NCBI GenBank assembly: GCA_023055425.1
Contig: JALGPY010000010.1
Location: 20,061,363 to 20,125,362 of the forward strand
Source: Linanthus parryae
Taxonomy: Eukaryota > Streptophyta > Magnoliopsida > Ericales > Polemoniaceae
Direction of reading: 5' to 3'
DNA: 64,000 bases
The position numbers and the translations under genes were made by a program. Position 1 is the stretch's first letter, and each line of letters starts with the position of its first letter. The notes beneath the pieces are model-generated. The model was not told the origin of the DNA and ran no database searches. It worked only from the letters and a program-made list of their open reading frames with translations. Of the stretch, positions 1 to 64,000 are shown piece by piece.

Positions 1-502
1 ATCTGCGTTTGAACGCACGGTGTGCGTTTGAACGCAATGCTTGAAGGTTCATGAAATTTCTGGGTTTGTTGAGTTGCGTTTGAACGCACATGAGTTGCGT
101 TTGAACGCAATGCTTGTCCTCTGCAATGTCTTTGATGAACTGCGTTTGAACGCACATACTCTGCGTTTAAACGCACGCCTTGCCTCTAGAAATTCTCTGC
201 TGATTGGGTTTTGCGTTTGAACGCAGGGTCTGCGTTTGAACGCACGTTCTTAGATTTTTCCACCTCATCTCTGTCTTCTTGCGTTTGAACGCACATGAGT
301 TGCGTTTAAACGCACCACTTGGTGGCTGGAAATTTTCACTGCGTGATCTGCGTTTGAACGCAGCTCCTCTGCGTTTGAACGCATAAGTGTTAGCCGTTTC
401 CAGTGCTTCTTCTGTCGATTGGTGGGTCTGCGTTTGAATGCAGGGTGTCTGCGTTTGAACGCACTTGTGCATTTGAACGCATGTCTCCTGCGTTTGAACG
501 CA
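1..502 (-). repeat. 3' LTR (U3) array of paired 14-bp palindromes, 16 units
   Basis: Sixteen copies of TGCGTTTGAACGCA or close variants start at 4, 23, 75, 96, 141, 162, 212, 231, 280, 301, 349, 370, 429, 450, 468 and 489. The half-sites TGCGTT and AACGCA are inverted around a 2-bp centre; the copies at 162 and 301 (centre TA) are perfect palindromes. Copies come mostly in pairs 18-21 bp apart, and the pairs recur every 66-80 bp. The spacers between pairs are not conserved. Lying beyond the polypurine tract of the minus-strand element, this is probably the U3 of the 3' LTR, but its ends were not aligned to the other LTR. Confidence 0.85.
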
Positions 503-609
503 TGCCTCTGATTCCTGAAACACTGAGTTCAACATTAAATCCCTCTTTCTCACTTTTCTCTCAAATTATGAACATTGTAAAAATTATATAAAAACAACTA
601 ATCTATGTT

Positions 610-624
610 GGGTTGCCTCCCAAC
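610..624 (-). other. Polypurine tract region of the gypsy element
   Basis: On the minus strand the sequence is GTTGGGAGGCAACCC, between the end of pol and the palindrome-rich LTR. A purine-rich GGGAGG core at this place is expected to prime plus-strand DNA synthesis. The exact first base of the 3' LTR is uncertain. Confidence 0.55.
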
Positions 625-675
625 CAGCGCTTGTGATTTACAGTCGACAGCCCGACTTTGGTACCTCTGCTGTAA

Positions 676-3600
676 TTACGGAAGGTCGAGGTAGAGTGCC
701 TCTACCTCCATGATCTCCTGAGGATCCCTGTATGGCTTGACTCTGTTCCCATTCACCTTGAAAACTGTATTATCCCTCGGGTTCTCCAGCTCCACCACTC
801 CCCATGATGTAATGTCCTTCACAATAAATGGTCCAGACCATCTTGAGCGCAGCTTCCCTGGATAGAATTTCATCCTTGAATTGTAGAGGAGAACCTTTTG
901 CCCGATATCTATCTTCTTTGGTAGAATGCGGTTGTCATGCCACTTCTTTGTTTTTTCTTTATAGATTTTGGCACTCTCATATGCAGTTTTACGGAATTCC
1001 TCCAGTTCAAGGAGTGCCATCTTCCGTTTGTTTCCTGATAAACTGTGATCCATATTCAGCTGCTTGATTGCCCAGTATGCTTTGTGCTCCAATTCTGCTG
1101 GTAAGTGACATGCTTTACCAAACACCAACTGGTATGGGGACATTCCCAATGGGGTTTAATAAGCAGTTTTGTATGCCCAGAGCGCATCATCCAGCTTTAA
1201 TGACCAGCCCTTACGTCCAGGATTCACAGTTTTTTCCAGTATGCTCTTTATCTCTCTGTTGGACACCTCTGCTTGCCCGTTCGCCTGAGGGTGATAAGGC
1301 AGTGATACCTTATGGATAGACACCCCCTACTGCTTTAGAACCTTGGCAAAGACTTTATTGATAAAATGAGAACCTTCATCACTGACCATGGCCCTCGGTG
1401 TTCCAAATCTGGTAAAGATGTTACGTTTGAGGAATCTTTCCACGACTGACGCATCGTTCTTCTGACAGGCTATTGCTTCCACCCATTTTGACACGTAATC
1501 CACTGCCAGTAAGATGTAGAGATTTCCCAGAGACGAAGGGAAAGGACCCATAAAATCAATACCCCAAACGTCAAAAGGCTCGACTTCCTGCCAAAGTGTC
1601 ATGGGCATTTCATTCCGCTGGGAGATATTTCCTGTCCGTTGGCAGCGATCGCAACTCTGCGCATAATCATGGCAATCCTTAAAAACTGTTGGCCAGAAAA
1701 ATCCTGACTGCAGCACCTTGTGAGCTGTTCTCGGTCCGCTGAAGTGTCCCCCACATTGTGCTGAGTGGCAGTGCTGAATAACCTCCAAAATTTCGTGACA
1801 TGGAATGCATCGACGGAGAATATTGTCTGCCCCTTGCTTGAACAGGTAAGGATCGTCCCAGAAATATTGCCTGCAATCTGAAATAAACTTCTTTTTCTGC
1901 CAAGGGGTGATGTCTTCAGGGAGTGCTCCATTGACCAAATAATTGGCTATGGCATAGTACCAGGGCCGTCTGTTGGTCTTGATCTTCATAATATGTTCAT
2001 CCGGAAAATTTTCTTGAATGGTCACCAATTCTTCTGTGGGGTTCTCCAGACGAGATAGATGATCAGCTACTACATTTTCAACTCCCTTTTTATCCCTGAT
2101 TTCGACATCAAATTCCCGCATCAGCAGAATCCAACGCAGCAACCGTGGCTTTGCGTCCTTCTTCTCCAGTAAGTATTTCAGTGCACTGTGATCTGTGAAT
2201 ATGATGACTTTTGAACCTACCAGGTACGATCTGAATTTATCCAGGGCAAAAACGACTGCCAGCAGCTCCTTCTCTGTAGTCCCATAATTAATCTGCGCCT
2301 CATTCAGGACCCTGCTGGCATAGTAAATGACACTGCACACCTTGTCCTTCCGCTGTCCCAGTACTGCGCCCACTGCGTAATCACTGGCGTCGCACATCAG
2401 TTCGAACGGAAGGGTCCAGTCTGGTGTTGTGATAATGGGTGCAGTCGTCAGCCTCTCTTTAAGCACGTCAAAAGCTTCTTTGCAGGCTTCATCAAATACG
2501 AAGGGCACCTCTTTTCCCAACAAATTACATAGTGGCTTTGTAATTTTTGAGAAATCTTTAATAAACCTTCTGTAAAAACCTGCGTGGCCCAAAAAACTCT
2601 TAATTTCCCTCACTGTGGTTGGATACGGCAACTGCTTGCTCACCTCTATTTTTGCCCTGTCTACTTCCAGTCCTTTGCTGGAAATCCTGTGTCCCAGCAC
2701 TATTCCTTCAGTAACCATGAAGTGGCATTTTTCCCAGTTGAGTACCAGGTTTGTTTTTCTGCAGCGAATCAGAACTCTGGCCAGATGGTATAAGCAATCT
2801 TCGAAGCTGTCTCCGAATAACGAAAAATCGTCCATGAAAACTTCCAAATTTTTCACTATCATATCAGAGAAAATAGCCATCATACATCTTTGGAATGTTG
2901 CTGGAGCATTGCACAATCCAAATGGCATTCGTCTAAAGGCGAACGTTCCGTACGGGCAAGTGAACGTCGTCTTTTCTTGGTCTTCTGGATTTATATAGAT
3001 CTGGTTGTAGCCAGAGTACCCGTCGAGAAAGCAGTAATAAGCATGGTGCGCTAGTCTGTCCAACATCTGGTCCATGAATGGCAGCGGAAAGTGGTCTTTC
3101 AGTGTGGCATCGTTCAGCTTCCGATAGTCCATACAGATTCGCCAGCGAGTGACAGTGCGCTGGGCGATCTGTTCTCGATCAGCATTCTGTACTACTGTAA
3201 TACCCCCTTTTTTCGGTACACACTGGACAGGACTGACCCAGGTGCTGTCTGATATGGGGTATATAATTCCTGCTTCTAGCCACTTCATGACCTCCTTACG
3301 TACCACATCTTTCATAATTGGGTTTAGTCCCCGTTGAGGCTGGATAACTGGCTTCTTTCCGTCTTCGATTCTTATTTTGTGCATGCAATAATCAGGACTG
3401 ATTACCTTTAGGTCTGCAATTGTCCATCCAATGGCTTCTTTATGCTCTCGGAGTACCTCCAGCAGCTTTTGTTCCTGTTCCTGAGATAAAAGAGAAGAAA
3501 CAATTACCGGCAGAGTATTATTTTTACCAATAAAAGCGTACCTGAGGTGGTCTGGCAACTGTTTTAATTCCAGGACTGGTGGTTCCTGGAGTGACGGCAC

Positions 3601-5274
3601 CAGTGTCATTTTCTGCTCGCCTCCTTCATCCCTATATAGCGTGACCCAACTTTCTGTTCCCATGATCTGCTCGTCCTGTTGCTCCTCTGTTTCCTCTGGA
3701 TACATGTCTTCAAATTCCTCCCATAAATCGTCTATCTCATCACTTTCCAGATCGTCAATTACCTCTACTGCAAAACAGTTTTCATGCCCATAATGGTCAG
3801 GAAGCTGGAGAGATTTGAAAACATTGAATTTTACTTTTTCTTCATTGATTTGCATGGACAGCTCTCCACTTTTGCAGTTAATAATGGCTTCACCAGTCGC
3901 CAGGAAAGGTCTGCCCAGGATTAGCGGGACCTCTCCGGCCTCCATATCCAGTATCACAAAATCTGCTGGAAAAATAAGCTCTCCCACTTTCACCAGGATA
4001 TCTTCAATTACTCCATAGGCAGGTTTCACAGACCTGTCAGCCATTTGAAGCATGATTCTTGTGGGACGTGGTTCTCCGACTCCTAGACTTTTGAAGATGG
4101 TCAGTGGCATCAGGTTGATGCTGGCACCCAAGTCGCATAAGGCTTTTCTTGTGTATGCACTTCCCAGGGTTACTGGAATAACAAAGCTGCCAGGGTCTTT
4201 CTTTTTCAGTGGTAGGCCATTTTTCACACAAGTGCTCGCTTCTGCCGTCAGATTCACTGTTTCGAAGTCACTCATTCGCCTTCTCCCGTACAATATGTCT
4301 TTAAGAAATTTCGCATAAGTAGGCATTTTGGCAAGTGCTTCGGCAAAATGTATGTTTATCTGCAATTGCTTGAATACCTCCAGAAATCTGGCGTAGTCTT
4401 TGCTGTCATCTCTCTTGCGTGTCTTCAGAGGGTAAGGAACCTCCTTAGAAATTGGCACTGTTTCTGGATTACCCTCATTAGTCTGCGCTGCTTCCTGCTC
4501 GACCGAACCCCTTTTCTGAGGGTTAGCGGTTGAACTGTCTTCCCGGTCAATTACTTCCTGTTCAATATTTTTTGACTTTTCTGCGCGTGCATGACTGGGA
4601 TACGGTGGATCCTGCAGTGCAATTCCACTCCGAGTTGTGATAGCATTGATTTGAGCGCGTGGATTGTTCACTGTGTTTGACGGTAAATTCCCCGGGGCTC
4701 GTTCTGCCTGGTTCTGTGCAAGCTGTCCATTCTGTACCTCCAAGTTGCGGATAGCAATCTTCATCTGGCTTACATCAGCAGTTAATGACTCCATCTGCGC
4801 GAATCTAGTTTCCCACTGCTTATTGAATTTCTCCATATAGGACTCAAAATGTTGCTGTGACAAATTTAGTTGTGGTGCTGCTTGTGCAGGCTGAGCTGGA
4901 GCTGTCTGTTGTGCCTGTGGCCTGTGCTGGAATCCTGGTGCATATACTGCTGCATTGGGGTTTCCGTAGCGAAACCCAGGATGATCACGTGTGCCTGGTC
5001 TGTAGCGACTAGGATCCCACTGCTGCTGAACATAGTTGGCATCTTCGGTTTGAAGCTCCAGAATTGCCGCGTCAAAGTCAGGTTCTTCTACTGATGCCAC
5101 CGGCTTCTTATCTGTATACACCTTCTTGACTAGGTCCTGTACCACCTTCGTGAGATTGTCAATCCTGTCATCAACCACTGGTTCTGCTACTGCTGTGAGC
5201 CTGCGGTCATCAAACAGGCGAGTATCCTGTTTGGCTAATTGTTTCATCAGTTCATATGCTCCATCCTTATCCAC
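676..5274 (-). pseudogene. pol: gypsy pol (protease, reverse transcriptase, RNase H, integrase), broken by two stops
   Basis: The longest open stretch (1327-5274, 1315 codons) holds an aspartic protease (motif [10 protein letters not shown]), a reverse transcriptase (catalytic FMDD in place of YVDD, preceded by [15 protein letters not shown]), RNase H ([14 protein letters not shown], later TDHSALKYL and ADHLSRL) and an integrase with an HHCC zinc finger (H..H, CDRC) and the first two acidic residues of the DDE triad (GIDFMGPF and VSDEGSHF). An in-frame TAG at 1327-1329 stops it. The same frame continues past that with the DDE glutamate region ([10 protein letters not shown]), hits TAA at 1156-1158, and resumes to 676 with the integrase C-terminal domain ending near VEALYLDLP. 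The breaks look like point mutations, since the frame is kept on both sides. The N-terminal 40 codons are really the end of gag. Confidence 0.93.
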
Positions 5275-6083
5275 ATGGTATAAAAAGTTCCCCCAGCTTC
5301 CCTATCAATCATGTCAGCATTCTCCCTGTCAAGAGCATGGTAGAATACCTGCAGAATTTTCGCGTCCCCGAAGCCGTGATTGGGGCATTTTTTAACGAGT
5401 CTCATCAACCTGTCCCATGCGTCTACCACTGTCTCCCCCATCTGCTGTTTGAAAGATAAAATCTCACTCTGCAGCTTGATAACGCGGGATGCAGGGTAGA
5501 ATTTTGCCAAGAAATCAGCAACACACCCCTCCCAGGTAGTGATAGACCTCGGTGGCCTTGCCTCCAGCCAATCTTTTGCTGTTCCGAGCAAACAGTATGG
5601 GAATAAAATCAGCTTTAGCGTGTCCGCTTCGACTCCTCTATACTTAATCTTGTTGCAGTAATCTTCAAATTTTCCAAGGAAGTCGTTTGGATCTTCATCT
5701 GCCTTCCCATTAAAAGGACAATGAGTCTGGGCGGTCTGAATGGTGGATGACTTCAGATCGAAGTGCTCTGCTGTAATGGGTGGCACTACGATAGCTGGTT
5801 GATGTCCTCCGGTTGGGACTTCGAAGTTTTCAACTAACGCCCTTCCAGACCTGTTATAAGTCCTCTGATTGTTCCTGGCAGCAAAACCTGCTGCTATCAG
5901 CTCTTCAATGTAAAGAGCCATCTATGCTGGAGTACGTTGCTGTTGTCCTATGGGTGTTCCTGTTTCGGTTGTGGTGTCTTCTCCGTGCTCAGACATCGCG
6001 GCTCGGTGTCTGCGACTTTGCTCTCTGAAAAGTTTTTCGGGATCTTCAAGTGGTGATACCAGTTTGCTAGGCAATCTGGGCAT
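5247..6083 (-). pseudogene. gag: gypsy gag (capsid), premature stop and frameshift
   Basis: The likely start is the ATG at 6081-6083, which opens a frame beginning MPRLPSKLV. It meets TAG at 5922-5924, and the same frame continues for 224 codons to 5247. That part carries the capsid-type Retrotrans_gag region (KLILFPYCLLGTAKDWLEA, then a WDRLMRLVKKCPNHGF stretch). Near 5275 the gag reading shifts out of frame with pol: the natural continuation ([11 protein letters not shown]) lies in the pol frame, so a small insertion or deletion sits close to 5275-5285. Related elements normally have gag and pol as one frame. The frame after the shift ends within 10 codons. Confidence 0.85.
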
Positions 6084-6210
6084 AAACTAGAATAGCCTGA
6101 AAATCAGAATTTAAGAGCAGTAAGTCGAAAGAAAGTAAACGTAAAAAGAAAAGAAAAAAAAAAACTCTGAGACTTATTCTAATGTCTTTTTAACAAAAAC
6201 TGTAACCGTT

Positions 6211-6227
6211 CCCCGGCAACGGCGCCA
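6211..6227 (-). other. Primer binding site, tRNA-Asp type
   Basis: On the plus strand CCCCGGCAACGGCGCCA matches the 3' end of plant tRNA-Asp, so the minus strand carries its complement TGGCGCCGTTGCCGGGG just inside the 5' LTR. A 5-bp gap separates it from the TG dinucleotide taken as the LTR edge at 6233. Confidence 0.9.
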
Positions 6228-6615
6228 AAAACTTGACAGCGTAAACCTATCTGCTTTTTCGCAAGTGTACGATCAAGTAATATAGAGTATGTAATTGTGA
6301 CTCTGGTTGTCGAACCCTCGAGAACAGTTTAAGTTGTTGCTAATTAGAATTAGAATCAGACACAAAGTTTGTAAAAAGGAGGAAGGTTTGGGGTTTGATT
6401 CTACTTACTAAATTGCAGTAAATAAAACAATATTTTAGGAACGCTTATTTTATTTTTCTTCTAAATATTTCGCAGAAATTACGGTAATTGTAGAAATCGA
6501 TAATGCTAAGAATCTAGGTTCCAAGATCCCCTAGGGTTACTCTCCAGCTTTCATGGTATATTTGATTTCAGAAACACACAATGGTTTTATTTATGCCAGC
6601 ATACCAACAGTACAA

Positions 6616-6800
6616 TCTCCTCTCGGTCTCATGCACCTATCACTCTCCTACAGATTTTCGGGTCCTCTCGGTTCACCTAAATCTGCAGGTTCATTCTAAG
6701 TCTGCTAGTGTTACAGGTTCTCCTCTCGGTCTCCCCCTAAACGTCTAACAGTTGGTCTAATGCTCCTGGGCTAGTCCCCTGATTCTCTTCACCTCTCGGT
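6616..6800 (-). repeat. Four dispersed CCTCTCGGT repeats in the LTR leader
   Basis: Near-identical CTCTCGGT boxes (ACCGAGAG on the transcribed strand) occur around 6618, 6665, 6723 and 6793, spaced about 50-70 bp. They lie downstream of the TATA box, hence in R or U5. Their function is unknown. Confidence 0.6.
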
Positions 6801-7237
6801 CCATCAAGGCAGAGTACTAAATCCTGTCTTTTCTTCCTAACTCTCACTGGTCACTCTCGCGCACCAGATCCTGTCTGTAACACTCCTGGGTGATCAGGCC
6901 ATTCATGTATTAAATAAAATCAAAGACAGAATAATAAACAATCCATCCTATATTAAGACTTAGCTAGCCATGCATCTGAAAATCAAACAACCAAGTCTGC
7001 TGAATTCATAAACCCTAGGTTCACCGAGAACCTAGGCAAAAGGTCTAGCTAGCTTGCATTATTGAAAGACAACGTTTCATAAAAGAGAGAAAAGATCAAA
7101 CTAGTTATTTGCTGAAATACTGAAAAACTGCTCCAATCCTGCTCTGCTCCAACCCTGGCGGCTCTGAAACTGGGTGTTGTGATGATGATAGATGTGTCAG
7201 TGTGTATGTGTAACCCTAATTCAGTGCTGGGACACCT

Positions 7238-7246
7238 CCTTTTATA
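7238..7246 (-). promoter_or_regulatory. TATA box of the gypsy 5' LTR
   Basis: The minus strand reads TATAAAAGG, a strong plant TATA box, between the palindrome array (upstream, at 7331 and beyond) and the R/U5 leader. Transcription would start about 30 bp further on, near 7205-7215. It fits the expected U3-R boundary. Confidence 0.75.
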
Positions 7247-7330
7247 CTGCCACAGTCTCCAAAACTGATGCACGAAATTCCTGTTTTACCCTCGAAAAGA
7301 CCCGTCCTGGAAGCTTCTGGAAACCCACCG

Positions 7331-7680
7331 TGCGTTCGAACGCAACTCTCCTGCGTTCAAACGCAGTGCGTCTGAACGCACACATCCTGCGTTTGAACGC
7401 AGGCCTTAACCATTTTTCTTCCTCTGGCTTCTGACTTCTGGACACGTGCGTTTGAACGCAGCTTGCCTGCGTCTGAACGCACGCCTTGGCCTTTTCTTCT
7501 TCTGAGTGTCGAGTCCTGCGTTTGAACGCAGACCGCCTGCGTTTGAACGCACCCCTTAAGCTTTTCTGCACTTCAGACTTTGAACCCTGCGTTTGAACGC
7601 ACGCCTCCTGCGTCTGAACGCATGACTTAGCCTTCTTTCCGCCATTTTCCTGCTGCTCCCATCTTGTGCGTTTGAACGCA
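7331..7680 (-). repeat. 5' LTR (U3) array of paired 14-bp palindromes, 11 units
   Basis: Copies start at 7331, 7352, 7367, 7388, 7447, 7468, 7517, 7538, 7588, 7609 and 7667. Partners within pairs are 21 bp apart in five cases, and the pairs recur every ~70-80 bp. The copy at 7331 (centre CG) is a perfect palindrome; others carry TG, CA or a T-to-C change. The block lies 85-440 bp upstream of the TATA box, where LTR enhancers normally lie. Confidence 0.9.
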
Positions 7681-7700
7681 CCACTTAGCCTTTTTTCTCT

Positions 7701-8492
7701 TTTTTCTGCTCAGCTTTCCTGACACGCTGCCTCCCATCCAAGTTAATCTCATGCATTTCTCGGCACCTGTTACCTGCACAACATAACATGTACCCGCGAT
7801 CATATCCAACAAACAAAAGTATGCATAAAATTACTCAAATTTTGCAGTCATGTTCTATAAATCTCTGCCTCGTATCAGGTGGAAAATAAGCTGAAAATGG
7901 CCAAAGTCAACTCTCACAGGGTTAAAACCAATATTAAAAAGATGTCCCAGACTAATCCATTTTCAAGCTGTCAATAGCATGATCATTTAATCTCATATTT
8001 ATTGAAAAATTTTCTTTAACTCATGAGCCAAATCAATTTCGTTGAAAGTTGGACTGGAAAAATATTCTCATTCTGTTTCACATTTATCTGGTCGACTTCT
8101 AGGTTTGAACTCATACACGACCCGATTTCCAGATATGAAGGCACCAACATGATTTGGGTCAAGTCTCGTGAACAAACTAGAAGAGCAACGACTTACAAGT
8201 TTAAACCATATTGAAAGAATTTGTGATAGTTCTGAAAATAGTAATGAAATAAAAATTAAATGACGATGAATCTGGAAGAATATGGAATATTTCTCTCTGA
8301 TGATCGGAGAAGCAAACATGAAAAATTGTACAAGAGAGAGAGAGAGAGAGTAAAAGCCAGCCATTAATGGTGAGATGTAAAACTGAAATGGATGAGAGAG
8401 TGACATGGCCATGCCATGTGAGATTCGGGGAGATAGGAACCGATTTTTTCGAGGAAGGTAGCATTATTGTTAGAAAAATTGTGGGTATGTGA
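7701..8492. other. Intergenic / LTR-flanking DNA without a recognised gene
   Basis: AT-rich sequence with a short (GA)n tract at 8333-8351. The open frames here have no recognisable domain and look random. It may include the unresolved right edge of the gypsy LTR. Confidence 0.5.
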
Positions 8493-9173
8493 TTTTTTTA
8501 TAAGTGATAGATATTAAGAAAACCCTCAAGGGGGAAGAGAAGCAATTACACTAATATCAGCTAGACTAATCCAGAAAGCCAGTTAGGGAAAGAACCCATC
8601 CATTCCACATCATTTTCTATAAACTGATCCAGCTTGTGAGCCAAATTGTTGCATCTCTCCTCACGAAACTTACGTTTGACTGAGCAAAATTGCTGATTAC
8701 TCCGATAGCTTTGTTGATATCGTCCTCCACCTCAGTGAGATCCAAAGGATCGCCCCCTTATTCCTGTGAATAAACTCTTGCGTTAGGTTCTTCGAGTCGC
8801 CTTCAAATAAGCAGTAAGGAAAACCCAACCTCGAAGCCAATTCTATTCCAAAGTTAAGAGCAATGGCTTCTGAAGTCATCGTTGACGCCACTGTACCTGT
8901 GGCGAAATCTTCGTCGGTGAGAAGGACACCATCTTTGTTCCTTATCGCCACACCTGTATTAGCAACTCTCGTTTGATGACACCAGGACCCATCATAATTG
9001 ATTTTCACCCATTGTGGATTTTTTTTCCCACAGCTCTTGTACCTCCGTATTACTTCTGGCTTCCTCTTTGATTGCGTCTGTGTTGAATTCCTCCACTCTG
9101 TAAAAAATGTTAGAACTCAAATCTGTCAGAGACTTCCGTATCTGATTGAATGTCCAGCTATTTCTTTCTAGCC
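8493..9173 (-). pseudogene. LINE ORF2 fragment, 3' part: end of zf-RVT and RNase H-like (RVT_3) domain
   Basis: The frame at 8697-9008 (minus) reads as a plant LINE RNase H-like domain: an INYDGSW strand, G-V-A-I-R-N-K-D-G, a conserved SEAIALNFG helix and FEGDSKN. Between 9010 and 9173 another frame gives HIWLERNSWTFNQ, the usual link between the zinc-binding domain and RNase H. A short A-run on the minus strand near 8493-8500 may be the poly(A) end. It continues at 18255-18715, on the far side of the Sirevirus insertion. Frameshifts make it dead. Confidence 0.8.
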
Positions 9174-9178
9174 ATATG
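9174..9178. repeat. Target site duplication ATATG, left
   Basis: ATATG directly precedes the left LTR, and the same five bases follow the right LTR at 18250-18254. A 5-bp duplication is what an LTR retrotransposon integrase makes. Confidence 0.92.
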
Positions 9179-10423
9179 TGAAGGGGTGTACATTAGGAAG
9201 AAATACATGATATATACTCTAGAGGGGGGGTTGAATAGAGTATGCAGACTTTTGCCAAACTTTGCAAGAATAGTTGTTTCAAAAGATTTGTAAAGAGATA
9301 CAAGGCCTTGAAATGAGTTTCAAGCCACTAGAATAAAACAGCCAGAGTAAACAGAAGAATAAGTCTATTTCAAGGTCTTTAAATGAGTTTCAAACCCTTG
9401 AAATTAAACTGTTTTAAATGCTGCAAGAGTTCTAAGTTTGTAACTGAAAAGTAAATGCAAGAGACAGAAGATATATAGAGTTCAGTCAACTTGGACCTAC
9501 GGAAATACCTTAGGGATCTTCTCCCTGTAGGATTTTCAACACAACTCTTATTAATCAACAGCTAAGCCCTAGATCTCAAGCACAGAGAGATGCCTTACTC
9601 TTTTACAGCTTGTGGTTCTCACTAACCTATCTAGTACCTACTCTAGCTATCTGACTAACTAAGAATCTTTATCGTTCACATTGCAAAATCCTTGAGAATG
9701 AGAGCTAGAAGTATTATCAAAATGATATACAAATGAAGTTCATAACAAGAAGAACACATGAAATGAAACTCTAGTGAGTGTGTAGTGTTCTTCTGATGTT
9801 TGGATTGAGATGTGGATCTGCTTCCTTGCTGTTTGTCAATCCTTGATTATGTTTGTGTCTCTGTGAATTACTCTTTGTAGTTCTGTGGTTCTGCATTGAA
9901 TTTCTTAAGTAATTCTATTTTTAAAGCACTCTGTTTGAATGGAGGATCACCAGAATCTTCTCAACAAACTTCCCTGAAAATATGCTTCAAATCTTGACTC
10001 TTTTAACAGCTTCTCCCAACGGATAGTTGATTAATATCTTTTTGGATAGTGATTTGATATTGTTGGAAGTATATAGAGAATCTTATAAACACAGCAGATT
10101 GATTTCAAAATCAATCATCAAGCAGTTACCATATCTGCAAAACATAAGTTAGGAAACAAGTTCCTACAAAATAGGAAACGGAATTCCCCGCAATACTGAA
10201 TCAAACAGCTAATGTTAGATCATGCAAACTATGTAAAAAAATTTTGTCTTTCATCATCAAATAATATATAATCATGCATAGGGGTTTAGGAGTTGAATCA
10301 AGTACAGAAACTCCCCCTAATTTCATGCATATAAGGCTCAGTCTTTTCCAAGGCGTTGAAAGCTGTTTCAAGGCCTTGAAACAGACAAGCTATTTCAAAT
10401 CTTGATCCTGCATAGAACTTACA
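9179..10423 (-). repeat. Sirevirus 3' LTR (1245 bp)
   Basis: It starts TGAAGGGGTGTACA and ends GAACTTACA, and matches 17001-18249 nearly throughout with scattered substitutions and short indels. It contains several CAAGG/CCTTG palindrome units, for example the pair at 10349 and 10369. Confidence 0.93.
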
Positions 10424-10440
10424 ATCTCCCCCTTGATGAA
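10424..10440 (-). other. Sirevirus polypurine tract
   Basis: The minus strand reads TTCATCAAGGGGGAGAT directly before the 3' LTR. This is the standard place and composition for a copia polypurine tract. Confidence 0.85.
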
Positions 10441-10752
10441 AGACAAAACCACAATCATCCAGTCTGTTTGATACTGTGATTCTGCAACAAATACTCATTA
10501 GCACATAGCAGAATAATTCATATAATGTCAACACATAATATCAAAAATATCCAACTTATTAAACTGAACAAGAAAGTAACAACAAAGTTTCAAATAATCC
10601 TACTTGACCAAAACCTGGTCACCTAAATAGCAAATAAAACTAAAAACCCTAAATTTCTCCCCCTTTTTGACTTTCATCAAAAAAGAATGAGAATATGTTG
10701 GATCAGTGTTTGGAAAGATTAAAAAAAAAATTTTTTGAAGAGATAAAACTTT

Positions 10753-10784
10753 CAAGGCTTTGTAAGGGAGTTCAAGGCCTTGAA
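10753..10784. repeat. Paired palindrome, Sirevirus 3' non-coding region
   Basis: CAAGGCTTTG at 10753 and TTCAAGGCCTTGAA at 10771 form a pair whose CAAGG boxes are 20 bp apart. Confidence 0.8.
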
Positions 10785-10952
10785 AAAGATAAGAAATGGT
10801 AGGCAAGATTTAAGGGGTAGGGACTTCATCTCCTTGCTGCTCTGCATCTTCTTCTTGACTATCTCCCTCATCATCATGTTCTTCTTCTTCCTGTTGAACC
10901 ACATCATCAATAATTGTACTTATTTTCTTGATCAGACTGTTGAACATGAAGG

Positions 10953-11490
10953 TTAACCTTCCAAAGCTTTCCTTCCATGTTTCAGTTTCCTCTTTACAAA
11001 TGTTCTTTTCTTTGTCAAAGAGGAGCTTTTCTTCTGACTCTTTCTTTCAGGTTCCATGATGGATTCTGACTCAGGTTCTTGGAAATCTTTCTTCTTGTCA
11101 TCCCTTCTTGAAACTGAATATAATTCATAGGAGCTTGAGGTTGCATCTGAATCCGAGTCTTGAATGTAGATCTTCTCTATTCCTTTTTCCATATAAGTTA
11201 TTTCAGCCTTCTTCTTTGTCTTCTTGGGGCTACCAATCTGAATACCCTTCTGTTTTTCCAGGTGCAGACTCCACTGCCTTCTTCTTCTTCTTGCTGGACA
11301 CTGGGGTATCATCTTTCTTGGCCTTATTCTTGGGCGGAGGAGGAGCTATGTCTTCTGCAGTAGGGGTTTTTGAACTGGAATCCCCACTAATGGTCTGAAC
11401 CATTTCCACATTGGTCTTTCTTTTCTTCTCTGTTGCAGCCTTTGAACCACCAGCTATCTTGATTCCGTCTGAGGCTCTTCTGGTTCTCAT
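10953..11490 (-). pseudogene. Extra ORF after RNase H, lysine-rich (env-like position), frameshifted
   Basis: An ATG at 11488-11490 opens MRTRRASDGIKIAGG, followed by Lys/Ser-rich sequence with a proline run (APPPPKNKAKK) and KKKKK tracts. The frame ends at 11230, while an overlapping frame carries on to 10953 with acidic and Lys-rich stretches (IQDSDSDATSSSYEL). Sireviruses often carry an additional ORF here, called env-like; this one has no visible signal peptide or membrane segment, so no envelope role can be claimed. Frames on both sides suggest one original protein broken by a shift near 11230-11312. Confidence 0.55.
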
Positions 11491-11791
11491 TAGGGTTTGG
11501 AGAAGAAGAGAGAGGTAGGATAGATACGAAGGAGAGAAAGAAAGAAGGAGATAAATAGAAGAGAGTTTCATTTTGAAAAATAAACTAAATATTTTCTCTG
11601 ATCTTTGAAGACCTGATAAATCAAAAAGATTCAAAATTGTGTGTGCCGTTAGAAATAAAAGATATATTAATATTTTGGCTGAAAATGGGTTTTTCAAAAT
11701 TGAGGGGCAACGTTGAGAAATTATCTACAAAGATAACACCCAACATTGAAAGATCCAAAATTATTGACTAATTAACACGCAGTCTTATTTT

Positions 11792-11902
11792 CAAGGCTTT
11801 GGAAAGGGTTTCAAGGCCTTGAAAAGCTGTGTCATGTAAAGCACATATACTCAAGGCTTTGAAAGGATTTTAAAGGCTTTGAAAATCAGTTCAAACCTTT
11901 GA
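11792..11902. repeat. Cluster of CAAGG/CTTTGAAA palindrome units before the extra 3' region
   Basis: Units lie at 11792 (CAAGGCTTTG), 11809-11824 (perfect TTTCAAGGCCTTGAAA), ~11851, ~11873 and ~11893. The first two are 20 bp apart, and later units are about 20 bp apart too. The cluster lies just 3' of the RNase H coding end in non-coding DNA. Confidence 0.8.
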
Positions 11903-11971
11903 AACACATCAAACTTACCAGAATCTCCCCCTAAACCAAAGCTTCCTTATTTAGCATTCCCAATTCCAATC

Positions 11972-13821
11972 TTAAGGCTGAGAATCTTTCATCTGGAAAT
12001 GATTTAGTGAATATGTCTGCAAATTGTAAGTTAATAGAAACAAATTCAAGAACAATATCACCTTTCTCTGCATGAACTCTGATGAAGTGACGTTTAACAT
12101 CAATATGCTTTGTTCTTGAATGCTGAACTGGTTAATTGATATTGCACTTGTGTTTTCACACTTGATAGGTATGTCTTTAAAATCAAATTCAAGATCTCTC
12201 ATTTGTTGTGCTATCCATAACACTTGTGAACAACAAGCTCCAGCTGCTATGTATCTAGCTTCAGCTGTTGATAGTGCAACTGAGTTTTGCTTCTTTGAAT
12301 TCCAGCTGATTAAAGATGACCCAAGAAATTGACAGCATCCTGATGTACTCTTTCTATCAACTTTATATCCTGCAAAATCAGCATCTGAATAGCCACATAA
12401 AGAGAATTTAGAATGTTTAGAATACCAAAGCCCTAAGTCTTTGGTACCATTGAGATATCTAAAAATTCTCTTAACTGCAGTCAAGTGTGATTCTTTAGGA
12501 TAATCTTGAGATCTAGCACACATGCACACACTGAACATGATATCTGGTCTACTAGCTGTGAGGTAGAGTAATGATCCAACCATACCTCTATACTCTTTCA
12601 CATTCACACTCTTAGCAGATTCATCCTTGTCTAAAGACAGTGTAAAACTCATGGGGGTCTTAATCTCTTTGGACTGAGACATATTACACTTGCTTAGAAA
12701 GTCCTTAGTATACTTGCTTTGATGTAGGAATATGCCCTTCTTCATCTGATGAATTTGAAGTCCAAGGAAGAAGTTCAATTCTCCCATCAAGCTCATTTCA
12801 AATTCCCTGCTCATAAGACTTGAGAATTCCTTGCATAGAAGATCATTAGTAGCTCCAAACAGAATATCATCAACATAAATTTGAACTACAAGCATATCTT
12901 TCTCACGAGTCTTTATTCAAAGGCTATTGTCTACTAATCCTCTTTTGAAATCATTTTTAAGTAGAAACTTTGACAATCTTTCATACCAAGCTCTTGGAGC
13001 TTGTTTCAAACCATAAAGAGCTTTGTCAAGTTTGTAAACATGATCCGGAAACTTGTCATTTTCAAAACCTGGAGGTTGATCAACATAAACTTCTTCTTGC
13101 AGATAGCCATTTTATAAAAGCACACTTCACATCCAATTGAAATAGTTTCATGTTTTTGTGAGATGCAAATGCAAATAGAATTCTAATTGCTTCTAACCTA
13201 AAAAAAAGGAGCAAAAGTTTCTTCATAATCAATACCTTATTCTTGATTGTAGCCTTGAGCTACCAATCTAGCTTTGTTCATGATTACATTTCCATTCTCA
13301 TCTAACTTGTTTCTGAATACCCATCTGGTGTCAATAACAGACTGATTTCTTGGTGGAGAAACTAGATTCCAGACCTTGTTCCTTTCAAACTCATTGAGTT
13401 CAATTTGCTTTTCTATAATCGAATCTGCTTCTTGTAAGGCTTCCTTCACAATTGTAGGATCTACAAGAGAAATAAAAGCATCAAAAGCACAAAGATTTTT
13501 CAATTGTGATATGGTTTGTGTACAAGTTGTTGGATCAGAAATAATTTTATCAGCAGGATGAGATGAGAAATATTTGAATCTCTTTCTTGGTGTCCATTGT
13601 TCAGGCTCTCCAGTTTTCTTTTCAAGTCTCTGAGAACTTGAGGTAGTAGCTTGTTCTCCTGTTTTCTCTGGAGATTCTGTTTCAAAGCTTTGAACCTTAG
13701 TTTCAAGGCCTTGAAAATGCATGTGTTGTTCCTGTGACATTTCCTTGGATCCTTTTGAGGATCCTTCTTCAGTATCTGAATCATGCTTGTTCAGATTGAG
13801 ATATGCAAAACCATCACTCAA
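11972..13821 (-). pseudogene. pol: Sirevirus pol C-terminal half: reverse transcriptase and RNase H
   Basis: 13237-13821 ends in the start of the reverse transcriptase (WNLVSPPRNQ, DTRWVFRNKLDENG, KARLVAQGYNQE). The middle (about 12900-13236) is in shifted frames but still shows PPGFENDKFPDHVYKL and YGLKQAPRAWYE. 11972-12895 carries the catalytic YVDDILFG and the Ty1-type RNase H (YSDADFAGYKVDRKSTSG, then STAEARYIA; the second is normally AEAEY, so one key glutamate is changed to R). At least two frameshifts separate the pieces. A palindrome pair at 13683 and 13704 falls inside the coding frame. Confidence 0.9.
13683..13717. repeat. Paired palindrome inside pol coding sequence
   Basis: TTCAAAGCTTTGAA at 13681 and TTTCAAGGCCTTGAAA at 13701-13716, with box spacing of 21 bp. 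Both lie within the open pol frame and are translated (HFQGLETKVQSFET). Confidence 0.8.
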
Positions 13822-13863
13822 AGAACCATCATAGCTTTCATCAAAAATAACATGAATGCTTTC

Positions 13864-15108
13864 TTAAACAAGATTGGTTCTCTTATTATAAACTCTACAG
13901 GCTTTTCTTGTCTGTGAATAGCCAAGAAAAATACCTTCATCACTTCTTGCATCAAACTTACCAAGATTGTCCTTACCATTATTATGGACAAAACAAGTAC
14001 AACCAAATGGTTTGAAGTAAGAAATGTTTGGCTTTCTTCCTTTGAACAGCTCATAGGAGGTCTTCTTCAGAATAGTTCTGATCAAGCACCTGTTAAGAAT
14101 ATAGTTTGTTGTATTCACAGCTTCGGCCCAATAGTACTTTGGCAACTTGTTTTCCATAAGCATTGTTGTTGACATGTCTTCAAGAGTCTTGTTCTTTCTT
14201 TCAACTACTCCATTCTGTTGAGGAGTTCTATGAGCATAAAAGTTGTGAGAGATGTCATGCTTAGAACAGAATACATCAAACTCAAGTTGATCAAACTCTC
14301 TACCATTATCACTTCTTATGGAAGCAATAGGTAGGTTATTCGATGTTTGAAGTTCTCTACAAAGCTTTGAAATTCAGTGAGAGCTTCATATTTTTCTTTA
14401 AGAAATATAACCCAAGTATATCTAGAAAAATCATCTACAATAACAAGCATGTACTTCTTACCCTTTGGAGTTGGAGTTCTCATAGGACCACATAGATCCA
14501 TATGCAATAGTTCAATGGGTCTAGTAGTACTTACAAAGTTCTTTGACTTGAATAAACTTCTAGTTTGCTTCCCATGTGCACATGCCTTGCATACTTCTTC
14601 ATCTTTGAACTTGATAGAGGGTAAGCCTCTTACTAAGTTCTTGGAAACTAACTTGTTAGAGGGTAACCCTAACTTTTTGTGCAAAAGCTTTGAATCTTAT
14701 TTCAATGCCTTGAGACACTTCAAGTGTTCACCAGCAATTTTGTTAGTTTGAAAAATAAAACATTGTTTGATCTAGATGCTGTGAGGATGCAATTGCCATA
14801 TTTCTCATTCTGCACCACACATTTGTCTTTATCAAAGATAACCTTGTTGCATTGTCACAAAGTTGAGATACACTAAGAAGATTAAATTTCAAGCCATCAA
14901 CTAGATGTACATCAGAAATATAATTTTTAGAATTTGTACCAACTTTACCAATACCAAGAATGTTGCATTTGCCTTTGTCACAAAGAGTAATTGATCCTTT
15001 TGATTTCTCTTTTAGTTCTGAGAATAGAGATCTCTTTCCACTCATGTGTCTTGAGCAACCACTGTCCATAAACCATTTTTGCTCTTTGATCTTGGTGACT
15101 CCCTGCAA
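13864..15108 (-). pseudogene. pol: Sirevirus protease and integrase, frameshifted
   Basis: 14743-15108 holds the protease motif FMDSGCSRHMSG. 14316-14684 holds the integrase zinc finger end (CKACAHGKQTRS) and the core with its first aspartate (HMDLCGPM, IVDDFSRYTWV). 13864-14175 is the integrase C-terminal region (YYWAEAVNTTNYILNR, FGCTCFVHN, DEGIFLGYS). Between 14175 and 14316 another frame gives the second D and the catalytic E region. Order protease-integrase-RT is diagnostic for Ty1/copia. Several frameshifts break it. Confidence 0.9.
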
Positions 15109-15115
15109 ACACCGT

Positions 15116-16839
15116 TCACTTCCTTACCCAACTTTTTGACCAAGTTCTGAATTTAGATTTATATTCAGGGTCAACCAAGTTAGGTGTTCTAACCCCTTTA
15201 GGAACCCAAATCTGTCTAACTTGTCCTTTGAGTTGGAAGGGAAAAGTGTTCCTCATTATGTGAGGGTCTCTTCTTCTATAAGGACAAGTCATCTTAACAT
15301 GACCAATCTTATTGCAGTAATGGCACTTAGGAGATGTTTTGCTTCCAGCTTTCAGAAATCTGGTATTGTTCTTCTTTGGAAAATTTGGATTGTATCCAAT
15401 ACCAGTTTTGTGAACAGACTTTAAGCTACCTCCAAGAATCAAGTTGAAGTTGTGTTCTGAGCCTGCAAGTTTTGCTTTGAGCAACTCAGATTCTTGAAGT
15501 TTCTCAGTCATAGTAGTCTTCTGTTTATCCATTCATCAACTTGATGTCTTAGATTAACAATACTGTCACTCAAGAGAGAGTTATCAGTGACTACTTCCTT
15601 GACTTGTGTTTTCAAGGCTTTCAAACTGGTTTTCAAGGCCTTGAAATCACTGTCAGTTTTCTTCAGAGAGATTATAAAATTCTGATTTAGGCAAACAAGA
15701 TGTAAATTTTATTTTGCTGGCTCACGAACTTTTTCTTTCAAAACTCTAATTTCTTTCAGATAGTCCTCTTCATTTAAAAGCATTGTTCTAATATAATTAG
15801 AGAGGGCTTCTGTTGGTTTTGAAATCAAGTAGCTTACAACTACCTCAATGTACTTTTCAGAACTTTCATCATGCTTGGCCATAAAGCATAGGTTGACATG
15901 TTCTTTTTCAGATTCAGAGTCATTTGATGTGTCTGAATCACTTCATGAAGCTATCATAGCTTTCTTTCTTCTATCACTATCTTTCTTCTGAAAGTTCTTG
16001 ATTTTCTTGTGTGGACAGTCTCTGATCAAGTGTCCTGCATCACCACACTCAAAGCAATTCATGACTTTAGGCTTATTTCCATGAGAAGAAGATATACCTT
16101 TGTAGTATTTGGTACTGGATGATATATGTCTCTCTCTGTTGAAGTCCTTGTTTCCAAAGCTTTTCTTCATTTTAAGAATTCTGGTAAAGGATTTGAAAAT
16201 CAAAGCAATTGGATCTTCATCATCTTCCTCAATTTCAAGGCTTTGAAATGTCTCATTATCTTTAGCCTTGAGAGCCAAGTTCTTGACACCTTATGGTAGT
16301 TCTCCACCAACTTCATTCAAGGATATCTCATGTATAAGGAGCTTCCCTTGTAGGTCATCAAGTTGGAGTGATGATATATCTTGAGCTTCCTCAATAGCAG
16401 TAGTCTTTGTTTCCCATTTTGCCTTTGGAAGACTTATTAGAATCTTTCTCACCTTTTCTTCATTTGAAATATGCTTTCCCAGGGAACCAAGGTTATTGAC
16501 AATCTCAGTGAATCTTTTGAACATGTCTCTGATTGACTCATCTCCATTCATCTTGAATAGCTCATATTCTCTGAGATATATGTTGATCTTGGTTTACTTG
16601 ACTTGGCTGGTTCCTTCAAAGGTCTCCACAAGCTTATCCCATATCTCCTTGGCATTCTTGCAACTTGAGATCCCGTTAAATTCATCTGCACTCAAAGCAC
16701 AATATAAGATATTCATAGCTTTATAATTTTTTTGAAAATTTCTCAAACTCAGATGAAGAAAGAGAGTCTTCAGACTTCTATGTGTAGAAAATATAAGGAC
16801 CATTCTGGATGATAGTCCAGAGTTCCATATCTTGATCAA
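15116..16839 (-). pseudogene. gag: Sirevirus gag with two CCHC zinc knuckles, broken
   Basis: Three pieces of one gag protein: 16594-16839 (N-terminal UBN2-type, NAKEIWDKLVETFEGTSQVK), 16291-16551 (helical part, IRDMFKRFTEIVNNL), and 15943-16278 with a zinc knuckle CX2CX4HX4C (CFECGDAGHLIRDC). 15116-15532 adds a second knuckle (CHYCNKIGHVKMTC), which Sirevirus gag-pol proteins can have. Stops at 16590, 16280 and 15940 separate the pieces. The frame at 15613-15647 between them carries another palindrome pair. Confidence 0.88.
15613..15647. repeat. Paired palindrome between gag pieces
   Basis: CAAGGCTTTC at 15613 and the perfect TTTCAAGGCCTTGAAA at 15631-15646, with boxes 21 bp apart. Confidence 0.8.
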
Positions 16840-16987
16840 TAATGAAAATTTTCATCAAAGCTTTCGAGTGGACAAAATTGTCTCCACAGAAGAGAGGGGG
16901 TCTGTTAGCAGCTCTTCCCTGTGAGAAACCACCATCATCTACAGTACTTATGATCACAAGATGGTTAAATCTGTGCAGTGATACAAG

Positions 16988-17000
16988 CTCTGATACCAAT
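16988..17000 (-). other. Sirevirus primer binding site, initiator tRNA-Met type
   Basis: The minus strand directly inside the 5' LTR reads ATTGGTATCAGAGC; TGGTATCAGAGC is the standard complement of initiator tRNA-Met used by plant copia elements. Confidence 0.92.
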
Positions 17001-18249
17001 TGAAGGGGTGTACAGTAGGTAGAAATACATGATATATACTCTAGAAGGGGGGGGGGTGAACAGAGTATGCATACTTTTGCCAAACTTTGCAGGAATAGTG
17101 GTTTCAAAAGATGTGTAAAGAGATTCAAGGCATTGAATTGAGTTTCTAGCCCTTGGAATAAAACAGTTAAAGTAACCAGAAGCATAAGTCTATTTCAAGG
17201 CCTTGAAATGAGTTTCAAACCCTTGAAATTAAACTGTTTTAAATGCTGCAAGAGTTCTAAGTTTGTAACTGAAAAGTAAATGCAAGAGACACAAGATATA
17301 TAGAGTTCAGTCCACTTGGACCTACGGAAATACCTCAGGGATCTTCTCCCTGTAGGATTTTCAACACAACTCTTATTAATCAACAGCTAAGTCCTAGATC
17401 TCAAGCACAGAGAGATGCCTTACTCTGTTACAGCTTGTGGTTCTCACTAACCTATCTAGTACCTACTCTAGCTATCTGACTAACTAAGAATTCTTTATTG
17501 TTCACATTGAAAAATCCTTGAGAATGAGAGCTAGAAGTATTATCAAAATGATATATTAATGAAGTTCATAACAAGAAGAACACATGAAATGAAACTGCAG
17601 TGATTGTGCAGTGTTCTTCTGATGTTTGGATTGAGATGTGGATCTGCTTCCTTGATGTTTGTCAATCCTTGATTATGTTTGTGTCTCTGTGAATTGCTCT
17701 TTGTAGTTCTGTGATTCTGTATCGTATTTCTTCAGCAATTCTCTTTTTAAAGCACTCAGTTTGAATGGAGGATCACCAGAATCTTCTCAACAAACTTCCC
17801 TGAAAATATGCTTCAAATCTTGACTCTTCTAACAACTTCTCCCAAAGGCTAGTTGATCAATATCTTTTGGGATACTGATTTGATCTTGTTGGAAGTATAT
17901 AGAAAAGCTTTTTAACACAGCACATTGATTTCAGAATCAATCATCAAGCAGTTACCATATCTGCAAAACATAAGTTAGGAAACAGGTTCCTACAAAATAG
18001 GAAACAGAATTCCTTACAATACTGAATCAAACAGATAATGTTAGATCCTGCAAACTGTGTAAAAAAACTTTGTCTTTCATCATCAAATAAATTCTAATCA
18101 TGCACAGGGGTTTAGAAGTTGAATCAAGTACAGAAACTCCCCCTAAGTTCATGCATATAAGGCTCAGTCAGTTTAAAGGCTTTGAAAACTGTTTCAAGGC
18201 CTTGAAACAGACAAGCTATTTCAAGTCTTGATCCTGCATAGAACTTACA
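17001..18249 (-). repeat. Sirevirus 5' LTR (1249 bp)
   Basis: Same start and end as the 9179 LTR. It keeps two perfect TTTCAAGGCCTTGAAA palindromes (17193-17208 and 18192-18207). The first is damaged in the other LTR (CAAGGTCTTT near 9355), so the LTRs have diverged at the motif. Confidence 0.93.
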
Positions 18250-18254
18250 ATATG

Positions 18255-18715
18255 GAATATAACACCATAAAAACTACTTGGAGCTCAAAATGTTTCCTTG
18301 TTTTTAAGACACCTTGATCCACTCCCCACAGGCGAAACCAGTGGGGCACTTGAATTCCTCCCCCAACAGACCTTTCCATACTTCTCTTGCTACCCAACAC
18401 TCAAAAAACGCGTGAACTGGTGATTCGATCAGATGGACACAACAGCAACAATTTATCTCAACTTTTATTCCTCTTCGTCTCAGATTTCCTTTAGTAGGAA
18501 TTGCATTATGTAAAACTCTCCAGACAAAATGATAAATCTTCTTGGGAACCTTTACCGCCCAGAGAGTACTGAAAATTCTCTCCTCTGTGGATGCGGAGCT
18601 AGCTGAACTTGAGCACTGATCCTCAATCGCACGAACCATTCTGTACCCGGAGCGCACTGAGTATATTCCTGAATCTTCATGCATCCAAATTTTAAAGAAT
18701 ACTAGGGGATTGAAA
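18255..18715 (-). pseudogene. LINE ORF2 fragment, reverse-transcriptase zinc-binding domain (zf-RVT)
   Basis: 18304-18684 reads WMHEDSGIYSVRSGYRMV, then LWAVKVPKKIYHFVWRVLHNAIPT, then cysteines and histidine (CCCCVHLIESPVHAFFECWVAREVW), the usual zf-RVT layout of plant LINEs. A shifted frame down to 18255 ends F-Y-G-V-I-F-H-I, and continues as HIWLERN at 9173 once the Sirevirus and one ATATG are set aside. The LINE is 5'-truncated near 18715. Confidence 0.85.
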
Positions 18716-18863
18716 CAAAAGACAATTTTTAAGGAGAGAGAGAAACAACAAAAGACATTTTTGGATGATCTCAGCCATCAATCACTTCTAAATCTAAAGG
18801 TCTCAAATGAAACACATATATCCCTTTTGAACAGTAAAACCCTGTCTTTCATTTGTATATAGA

Positions 18864-19258
18864 CTAGAGTATTGCCCGTGCCCGAGGGCACTATCCTTAA
18901 ATTAGATAGTTTTTTAATTTAGATGTGTTTTTTTAATGAATTTAGATGTGTTATCCAAAAATAATATTTACAATTGTGGTGAAAAGAAAGAACAACTTCT
19001 AAGTATGGAATGAAAATTATAAATGGACGTGAGAATCATTCACAACCTATTTCCTATTAGTTAGGGATGTAGTTGAGAAAAACATATCTCATATTAGTTA
19101 GGGATGTCTAAAGAGAGTGGGTAGTTGAAGATGTCTAAGGAGAGTGGGTAGTTGGAGATGTAATAAGTAGATGAGATCTAATGGTGGGGATTGAGTTGAT
19201 TTAATCTAACGGTTGAAAAATCAAAAGTTAGTTAAATCATGCTATTTTATAATATAGA
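18864..19258 (-). mobile_element. Helitron-like non-autonomous element, copy 1 (395 bp)
   Basis: Read on the minus strand it starts TCTATATTATAAAA and ends with a hairpin, GTGCCC-TC-GGGCAC (plus 18878-18891), then GGGCAATACT and CTAG, followed by T. A 5' TC, a 3' hairpin about 10 bases before CTRR, no terminal inverted repeats and no target duplication are Helitron features. No Rep/helicase coding is present. Confidence 0.72.
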
Positions 19259-19261
19259 AGA

Positions 19262-19610
19262 CTAGAGTATTACCCGTGTCCAAGGGCACTATCCCTAAAT
19301 TGAATAGTTTTTAATTTAATGGTATTTTTTCTAAATGAACTTAGAGGTGTTATCAAAATATTATATTTACAAATGTGGTGAAAAAAGAAAAAAAAACAAT
19401 AACTTCCAAGTTAGAGATGTAGTAATTGAGAAAAACCTATATCTTATTAGTTATGGATGTCCAAGAGAGTGGGTAGTTATGAATGTCCAAACAGAGTGGG
19501 TAGTTATAAATGTAATAAGTAGGTGAGATCTAATGGTGGGGATGAATTTGATTTAATCTAACGGCTGAAAATTCAAAAGTTTGTTAAACCATGCTCTTTT
19601 ATAATATAGA
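19262..19610 (-). mobile_element. Helitron-like non-autonomous element, copy 2 (349 bp), in tandem with copy 1
   Basis: It has the same ends as copy 1: CTAG plus hairpin (19276-19289, one G-T type mismatch) at the low side, TCTATATTATAAAA at the high side, followed by T as expected for insertion between A and T. The two copies are head-to-tail with 3 bp between them, and have diverged, with one lacking about 45 bp. Confidence 0.72.
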
Positions 19611-20212
19611 TATAGTGCCACATCATAAATCCATTTGTTGTGTTTTATATAACTGACAATCCAATTGTTGACACAACAATCCAATTGCTGTGTTAGTCCT
19701 TTTTGTACTTTTTTTTTTTCATTTGATAAATTAACAAAGTTATTAAAGTTTATAGCTTTCAATTTTTGATCAATTAAATAATTTTGACATGCTAATGTTA
19801 ATGTTGATATTGTTTAGTTTTTCAATATGTTTGTCATATTTAAGTTTTTAATTAACTTTGTAGTATATGTATAAACAAAATTTTAGTAATTATTTAAGAA
19901 AAGAATGTGCAGTTGTACCGATTGAACCGTTGATCCCACTGATTAAACATGAGTAATAACATGGACATAATTTTAAACATAAACATAGACCTAATTTCTA
20001 AATATTGTAAAATCAATTCCTACTATGTAAATATTAAACCCATTCTAAAAAAAAAAAATATTAAACACTTATAAAACATTGGCACATAATCAAAATTACT
20101 AATAGTAGATTTCCTAAAAAAAATAAAATAAAATTACTAATAGTAGAAATTATGTCCTTTAGAATTATTCCTAATATTATATCAATGGACTTGGTAAAGA
20201 CTGATTTAACGA
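19611..20212. other. AT-rich intergenic stretch upstream of PRIM2
   Basis: No gene, domain or repeat structure recognised; long A/T runs. Ends at the PRIM2 promoter. Confidence 0.6.
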
Positions 20213-20218
20213 TGGGCC
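20213..20218 (+). promoter_or_regulatory. Site II-type box TGGGCC upstream of PRIM2
   Basis: TGGGCC, 225 bp before the ATG. Site II boxes (TGGGCC/T) bind TCP factors in plant promoters of dividing-cell genes. A 6-bp match alone is weak; it gains from the nearby E2F site. Confidence 0.4.
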
Positions 20219-20287
20219 GCAGGGCTAATCTTGATCGAATGCATAGGGCTGCAACACGGCTCGTTTGACTGAAATGGAGGGAAACGT

Positions 20288-20295
20288 TTTCCCGC
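20288..20295 (+). promoter_or_regulatory. E2F binding site in the PRIM2 promoter
   Basis: TTTTCCCGCC at 20287-20296 contains a full E2F consensus (TTTCCCGC), 148 bp before the ATG at 20443. Replication genes in plants and animals are classic E2F targets in S phase. The match is exact; binding is inferred. Confidence 0.75.
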
Positions 20296-20442
20296 CATTT
20301 ATCCTTTCTTTTTTTTTGGTGCTATTTTTTTTTTTGGTGCTACCATTTATCCTTTCTACTTTCACTAAGGTCAGCAGAACCAGTAGCAGCAATTGAACCG
20401 GCGCTCTTCGACAGAGAACTTACCCAAATCCCACAGCGACGA

Positions 20443-23400
20443 ATGGAGATCGTCCGATCCAAGAGGAGATCCGTCGCCACCGAGAACGACGCCGTCACTC
20501 CCCTCCCTCTCTATCGCTCCGCTCCACCCCTCGAAGTCAGGCTCGAAGACTTCGAACTCTTCGCAATTGACCGTCTCCGAGGCAAGTTCTCCTGTCAATT
20601 TACCCCCTAAATGCTGCCTGCGGCAGTTAGGGTTTTGTATTGTGACGTTTGCGTTTCCTCTCTAATGGGTTTGATGTGGGTCGGTGCAGTTTTGAAAGGG
20701 ATATCTGATGGGTTGTCCCGAGGGAAGAAGCCAGATGAAATGGAGACGCTGGTTAGAGATCTGTGGAGGGCGAATATGCGCCATCCAATTGCATCTGAAA
20801 CGACTAATAAGGACATTATATCGCACTTTGTTTTGCGACTTGTGTATTGTAGGACGTAAGTTCATTACTTTTTCTAATTTCTTTTATTATGAATCACATT
20901 TTTGGGAAAGCTGATTTCTCAAGTTTCACAAATGCGTGGTGCTTTAGGGAGGAGTTGAGAAAGTGGTTTCTTTCCATGGAAACTACCCTGTTTCGTTACC
21001 GGTTCCGGAACGAAAGTCATGAAGTTCAGGTATGTTTTGTCCAGAATTGCTGATTTTTGAGTTGCTTAAAATATGGGGCTGACCCATCGGTTTACTGAAC
21101 TTTTGTGTTTACAGAGAGCAGTGATGGCAGGATTTGATTTTCCTTCTAAAGCAGTTAGCCATGCAGAATTTGAGGTACTTGCTTAGTTGCTTTCCATATT
21201 CAGGCTTTGCTCATTTGTAAAAACGTACACCCTGGGTTGTTTCTTCTAAGCTCTGTCCGGGAGACACACGGGGGCCTAAAGCAATAAATAATTTCAGGAT
21301 CCTATTTGAAGAAAAAATTGTACAAAAAATAGTTCATTTTTTGAAAAAAAATATTTTTAGATTTCTAATATTTGTGTTAAGTTAAATTTTTTACAAGAAT
21401 AAATCGGGTTAACTTTAATTATTGTTCTATGACCGTACAACTTTTTGATAAGCAAAATCTTAAATGTTCACATATGTCATCAACAAGATTCGAACTTGGA
21501 TCAAGTTTGTGGCAAAAACATAATATACCACCAAAGTAATATACAATTTATGTCAATGTTGCATCAAAATATTTAATTAAGGTCACTAGCGCTCTCTTCA
21601 AAAAATTGCATCTAATAAAAACGGGGCCTCGCCGAGCCGGGGGCCTAAAGCGGCCGCCTCGGCTGCCTTACTATAGGGCCGTCCCTGGCTCTGTCACTTC
21701 CAAGCGCATGACACTGCTTTCTGAGTCTGATATTGCACCATGCTTCATTTGTTATGTTTGTGGTTGGTTATGGCAGTTTATCTACTAGTCAATTCTACAT
21801 TAGGATCTAAGTAATGATGGACTTTAACATCCATTGCTCTGTGCAGAGTGTGAAAGAAAAGTTGAACCAAGTTGCACGCTCTATTGGGCAATCCCCATCA
21901 AACCGTGAGTACTTCTAACTCTTTTTTTGTTTTGTTTTCCATAGTTTGACAATCTCTGTCACTTTTCATTAAAAAAGAAAATCTCTATGACATTTTTTTC
22001 GTGTTGTTAGTCATTGCTTCTGGACTACTTGGACAGTTGGTTTTGTATCGCTGTGTCTTTCATTAGTTTTCTGTATTGCAGCATTACATTTTTTCTTTTT
22101 CTCTGGAGGAAAATTATAATTTTTGAGAAGTAACACATGCAGTACTGCAATCACATTCCTCCATGTTCCTCCTAACGAGTCTGTTTAATTTCATTACAAC
22201 TGACATGTCATACCGCACTTCTGGTGAGCTGAGAGACATTAGTTGACTTCTGAACTCCTGCTAATTTGAAGGATGGGTAATTACATGCAGATATCTAAGT
22301 TGTACTAGGATTTTAGCTTTAATCGGAGTATCTAACTCGACTCTCAAGTGGTTAAATGTTCTTACATCCAACATCTTTTCAGACTCAAAGCTGGTTAAGC
22401 TGCAAGTACTTGATTGTATTCTGGAAGAAAAGTGTTGAGGGCCTTTATGCACTGGAATTATTAAGTTTGAAATATTCACCAAAGAAAGAATTCATTATAG
22501 TTCAACAAAAGTACGGTACGATCATTCTGACTGCATTTCATCTCTCATAATAATTTCCATCCTTGATTCTAGAGATAGAGATTTGGATCTTCTCTGATTA
22601 GGGTGTTGCTAAGGTTTTGGTATCACAGTTACTCTGACCTCTACATCTTCATTTCACAGTAACTTCATTAAATAAAGATAACCAGTAGGCACTACACCCT
22701 TGAACTTTGTTACCTACTGAGGTTTGTTGGTGAGTTTGCAAAGTCACCTCTCTATGTCGGTACTCGGTAGTGTCGACATCAATTCCATCTGAAAATGCTA
22801 TTCCCACATGCATACTTGGCTTTAATGCTCATTTCTCCCTTTATTTACATGTAAAATATTATCATTAGAGAGCACGAATGAGAATTCAACCCATAATACT
22901 AAGGAGAGTTCAAACAATTGCATCCTCGACTGCTCGCGACCAAAATACTGCAAACATTATTAACTTATGCCCAAAGATGCCAACTAACCAGATAACCAGT
23001 TGATAAAAACTACGAATCTACATAAGATGCGCATCGCGAGGGCTCAAGTTATGTCCTTACTCAATGCATAACCAACCCATAAGTAGAAAATTTATTATTT
23101 CTAGAAATTTAAGAAGCTATTAGTACCGTCTTTCTGCAAAGACATGGGCACATGGAGGAGAAAATCCTCTAGAGCCTTTTTCGTCCTTTGACCATTGACA
23201 ACTTTTCTAGGCATTTCGAGGTGATCATACCAAACTTTGTGCTAGCTGTAGCACACCGAACAAATACAATCGAACCCCAAGAGGCAATCTCAACATGTCA
23301 TGCCCCACTTAGCCAGTTTGTATTCTCACAAGGTGATAGGAACAGTGAACTCGGATGAGAAATATACTCCCTCTGTCCCATTTTATTAGTCAATGTTTCC

Positions 23401-26400
23401 TAATATGGGTGTCCCAATTTACGTGTCCACTTTCCATCAAAGTTACATACTTTTTACTTTATTTCCCACCATACCCTCTTTCAAATTCTCACCTTTTCAC
23501 TTTCCAATAAAAGCACCACATAAGACAAAGGACAATATAGGAAATCTAACAATTCAAAAGCATTTCCTTAATCCACGTGCAAAAGCAACATGGACTATTA
23601 AAATGAGACAGGAGTATCAAATCTCAAAGTTTTTATGCTAAATATTCAAAGTACTGCTATTATTAGCAACCAGTCACACTTCTAAACAGGAGGAAAATAT
23701 CCATAGGGACAAATGACACTAAACCTGTATGCAGTTTGACACTTGTGACATTAAACCTCCAGCACTTCTCAACCAGTCCCACTTCTAAAGAGGAGGAAAA
23801 TCCCCCCTGCACTTTTCATTTTGAGACAAATAGCCTCCAATCGTCATTAAGATTAGACTAAATTCACGAAATTTACTATAATACCCAGCACATGATGGGT
23901 AATACTTAAATTTCGTTAATTTAATCTAACCCTGTTAACGATTGGAGGCTATTTGTCTCATTAGTGTCATTTGTCCTATTCATAGCATCATTATCTAACA
24001 AACTGAAAAAGATTTTTGGAAGCAAGAAATGTTTTTGAAATAGCGTGACTGGAGTTCTGAAAGGTAAAAAACTTTTTGTGGGTCCCAGAAACTGAAAAAA
24101 TTGACTTTGGGAGCCTAAAAAGAAGATTAATCTTTTTATGTTTTAAGAATAAAGAACATATGATAAAACTAATACGCAGATCACAACGCAAAACGTTGGA
24201 GTAAATAAACTGATCACAAAATAGAATTGAAGAGTAGTTTTACTAGGATCATATTTATATATAACGTAGAATGTATTTTTGTTGTATTTTAGAGAGCTGT
24301 ATAATTTGAAAAGCCGGGAAATACTTTATGTTAAGTAATTGAGAAAAGAACATCCATCTTAACATGAAATATTTTTAAATCAAGACTAGTTTTAGTGTTC
24401 TAGAAAGATATCATTGTTATCACATATACAATATGTACACATGTATAAAGTATGGGGTCCTTCCCAGCGGGCCCCAAAGCGGCGACCTCACCTGCCTTGG
24501 GGTAGGGTCGTCCCGGTTGGTCAACTAAATAGATTATATTCACCTTGATTGTTCTTTCTCAACCTTCTACAGGAATACCTACCTAAAGGGGACCTTCATC
24601 TGTTCTCAGGGCCGGCTCTAATTTTTTGGGTGCCCTAAGCGAACAGCAAGCCTCGTGCCCTATATAATTGAAAAACTTAAAATTAATGGTTTTGCTCTTC
24701 AATAATTTAGTGGACCTCAAATGTATTTTTTTTTTTATTTTGGTCTTTTAGTTCTTTTCCGCTTCATTTTGGTGACATTTATGTAGAGAACATCGGAAGT
24801 CAACTAATTGTTCTTATTTGTATTTGTCTTTTTCATTTGCTTAATATCACATTTTTAAGCTGTTTGTTGTAGATTATAGATTAAAGCTCAAACAAACCTA
24901 GATAATAGAAAATATACTACACACAATTAATAGATTTCAACTTATCAATAGTGAATATTATAACCAGTTTGCAGAAATTTAACCTTGAGCTAAAGTTGAT
25001 AAAAATTGACTAAATAACTCATCCAAATTGAAATATAAATCACTCACACACTCTGTATGAACAAAGTACCTATACTGCATAGGTAAGAAATGTATACACA
25101 AAATCCCTGTATTACATAGGTAAGGAAATTGGTCAGCCATACTGTTCTTCTAATGTATTGAAGAGACTTCAATTTGGATCTTCGGCTAGGAATTTGAATG
25201 GAGTTACGAGTATATATTAATAACCAGATTGCAGAAATTGAAATCGAACCCCAAAGTTGGAAAAATAACAAAATTGAATTAATTCATATTGATTAATTGA
25301 AATTGAACTGTAGAAAAACAGGAAAATCGAATCAAAACTCATTCGAACAGAGATGTAAAATGTTCACATAACATATCAAAATGGTACATACCTGAGAAAA
25401 TTTCACTTCTCTAAAGAAATGAAGATGCTTCTATTTGGGTATTCCATCTCTTGGAACATAAATTCTGATGAAATTGTAAGCAGTTTGTTTGACGGCCAAA
25501 AAACCTTCTTCAAATTTTGGTAACACCAAACATATATCTTGGAGATCAGAGAGGATTTGAGTAATCTTAATGGTGTAGATAATTCAAGATTGATTCTTTT
25601 CCTATAAATCTTAACTTGACAGTCTCATCTGATGAAATATGGAGAAGTAATTTAATAGCAAAATCATTCTTAGCAGTTGCAGTAATAATTGGGGTTATTG
25701 AGAACAAGAACAGTTTTGAGAGAATTTAGGAGAATAATTACGTGAGGGTAAGATGAGTTTCAACAATCACGATCTGTAGATATTGAATACACGCTAAAAA
25801 TTAGGAACATCAAAGGGTTAAGACATTTAGATATATAGATAAGTGTTTGACTTTTTCTATAATAGCAACATTAACACAGTATTATCTTTAATGACATGAC
25901 AAAAATATCTATATGTTGAATAACTATGATGCCCCTGAAAATTTGGTGCCCTAAGCTATGGCTTTAACGGTTCACTGCTAAAGTCGGGCCTGTTTCTTAT
26001 CGTCAAATGTTATCTTAGGATTCTTAACGTACAACAGATCAAAACGAAACAATACTCCAGTTACTGCATGTATTTTGACGTATTTCCAGTGGAAGAAGCA
26101 TTAGTGAGAAGGAAGAGCAATTAGAAAAAAGTAATTGAGACAAAAAGATAGGTATTTATTGGACCTGCTTTTCCACAAGCATACTCAAACACGAGAAATC
26201 AATCAAGTAGTTTGCCTTTCCAACACTTGGAATTTCCAGTTGCCAACTCAAGTGGTAGGGCACTCCAGGCTCAAGCATCAGGTCTCAAGATTTAGACACA
26301 TCCACCCCTTTAATTCTAATAGGTTTCTGATAAATCCTTTATATGCATTTATGTGGTACTCATGTGGTGTCAGTTGATGTTTTCATAGATAAGCTGGTCT

Positions 26401-29400
26401 GCTGCAAGTATTTTAAGCTAGAGAATCTTCAGCATTCTTGAAATTGAGCTTTGCGCTTGCCTATGTGCACTTGCATGTGCATGACAGCTACTCTTTCCTT
26501 GACGAGGAGACTGTAATTCGATTTGACTTGTTGCTTTGAGTGATGTTCCGTTTTTTAATGTCTTAAAATTGAGTGCTGAGCAATCTCTAAAGAAAATTAT
26601 GTTACTCAATTCGTACACCATGTCTGGTTCAGACACTTTTTGCTATGTCATACATACTGCTTTCTTGCAGTGTTTTTTCTGTATTCTGACGTTCTTTTGC
26701 TTGTGTGATTTTCCTTTGTTCACAGATGATACCATATATTACAAGGTTTGTCTTCTTTACTTGATCTTCCTCACGACTAAAAATGAAATGTGTAGTTTAG
26801 TATGACCGAGCAAGTATCTCTACACATATCGAGCTAATAGTTCATGAAGTACCTGAAAAATCTTAGGACTGAATGAAAGCTAGAGATTATAATTGAAGTA
26901 TGGAAACCTTCCATGTGGAGGAAAAAAATGGCCTTATGACTGGCTTCTCTTTTTGGGTAGATTCCTTGTGGTTGGTTCTCCCTGAACTAATACAACCTTT
27001 ATCGATAAACTGCATGTCAAAGGAAAATGGTTGTATGTGTTTTGGCAAAATGATAGAACCCTATTCAGTGTCCATTTTAATGAATTACAAAGTTTTGCAA
27101 AGACATGGACTGGTTACTTGTAAATTAGAGGGTCTACAAGCATCCCCATTTTGGTGTTTTTGGTGTTATCACCCAATCTCATATTTTGGCATTTTCAGGG
27201 TCTAACTAACCCTTTTTTGCTAAAACCTGACTCTTCATAAACCCAGTGTAATAAAATCTTAGCTTCTCTGGCAATCACCATTAGTTAGGATCTCATTGAC
27301 CATCAGACTTACAACAGCAAAGGCTTGGCCTCTTTTAGTTCCTAATAAGTTTGAGAATTCAATTTTATGAGTAGTTATTTGGGTTAGTTAAATGTTTTTT
27401 TCCACTATCGTGACTGAAGGTACCATTTGAAGAAGTTCCAGAGTTGGTGGCCAGTCGCAGAGTATTTATAATGAGAGGGCATGCCTATGTTGCTATGAAT
27501 CAGGTGAAGATCTCTGTTTTGGACAGTCACAATTAACACTACAGACAGATGACACATGACTTCATAGTTCTCACTGATGGTTCTATCTTTTTTTTCTTTA
27601 GGTTGTTTCTTTCATCGTCACACATTTTCGCAGCAATATTTCATAGTTCTCACTGATGGTTCTATATTTTTCTTAAGGTTGTTTCTTTCATCGTCACACA
27701 TTTTCGCAGCAATATTTCCAAGGCACTTGTGTTGACGAACAGGTAATAAGCTTCTCAATTCCTAATTGTATCTGCCCTGCTCTTGTCTTTTCATTCAAAG
27801 AGGCATGCTTACATACAGAAACTTGTATCGATATCTGTACAAGGAGTGTCAGCATCCTTTTGTCTGGCTAGGGAAAATTAGAGGGATTTTTACTTTCTGG
27901 AAAGAACTACTCTAATTTTGAAATGTTTTGGAGCCAAATGCAAGCCAAACATATTATGTAATGGCGTATGGTGAGGGACGGAAGTTAAGGTCATGCCGGT
28001 TTTAGTATCGCAGTAAATTTGAATTATGGAAAGTGAGAAAATGTTCTTTTTTCAACCATTGAATCATCTGAGGAAATTAATGTAACGCTTGTCTGGGTGC
28101 ATATTATTTAAGAATTCATGGGGTTCCACCTCAAAAGTAATTGGCAATGAGGGAGTAGTACGAGATCCAATTTATTGAATGCTTATGTTGTGAATTCCTG
28201 ATTTGAGGCTTCACAACACATATTTGGATGTATACTACTTGAATCATGAATGATCACTTCATCTCCAAATGGATACATTATGAACTATTCAAAGATCCAT
28301 TGACTTCTATTGTTATATCTGAAACTTTCTTTTGAGAATCCGAGGATTGTATCCATATACAAAAGTATTAACAAAGACTGCTAGTACGTCTACAGTAAAG
28401 CACCGGAAAAAAGAAAAAGGAATAAAAGAATGGTTGAACCATAGTTGCTGGTCTTAGTAATGCAATAAACAATGACTATATTCACTTTATTAGTTAGTTT
28501 TCGTGGTCTGGGTTTCTTGAATTCAAATGATAAAAAGAATACAGAATCACTGAATCAAATGAATTAGTGAAGGAAAAACCTGACTAAGATACAACTTTTG
28601 ATTTACCTCGGTTTGGTTTTTGCTTGGTCAATTCACGAGTACCTCCATTATGCTTATTTGTCTGCAAAAAAGTTATGGCAGTTGAGTCCAGTTTTGAGTC
28701 TCACGGACAGTGCTCATCTTAATCCCAATATCTCTCTGTCTCTCTCTACCCTCCGCTCCCCTCCTTCCATTTCTTTCTTTCTTCCTCATGTCTATCATCT
28801 CTTACTCAAACTTTGCCTGTCCATGCTCAATGGATGATACAATTATTTACTGGTTGTGATTGTCACGAAGAAAGCTTAACATGATATTGGTGATGTTGTT
28901 CAAATAATACAAGACATTACTTTCTCCTCACCACATGTTCCATTTTGGAGTTCCTTTTGTCTTCTCTGCTTGCAAGTTGATTTAATATGTGCCGCTGGTA
29001 ATTTCAGAAATTGGAATATTGGATTTTATTACTATCATGATTGCTTGTAGATCAGATGGTAAAAGATAATAAGATTCTCCTGAATTTACTAGATTGGGTG
29101 TCTCCCATCAGATAACTTGTTCATATGATAATATCATAATCACAGGTTTTGTCGGGGTACACATCAGTTTTTAGATTATGGCATATGTTCACAAGCCTTT
29201 CCATGTGACTTTTTCCGTGTTAATGCCATGTTGCCTTCATTATGCTTTCAGAAAATGGATGACCACTATTAAAGAACGGGAGAGTGAGCGGTTAACTCCT
29301 GTGAGTAATTTACTATCTCCTATCTTTTCTGCTTAAATGTAATGCTTTGTTTAAAAGATTAGTGCCGTGATTCTCTCAATGTAATTTTTCAGATTGTGGA

Positions 29401-32400
29401 AGCTTTATCGACAAGTTATCTTGGCCCTGACTATTCCCAGGTATTTAGTACTTGACTTTTTGGTTCATCTGTCAGCTGGATGTTTGGAGCATAAACTTAT
29501 GTTGTTATACCCTATTTCCAGCCTAGAGAATGTGCAGAAATATCTTTGAAAGACATCGATCAAGTAGCTAAAAGTTCATTTCCTTTGTGTATGCGCCATC
29601 TGTTTCTAAAGGTAAGTTTGTTAGCTACATAATGTGGATTACAATTCATTTGATAAAAGGAATCTGGTCTTTTGATATCTCTGTTCCTATAATTCGTCCC
29701 TTCCTATTCCTTCTCCACTTCTCATAATTTTATTCACTTCTGTGCTGTTTGCTAATTATGCAGCTTAAAGAGGATCACCATTTGAAACATGGAGGGAGGA
29801 TGCAGTTGGGTCTATTTCTCAAGGTTTCATCTTCAGTTTGGATATGCTAATTTGGTTTTTCTGCTCACTTTTTCAAGTTTTCTCAGTTGTAGATGCACAA
29901 AATACACTATCTGCTCTGAAACCTAAAACTTCTAGTCCGAGTATTGCCACGGTTCTGATGGGATTCATTGTGACACTATTACTCTTGGTTAAGGTTGCCT
30001 ATTGATCATTGGCATTCTATATGCCTTTTTATTTCCTTCTTCTTGATACACATGTAGGTATTCTTGCATAACTATCTTAAGCTAGTTTAGAGTGTGTAAG
30101 GGAAGATGATAATAAATTCTGATACTCTCATTTATTAATTTTGGAATTTTACAATATGCCTACGGAGGAAAACATAACTTCTCCTAACTTCTAACTTGTA
30201 CTAACAGCCAATAATCAAACCTCTACAAATGTCTTGAATTCCTAGCTTGCACGTAGCATAATTAAATTGCACTTCAATGATAATTTAGTGAGTGGAAGTT
30301 TGTAGCATATTTATAGGGGAAACCACAACTTCTCTTAGGTGTAGAACTTGAACTGACTGCTAACAATCTAACCTCTACGACCTGTTGACTTTCCAACTTC
30401 CATAAAATGCCTAGACAGGAAATAATATAAAATTAGGCTTAATTCCTTAGTACCTACCCCCAGTTTGTTGAAAATTTCATCTTACCCTCCCCACTTTAGA
30501 ACCGTCTTGTTGCCCTCCCCATTTGTAACATGTATCAAGCTTTGGTGTTTCACCTACCGTCAGTTGACCTTTAAGTCCCTTTTGTTAAGGGGTAAAATGG
30601 TCTAATCCATAAAGCCAAGGACATCAACGTCAGCCTACCATCACCGTCGAAGCCACCCCTAGAAATCCTGATTCCGGCCAACCAATCTCAGTTTGGGGGA
30701 AAACCAACGAAGATACATGCAGAAACTTTACTTAACTTGTTCACTACCTCATCAATCCAACCTTTTACCATCAATCACTTCCAGTAACACATCAATTCCT
30801 CCTCACAGATCCCTAATCACCAACCACAACCACCCCAATCCAACCCTAATGACCAGCACTCATTTCTCCTCTTTTCGCCACAAGCACCAAGAACACCAAT
30901 CGAGCACCACATAACAAAACCACCACAGAACCATGCCCAACAACCACCAAAGTAATCTACCCGCAACACAACACCACTGTGTCCGCCAACCTGCTTGTAC
31001 AATCAAACTCCAACCGGAACATATTCCAGAACTGGAAATGTTTTCCGGAACCAATTGTGATTCAGGCCGAACTAAACGAGAGAGGGAGGGAAGGAGGGAG
31101 TTCTTTTTTGTCTTTTCCTACCGAATGATCTCATCAATTTCACATCTTAACTCTTCTTTGTCTTCATCTTATTTCAAATTTTTCCTCTTTCCCCGTTTCT
31201 TTGTTTTCCCTGCTTCAATGTCACCCTCTTCTTCGTCTTGTTCTTGTCATGGGTATAAATAATTCATGTTTTCTTTGGTATTCGAGTGATCGAGATCGAG
31301 AGCTGATGCGTCTCTCATCTGTTATCTTCTTCTTCTTTCCTTCTTTTAGTTTTCTTTTATTTCTTTTAAATGATATTCTTGTTTTGACAATTTTGCTCTC
31401 TGTCATACTCAGTCATTGGACAGAAATGTTTACCAAAAGTTGATTGCCATACTATTTGAAACTGGGGAGGTTATGAAGACAGTTTTGAAAATGGAGAGGG
31501 TATCGTAACAGTTTCAACAAACTGGGGTGGGTAATAACAGGAGCGGAGGCAAGATTTGAAATATAGTAGGGCTCAAATTCGGCAGAGGGCGGCATTACTG
31601 AATTTTCCAAGGCACATTTTAAATAGAGTTGGTGCATTTTTGTAATTGTATGGGCACAACTGAAAATACTTGTCAAAATTTGCGGATATTAGTGTAGTTT
31701 TTCACAATTGGGGTGGGGCACGTGCCTTAGTGTGCCATATGCTCTCTCCGCTCCTGGGTTATAAGAACTTAAGCCTATAAAAGTATTGAGACAACATTTG
31801 CCGACAATGTATCTCTTGTGGGATACTTTGTGGATGAAAGGTAACATTTCCTATTTTCAAACTCATACCGGCTGTGTGACTCTTGGATTTTTATATGTAA
31901 ATGGGATATAATGAGACAATCAAGAATGTTGGGCTTTCATGTAATAACTTGCAACATGATATAATCTGAGTAGTTAGCCTCGAAAAATTATGCAACATGA
32001 GGAATAATTTCATGGAAGCGCAAAAGTACTTGTCATTTGTGAGTTTGTATTCTGGGTGTGTGTATGTTTAATATCCTTTCTTGCCTTCTCCCAGGGTGTT
32101 GGACTGAAGTTGGATGATGCCCTTGCCTTCTGGAAAGCTGAATTTTCTAGAAAGGTAAGCATGTAATTGAATACTCTAGGTGACTGCTTAGTATCCTGGT
32201 GCTTTTTTCTTCTGGTATCACCTATGTCACGGGCACTCCATCAGGGTGCTGTATGCGTTTCGGAAACTCAGACACATGAAAATAAATAAGAAAACACCTA
32301 GGAGATGACTGGGTCACGCGTCTCCATTTGGGGGACACCAGGGGGAGACGTAAAGAAAGAGGTAGACAAAGCTTTAAGTCGACTTATGTGTCCATATCCG

Positions 32401-35400
32401 ATTATTCTTCATTCCATTCCTCTTTGTCTTCTTCGTCAAAGAGATTGTGCGGCTAGGGTTGGCGAAGATCTGTTAGAGACAAAAACATGAGACATTTTTT
32501 TCACCTCGGCCCCCTGTCTTTCTGAAGACTTTTTTTAAAAACACCCTAATATTCTTTATGTTTTCTTGTTACTATCTTTTGGATGTAAAGTTCCATCTCT
32601 GCCAATGTATTTTATTATGAATTTGTCATGTACTTTAAAAATGTATTATATTCGTCCCGTTTTCCCCCCTTGCTTCAATCCTATATATACACACACACAC
32701 GCCATGTTGGCGTCTCCCGATTTAATGAAATTTGGCATTATGGTGTCTATGTTTCCTGCCGTCTCCCTCTCCGTGCAACATAGATTATCGCACATTGATG
32801 CACATTATCAAGTTCGTCATTTGTGAGAACAACACAAGAGCCAGATTATTTCCTCAGCTCCATTATAATCTTTTTGTTTTAGAAACAGCTCCATTATAAT
32901 CTTGCTAACCAGTAGTCGTTCCAAATTAACAGCAGTTGTCATGAACAGTGCTATCTCAGCAGTGAATTTCTTATTAATGGTAGATTTGTACTGTTTTGCA
33001 AAATACATTTATGAACTTTTTTAGTTCATCCAGTGATACTTTTTTCCCAGCAGCCATACGTGCTTAATTGAATTCCATGTCCTTTGTTTACACAGTCTTT
33101 GATGCTGGTACATCATATCTTTTTTGAACTGACCACTGTTTGTTGTTTCTTTGGTGCAGGTTGGAACTGAGAGATTCGACAAAGAGTACGCATATGGCAT
33201 TCGACATAACTATGGAAAAGAAGGGAAGAGAACGGTAAGGAATTTCTTTAGCAGGTAGGGTTTTGAATTAAAATAAAGTTGTTTATTGGTAAAGCTGATT
33301 AAAATTTAATGCTAATTTACTTGAGTGTTACATTTCAACACTATTGGATACCCACATACTGTTTTCCTTATAGACATCCCTCATTTTACTCATGTTGATA
33401 TTCCTATCACACTATCCTGGAATTTTGCGAGCCCTTTGATTAGTTCCTCCCCCTTTCGCCACTGCGGTGCCAGTATAGGTCTATATGGTTACATAAACTA
33501 ACTTTTAATCTCAGGCCTTTCATCCTCCATTAGATATGGGATCGGATTTTATGGACCTGTGTTTGAATGTTCATATTCAAGTGTCTGGCTTACGTCTGTT
33601 GGATGAATGTACGGCACTTGTGTTGATCGCTTGTGTACCATGTTTTGGTATCTTATACTTGTTTGTACAACTCGATCAAACACAAGTGTTTTGAGTGTCG
33701 GACACACGACAAGAGTGTCACAGGATAAGCATGTCAAAGGCTGGACTCACACATGTGTCAACTAAAGCGTCTCTATTTGGCACGTGAATGCTTCCCGTGA
33801 TATGTTTGAGAGGAACAGATAGTACTTATTCTTACCCACTGGTTCTCATTACTCTGTTTAGTTTTCACATTAAAACATTTTTCCCTAGAAAATCTTTTCA
33901 CGTCACAATATCATTTACTGAAATCAGATTTTCTAAACTTGTGTTGATTCCTGGTTGAACGTTTGGAAATAATTTGTGTTGAGAAGTCCCACATCAGATA
34001 TTCAAGAAGAACAAAAATAATTAATAAGTTTCCTGGGCTTCTCCCCTCATTGCCAATTGGTTTTGAGGTGGAACCTCATGGATTTCTTACATGGTATCAG
34101 AGCCAGATTCACACACCTGTATGGTCTAACAACCCATGTGCTCACCGCCACTCGCGGACAAGATCCACGTGTAGGCCAAAGAATGCCACACGTGAGGGGG
34201 GTGTTGAGAAGTCCCACATCGGACATTCAAGAAGAATAAAAAGAATTAGTAAGTGTCCTGGGCTACTCCCCTCATTGCCAATTGGTTTTGAGGTGGAACC
34301 CCATGGATTCTTACAATTTGAATAATCGAGTTATACATGCAATTGATGTTTTGGAGTCATAATATGAGCTAGTTCAATGGAGACGGAACATGGACTTTTT
34401 AACTCTGCTCTTGTTTTGTATCCCAAAGTTGAATTATATGGAATTGCAATATTTGAAGGAAGCTGACATTATCTACAAAGTGATTGGATACGAGTTATAT
34501 ATACTAAATCGAACTTTCGAATATTTATGTAATTACCACAATACAAACTAAAAGACGAAATGCGAAAGATGGTGAGGAGCACCTGTGACAGTCTATCACG
34601 GTGGGTTTGTTTCTGGAGTCCTTAATTAACTTAAAAGAAAAAATGGTTACTTGTTTAATTCATCTACACATAAATGGTATCAAAAAGCCATTTTATAAAG
34701 CTGTAAGTAAACAAAGCAGTACAAGGTATTTAAAATGTGTTGCGATCAAATAAATTAGGACTCTGGATACACTTGGAAGGATAGGGGAGGACAATTCTCC
34801 CTTGAAACCCAAGTTGATAACTCTTGTGAACATTGGTTGCATATGGAACTTTAGCGATCTCTCTTTTCCGTCCATAAGTAGTGTAATTACGATATACAGT
34901 GAGAAGAACAAGATTTCCTTTTGTCTTGCTTGGTCAAGTTTCAGCCACTGACAACAATCGTATACCTGCTGGTGCAGGATTATACACCTTATTCATGCCA
35001 AAAAATCATATCATCAACGCCAGGTGTTGGAGATCATCATGGCTGCCCTTTCCGTCATTTCAGGTGACGTTTACTTATAAGTCTCTGTAGACCTTGCTTT
35101 CTGATAACATGGTTCTAACTTCCATGCCTGCCTTTATCTCATAAAAAAGCAATGGTATTAGTGTTGTAAGTTGAAGTAATCAATTCTATTCCATGTCATT
35201 CTGTTTGTCTATTCTATTCTGTTCCATGTCATATTTCATTCTCCTAGCCACATTTTGGTCTTACACTGGAGTTTCTCCGATGAATTATGTAACCTTTTGC
35301 CATCTAGATGATAAAATACTCTGAAGTAGCATCGTCTTGTTTAGCTGTCTCGCGCCGTGCTGCTTGATTTTATTTAATGGAGTCTTGTACTTGTAATTGT

Positions 35401-35467
35401 CTTATAGCACCAGACTGAACACCGACTGCTTGTATTATACTAACCTTCCTCTTATTCACTCTATCCT

Positions 35468-35507
<40 letters not shown>

Positions 35508-37241
35508 GAGTTCATCTTGAGCATGTGTTTTGAAGGGAAAAACCGGCATCAGAAGTACTATGCTTCAGTCTCAATTTTTTCGTTGAAATAGTAAGATATT
35601 ACTTTTGGATCCTACTACTATGAGGGAAATGCTAAAAAAATTGCAACCGAGAAGCACCCAGCAGCACCCACGCACCAGAAAGCACCCAGTGAGCGGTGCA
35701 GTGCCTGGGAGAAACACCCATGCTACGTAGAGTATAATCAATAGCAAAGAGTACCAGTATCACTACCAAAGACGACAATCCCAACGTTCTCATTTTCTTA
35801 AATTTTATTACTTTATTTTGTATTATATCATAAGCCTCTTTGTTCTCAAAAGGTGAGGTCTCACTTACTATGAAGCGCATATGTTGGTGCGACATTGGTT
35901 CACTGACTTCAACAATTTGGGAGGAAGGGTGATGCACGAGGGGGCAGTTTATAGATTTATATTTTAATTTGCAGGACACTTATCAATGAACTGCGACAAC
36001 TTGCTAATTTTGGCACATAAAAAAGAATGTATTAATCAATTTTATGAGGCTAGTTGAAATTTGAATGACAGTTTCGTTCCAAATGTAACCCATGAATCAT
36101 CTTTTCTTTTCTCTTCTTTCTTTGCTTCTTCATTGCATTCTGGTTTAGTAAATTATTGTTGGAAGGATTTTTCAACCAGTTTTGTACTCGTTCTTGTCTC
36201 CCCCTTGCATACCTAGTGCATAAAATGTCCTTGAGGATTGACAAAGAAAAGAAGTGGTAAATCCATGAATTATCTTTTTTCTTCTTTCTTTGTGTCTTCA
36301 CCTCTTTCTGGTTATACCAACTATTGTTTGAAAAGGATTTCTCAACCAGATTGGTACTTGTGTTACACATGCATCCCTAGCCCATTACTGTATTTGATGA
36401 GGTAGAGAAGGAAGCACCCCCGATTATGGAACTTCATAGAATGCAATGAACACTGCAGCATCTCGGAGAAGCATTCATGCTTCAGAGCTCACTTGTCATA
36501 TTCCCTTTTACATAAAATCCCCATATGGGCAAGCTTCTGGTGTTTTTGTAAGCTATGTCAATATAGATGCTGTCATATTGAGTGTAGAATCATTTTGTTT
36601 CGTACTAGTAATTGAGTTATGACATATTACGTTGACTGGTCACTGGTAAAGTGGAGTTGCAAGTTTGCAACCCTATCATAGATGTATGCAAATACTAATA
36701 GTAGATATGAATCTCCTGGTCATCATCACATGACTGATTTGGGTTCCGCCACCAGCAAATCTTGTTCCTTCAATCGTTTATGTCCGGTTGTCTGTATATA
36801 AATTTGTAGAAAGTTATGGGATTATTACTTGTTTCACCAATTCCCATTTACCTTCATGTACATGATCCTGTCTGCAGTTGAAACTTCAACATAATAATGG
36901 CCATCATCATTCATTATCTCATGTTACAGTGAGGAAAATTTGAGAGCAGCCCTAGGTAGTATGGGAGTTGGAAGCGGTTCACTGGAGCACGTACTCGATA
37001 AAGTACGGAACCGACACTATCAGGTTAGAGTCTAGTATATATATAATTCTTCCTGAATTCCTTGAGGTGCTTATTCTGTTCAGCGCTGGATGTAATGCTT
37101 CTAAATCTCATTTTTCAGCTGGCTTGTACATTGACATTTGAAGCTGTTCACGGAGCATCTTGTGATGCTGGCATCAATCATCCTAATCAGTACTTCATTG
37201 ATAGCCAAAAAGTCATTCAGAGTAGAACTACCGCCAATTGA
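20443..37241 (+). CDS. PRIM2: DNA primase large subunit (PRIM2/PriL), 17 coding exons, 452 aa
   Basis: It encodes the iron-sulfur regulatory subunit of the nuclear primase that works with the small subunit and DNA polymerase alpha to make RNA-DNA primers. Exons: 20443-20581, 20690-20855, 20948-21029, 21115-21174, 21847-21904, 26726-26745, 27420-27503, 27678-27742, 29252-29300, 29393-29440, 29522-29611, 29764-29823, 32095-32154, 33160-33234, 34978-35063, 36930-37023, 37119-37241. All phases join without a stop. The N-terminal helical domain includes [18 protein letters not shown]. The C-terminal domain has the four cluster cysteines: Cys280 (FPLCMRHL), Cys359 (YSCQKI), Cys375 (HHGCPFRHF) and Cys415 (LACTLTFEA), then GINHPNQYF near the end. 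The start is the first ATG after the promoter, giving MEIVRSKRR. Introns are unusually long because of TE insertions; the first is GC-AG. Length and cysteine layout match the eukaryotic family. Confidence 0.93.
20582..20689 (+). other. PRIM2 intron 1, GC-AG type
   Basis: Exon 1 ends CCGAG and the intron starts GCAAGT, the usual extended consensus of GC donors; it ends GGTGCAG. Only this junction restores the codon (G+TT) and the family sequence DRLRVLKGIS. A GT donor 3 bases on (AA|GTTCTC) would break the frame. Confidence 0.85.
21258..21687. mobile_element. hAT-like non-autonomous element in PRIM2 intron 4 (430 bp)
   Basis: It is flanked by an exact 8-bp duplication, GCTCTGTC (21250-21257 and 21688-21695), the hAT signature. 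Ends are related inverted repeats (CGGGAGAC... and CAGGGACGGCCC on the other strand). The GGGGGCCTAAAGC motif appears near both ends. No transposase. Confidence 0.78.
23367..23614. mobile_element. Stowaway-like MITE (248 bp) in PRIM2 intron 5
   Basis: Terminal inverted repeats CTCCCTCTGTCCCATTTTAT and its imperfect complement at the right end, bordered by TA on both sides (23365-23366, 23615-23616). This is the Tc1/mariner MITE pattern. Confidence 0.85.
23702..23980. mobile_element. Inverted-repeat MITE or foldback element in PRIM2 intron 5
   Basis: GAGACAAATAGCCTCCAATC near 23832 is exactly complementary to GATTGGAGGCTATTTGTCTC near 23941, and outer parts (ACAAATGACACTAA and TTAGTGTCATTTGT) also pair. 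The left arm is interrupted by extra sequence. Target duplication not identified. Confidence 0.6.
24452..24517. mobile_element. Fragment with hAT-like terminal sequence
   Basis: GGGCCCCAAAGCGGCGACC followed by GCCTTGGGGTAGGGTCGTCCC closely resembles the right end of the intron 4 element (GGGGGCCTAAAGCGGCCGCC... GGGCCGTCCCTG). No matching left end was found, so it is a solo end or degraded relative. Confidence 0.5.
24607..25992. mobile_element. hAT-like non-autonomous element in PRIM2 intron 5 (1.39 kb)
   Basis: The left end CAGGGCCGGCTCTAA matches the complement of the right end, CAGGCCCGACTTTAG, at 12 of 15 positions. TGCCCTAAGC occurs just inside both ends. No clear 8-bp duplication is seen and no transposase is encoded, so the class is inferred from ends alone. 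Confidence 0.55.
27561..27715 (+). repeat. Tandem duplication of the start of PRIM2 exon 8 with its acceptor
   Basis: Two head-to-tail units, 27561-27639 and 27640-27715, both carry intron end, polypyrimidine tract, AG and the first ~38 nt of exon 8. They differ mainly in the T-run and the bases before AG (TTTAG in the first, TTAAG in the second). Only the second unit leads into the complete exon (27678-27742). Splicing to the first AG (27600-27601) would read 14 sense codons then TAG at 27644-27646. Confidence 0.9.
27743..29251 (+). other. PRIM2 intron 8 (1.5 kb)
   Basis: GT donor after exon 8 and TTTCAG acceptor at 29251. A (CT)-rich stretch lies near 28733-28790. No gene or mobile element recognised. 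Confidence 0.8.
30434..31777. mobile_element. MULE-like element with long terminal inverted repeats in PRIM2 intron 12
   Basis: The left arm (TAGGCTTAATTCCTTAGTAC, CCCCCAGTTTGTTGAAA, then TTACCCTCCCCACTTT...) is repeated as the complement at the right end (CAACAAACTGGGG ... GAACTTAAGCCTA), over roughly 90 bp. The right arm is split by a hAT MITE (31538-31756). No transposase is seen, and the interior (30690-31440) has no recognised gene. A clean 9-bp duplication was not found, so class is inferred. Confidence 0.55.
31538..31756. mobile_element. hAT-like MITE (219 bp) nested in the MULE-like element
   Basis: Inverted ends CAGGAGCGGAG and CTCCGCTCCTG; flanks GGTAATAA (31530-31537) and GGTTATAA (31757-31764) form an 8-bp duplication with one mismatch. 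It interrupts the inverted repeat of the surrounding element. Confidence 0.75.
32155..33159 (+). other. PRIM2 intron 13 (1.0 kb)
   Basis: GTAAGC donor, GTGCAG acceptor. Short (AC)n tract at 32689-32701. No gene or mobile element recognised. Confidence 0.8.
33977..34315 (+). mobile_element. TRIM (terminal-repeat retrotransposon in miniature), 339 bp, in PRIM2 intron 14
   Basis: Two 114-115-bp LTRs (33977-34091 and 34202-34315) start TGTTGAGAAGTCCCACATC and end CTTACA. The first is followed at once by the primer site TGGTATCAGAGCC (34092-34104), and a purine run GTGAGGGGGG precedes the second. The duplication ATTTG flanks it (33972-33976, 34316-34320). There is no coding capacity. The orientation is the same as PRIM2. 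Confidence 0.93.
35064..36929 (+). other. PRIM2 intron 15 (1.9 kb)
   Basis: It contains a 36-base T-run (35471-35506), possibly the tail of an old reverse-oriented retrosequence, and a diverged tandem repeat (36087-36390). A 115-codon minus-strand frame at 35632-35979 has no recognisable domain and is not called as a gene. Confidence 0.75.
36087..36390. repeat. Diverged tandem duplication, two ~150-bp units
   Basis: Both units contain ATGAATCATCTTTTCTTTT-like sequence, CTTCTTTCTTTG, TTCTGGTT, ATTGTT, GGATTT-TCAACCAG and TGCAT-CCTAG in the same order (about 36087-36215 and 36261-36390). Confidence 0.6.
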
Positions 37242-37817
37242 GTTGTCAAATTTTATGTTATTTCTGGGAGCAACTTGGCTGATCACCGTTTGGTGAGTGC
37301 TCTTTCAAACATTGGCATTGCTAGTTCATTTTTGCATGTTTTTATTTTCTAGATTCTCGATGCACCCATTTGGTCGGTCTTTTGGGAAATGACCCTGCAT
37401 GATCCAGTGACTCCACTTTAAGGCACTCCTAGACACTGAATTGGTGGTATAACTCTATCCATTCAAACTAACGGGCTATTGAAGAGAGTTGTTAAAATGT
37501 TCAAGTCAGTCGAGCAACAATCTATTCTAACAATATTACACCCAAGTTTGGTGTAGCACTAGGACCAGATTGTATGCCACATTGCTACTAACAATAAATG
37601 CTATAAAAATAAGGGAGTCTTCAATTTTGCATAAAGGCTTGTTTGTTTTTTTGGCTTAGATTTGAGGGATTGTGAGTGATGTGATTCTTAGTGATGGGAA
37701 TATTGTACTGGGACTGGGGAATATTGTACTGGGACTGGTAGTGCTGTATGGACATCAAGATTGTTGTTTGTTTGACAATGGGATTGGAGTGGGACTACTT
37801 ATGAAATGTCAATTTAA

Positions 37818-39690
37818 GGGTAATATACACTTTGCACCCCTGTATTATGGTAAATAGGCAAATTTTACCCTTACTGTTCATAAATTGACATAAAACACCC
37901 CTATATTGGACGGAATGTAACGGAAGTTAACGGGATAAAGGAAATTACAATTTTGCCCATCGTACTTTATTTATTATTTAACTCCCGTACTTGCTCATAA
38001 AGACTAATGACCAAAATATCTCCTCTCTCTCTCCACCTCCATCTCTCGCTCTTCAGCTACTACATGCGTGGTTGAATCGTCAATGAATCGGTGTCGAAGG
38101 TTTGAGTCGGAATCGATGGGGGTTTGAACCATCTGATTCGTTAATGATGTTAATATGTTGCTCGATTGGGTTGAGTGAAGAACATAGTGGATCAATCGTA
38201 CCGGGACTTGACGAAGGGTGGAGAAGTGGTTTCGGCTGTTCACTGGTGAGAACAGAGAGATAGACATGAAAGATAGATGCATCGTCTGTGTTCGAAATTT
38301 CGAGGTTTGGGTTTCTGGGTTTTGAGTAGTTGGTTCAATTTTTGTTATGGGTTCACCATTCAGTGGGTTGGGGCTGTTTTCATCGGTCAGGTATGGGTTG
38401 CTAGGCGAAGAAGATGGCTCTTCGTTTTCGATTCAGTGTTTTAACAGTCAGAATTGCAACCACAGTTTTGAAAATTGGTGATTTCCCTCAAACCCTAGCC
38501 CCAGATTCCCTCAATACGAACCAAATTTGAACCCAAAACGAAGCTATAGGGATTGTGTTGGGTCTAGTTGTTGTACAGATAGTGATGGTGGGTTTAATTT
38601 GGTGATTGGTGTTGGGGTTTCATTGCAGTGATGGTTCAATTTGGCGATAAATGTGGGGATCTGAGTTGGTTTCATGTGGAGGTTGTGGGTGTGTTGGTGA
38701 ATCGGTGAAGGCATAAATTGCGGCATTACCAATGTTACCAATGTGGCATAAGAGGTTTGGTTTCCTACTTTATCCCTTCTCCTCCACGTTTTATCTTATT
38801 TTCTTTATGTGGATTTCTGTGTGATCGATCAACAAATTAACTAGCAGTGTTCTTCAAAATCAAGGAGATTTGTTCTTCATCATTATTAATTGATGTAAAA
38901 AATCACTAAGATGCGTTCTTTATATTCTAAATTGATGTTTACAAGTAAAATTGCTCTTTTGCAGTTGCTCCACCAACAATTTCAGAATAGGTGTGAAATC
39001 ATAATTCCAGCCTCGAAGCTTTGAGACGGCAAATGTATCGATTATCACACAAGCTACGATGTCTTTTGACGGTTATGTCGACGGAGAGAGCTGAGAAGGT
39101 GAGATTGTGAGATCTGCAGTTCATAGGTGACCATCTCCAGGTGTGTTTCATCTCCAATTTTGTTGGGTTGTTTGGATGGTGGCAGTACCTATGATGTGTT
39201 GCTGATGGTTTACATGACCATGGTGGCTGGATGGTGGTACATAAAGACAAACGCTAAGATGATATTCACAAATTCACAACCTTCTAGTCAACAACTGGAA
39301 TTATATAGTTGATTTAGATAGGAATTGTAGATCCAGGATTAACAAATCAGTGTTTTTCTCTCTTGTTTTTACCTTTTGAAACATCTTAGTGCCAATAATG
39401 ACATGCAAAAAGGGTAAAACAGTCTTTATGTTAGCGGCACAAGTCGCAATATATAACATTCTAAAGGTTAAAATGGACAACACCAACAATTGAAGGGCAA
39501 AATGGGGTTTAAAAACACACCTACAGGTGTACCCCACCACTAACTCACAGCCATTTAACGGTTGTGGATGGAAGGGTAAAATGTGTAAATATTTTAACAC
39601 AAAATAGGGGTGTCCCTTGTCAATTCATGAACAGTGAGGGTAGACTTTGCCTATTTATCATAATATAGGGGTACAAAGTGTAAATTACCC
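37818..39690. mobile_element. MULE, 1873 bp, ~95-bp terminal inverted repeats
   Basis: GGGTAATATACACTTTGCAC at the left is mirrored by the complement GGGTAATTTACACTTTGTAC at the right, and the pairing continues about 95 bp with some mismatches. An exact 10-bp duplication, GTCAATTTAA (37808-37817, 39691-39700), flanks it. Long inverted repeats and a 9-11-bp duplication are the Mutator-like pattern. No transposase is seen. The non-repetitive interior (about 38000-39500) could be captured host DNA, but I recognise no gene in it. Confidence 0.88.
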
Positions 39691-39755
39691 GTCAATTTAA
39701 TCATTCAACAATGGAGCGAATTACTCAACAACCAGTGGACTACCGTATATTTCAT

Positions 39756-39760
<5 letters not shown>

Positions 39761-39790
<30 letters not shown>
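39761..39790. repeat. (TA)n microsatellite
   Basis: Uninterrupted TA repeat of about 15 units. Confidence 0.95.
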
Positions 39791-39795
<5 letters not shown>

Positions 39796-40754
39796 AAAAC
39801 TAAATTAACTTGTCTGAAGTTTGAACTTCTCCCATCTCCAAACTCCAAAATGAACCTAACTATCATCATTCGTCAGTATGTAATATTTGAGTTATTGACT
39901 TACCTCTCCTATCGCAAGAACAATTGGCCGAAGCAGGGTGTTTAAGTCATTTTGTTATAAATGTAGTTGTGGGATTGCAATACCTCATCCCCCTCGGTAT
40001 TATATATCCCACATTTAGAGGCTTAATTGGTGGGCCCAAGGAGTGAGAAGGATAAGCCTACCTCCTGAACAAACACCACCCTTGGCAACATATGGCTTAT
40101 GAATGCCATCCCACATAGCTAAGAACAAAACTTTAAACGGAACTTTAATATAATTAATATATCTATTATTCTTTTGAGAGATAATATAATATATTATATT
40201 ATATTATTTTAACACTTTATTCACAAACAATAAGTTATAAAAGTGGCCTTTATACTTCATATACATTTAAATTGACTGTCTTGTTGAGGGGGATATCCCC
40301 ACCCCACCCCACCCAAAATAACCTCTCTGTAAATATTGTTTTATCTATTCCATCCTTTTGTTGACGGTGAATAAAAAGAGAGAAAAAATATATTTTGTTT
40401 TTTGCTAAAAGTCATTGGTGCAATGGTCTAATGGGAGGCCGCAAATACAACCTCTTGGCTGGATGATTCCTTTGTGGTGGTACTCACATTTATCGGAAAT
40501 GATGCTAAAGTATGTTTTCATTATCCAGATTCGACATAGAATTGGATGTCTCTGGCAAACATTCCAGTTCAAGTAAAAGTCTAATATTACAGTTAAGGGT
40601 GCAATCGTGTCTATTTCGGCCATGTTCTAGGGTGCTGAAGCTTGACTCACGAAATTCTGCATGAGCTCGAGCTCGAGTTCGATCCGATCAGTTGATGCAG
40701 CTCAAGCATGGCTCATTTAGCAGTTCATCAAGCTTGAGCCGAGCTTGAGTTTAG

Positions 40755-42540
40755 CTGGTCTGTTTGGCCGAGCTCGAGTTGAAGTTGAGTTCGCCTCTGT
40801 TCTCATATATAGAAGGCTGTCTCTGTTTGATAATTTTTTACAAGTGGTAGCAACGACCACCCGCATAAGAAGCTTATACTAGAGCATAATGGAAGGAAAA
40901 AAGCATGAAGAAAAAACTTAAACCACCACTGTCAAAAGAATTAGCCAATGAGAATGGTGTAGAGTAGGGACTTAATAAGACTACAATTGTACTACACAAC
41001 ATGATCGTAGAAGTAATTCTTTTAAGTCTTCACAAATAGACAAATACTCCCTCCATCCCAAATCAAGTGCCTGAGTGGACTCATCACGTTTCTAGAGATG
41101 TGCTTTTGACTTGCTAGATTTATTGGAATATCCTTTGTATAATGTGATATTTTATCTTGGGAAGCCAACAAGTAATGATTTGAAAATGGGTACGGAGGGA
41201 AGTAATGTGAAAAATTAGGTCATTTTTTGGTAGTAGGACACTCCTCTTGGGACATCCATTTTTGGAAAAGAAGAAACTTAAATTGAGATGAAGGCAGTAT
41301 CTAGTAAGCTTATCCATGAACTTCTAATTGGAATAAGTGAATGAACTTATCTTGCGAGCCTGTAAATAAACGGTTTAAGGCAGATTATTAGCTTTCTCAA
41401 GTCAATTTCATATATGGCTCATTTAAAAAATCGAGTTGATCTCGAACAAGCTTTTATTAAGCCAAATACCAAGCTAATCACCAACTTGACCTGAACACTG
41501 TCAGTATTTACTAATTTAAAATTTACAGGAACTTCGGACATAGTTCTAGTTTTTGAGTGGCTTCCAAGGTTGTAGTTTTAAGCCGCACAACAAATTGGAA
41601 TATGTCAGACTGTTATCTAGGACATATTTAGGGTTAGAATATGGGAAACAGATTATGGATCAGGAAATAGAAAAGGAATGTTTCCGCTAATCAATTGTAA
41701 AAACTATTAACTGTATACTCAGGCAGGGGGAAAGGTAAGAAGAGGAAAAGAATAGCGTTAGACAAACAGGACATGATTGCTAACCCTACATATTAATCTA
41801 TCTAAATTATTTCTTTTTAATCGACAAGAGTTTATGTCTCCAATTTACCTGGTCTGTTCTGCCAAGCTCGAGTTTAAGTTGAGTTTGTCTCTAGGCTCAT
41901 TTATGGAAGACTGTCTCAATCTTATAATGTATTTACTAGTAGTAGCAATTACCACTGGCCTAAGAAGTTTATACTAGCGCGTAACTGATGGAAGAAATCA
42001 TGAAGTAAAAAGTTAAACCACCACAGTGAAAGTAACAAAATGAAAATCATGGAGGATAATGACTCAACAATACAATGATTCCCACTACATAACTTGATCT
42101 TGTAAATACTCCATTAAAGTCTTCACAAATAAATAACGAATTAGGAAATGAGCTTATCTCGTGAGCTTGTAAATAAACTAGTCAAGGCTAAATATAACTT
42201 TCTCAAGTCAAGCTCATGTTTGGCTAGTTTGAAAATCGAGTTTATTGGCTTGTTTTAAAAGCGAGTTGATCTTGAACAAGCTTTTATGGAGCCAAGTTCC
42301 AAGCTACCCATGACCAACTTGACTCTATCATAGTCATAACTGTTGTATTTAATTGATTAAAATCTACAGGAACTTCAAAAGTATTTGTTGTTTTGAGTGG
42401 CTTACATGGTCATAGAATACTAGGGGAATGATTATTAGAATACTAGTGAAATATGTCAGACTGTTATTGAGGACATATTGTAGGGTTAGAGTATGGGATA
42501 GAGAATAGGATTGGAAGAATCATAACGGATGTTTTGGATA
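40755..42540 (+). repeat. Old, diverged tandem duplication in the PRIM2 3' intron
   Basis: Unit A (about 40755-41690) and unit B (about 41845-42540) share ordered blocks: GGTCTGTT-GCC-AGCTCGAG, AAGAAG-TTATACTAG, TTAAACCACCAC, AGTCTTCACAAATA, GAACAAGCTTTTAT, TACAGGAACTTC and TATGTCAGACTGTTAT. Unit A also contains a Stowaway MITE that unit B lacks, so the MITE arrived after the duplication. Confidence 0.8.
41047..41297. mobile_element. Stowaway-like MITE (251 bp)
   Basis: Inverted ends CTCCCTCCATCCCAAATCAAG and, on the other strand, CTGCCTTCATCTCAATTTAAG; TA on both sides (41045-41046 and 41298-41299). It is absent from the paralogous unit B, giving an empty site. Confidence 0.85.
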
Positions 42541-42673
42541 ATGAACTTTAAAAACTATGGACTTTCTCAAAAGAAAAAAAAAGAAAGAAAAAAACTACGG
42601 ATAGTGTACCCAGGCATGATTGCTAACCCTACTTTTGTTCATTTTTGTTATTGACTTGAATATTTCTCTGCAG

Positions 42674-43092
42674 GCTCTTGAGCAGGTTAGCCTTCACGTA
42701 CAAGATTCCAGATGCAATTGCAGATGAGGCACCTTTTGGGTAACGGAGGGCAAATTTCGTACTGTTGGATTGATGTCATATTGCCTAAATTTGTAGTATG
42801 AGTGATGTCAAGAATTTAAGCTTAACGATAAGTTATGTATATTGCTCTGAAACATGTTTGACTGTAGTTGTCACTTGGTAAGTTTACCTGTGTAAAAGAT
42901 TCCATTTTCTAGTTCTTTCTAGTTCTAACATTCTAGTATGTTATTTATGTTAAAGTCTTTTATTTGGAAAGATAATTTGCATGTAAATATTCAGAAGTTA
43001 AACGTATGCAGGACCAGTTATTATAATTTACTCTCAAGAGAGAACGTAATGGACATTGTTTACGGTCTCCTGGTAAACGATAGGTTTGCCTT
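42674..43092 (+). other. Probable last (3'-UTR) exon of PRIM2, copy 1
   Basis: It follows a good acceptor (CTCTGCAG) and joins the 37292 donor. Spliced in frame after the TGA it adds only untranslated sequence. In a different frame it would read a 22-codon stretch ending ADEAPFG and TAA (42751-42753). The true poly(A) site is not visible; copia-1 lies from 43098. Confidence 0.5.
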
Positions 43093-43097
43093 CATAC

Positions 43098-43218
43098 TAA
43101 TAGGTGTAGGACTCGTCTTGTAATTACTAGATGACTAATTTGTGTAATTAGTGTTGTAATTACCTATTTAAAGGTGTGAATACTCAATGAAAAACACGAA
43201 AGATTTCTCCCACTTTCA
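43098..43218 (+). repeat. copia-1 5' LTR (121 bp)
   Basis: TAATAGGTGTAGGACTCGTC to CCCACTTTCA. It differs from the 3' LTR at a few positions, including G/T at base 7 and a GATGACTAA/GAGGACGAA change. Confidence 0.9.
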
Positions 43219-43231
43219 TGGTATCAGAGCC
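43219..43231 (+). other. copia-1 primer binding site
   Basis: TGGTATCAGAGCC directly after the LTR; complement of initiator tRNA-Met. Confidence 0.93.
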
Positions 43232-44030
43232 CTAGCCCTCTGATTATCCTCCCCGTCGTGCCGGCCTCACGCCACCGAACACAGCAGTATCGTCCTCCCT
43301 CACAGACGAACGTCGCCCTCCTTACTTCTGATTCCTCCGATCGTACCCCTAATTGCGACGTCGTCTCTTTCCCACTGTCGTCGTCGTCCACGTTGTTGGG
43401 GTCATCATTGAAGTCCACCTCTGCTTCCGCTTCTCAGTCGTCCACCTCTGTGCCCTAATCGACGAACTCATCGCCACCAGAATCGCCGGGCCTCTTCCCC
43501 GCTCTGGTCCCTTTACTCTGCCGTCGATTTCATCGCTGGTCTCTCTCGCGCCGTTGATTTCCCCGCTGCTCAAGCGGTTCAAACCGTTGAACCGTGCTTC
43601 CTCTCCTACGAAGGTTCTTGGGAATCGGTGTTCAGGTTGGTTAAGAACACCGAAAGATCATCGTCGTCGGTTTCAGCGAAGAGAGCGAACGAGTTCTTTC
43701 CTTTCGGCTTCATCTTTGCTTCATCTGTGGTTTGCAACTAGCAACCAGTGGATTGTGGGGCTTGATATTTGACCAGTGTATTTTTTTTTATTGAGTAAAC
43801 ACTTTGTTTCTGTTTGCCCAGGGGCTTGTGGGTCGGTTTATTCACTTGTCCACTTGGTGTGCAGATTACTTTGGGTGAAATCAATTCTTGGATATTATGT
43901 TGGGTTTTAGTTGATTCAAAAAAAAAAAAAAAAGGAAAAGGAAAATTTTCAGTAACCTTCCCAGCGCTGTAGCTCGGCTCAGCTTGGCTTGTCACCCATT
44001 TTCAGCTCCTTTTTGACTTGATTTTGGCTT
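43232..44030 (+). other. copia-1 leader / gag N-terminal region without a recognisable capsid frame
   Basis: GC- and TCG-rich sequence (43240-43740) in which no frame shows the usual copia gag N-terminus, followed by an AT-rich stretch with an A-run (43918-43934). Stops occur in all frames. The capsid part of gag appears deleted or replaced. Confidence 0.55.
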
Positions 44031-44420
44031 ATGTCTCAGTTTCAAATGGCTCCTTCAACATTACCACCAACCAAGCAATCAAAGGGTGGTCAGGGACATG
44101 GTTGGCGTCGTCGTCAGTCTAGCTGCAAAGGATACAATCAGACTCAGCAATACTCCCAACAGTATCTTGCACCGCCTGCCTCTCCTCACGGCAACTGGGT
44201 GTGGTGTCCTGCCCCATCGTCCCCAACTGTTCAGTCGGGCCTATATCCCCCGACACCGGGTTGGACACAGTCAGGACCCTCTCAGCCTATAGTTACGTCT
44301 GGTATTCTTGGTCCAGGACCTTCTCAGCAGGGCCTCACAGTCGCTTCTGCCTACCCGCCTGCTACTGATTTGGGATCTCAGTTCTCTGGCATGACACTCA
44401 ACGTTCCGGATCAGACTTGA
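44031..44420 (+). pseudogene. gag: copia-1 gag C-terminal fragment
   Basis: It is Gln/Pro-rich, with WVWCPAPSSPTVQSGLYPPTPGW, then GILGPGPSQQ. TGA at 44418-44420 cuts it from the protease motif YLDSGTSPHLT that follows directly in the same frame. Confidence 0.75.
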
Positions 44421-46008
44421 TATCTTGATTCCGGCACATCTCCTCATCTCACTCCGCAGTCAGGTATACTCTCCTCTCTCTCTCTCTCTCTCTCTCTCGT
44501 CATCTTGTCCTTTTCCTAACATACTTGTGGGAAACGGATCTAGCATTCCAGTGAAAGGATCTGGCAATCACACCCTTACCACCAACTCCCGTTCCCTTCA
44601 CCTTAGAAATGTCTTACTCACCCCAAATGTTTCTGTTCGTCAATTCACTACTGACAACAATGTTTTCGTTGAGTTTGACCCTTTTGGTTTTTCTGTAAAG
44701 GACCTACAATCGGGAGCTCTTTTACAGAGGAGCAACAGTTCGGGTGATCTCTATCCATTCCAGTCTGTCCCACCACCGTCGTCTGCTATCTCTTTTGCTG
44801 CCTTTCCTGCTTCCGTTTGGCACAACCGCCTTGGTCATCCCGGGCGTCTAGTTTTAGATTTGCTTCGTAGTAGTCATTTCATTTCTTGTAGTAGTCATAA
44901 TTCAGAAGCTCTTTGTCATGCTTGTCAAATTAGTAAACACGTGCGTTTGCCTTTTTCACCATCTACTTCTTCTACTTCTAGTCCATTTGACATTGTTCAC
45001 AGTGATCTATGGACATCTCCGGTCTTAAGCAAATCGCACTACAAATACTACCTACTACTATTAGATGACTATACCCATTTTGTCTGGGTTTTCCCACTTA
45101 AACAAAAAGCGAAGAGATATCAAAATTTAAACAATTCACTACCTTAATACAAACTCAATTTGAGCGACTCATCAAAACTTTTCAATGTGACCTTGGTGGA
45201 ATTCGATAATGGCTCTTTTCACTCTCACGCCATTAATCATGGACTTGTCTTCCGGTTTGCGTGTCCTCAGACGTCATCTCAAAATGGCAAAGCTGAACAC
45301 ATGATTCGTCGAATCAATGACATCAGTCGTGCCCTCCTAGCTTAGGCCTCCCTTCCAGTCTCTTTCTGGGTTGAGTCTCTTCTGACTGCTGTCTACCTTC
45401 ATAACATTCTTCCCACCAAAGTCCTTGGCAACAATATTCCTACTGTTTCCCTCTACCATCGCTCACCATCCTATGAGCATCTCCGCACGTTCGGATGCTT
45501 GTGTTACCCGAACCTCTATGCCACCTCACCTCACAAGCTTGCACCACACTCTGTTCGATGTGTCTTTCTGGGGCACCCTCTTAATCATTGTGGGTACAAG
45601 TGTCTAGACTTGAGTACTGGTCGGGTTCACACTTCCCGTCATGTCACCTTTGATGAGACTGTGTTTCCTTTCTCCACTCCTGGGTCTGTGTCTCCCTCTG
45701 TTCACAGGACGTCTGATCCCGATGACAGTCTTCCGTCTCCCGTTTTCACTCATCGTGCTCATAATCCTGTGGCACACACACCCTCACCCACCCCTCCTAG
45801 GGCATCCACATCACCACCCGCACCTACTAGGGCACCCACACAGCTTTCCCCGTCCAGGACCCTTGTGGAACCTTTTCCTCAGCACTACGTCCGTCGGTCT
45901 GTGTCCACTCGCCCTCCTCATGTACCCTCTGTGCCTGTGTTACCTGACCCCCCCGATTCACCCACACCGAGCCCACTGGCCACTTCTCCTCCCCATCTCT
46001 CTCCTTAG
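44421..46008 (+). pseudogene. pol: copia-1 protease and integrase, several stops and frameshifts
   Basis: Protease D-S-G motif at 44427. A (CT)n microsatellite at 44470-44498 shifts the frame. GAG-pre-integrase zinc finger (WHNRLGHPG, CHACQISKHVRLPF) and the first integrase aspartate (VHSDLWTSP, LLLDDYTHFVWVF) follow at 44815-45100. TAA at 45145-45147 and a shift follow; the catalytic region (TSSQNGKAEHMIRR) lies at 45160-45345 and ends in TAG, after which the same frame continues to TAG at 46006-46008 through FGCLCYPN, RCVFLGHP and a proline-rich linker. Confidence 0.88.
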
Positions 46009-47642
46009 ATGACTACCAGATCCATGCATGGCATAGTCAAACCAGTCACCCATCTCACTTTAGCGGCCCAGCCACCAGACCCCATCTCGCCCCTTCCCAA
46101 ATCCCCCATCCTAGCCTTGTCGGATCCTCACTGGAAAGCGGCCATGGATGATGATTTTGGAGCTATGGCTATGAACCACACTTGGGATCTGGTTCCTCGC
46201 CCGGTAGGGGCTAATGTTCTGCGATCTATGTGGCTCTTTCGCCACAAGTTTCGCGCTGATGGTAGTCTGCAGCGCTATAAGGCGCGATTGGTAGCTAATG
46301 GGAAGTCCCAGATGATTGGGATTGATTGTGAGGAGACTTTCAGCTCGGTTGTCAAACTGACCACCATCCGTACAGTTCTCAGCATTGCCTTCACGCGCTC
46401 TTGGCCTATCCGTCAGCTGGATGTCAAGAACGCTTTTCTTCATGGTGATCTCTCTGTGACGGTATACATGCATCAGCCCCCTGGCTACCGCGACACACGC
46501 CATCCTAACTTTGTTTGCCGGTTACGCAAATCCTTATATGGTCTGAAGCAGGCTCCCCGTTCTTGGTTTCAGCGATTTGCCACCGTCCTCACACAGACTA
46601 TCGGTTTCTCTGGTTGCTCATGTGATGAGTCTCTCTTCGTCTACAGTCGTGGCTCGGACATTGTCTACCTCCTGCTTTATGTGGATGATATCGTCATCAC
46701 TGGGTCGTCTCCGGTTTTCTTGGATCAGATTGTCTCCAAACTCTCTGGAGAGTTTGCTATGACTGACCTAGGCCATCTGCATCACTTTCTGGGCATTGCT
46801 GTCACCCGTGATTCATCTGGCCTGTTCCTGTCTCAGCATCAGTATGCGACCGACATTCTTCGTCGTGCCTCTATGTCGACCTGTAAGTCTACTGCCACCC
46901 CTGTTGAGGTAGGAAGTAAACTCACAGCTACATCTGGCCCACCGGTTGCTGATCCTACATTGTACGCAACCTTGCTGGGGCTTTGCAGTACCTCACGTTC
47001 ACTCGACCAGACATCCAGTATGCAGTTCAGCAGGTTTGTCTCTTCATGCATGACCCCCGTGAGCCGCACTTTCATGCCCTGAAGCTTATCTTGCGCTACA
47101 TCAGTGGGACACTTGAGTATGGTCTCCGGCTCTCTGCCTCCGCTGCTGATTCCCTCACCGCCTACACTGACGCGGATTGGGCTGGTTGTCCGGACACGCG
47201 CCGCTCCACTTCTGGTTACTGTGTCTTCTATGGGGACAATCTTCTGAGTTGGTCGTCCAAGCGACATGCCACAGTATCTCGTTCTAGTGCTGAGGCTGAG
47301 TATCGCGGTGTTGCTAACGCCGTCTCCGAACTCTGCTGGGTCCGGAATTTGCTTATTCAGCTTCGTGTCACCCCGCCTGGGGCCACTGTCGTGTATTGCG
47401 ACAATGTGAGTGCTGTCTATCTCTCTGGTAATCCTGTTCAGCATCAGCGCACTAAGCATGTTGAGATTGATCTACACTTCGTTCGTGAGAAGGTTCGTAT
47501 GGGTCAGCTTCGCGTGTTGCACATTCCAGCAGATTATCAGTACGCCGACAGCTTAACCAAGGGTCTTCCTCGGCCCTTGTTCCAGCTTTTCCGTTCCTGT
47601 CTCAGTGTTAGCACGCCTACAATTTCGACTGCGGGGGAGTAA
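46009..47642 (+). pseudogene. pol: copia-1 reverse transcriptase and RNase H, frameshifted
   Basis: 46009-47082 includes WKAAMDDDFGAM, YKARLVANGKSQ, QLDVKNAFLHGDL, LYGLKQAPRSWF and the catalytic LLYVDDIVITGS. A frameshift near 46980 moves the rest to 46983-47642, with TRPDIQYAVQQVC, the RNase H site TDADWAGCPDTRRSTSGYC, AEAEYRGVA and VEIDLHFVREKV. In intact copias these parts form one frame. Confidence 0.9.
47631..47639 (+). other. copia-1 polypurine tract
   Basis: GCGGGGGAG immediately before the 3' LTR at 47640. Confidence 0.85.
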
Positions 47643-47760
47643 TAGTTGTAGGACTCGTCTTGTAATTACTAGAGGACGAATTTGTGTAATTAGTGTTGTA
47701 ATTACCTATTTAAAGGTGTGAATACTCAATGAAAAACACGGAAGATTTCTCCCACTTTCA
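47640..47760 (+). repeat. copia-1 3' LTR (121 bp)
   Basis: TAATAGTTGTAGGACTCGTC to CCCACTTTCA, followed by the duplication CATAC. Confidence 0.9.
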
Positions 47761-47765
47761 CATAC

Positions 47766-48392
47766 ATGCTTAAGAGCTTTTGCAATATATTCTATGAGAT
47801 GTTCAGTATCTGATTGTGCATCCTTAGATGGCATTTTGGGTAACTTAGGCAACGTGATGCTATTATAAGCAAGTCTAATCACCAGCTGTGCTTCATCCGT
47901 GTTCCACAAGGAGCTTTACATACTCCCTCTATAACATTCATCCCTCCTTCAGCAAGAATTCACTCCATATGTCCTCCTAATCATCTCTTCCTTGATTCAC
48001 TCATGCAATCTACCATCACAACACACGAACACACACATTAACCTCAACTGACATCCCTCTAAATTTCACTTGATACCTTAGTAATCATTCCACCTATATC
48101 ACTAAATAATACTAACTTGCTTGTATCTTTATGTTTTATGTTTCACTCCGTTCAAATATTTTTGCTGTGTTTCCCATTTGTTTTGTGCAGTGCTTCCTTT
48201 CTTTCTCTCTCTGTGTAGCAGTTGCAAGAGCTCTCGTTCTCCCACCACTAACATTGGACTCTGACTCCTCAAACATGACTCAAGAACTACAGGACCAAAG
48301 AGGTCACATCATTCCAGCGGATGTGGATCTTATGAAGACACTAAGAGGCTTCTGGAAATTTACATTGGTGACAAAAATGCTTGATATTCTCC
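47766..48392. other. Host DNA between copia-1 and copia-2 with two coding-like stretches
   Basis: On the minus strand, 47766-47912 reads LWNTDEAQLVIRLAYNS and on to DTEHLIEYIAKALKH, with a possible acceptor AAAG before it and a possible donor CAT|GTATG at the copia-1 insertion point. On the plus strand, 48219-48392, after a pyrimidine tract and TAG, reads VARALVLPPLTLDSDSS and on to KTLRGFWKFTLVTKMLDIL; it is cut by copia-2. I recognise neither protein. They may be exons of one or two host genes; strength is moderate to low. Confidence 0.4.
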
Positions 48393-49381
48393 TGAGAACA
48401 AATGAGAAGAAGAGGAAGAATAGAAACCCTAACTGGAGAGAATTAGGAAAGTTGTATTTCATTAACAAACTCAATTAAATACTAACATGATTTATACCCA
48501 ACTTCTAACAATCATAACATAATACACAAGTATTCTGTATTTACACAATTGACCCCTCAATCTCCATTAACAACATAATAACACCTAAGCTTCTATATTT
48601 AACATTCCCCCTCACTCTGAAGGTGGGAAAGAGTTACCAGCTGAAGAGTGACCAGAAGATGAACAGTGAGCAGTAGAAACCAAGCTTGTTTAAGAAGAAC
48701 AAGAAGATGAAGTCACAGAACCTATATCAACAACTCCACGAGCTTGACACAAACCATGAAATCTGGCTGCTGAGAGAGGCTTTGTTAGAAGATCAACTAA
48801 CTGAGATTCAGTACCAACATGATGAACAGCCAAAGCACTAGTAGCAACCCTGTCTCTCACAAAATAACAATCAATCTCCATGTGCTTTGTCCTGCTATGA
48901 AGAACTGGATTCTGAGCCAATTGTAGTGTAGCAACATTATCACAATAGATCACAGGAACCTCATTTAAAGACACCTTCAATTCTGTGAGTAAAATCTTCA
49001 ACCACAACACATCAGAGGCTGTATGAGCAAGAGCTCTAAACTCTGCTTCAGTGGAGGATCTTGAGACTGTAACTTGCTTCATAGAAGTCCAAGCAAGCAA
49101 GTTCTTGCCAGGAAACACACAAGATCCAGTAACTGACTTCCTATCCACTTGATCACCAGCCCAATCACTGTCTGAATAAGCAACCAGATCCAAAGGACTA
49201 GTTTGAAACTTCAATCCAAAATGAACAGTTCCTTTAACATATCTAAGTATTCTGTGAAGAGCTTTTTGATCAGAAACTGCAGGCATATGCATTCTTTGAC
49301 ACACATAGTTCACGACAAAAGATAAGTTTGTCCTTGTAACTGTTAGATATTGCAAAGATCCCACAAGACTTCTAAAAGCAA
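48393..49381 (-). pseudogene. Truncated copia-2 (3' LTR and RNase H end) at the end of duplication copy 1
   Basis: It is the same as 55940-56928: LTR 48393-48604, then the last ~225 codons of RT-RNase H (DSDWAGDQVDRKSVTGSC, TEAEFRALA, CDNVATLQLAQNP). It stops abruptly at 49381, where PRIM2 intron sequence begins. Confidence 0.93.
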
Positions 49382-50214
49382 TTACCTGGTCTGTTCTGCC
49401 AAGCTCGAGTTTAAGTTGAGTTTGTCTCTAGGCTCATTTATGGAAGACTGTCTCAATCTTATAATGTATTTACTAGTAGTAGCAATTACCACTGGCCTAA
49501 GAAGTTTATACTAGCGCGTAACTGATGGAAGAAATCATGAAGTAAAAAGTTAAACCACCACAGTGAAAGTAACAAAATGAAAATCATGGAGGATAATGAC
49601 TCAACAATACAATGATTCCCACTACATAACTTGATCTTGTAAATACTCCATTAAAGTCTTCACAAATAAATAACGAATTAGGAAATGAGCTTATCTCGTG
49701 AGCTTGTAAATAAACTAGTCAAGGCTAAATATAACTTTCTCAAGTCAAGCTCATGTTTGGCTAGTTTGAAAATCGAGTTTATTGGCTTGTTTTAAAAGCG
49801 AGTTGATCTTGAACAAGCTTTTATGGAGCCAAGTTCCAAGCTACCCATGACCAACTTGACTCTATCATAGTCATAACTGTTGTATTTAATTGATTAAAAT
49901 CTACAGGAACTTCAAAAGTATTTGTTGTTTTGAGTGGCTTACATGGTCATAGAATACTAGGGGAATGATTATTAGAATACTAGTGAAATATGTCAGACTG
50001 TTATTGAGGACATATTGTAGGGTTAGAGTATGGGATAGAGAATAGGATTGGAAGAATCATAACGGATGTTTTGGATAATGAACTTTAAAAACTATGGACT
50101 TTCTCAAAAGAAAAAAAAAAAAAGAAAGAAAAAAACTACGGACAGTGTACCCAGGCATGATTGCTAACCCTACTTTTGTTCATTTTTGTTATTGACTTGA
50201 ATATTTCTCTGCAG

Positions 50215-50633
50215 GCTCTTGAGCAGGTTAGCCTTCACGTACAAGATTCCAGATGCAATTGCAGATGAGGCACCTTTTGGGTAACGGAGGGCAAATTTCG
50301 TACTGTTGGATTGATGTCATATTGCCTAAATTTGTAGTATGAGTGATGTCAAGAATTTAAGCTTAACGATAAGTTATGTATATTGCTCTGAAACATGTTT
50401 GACTGTAGTTGTCACTTGGTAAGTTTACCTGTGTAAAAGATTCCATTTTCTAGTTCTTTCTAGTTCTAACATTCTAGTATGTTATTTATGTTAAAGTCTT
50501 TTATTTGGAAAGATAATTTGCATGTAAATATTCAGAAGTTAAACGTATGCAGGACCAGTTATTATAATTTACTCTCAAGAGAGAACGTAATGGACATTGT
50601 TTACGGTCTCCTGGTAAACGATAGGTTTGCCTT
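50215..50633 (+). other. Duplicate of the PRIM2 last (3'-UTR) exon
   Basis: Identical acceptor (CTCTGCAG) and exon sequence to 42674-43092. It lacks upstream PRIM2 exons of its own; it could serve only as an alternative terminal exon for the same gene. Confidence 0.5.
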
Positions 50634-50638
50634 CATAC

Positions 50639-52009
50639 TAATAGGTGTAGGACTCGTCTTGTAATTACTAGATGACTAATTTGTGTAATTAGTGTTGTAA
50701 TTACCTATTTAAAGGTGTGAATACTCAATGAAAAACACGAAAGATTTCTCCCACTTTCATGGTATCAGAGCCCTAGCCCTCTGATTATCCTCCCCGTCGT
50801 GCCGGCCTCACGCCACCGAACACAGCAGTATCGTCCTCCCTCACAGACGAACGTCGCCCTCCTTACTTCTGATTCCTCCGATCGTACCCCTAATTGCGAC
50901 GTCGTCTCTTTCCCACTGTCGTCGTCGTCCACGTTGTTGGGGTCATCATTGAAGTCCACCTCTGCTTCCGCTTCTCAGTCGTCCACCTCTGTGCCCTAAT
51001 CGACGAACTCATCGCCACCAGAATCGCCGGGCCTCTTCCCCGCTCTGGTCCCTTTACTCTGCCGTCGATTTCATCGCTGGTCTCTCTCGCGCCGTTGATT
51101 TCCCCGCTGCTCAAGCGGTTCAAACCGTTGAACCGTGCTTCCTCTCCTACGAAGGTTCTTGGGAATCGGTGTTCAGGTTGGTTAAGAACACCGAAAGATC
51201 ATCGTCGTCGGTTTCAGCGAAGAGAGCGAACGAGTTCTTTCCTTTCGGCTTCATCTTTGCTTCATCTGTGGTTTGCAACTAGCAACCAGTGGATTGTGGG
51301 GCTTGATATTTGACCAGTGTATTTTTTTTTATTGAGTAAACACTTTGTTTCTGTTTGCCCAGGGGCTTGTGGGTCGGTTTATTCACTTGTCCACTTGGTG
51401 TGCAGATTACTTTGGGTGAAATCAATTCTTGGATATTATGTTGGGTTTTAGTTGATTCAAAAAAAAAAAAAAAAGGAAAAGGAAAATTTTCAGTAACCTT
51501 CCCAGCGCTGTAGCTCGGCTCAGCTTGGCTTGTCACCCATTTTCAGCTCCTTTTTGACTTGATTTTGGTTTATGTCTCAGTTTCAAATGGCTCCTTCAAC
51601 ATTACCACCAACCAAGCAATCAAAGGGTGGTCAGGGACATGGTTGGCGGCGTCGTCAGTCTAGCTGCAAAGGATACAATCAGACTCAGCAATACTCCCAA
51701 CAGTATCTTGCACCGCCTGCCTCTCCTCACGGCAACTGGGTGTGGTGTCCTGCCCCATCGTCCCCAACTGTTCAGTCGGGCCTATATCCCCCGACACCGG
51801 GTTGGACACAGTCAGGACCCTCTCAGCCTATAGTTACGTCTGGTATTCTTGGTCCAGGACCTTCTCAGCAGGGCCTCACAGTCGCTTCTGCCTACCCGCC
51901 TGCTACTGATTTGGGATCTCAGTTCTCTGGCATGACACTCAACGTTCCGGATCAGACTTGATATCTTGATTCCGGCACATCTCCTCATCTCACTCCGCAG
52001 TCAGGTATA

Positions 52010-52048
<39 letters not shown>

Positions 52049-55000
52049 ATCTTGTCCTTTTCCTAACATACTTGTGGGAAACGGATCTAGCATTCCAGTG
52101 AAAGGATCTGGCAATCACACCCTTACCACCAACTCCCGTTCCCTTCACCTTAGAAATGTCTTACTCACCCCAAATGTTTCTGTTCGTCAATTCACTACTG
52201 ACAACAATGTTTTCGTTGAGTTTGACCCTTTTGGTTTTTCTGTAAAGGACCTACAATCGGGAGCTCTTTTACAGAGGAGCAACAGTTCGGGTGATCTCTA
52301 TCCATTCCAGTCTGTCCCACCACCGTCGTCTGCTATCTCTTTTGCTGCCTTTCCTGCTTCCGTTTGGCACAACCGCCTTGGTCATCCCGGGCGTCTAGTT
52401 TTAGATTTGCTTCGTAGTAGTCATTTCATTTCTTGTAGTAGTCATAATTCAGAAGCTCTTTGTCATGCTTGTCAAATTAGTAAACACGTGCGTTTGCCTT
52501 TTTCACCATCTACTTCTTCTACTTCTAGTCCATTTGACATTGTTCACAGTGATCTATGGACATCTCCGGTCTTAAGCAAATCGCACTACAAATACTACCT
52601 ACTACTATTAGATGACTATACCCATTTTGTCTGGGTTTTCCCACTTAAACAAAAAGCGAAGAGATATCAAAATTTAAACAATTCACTACCTTAATACAAA
52701 CTCAATTTGAGCGACTCATCAAAACTTTTCAATGTGACCTTGGTGGAATTCGATAATGGCTCTTTTCACTCTCACGCCATTAATCATGGACTTGTCTTCC
52801 GGTTTGCGTGTCCTCAGACGTCATCTCAAAATGGCAAAGCTGAACACATGATTCGTCGAATCAATGACATCAGTCGTGCCCTCCTAGCTTAGGCCTCCCT
52901 TCCAGTCTCTTTCTGGGTTGAGTCTCTTCTGACTGCTGTCTACCTTCATAACATTCTTCCCACCAAAGTCCTTGGCAACAATATTCCTACTGTTTCCCTC
53001 TACCATCGCTCACCATCCTATGAGCATCTCCGCACGTTCGGATGCTTGTGTTACCCGAACCTCTATGCCACCTCACCTCACAAGCTTGCACCACACTCTG
53101 TTCGATGTGTCTTTCTGGGGCACCCTCTTAATCATTGTGGGTACAAGTGTCTAGACTTGAGTACTGGTCGGGTTCACACTTCCCGTCATGTCACCTTTGA
53201 TGAGACTGTGTTTCCTTTCTCCACTCCTGGGTCTGTGTCTCCCTCTGTTCACAGGACGTCTGATCCCGATGACAGTCTTCCGTCTCCCGTTTTCACTCAT
53301 CGTGCTCATAATCCTGTGGCACACACACCCTCACCCACCCCTCCTAGGGCATCCACATCACCACCCGCACCTACTAGGGCACCCACACAGCTTTCCCCGT
53401 CCAGGACCCTTGTGGAACCTTTTCCTCAGCACTACGTCCGTCGGTCTGTGTCCACTCGCCCTCCTCATGTACCCTCTGTGCCTGTGTTACCTGACCCCCC
53501 CGATTCACCCACACCGAGCCCACTGGCCACTTCTCCTCCCCATCTCTCTCCTTAGATGACTACCAGATCCATGCATGGCATAGTCAAACCAGTCACCCAT
53601 CTCACTTTAGCGGCCCAGCCACCAGACCCCATCTCGCCCCTTCCCAAATCCCCCATCCTAGCCTTGTCGGATCCTCACTGGAAAGCGGCCATGGATGATG
53701 ATTTTGGAGCTATGGCTATGAACCACACTTGGGATCTGGTTCCTCGCCCGGTAGGGGCTAATGTTCTGCGATCTATGTGGCTCTTTCGCCACAAGTTTCG
53801 CGCTGATGGTAGTCTGCAGCGCTATAAGGCGCGATTGGTAGCTAATGGGAAGTCCCAGATGATTGGGATTGATTGTGAGGAGACTTTCAGCTCGGTTGTC
53901 AAACTGACCACCATCCGTACAGTTCTCAGCATTGCCTTCACGCGCTCTTGGCCTATCCGTCAGCTGGATGTCAAGAACGCTTTTCTTCATGGTGATCTCT
54001 CTGTGACGGTATACATGCATCAGCCCCCTGGCTACCGCGACACACGCCATCCTAACTTTGTTTGCCGGTTACGCAAATCCTTATATGGTCTGAAGCAGGC
54101 TCCCCGTTCTTGGTTTCAGCGATTTGCCACCGTCCTCACACAGACTATCGGTTTCTCTGGTTGCTCATGTGATGAGTCTCTCTTCGTCTACAGTCGTGGC
54201 TCGGACATTGTCTACCTCCTGCTTTATGTGGATGATATCGTCATCACCGGGTCGTCTCCGGTTTTCTTGGATCAGATTGTCTCCCAACTCTCTGGAGAGT
54301 TTGCTATGACTGACCTAGGCCATCTGCATCACTTTCTGGGCATTGCTGTCACCCGTGATTCATCTGGCCTGTTCCTGTCTCAGCATCAGTATGCGACCGA
54401 CATTCTTCGTCGTGCCTCTATGTCGACCTGTAAGTCTACTGCCACCCCTGTTGAGGTAGGAAGTAAACTCACAGCTACATCTGGCCCACCGGTTGCTGAT
54501 CCTACATTGTACGCAACCTTGCTGGGGCTTTGCAGTACCTCACGTTCACTCGACCAGACATCCAGTATGCAGTTCAGCAGGTTTGTCTCTTCATGCATGA
54601 CCCCCGTGAGCCGCACTTTCATGCCCTGAAGCTTATCTTGCGCTACATCAGTGGGACACTTGAGTATGGTCTCCGGCTCTCTGCCTCCGCTGCTGATTCC
54701 CTCACCGCCTACACTGACGCGGATTGGGCTGGTTGTCCGGACACGCGCCGCTCCACTTCTGGTTACTGTGTCTTCTATGGGGACAATCTTCTGAGTTGGT
54801 CGTCCAAGCGACATGCCACAGTATCTCGTTCTAGTGCTGAGGCTGAGTATCGCGGTGTTGCTAACGCCGTCTCCGAACTCTGCTGGGTCCGGAATTTGCT
54901 TATTCAGCTTCGTGTCACCCCGCCTGGGGCCACTGTCGTGTATTGCGACAATGTGAGTGCTGTCTATCTCTCTGGTAATCCTGTTCAGCATCAGCGCACT

Positions 55001-55307
55001 AAGCATGTTGAGATTGATCTACACTTCGTTCGTGAGAAGGTTCGTATGGGTCAGCTTCGCGTGTTGCACATTCCAGCAGATTATCAGTACGCCGACAGCT
55101 TAACCTAGGGTCTTCCTCGGCCCTTGTTCCAGCTTTTCCGTTCCTGTCTCAGTGTTAGCACGCCTACAATTTCGACTGCGGGGGAGTAATAGTTGTAGGA
55201 CTCGTCTTGTAATTACTAGAGGACGAATTTGTGTAATTAGTGTTGTAATTACCTATTTAAAGGTGTGAATACTCAATGAAAAACACGGAAGATTTCTCCC
55301 ACTTTCA
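50639..55307 (+). mobile_element. copia-1, second copy (made by segmental duplication, not by transposition)
   Basis: LTRs 50639-50759 and 55187-55307, same CATAC flanks (55308-55312 on the right). Same lesions as the first copy, so both derive from one insertion. Confidence 0.92.
51572..55108 (+). pseudogene. copia-1 gag-pol remnants, second copy
   Basis: Same pieces as in copy 1: gag tail 51572-51961, protease/integrase 51962-53555, RT 53556-54629, RNase H from 54530. Differences include 6 extra bases in the (CT)n tract (two more codons in that frame), Lys to Gln in the RT (VSKLSG to VSQLSG), and an extra stop TAG at 55106-55108 replacing the AAG in SLTKGLP, which removes the RNase H tail. 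Confidence 0.9.
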
Positions 55308-55312
55308 CATAC

Positions 55313-55939
55313 ATGCTTAAGAGCTTTTGCAATATATTCTATGAGATGTTCAGTATCTGATTGTGCATCCTTAGATGGCATTTTGGGTAACTTAGGCAAC
55401 GTGATGCTATTATAAGCAAGTCTAATCACCAGCTGTGCTTCATCCGTGTTCCACAAGGAGCTTTACATACTCCCTCTATAACATTCATCCCTCCTTCAGC
55501 AAGAATTCACTCCATATGTCCTCCTAATCATCTCTTCCTTGATTCACTCATGCAATCTACCATCACAACACACGAACACACACATTAACCTCAACTGACA
55601 TCCCTCTAAATTTCACTTGATACCTTAGTAATCATTCCACCTATATCACTAAATAATACTAACTTGCTTGTATCTTTATGTTTTATGTTTCACTCCGTTC
55701 AAATATTTTTGCTGTGTTTCCCATTTGTTTTGTGCAGTGCTTCCTTTCTTTCTCTCTCTGTGTAGCAGTTGCAAGAGCTCTCGTTCTCCCACCACTAACA
55801 TTGGACTCTGACTCCTCAAACATGACTCAAGAACTACAGGACCAAAGAGGTCACATCATTCCAGCGGATGTGGATCTTATGAAGACACTAAGAGGCTTCT
55901 GGAAATTTACATTGGTGACAAAAATGCTTGATATTCTCC
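55313..55939. other. Second copy of the host DNA between copia-1 and copia-2
   Basis: Same content as 47766-48392, including the two coding-like stretches (minus 55313-55459, plus 55766-55939). Confidence 0.4.
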
Positions 55940-56151
55940 TGAGAACAAATGAGAAGAAGAGGAAGAATAGAAACCCTAACTGGAGAGAATTAGGAAAGTT
56001 GTATTTCATTAACAAACTCAATTAAATACTAACATGATTTATACCCAACTTCTAACAATCATAACATAATACACAAGTATTCTGTATTTACACAATTGAC
56101 CCCTCAATCTCCATTAACAACATAATAACACCTAAGCTTCTATATTTAACA
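55940..56151 (-). repeat. copia-2 3' LTR (212 bp)
   Basis: Matches 60447-60658 with a few substitutions. Purines (CAGAGTGAGGGGGAA on the minus strand, 56152-56166) precede it. Confidence 0.93.
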
Positions 56152-56236
56152 TTCCCCCTCACTCTGAAGGTGGGAAAGAGTTACCAGCTGAAGAGTGACC
56201 AGAAGATGAACAGTGAGCAGTAGAAACCAAGCTTGT

Positions 56237-57736
56237 TTAAGAAGAACAAGAAGATGAAGTCACAGAACCTATATCAACAACTCCACGAGCTTGACACAAA
56301 CCATGAAATCTGGCTGCTGAGAGAGGCTTTGTTAGAAGATCAACTAACTGAGATTCAGTACCAACATGATGAACAGCCAAAGCACTAGTAGCAACCCTGT
56401 CTCTCACAAAATAACAATCAATCTCCATGTGCTTTGTCCTGCTATGAAGAACTGGATTCTGAGCCAATTGTAGTGTAGCAACATTATCACAATAGATCAC
56501 AGGAACCTCATTTAAAGACACCTTCAATTCTGTGAGTAAAATCTTCAACCACAACACATCAGAGGCTGTATGAGCAAGAGCTCTAAACTCTGCTTCAGTG
56601 GAGGATCTTGAGACTGTAACTTGCTTCATAGAAGTCCAAGCAAGCAAGTTCTTGCCAGGAAACACACAAGATCCAGTAACTGACTTCCTATCCACTTGAT
56701 CACCAGCCCAATCACTGTCTGAATAAGCAACCAGATCCAAAGGACTAGTTTGAAACTTCAATCCAAAATGAACAGTTCCTTTAACATATCTAAGTATTCT
56801 GTGAAGAGCTTTTTGATCAGAAACTGCAGGCATATGCATTCTTTGACACACATAGTTCACGACAAAAGATAAGTTTGTCCTTGTAACTGTTAGATATTGC
56901 AAAGATCCCACAAGACTTCTAAAAGCAAAGGGATCAGGCAAAGGTGTAAGATCAGGACACTTGTCAACTTTAAGAGCCATCTGAGTAGGAGAGGGTTTGC
57001 AATCTGAGAAGCCAACTTTTTGCAAAATCTCACTAGCATATTTGGACTGAGAGAGAAGAAATCCCGAAGAGAGAGGGATATAGGAAATACCCAGAAAGTA
57101 AGATAAAGTACCCAAGTCTTTGATGGAGAACTCCTTCTTCATTGCAACAACAAGATGAGAAATGAAGGTAGCATCATTCCCAGTAAGGATAAGGTCATCC
57201 ACATAGACAAGTAAAATGACCACTTTACCCCCAGAATGTCTATAAAACAAGGAAGCGTCTGTCGGAGAAGTCTGAAAACCCTAAGATAGCAAGAAGGTGT
57301 TAAGTAATTGATACCAAGCTCTAGAAGCTTGTTTAAGCCCATACAAAGCTTTCTTTAGACAACATACATGAGTTGGATGAGTAAGATCTTCAAACCCTGG
57401 TGGCTGAATCATGAAAACGGTCTCAGTTAAAGGCCCATGAAGAAATGCATTATTAACATCAAATTGCCTAAGAGGCCACTGAAAATGATGAGCAAGAGTA
57501 AGCACCAGTCTGACTGTTTGTTGTTTGACCACTAAGCTAAAAGTATCATTGTAATCAATTCCTTCTTGTTCGTGAAAACCTTTGGCAACTAGCCTTGCCT
57601 TGCGTCTGGCTATAGACCCATCAGCATGCCTTTTCAACTTAAACACCCATCTACGTCCAATAATGTTGCTATCTTTAGAGGGATAGAAAAGAGTCCATGT
57701 ATTTTGAGCTTGTAGAGCTTGAAACTCCTCTTTCAT
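56237..57736 (-). pseudogene. pol: copia-2 reverse transcriptase and RNase H, one break near 57260
   Basis: 57281-57736 carries WVFKLKRHADGSIARRKARL, QFDVNNAFLHGPL and YGLKQASRAWYQLL, then a TAG at 57281-57283. 56237-57250 resumes with the catalytic LLVYVDDLILTGND, ISHLVVAMKKEF, and RNase H (YSDSDWAGDQVDRKSVTG, STEAEFRAL, HSRTKHMEIDCYFVRD). The usual NVND/DVKNAFLHG region is well kept; one stop/frameshift separates the halves. Confidence 0.92.
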
Positions 57737-57806
57737 AGCTTGTAGCCAAAGAGGTTGAGATATGGATTCATCAACTGTAACAAGTTCTTAATCTGTGACC
57801 ACTGTA

Positions 57807-57938
57807 TGAAGAGAGAATATTTGTGTGGGTTTACTAATACCAGATCTCAATCTTGTGACCATGGGATCTTTATGAAGAGAGAATATTTATCTGGGTTTAC
57901 TAATACCAGATCTCAATCTTGTGACCATGGGATGAGTA
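57807..57938. repeat. 66-bp tandem duplication in copia-2
   Basis: TGAAGAGAGAATATTT... TTACTAATACCAGATCTCAA ...GACCATGGGAT occurs twice head to tail (57807-57872, 57873-57938) with a few differences. It lies at the C-terminal end of the integrase frame, between integrase and RT. Confidence 0.85.
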
Positions 57939-59478
57939 TTAAGAGCAGGAGGAGAAGCAATAGAACCAGATAGGGAGGAGGAAGAAGATGATGTTTGAGA
58001 AGACACAGGTTCAGCTTCAGCTTCAGGAACAGGTGGCACAGTGAGAGGTGTAGAAGTTGAAGTTTCAGGGGTGATGATCTTCACAGAACTAATAGTAGTA
58101 CTGGAAAAAGGAAAGGCATCTAGAATAGCCATATTTTGAGAAGTATCAGCACAAGCAGCTGGAGTAGAGAAAGGAAATACACTTTCTTGAAAAGTAACAT
58201 GTCTTGAGACATAGACTCTTCCTGTAACTGGGTCAAGGCATCTGTAACCACTGGGAGTGTGATAACCAAGAAACATACAAGCCACAGACCTATTAGCCAG
58301 CTTGTGTGGGGTATAGGGTCTGATCCAAGAGTAGCATAAGCACCCAAAAACTCTAATATGGTGTAATGAAGGTGATTCTTGATATAGAAGCTCATAAGGA
58401 GAGACAAAACCAAGAGTAGATAGAGGCATCCTGTTAATTAGATGAACACTTGTAAGAACTCCTTCAACCCAGTATATAGTAGGTACATAACCATAAGTCA
58501 ACAATGCTCTGAGTGTCTCTATAACATGCCTGTGCTTCCTCTCTACAACACCATTATGTTGTGGTGTATGAGGACATGTAATCAAATGTTGAATCCCCTT
58601 TTGTTTGAAGAAAGCATCTAAGACTTTATTACAGAATTCTCCACCCCCATCAGTCTTATTAGTCTTCACAGTGAGAGAGAACTGATTCTGAACTTGATGA
58701 ATGAAGTCTTGTATGGTAGAACACACATCTGACTTGTGAACAAGAGGAAAAATCCATGAGAACCTTGTGAAGTCATCCACTACCAAGAAATAGTATTGGA
58801 AACCAGTATTATACATAACTGGGGCTGGACCCCACACATTCATACGAAGATCGTCCAGAGCAGTAGTGGACCTAGGTTCTGTAGAGGACTTAAATGGAAG
58901 CTTCTTCCCTTTTGCAACAACTCAAGAAGCATAGTGATTTGGAACAAAACAATGAAGTTTTAACTTTTTAAAGAAGGCAGTAGATATGTCACTAGCTGGA
59001 TGACCAAGTCTGGCATGCCAAACTTGACTGAAAGTAGATGCTTGTGGTGAAGTAGTAAAAGCAACATGAGCTGAAGAAGATATGATTTGAGAAGGAGCAA
59101 TGGTGTATAAACCATTAGTAGCCTTCCCTTGATACATGACTTTCCTGGAAAGTTTGTCCTGTATCACCACAGATGTAGCATCAAAATCACAATACAATTA
59201 TTGTCTCTAGCAAGTTTCTGAACTGAAATGAGATTATGAGCTAAGTGTGGAACATGAAGTAACTGATTTAAAGAGAAAATACCAGTAGGAGTAGGTAATA
59301 AATCATCACCACAAGACGGGGCAGCTGTAGAAGAGCCATCATCCAAGACCACATTCGAAGATCCTGTACCAGAGAGATGTCTTGAGTGATGAATATTGGA
59401 GATATCATGAGTAAGATGGCTACTAGCTCCAGAATCCAAGATCCACTGTGACCTTGTGTTAGAACACTGTGCCAGCAA
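57887..59478 (-). pseudogene. pol: copia-2 protease and integrase
   Basis: 59164-59478 has the protease site WILDSGASSHLTHD. 58922-59197 gives the GAG-pre-integrase part (VWHARLGHPASD). 57887-58843 (318 codons) is integrase: FLVVDDFTRFSWIF, TDGGGEFCNKVL, CPHTPQHNGVVERKHRHVIE (catalytic E), FGCLCYSW, MFLGYHTPSGYRCL, then a Ser/Pro-rich linker to MVTRLRSGISKPR. Breaks lie near 59180 and at 58843-58922. Confidence 0.9.
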
Positions 59479-59556
59479 TGCCTTAGGAGTGTAGTCTTCT
59501 TTAAATCTGTGCCAACTTGTGGCTGCAGTGTGACCAGTCTTATCACAGATCTGACA

Positions 59557-60396
59557 TTACACATTAGGTTTAGAACCACCAGACATAGAGGAGTAGCCAC
59601 CTTTTGTCTTTTTATAACCAGGTTTAGAATAACCTTTGGAGTAATTAGGAGTCCGAAACTTAGAATAACCATGCTTAAATGGAGTAGAATACTCAGATTG
59701 AGCAACCAAAGCAACAGGAGAGGCACTATTAGCAAGAAGAGCTTGATGTTCAAGATCAACATGTACAGCTTCTGAGAGAATTCGTGTATGAACTTCTTCA
59801 ATATCAAGAGATAATGGAAGATTTCTAATAACAGGCTTAATGAGATCAAATACAGCAGGTAAACCTTGAAGAGTGTAGAAAACAAGATCCGCATGATTAA
59901 TAGGATATCCTGCAAGAGCAAGTTGCTCAGAAATTAAACGAATCCTTGCTAAGAAATCCTTCACAGATTCAGTACTAGTCTTCTTGATATTATGAAATTG
60001 AACCGTAGATTGTAGATATCAGTGGAATTAAGTTGTGTGAACTTGTTTTCAAGAAATTTCCACAGAGAGAAGGCGGTATGAAGATGCTTAACTTGTACCA
60101 ACAAAGAAGGACTTAAGGTCGCTAAAGACAACTGCGAATATACGAATTCTCCACTAGCCAATTCTGAAATTGAGGATTAGGAGAACAATACAGTCGGCGG
60201 AGTGAATTTCACGTGCCAGAGAAGAATCAGACTGGAGACTATCGAGAAGCAAGCTCGCAGTAAGAGCACTTTCGCACTTAAGATGCCAAACACCGTAGTT
60301 ATGAGAGTCGAGCTTGATAGGTATGAGATGATGAAAATTGGTGATGAAGAACTGGAGATTGGAGGCGACGGTGACCGGAGAAGACGCTACCGCCAT
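59557..60396 (-). pseudogene. gag: copia-2 gag
   Basis: 60154-60396 starts MAVASSPVTV and holds LDSHNYGVWHLKCESAL, the copia gag N-terminal motif. 59961-60161 continues (VKHLHTAFSLWKFLENKFTQ), and 59557-59964 is the helical end (FLARIRLISEQLALAGYPI) and basic tail. A cysteine-poor tail leaves no intact CCHC knuckle in frame; a CNVRSVIRLVTL-like remnant appears in a shifted frame. Confidence 0.85.
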
Positions 60397-60433
60397 GAAT
60401 TACGCCGGAGATGATGAAGATCCACTGATCGGT

Positions 60434-60446
60434 GGCTCTGATACCA
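60434..60446 (-). other. copia-2 primer binding site
   Basis: The minus strand reads TGGTATCAGAGCC directly after the 5' LTR. Confidence 0.93.
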
Positions 60447-60658
60447 TGAGAACAAATGAGAAGAAGAGGAAGAATAGAAACCCTAACTGGAGAGAATTAG
60501 GAAAGTTGTATTTCATTAACAAACTCAATTAACTACTAACATGATTTATACCCAACTTATAACAATCATAACAGAATACACAAGTATTCTATATTTACAC
60601 AATTGACCCCTCAATCTCCATTAACAACATAATAGCCCACAAGCTTCTATATTTAACA
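60447..60658 (-). repeat. copia-2 5' LTR (212 bp)
   Basis: Same length and ends as 55940-56151. Confidence 0.93.
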
Positions 60659-60739
60659 TCGCCTGCTTTCCCCCATGGCTGTGCAGCAAGACATTAACAA
60701 CCTATGAAAAAAAGAGGCACATGTATCTATTGACAAAAA

Positions 60740-61206
60740 GATGAATATTATTTCTTGCATTTTCGCAAGTATGACAGGCCGATGGTGTTACGAGAGCAAA
60801 TCGTTAATGTCAGAGATAAGACACTTTTAGTTGAAGAAAGGGGAAGGAATTTCGTTATATTAGATAATAATAAATTTCGATCAATCGAGGTTTAGATTCG
60901 GAACGTGGGAATTCCAATGGACTATTACTATAAGCAAAATGCAGCGGGCTTGGGTAAGCTTGCTAGAGTATTACTGGACGTTGACTGGTCTTTCTACAGA
61001 ACACATGCAATGGAGAAATTCACGGTTAAAGTGAGAATTTATCCGTATTAGCTACTTGTACGAGGAGGCTATCTTGAGCTCCTTTATGGTCGACCAAAGT
61101 GGGTTTATTTCAGTTACAAAAAAATCTTTAGAGCTTGTCACAGGTGTGGTTGTATTGGTCACACGACTCATCATAGTCACAAGGGTTTGATTAAGGTTTT
61201 GCATGA
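60740..61206 (+). pseudogene. LINE ORF1 fragment (DUF4283 and CCHC-type zinc knuckle)
   Basis: One frame reads DEYYFLHFRKYDRPMVLREQ, later GIPMDYYYKQNAAGLGKLAR, KFTVKVRIYPY, GGYLELLYGRPKWVYFSYKK and CHRCGCIGHTTHHSH. This is the order of plant LINE ORF1 proteins. Two in-frame TAGs and loss of the last zinc-knuckle cysteine show decay. It is a different LINE piece, in the opposite orientation to that at 8.5/18.5 kb. Confidence 0.75.
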
Positions 61207-61217
61207 GTTTGAGGAAG

Positions 61218-61221
<4 letters not shown>

Positions 61222-61249
<28 letters not shown>

Positions 61250-61645
61250 GCCAAAAGGTGAGAACTTCAGATTAATAGGAAAGTTATGGGTACAATTAGA
61301 AAATCAAATACATCTACTACCATCAACAAGTTCAGAACCAGAAATAACCTAAACAAAGTCTTAACAACCTCTCAGACAAAACCAAGAACAAGGATTAACA
61401 AGGATTAACTGAATAGAAATAACACTGGAGAGACACTAAAATCTCGATAGGCAGAGTTGACCTTCCTTAGACCTGATTTCTCCTCCAAGAACTTGCAGAG
61501 AGCTTCTGCATTTGGATCCAGATTTTTATGAGAAGTAGACTTCGTATCCAGTCTTTTTACAAAATTTGCAATACCTAATCACAGCACGAAAGCCTACATT
61601 CACACCAAAGATTAGAGCAAATGACCCTTATGACCTTCAAAGAAC
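61222..61645 (-). pseudogene. Poly(A)-tailed retrosequence (LINE 3' end or processed pseudogene)
   Basis: A 28-base T-run (61222-61249) is a poly(A) tail on the minus strand. Upstream of it a minus-strand frame (about 61577 to TAA at 61405-61407) reads FVKRLDTKSTSHKNLDPNAE then ALCKFLEEKSGLRKVNSAYR, followed by an untranslated stretch. I do not recognise the protein. It is cut at 61649 by the next LTR element. Confidence 0.5.
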
Positions 61646-61649
61646 CACC

Positions 61650-62154
61650 TGTTAGGAATTCAATACGTGAGAAAGCAAGAAAAACAATAAGATCAAGAAC
61701 ACACGAATTATGTGGTTCACTAATTTTGAGACTAGTTACGTCCACGGCCAAACCAAACCCGATTTATTGATGAGAAGCCAAACCAATTACAAGCACACTA
61801 CTAAAAGTCACGATCCTAGCATCTATTTATACTAGTACAGGACTTGGAGAAGCAATCGACCAAAACTAACCCGAGATAAACTAGGAAAAACCTCACATGC
61901 ACCTACTAACCAAAACAAAATTGCCAAAATAAAGACAATGCTGTCCCAATCAATGTTTCCAAAATATTGCCTCCTTTGACCAATCTACTTTTTGACCAAA
62001 AGACCAACCAACAAACCTATAGCTAATGAACCACGCAACAATTCTATACTGCACACATGCACACATGCACACATGCACTGACCAAGTCTTCAACACACAT
62101 GCACACACGGCGCACTAACATTCACTACTATGACTTTGAGTCAAATCCCCAACA
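61650..62154 (-). repeat. 3' LTR of the non-autonomous element (505 bp)
   Basis: Clearly related to 62990-63514, with length differences in the A-run and ACACATGC repeats. Confidence 0.9.
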
Positions 62155-62989
62155 AACCTCTCCCTTGATTCAAACTATATAGCTACCGAACCAATTCTTC
62201 TCATCAATCCAACAAACCAAATCCGAGTGTATTCCCAAGTTGCGTTATTAAACACACTCCCAATGCGTCCCGACAAACGCCTCCTCAATTGACCATGACT
62301 AATGCATACCCCAACGCCACTTAGTGACAAAAGTGCCTATCAAACAATGTCATGCCAATTTGCGCCACCAAGGACCGCACCAAGGCGCATCAATAAAAAC
62401 AACAATCGATGCGTGCCATTCCAAGATCCAACCGCGCAACCAACCGATCCGATGCGTGCACGATAACACACCACTAACCCGCGCCCATGCTCCATGCCTG
62501 GAGCCAGAACCACCCCCAAGGGGCCTAGAGAGCTACATGGTCTTGAGCGTCGATCCTCCTCCCCTTGAAGCAAAATCTCCAGGTGCACGATTCTTGGGAC
62601 ACTCCCTCTTCCAATGACGTTTCTCCCTCCATTTAATAGTTTATTCGAGCCGCCTCCTCCTAGAATTGAATCCTCCTAGCCGCCAAATCCAGATATAGAT
62701 CCAGTTACTCGCCCGGTTGATCACACCATATCGATTGACGCATGCCGAAACTGAAAGCATGCCGGATGTAATAAAACCAGATCCACAATTCCGATGCTCC
62801 ACGAAAAGATCCCGATAGCTCCCCAAACAAGGAATTCGATAGCCTCCCAACCAAGTCTTGGTGTGCCTGCACCCCTGTTTCAGAGGCCAACCAGCGGAAA
62901 CCCAATCTTCTCATTAAACCCGACATATCTTGATCACAAACCCACCATTGCTTCTCTTGAAACTCAACGAACCTGGCTCTGATACCACT
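62155..62989 (-). other. Interior of the non-autonomous LTR element
   Basis: It begins with the purine tract (62155-62171) and ends with the primer site. Small frames on both strands show no retroviral domain. Confidence 0.75.
62975..62987 (-). other. Primer binding site of the non-autonomous LTR element
   Basis: The minus strand reads TGGTATCAGAGCC, two bases from the LTR edge. Confidence 0.9.
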
Positions 62990-63514
62990 TGTTAGGAAAC
63001 CAATACGTGAGAAAGCAAGAGAAAGCAAGAACATCAATAAGATCAAGAACACAAGAATTATGTGGTTCACTAATTTTGAGACTAGCTAGTTACGTCCACG
63101 GCCAAACCAAACCCGATTTATTGATGAGAAGCCAAATCAATTACAAGCACACTACTAAAAGTTATTACCCTAGCATCTATTTATACTAGGAAAAGACTTG
63201 GAGCCAAAGCAAACGTCAAAAAATAATCCGGAACAAACTAGGAAAACCCTCACATGCACGGACTAACAAAAAAAAAAAAAAATCCAAAACAAAGACAATG
63301 CCGCCCCAATCAATGTTTCCAAAACCTTGCCTCCTTTCACCAATATTTTGTTTGACCAAGAGACCAACCAACAAACCTATAGCTAATGAACCACGCAACA
63401 ATTCTTTACTCCGCACATGCACACATGCACTGACCAAGTCTTCAACACACATGCACACATGCACACATGGCCCACTAACATTCAATACTATGACTTTGAA
63501 TCAAATACTTAACA
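62990..63514 (-). repeat. 5' LTR of the non-autonomous element (525 bp)
   Basis: TGTTAGGAAACCAATACGTG to ATACTTAACA; contains several CACATGCACA repeats shared with the other LTR. Confidence 0.9.
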
Positions 63515-63519
63515 CCACC

Positions 63520-64000
63520 TTCATTGTTGTGGTAGCTCCATATAATACTCATTCCTTCATGCACTAGCTAGAGCTCATGACTAAACACTTTCTGGAACTC
63601 GATGATCTGGTGGCACGACCATTTTTGAGAAGTAATACATCATGATGGAATGGAGACAGAAGAATATCACACCCCTACACATTTTCAAGACCCCCACTTC
63701 CCCAATGAAACCTCTCTCACTCTTGGAATCAATCCCTACATAGACTCTCTGGTAGACCCTCTGATCCCATGGTTTCAAAACCGACCCAATTCATCATGAA
63801 CCTAATAGCATAAGTAACAATCCCCCCGCCAAACAGTTCACGAATCGACCACTCACATATCCTGAAATGATCCTCTACCTAGTGAGTGTGTTATGTGTTA
63901 TAACCTGAGGGTATTCGCGCAACAACGACGAGACAAAAATAAGAACGAGACATATATTCAGCATGATTCACTAACGAATTCGTAACGAACCCGCTAGCTA
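63520..64000. other. Unassigned end of the window
   Basis: No domain, repeat or RNA gene recognised. The short frames present look random. Confidence 0.6.

Follow-up and report, generated by a model that had tools for sequence, protein, structure and literature searches.

The 14-bp palindrome TGCGTTTGAACGCA is arrayed twice within one Gypsy retrotransposon, once in the U3 of its LTRs and again between pol and an extra open reading frame (the eORF), and in both places the array stops at nearly the same distance from a TATA or TATA-like box. The palindromes appear strongly constrained, changing 10–16 times more slowly than the spacers between them, and on the evidence of these sequence comparisons we consider it likely that the arrays are upstream activating regions for two promoters, presumably bound by a dimeric sequence-specific protein.

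Results

The window, by which we mean the whole 64,000-bp stretch C2:20061363-20125362 of a 1.514-Gb genome, holds, together with the adjoining stretch L129, a complete minus-strand Gypsy insertion, which domain order and a single RNase H place in the Athila type (Table 1). We treat it as one complete insertion because its LTRs are paired and GCTAT is found on both flanks; in the sense direction it reads 5' LTR, gag, pol, linker array (18 copies), eORF and 3' LTR. The primer-binding site, TGGCGCCGTTGCCGGGG, is presumably of the Athila type, and the named proteins among the 120 matches listed for the integrase end are all from plants, presumably eudicots. Comparison of the RT region with viral contigs confirmed no relative. 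Within pol the domains follow the Gypsy order, RT and RNase H preceding integrase, and a single RNase H region was matched; an additional RNase H of archaeal type, the mark of Tat, the sister clade of Athila, in the passages of PMC6317226 that treat it, was not found at E ≤ 0.001. The extra ORF matches PF20167 and not the Athila ORF-1 domain, which is not a required feature; an extra ORF with that domain is given for just 16% of Athila elements in the same passages (PMC6317226). Elsewhere in the window (~42220-57800), near-identical Copia-type ORFs are repeated ~7.54 kb apart (e.g., 46009-47082 and 53556-54629) beside oppositely oriented Copia fragments; an ungapped comparison of two Copia blocks gave 0.41 over 2000 bases, an uninformative value, presumably because of indels.

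Table 1. Parts of the insertion and of its two palindrome arrays. Positions are those of the window unless L129 is named.
Feature	Position	Strand	Remarks
5' LTR, TGACAGC...GCTGTCA	6234..7973	-	97.8% identical to 3' LTR
3' LTR	L129 4769-6532		partner of window LTR 6234-7973
Target-site duplication GCTAT	7974..7978	-	other copy past 3' LTR in L129
Primer-binding site TGGCGCCGTTGCCGGGG	6211..6227	-	adjoins 5' LTR
gag (Retrotrans_gag)	5247..5921	-	
pol: protease, RT, RNase H, integrase zinc-binding and core domains	1327..5301	-	
C-terminal integrase part, different frame	676..1155	-	
Linker palindrome array, between pol and eORF	4..502	-	16 of 18 copies in window
Last two linker-array copies	L129 9931 and 9950		past window edge
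eORF	L129 7862-9610		582 aa stop to stop; PF20167, E 8.9e-16
U3 palindrome array, 5' LTR	7331..7680	-	11 copies of the 14-mer
TATA box (TATAAAA), LTR promoter	7240..7246	-	84 bp past near array end
Three-unit heat-shock-element-like site TTCnnGAAnnTTC	7310..7322	-	between array and TATA box

Every copy in the U3 array of the 5' LTR lies within one mismatch of TGCGTTTGAACGCA when either strand is counted (within two on the plus strand alone), and the far end of the array is 434 bp from the LTR TATA box. The preliminary description of this DNA had given eleven copies within one change, 85–440 bp upstream of that box, and our recount agrees, as it does on five pairs with 21-bp spacing, beside which there is a single eleventh copy; the recurrence of pairs every ~70 bp holds approximately, successive pairs starting 36, 80, 70, 71 and 79 bp apart. 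At ≤3 mismatches the window contains 56 matches with both strands counted (27 sites hit twice, once per strand, and 2 further matches), compared with a mean of 3.85 and a maximum of 10 in shuffles, and nearly all of those outside the U3 array fall in the linker array, of which the preliminary description made no mention. Assignment of this second array to the 3' LTR was considered and rejected: its flanks are unlike the 5' LTR, and the 3' LTR itself was found in L129. The array of the 3' LTR (L129 5867-6237) has 12 copies to the 11 of the 5' LTR, a difference of one 21-bp unit that points to copy loss or gain since insertion.

The two arrays are also distinct in composition, with CpG observed/expected ratios of 1.21 and 1.28 versus 0.49–0.56 elsewhere in the element and the window; their GC contents are 0.534 and 0.477, that of the linker array lying below a 50% criterion. 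These CpG-rich arrays persist although the host probably methylates such elements. Between the U3 array and the TATA box lies TTCnnGAAnnTTC, which we take to be heat-shock-element-like; it was found in 47 of the 48 LTR loci examined, of A and B types (38/38 and 9/10 in two sets), and 10 linker promoters examined at the corresponding position had none.

Genome-wide, the exact 14-mer occurs 23,809 times, compared with once for the same letters read backwards, and each of the 100 matches listed has a neighbour within ~170 bp. Exact 14-mers paired across a 7-bp gap number 4,085 (control, 0), and the paired motif was found in 0 viral contigs and 0 prokaryote genome contigs. The bare 14-mer is present in at least 120 viral-contig stretches, of which 80 were examined; 79 carried one copy and one carried two copies 4.3 kb apart, and we take these matches to be chance. 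Two LTR types, A and B, share the 14-mer; their gags are 51% identical over 200 residues, and the U3 of the B type upstream of the array is mostly not alignable with that of A. In one B element (C1:12003500-12011900; L136, L181, L137), the LTRs are 99.3% identical and keep the array, and a search of the interior in three pieces found gag alone, with no eORF and no linker array; of pol there is just a 23-residue stretch at the gag-side end. This gag-only element is probably non-autonomous.

The palindrome ends at 14 bp, the next outward bases being complementary in 8 of 27 cases. Around the core GCGT-N4-ACGC, the arms TGCGT and ACGCA vary less than the centre (2/270 vs 8/81 positions, p 1.8e-4); in A-type LTR copies, chosen at ≤2 mismatches, arm deviations amount to 33 of 3820 positions. 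A TTCAGA centre is present in 122 of 382 A-type LTR copies and 17 of 53 B copies, and TCAG in 1 of 219 linker copies. Steps of 21 bp prevail in A-type LTRs (33 loci: 166 of 21, 20 of 19, 1 of 20 and 2 of 22) and in linkers (13 loci: 72 of 21, 36 of 19), and B-type LTRs have 17 steps of 19 versus 8 of 21 (4 loci); further loci add in-pair steps of 20, 22 and 23. We thus read the two-turn spacing as the commonest, a tendency and not a rule: the 21-bp pairing first noted in this window holds in that form, and the spacing, whose free variation had been named as evidence for a mere minisatellite, does vary in part, over 19–23 bp within pairs. Binding on one face of the helix, as suggested for the dimer, holds at most inside pairs, and there not strictly. 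The pairs do not fall in a common helical phase when a 10.5-bp period is assumed (R 0.19 and 0.07). A 10.0-bp period gave R 0.63 in the LTR array, as one of five periods tried on 11 non-independent copies.

The distance from array to TATA box is far less variable. It is 84 bp in 40 of 42 A-type LTRs (28/30, including the two of this element; 4/4 in L132, L133, L135 and L138; and 8/8), 85 bp in 6 of 6 B-type LTRs (4 and 2), and 83 bp in 22 of 24 linker arrays (2/3, 11/11 and 9/10; 82 in one and 73 in one), counts that are not independent tests, the loci being mostly copies of one another; this element's own linker array ends 83 bp before its TATA-like box. The two A-type exceptions, L164 and L165, both at 99 bp, seem to be the LTR pair of a single element from which the last copy has been lost. 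A set of 20 loci was sampled by position along contig C1 and not by similarity. The independent comparison is essentially that of LTR with linker, and the 84-bp and 83-bp intervals are not detectably similar to each other (z 1.2 global, 1.1 local), whereas the intervals of A and B LTRs are similar (z 9.0 and 10.4). A near-equal distance before two dissimilar core promoters is, among the sequence features considered here, the strongest sign that the arrays would function in promoters. The linker box is a probable second promoter, and we infer transcription from it.

We compared this element with one at C1:11.36 Mb (LTRs L133 and L135; linker and eORF, L134; pol piece, L204). The 5' LTR differs from L133 at 3/154 motif, 49/188 spacer and 27/417 remaining U3 positions (Jukes-Cantor distances 0.020, 0.320 and 0.068), and the linkers differ at 5/252 motif, 58/312 spacer, 7/198 upstream-flank and 43/630 downstream-flank positions (0.020, 0.214, 0.036 and 0.072), the apparent motif divergence in such two-element comparisons being lowered because motif columns were picked by motif resemblance. 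Synonymous distances for the same two elements are 0.254 in pol (733 codons, dN/dS 0.058) and 0.244 in the eORF (557 codons). Because the spacer distances come close to the synonymous distances, the spacers appear to evolve at about the neutral rate; a special acceleration of the spacers was considered and dropped for the same reason. More distant LTR pairs gave 0.019–0.048 for motif, 0.228–0.328 for spacer and 0.055–0.091 for the rest of U3, and the close relatives L133/L135 versus L138 gave 0.012, 0.041–0.046 and 0.017–0.022. The copies of the 14-mer are 94.5% identical between arrays, compared with 26–44% in the flanking 7-bp steps. With the motif at 0.02 against spacers at 0.21–0.32 and synonymous sites at 0.24–0.25, the earlier proposal that the motif itself was preserved while the spacers diverged is borne out, and the opposite outcome, spacers conserved like the 14-mers, did not occur.

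Protection of the motif shows only among replicating copies. Between the two LTRs of each of eight elements, differences accumulated since insertion are 9/1330 in motif, 15/1593 in spacer and 22/3342 in the rest of U3; because the motif is unprotected after insertion, its conservation would reflect selection in the replicating lineage and neither a mutational cold spot nor a plain minisatellite. In a multi-LTR alignment, in which motif columns were majority columns and from which L152 and L164 were left out because the LTR start was not found there, 24 LTRs, chosen to represent one element each (although L142 and L143 probably come from the same element), differ on average by 0.044 in motif, 0.151 in spacer and 0.064 in the rest of U3. 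Variants common to at least three LTRs occur in 4/168 motif, 44/202 spacer and 19/419 remaining columns. The ratio of shared to private changes separates motif from spacer (p 1.5e-4) and spacer from the rest of U3 (p 5e-6), and shows no difference between motif and the rest of U3 (p 0.61), so that the rest of U3 appears to be constrained too and, by this test, the motif is not distinctly more conserved than that remainder. Spacers and synonymous sites are therefore the fair yardsticks.

The eORF is likewise under constraint, with a dN/dS of 0.108 between the two elements (557 codons). Its sole Pfam match, PF20167, is named 'Putative plant transposon protein'. Sequence searches, one of them swamped by low-complexity words, found no homologues of the protein; comparison with solved structures gave a single chance-level match (E 0.5), and a structure prediction from a two-row alignment had a mean pLDDT of 34.6 and no usable fold. 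The leader past the linker TATA box contains a 99-aa open frame (L129 9595-9894). In L134 (1136-3100) the matching frame continues into the eORF, and because of this the start of the eORF protein is uncertain.

Discussion

We favor a reading in which the 14-mer is recognized in double-stranded DNA, with TGCGT and ACGCA arms set around a tolerant 4-bp centre and a dimeric sequence-specific protein as presumed binder; the 14-mer, arrayed ~11–18 times, would form an upstream activating region. The U3 array would serve the promoter of the genomic RNA, the TATA-like box past the linker array would start a separate eORF mRNA, and one regulator would switch on both transcripts. Protein binding, activation, and use of the internal TATA box are what we infer from the arrangement, and as binder a host factor seems somewhat likelier than a protein of the element. 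Two plant sites were considered. The VOZ binding site is given as GCGT-N7-ACGC in a passage of PMC6321167, a spacing that does not fit (the window has 0 sites with N7 vs 25 with N4). The palindromic NAC site TTGCGTG(6n)CACGCAA, as it appears in part of PMC4106437, agrees in its arms, TGCGT and ACGCA, which stand 8 bp apart there versus 4 bp here; GCGT-N8-ACGC has 4 sites in the window, 3 of them overlapping the arrays. One could go further and envision a two-promoter element with one private code, in which arrays ~84 bp from their TATA boxes drive genomic RNA and eORF mRNA, either the eORF product or a host dimer common to all families binds the arrays and keeps them active or unmethylated, gag-only relatives exploit the system by retaining the LTR array without having the gene, and the whole arose independently of the Copia Sireviruses; this fuller scenario we offer tentatively, as a doubtful one.

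Alternatively, the arrays could be targets of an element protein such as the eORF product, with an anti-silencing or activating role like that of VANC, and the gag-only B elements would then be parasitic. The VANC targets described in passages of PMC5735166 are short motifs that cluster as tandem repeats where the element is noncoding, the eORF is constrained, and the linker array stands directly before it, the one B element opened being without both. As a DNA binder, however, the eORF product has little to recommend it, given the single PF20167 match, the lack of homologues in the searches and the low-confidence structure prediction described above, and we regard this alternative as unlikely.

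A role in RNA, through hairpins or as sources or targets of small RNAs, had also been raised in the preliminary description and has been proposed for maize Sireviruses. RNA folding of both arrays is far better than that of shuffles (z -7.15 and -6.36), and palindrome-rich regions of maize Copia LTRs are hot spots of small-RNA mapping according to passages of PMC5311732. Good folding, however, is expected of any palindrome array, and a survey of 71 loci with 1000 clustered copies counted 897 with both arms intact, 68 with a single arm change, 32 with at least two uncompensated changes and 3 scored as compensated, these last looking like poor matches; the hairpin idea thus finds no support in compensatory changes, whose scarcity favors recognition of double-stranded DNA. 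In TTCAGA, the most frequent LTR variant, the dyad is interrupted at its centre, and an RNA model does not predict a fixed TATA distance. Taken together, these points make a role in RNA improbable. An ordinary functionless minisatellite spread by slippage would account for the shared descent of the ~70-bp units (spacer alignment z 4.4–5.9) and for a linker copy number that varies by units from 11 to 18 among relatives, but with spacers diverging at about the synonymous rate and the motif 10–16 times slower, motif and spacer mutating alike after insertion, and the TATA distance fixed in dissimilar flanks, this reading is scarcely credible and, as far as the sequences tell, refuted as it stands.

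The arrays, read as upstream activating regions, can be set beside several known systems. Tnt1-type elements have repeated, partly symmetric cis-acting boxes upstream of the LTR promoter in U3, and we know of none with a second array after pol. Their boxes number two or three per array according to a passage of PMC2829016, versus 11–18 copies here. In VANDAL elements, as portrayed in portions of PMC5735166 and PMC10398659, a short motif has likewise accumulated in tandem in noncoding regions and an extra protein is encoded; they differ in being DNA transposons with a motif other than the 14-mer, and protein binding is shown for VANC and hypothetical here. Retand, of the related Tat lineage of Gypsy, likewise carries arrayed repeats in its noncoding stretch from pol to the 3' LTR, which the relevant passages of PMC11963269 report without an assigned origin or function; the repeats there are family-specific, and those passages contain neither a palindrome common to the LTR nor a TATA distance.

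By analogy, the closest known system is the palindromic repeated motif of the Copia Sireviruses, whose LTRs carry such motifs upstream of the TATA box and, where env is present, upstream of env as well (Bousios et al. 2010; excerpts of PMC2829016). In both cases high-copy palindromes (at least eight copies per element) are clustered upstream of the LTR TATA box in a CpG-rich patch with divergent flanking sequence, and copies stand between pol and the extra gene only when that gene is present, the absence of such copies from elements without the gene resting here on the one B element (n = 1). The excerpts call the motifs Sirevirus-specific among the Copia elements compared, list a CGG-CCG core in 12 of 13 motifs (Table 3) and describe the internal promoter as not conclusively identified (PMC2829016), and elsewhere palindrome-rich LTR regions of maize Copia are said to evolve rapidly (part of PMC5311732). 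The present host, in contrast, is Ty3/gypsy and not Ty1/copia, its core is GCGT...ACGC, its extra ORF carries PF20167, and its internal TATA box is set off from the array by almost as much as the one in the LTR. Among the open-licence papers listed, none describes arrays of this kind in a Gypsy element in its title or abstract, and the 14-mer as a letter string has no match. Repeated palindromic boxes in both the LTR and the region before env were earlier known as a Sirevirus feature among Copia, with the internal promoter unproven there, and the same layout in a Gypsy element, written in other letters and with an internal TATA box, suggests convergent design. The question of how extra ORFs of plant retroelements are expressed becomes directly testable, and a motif distance of 0.02 beside ~0.2–0.3 for spacers and synonymous sites, in a genome with tens of thousands of site copies, speaks directly for cis-regulatory selection within a transposon family.
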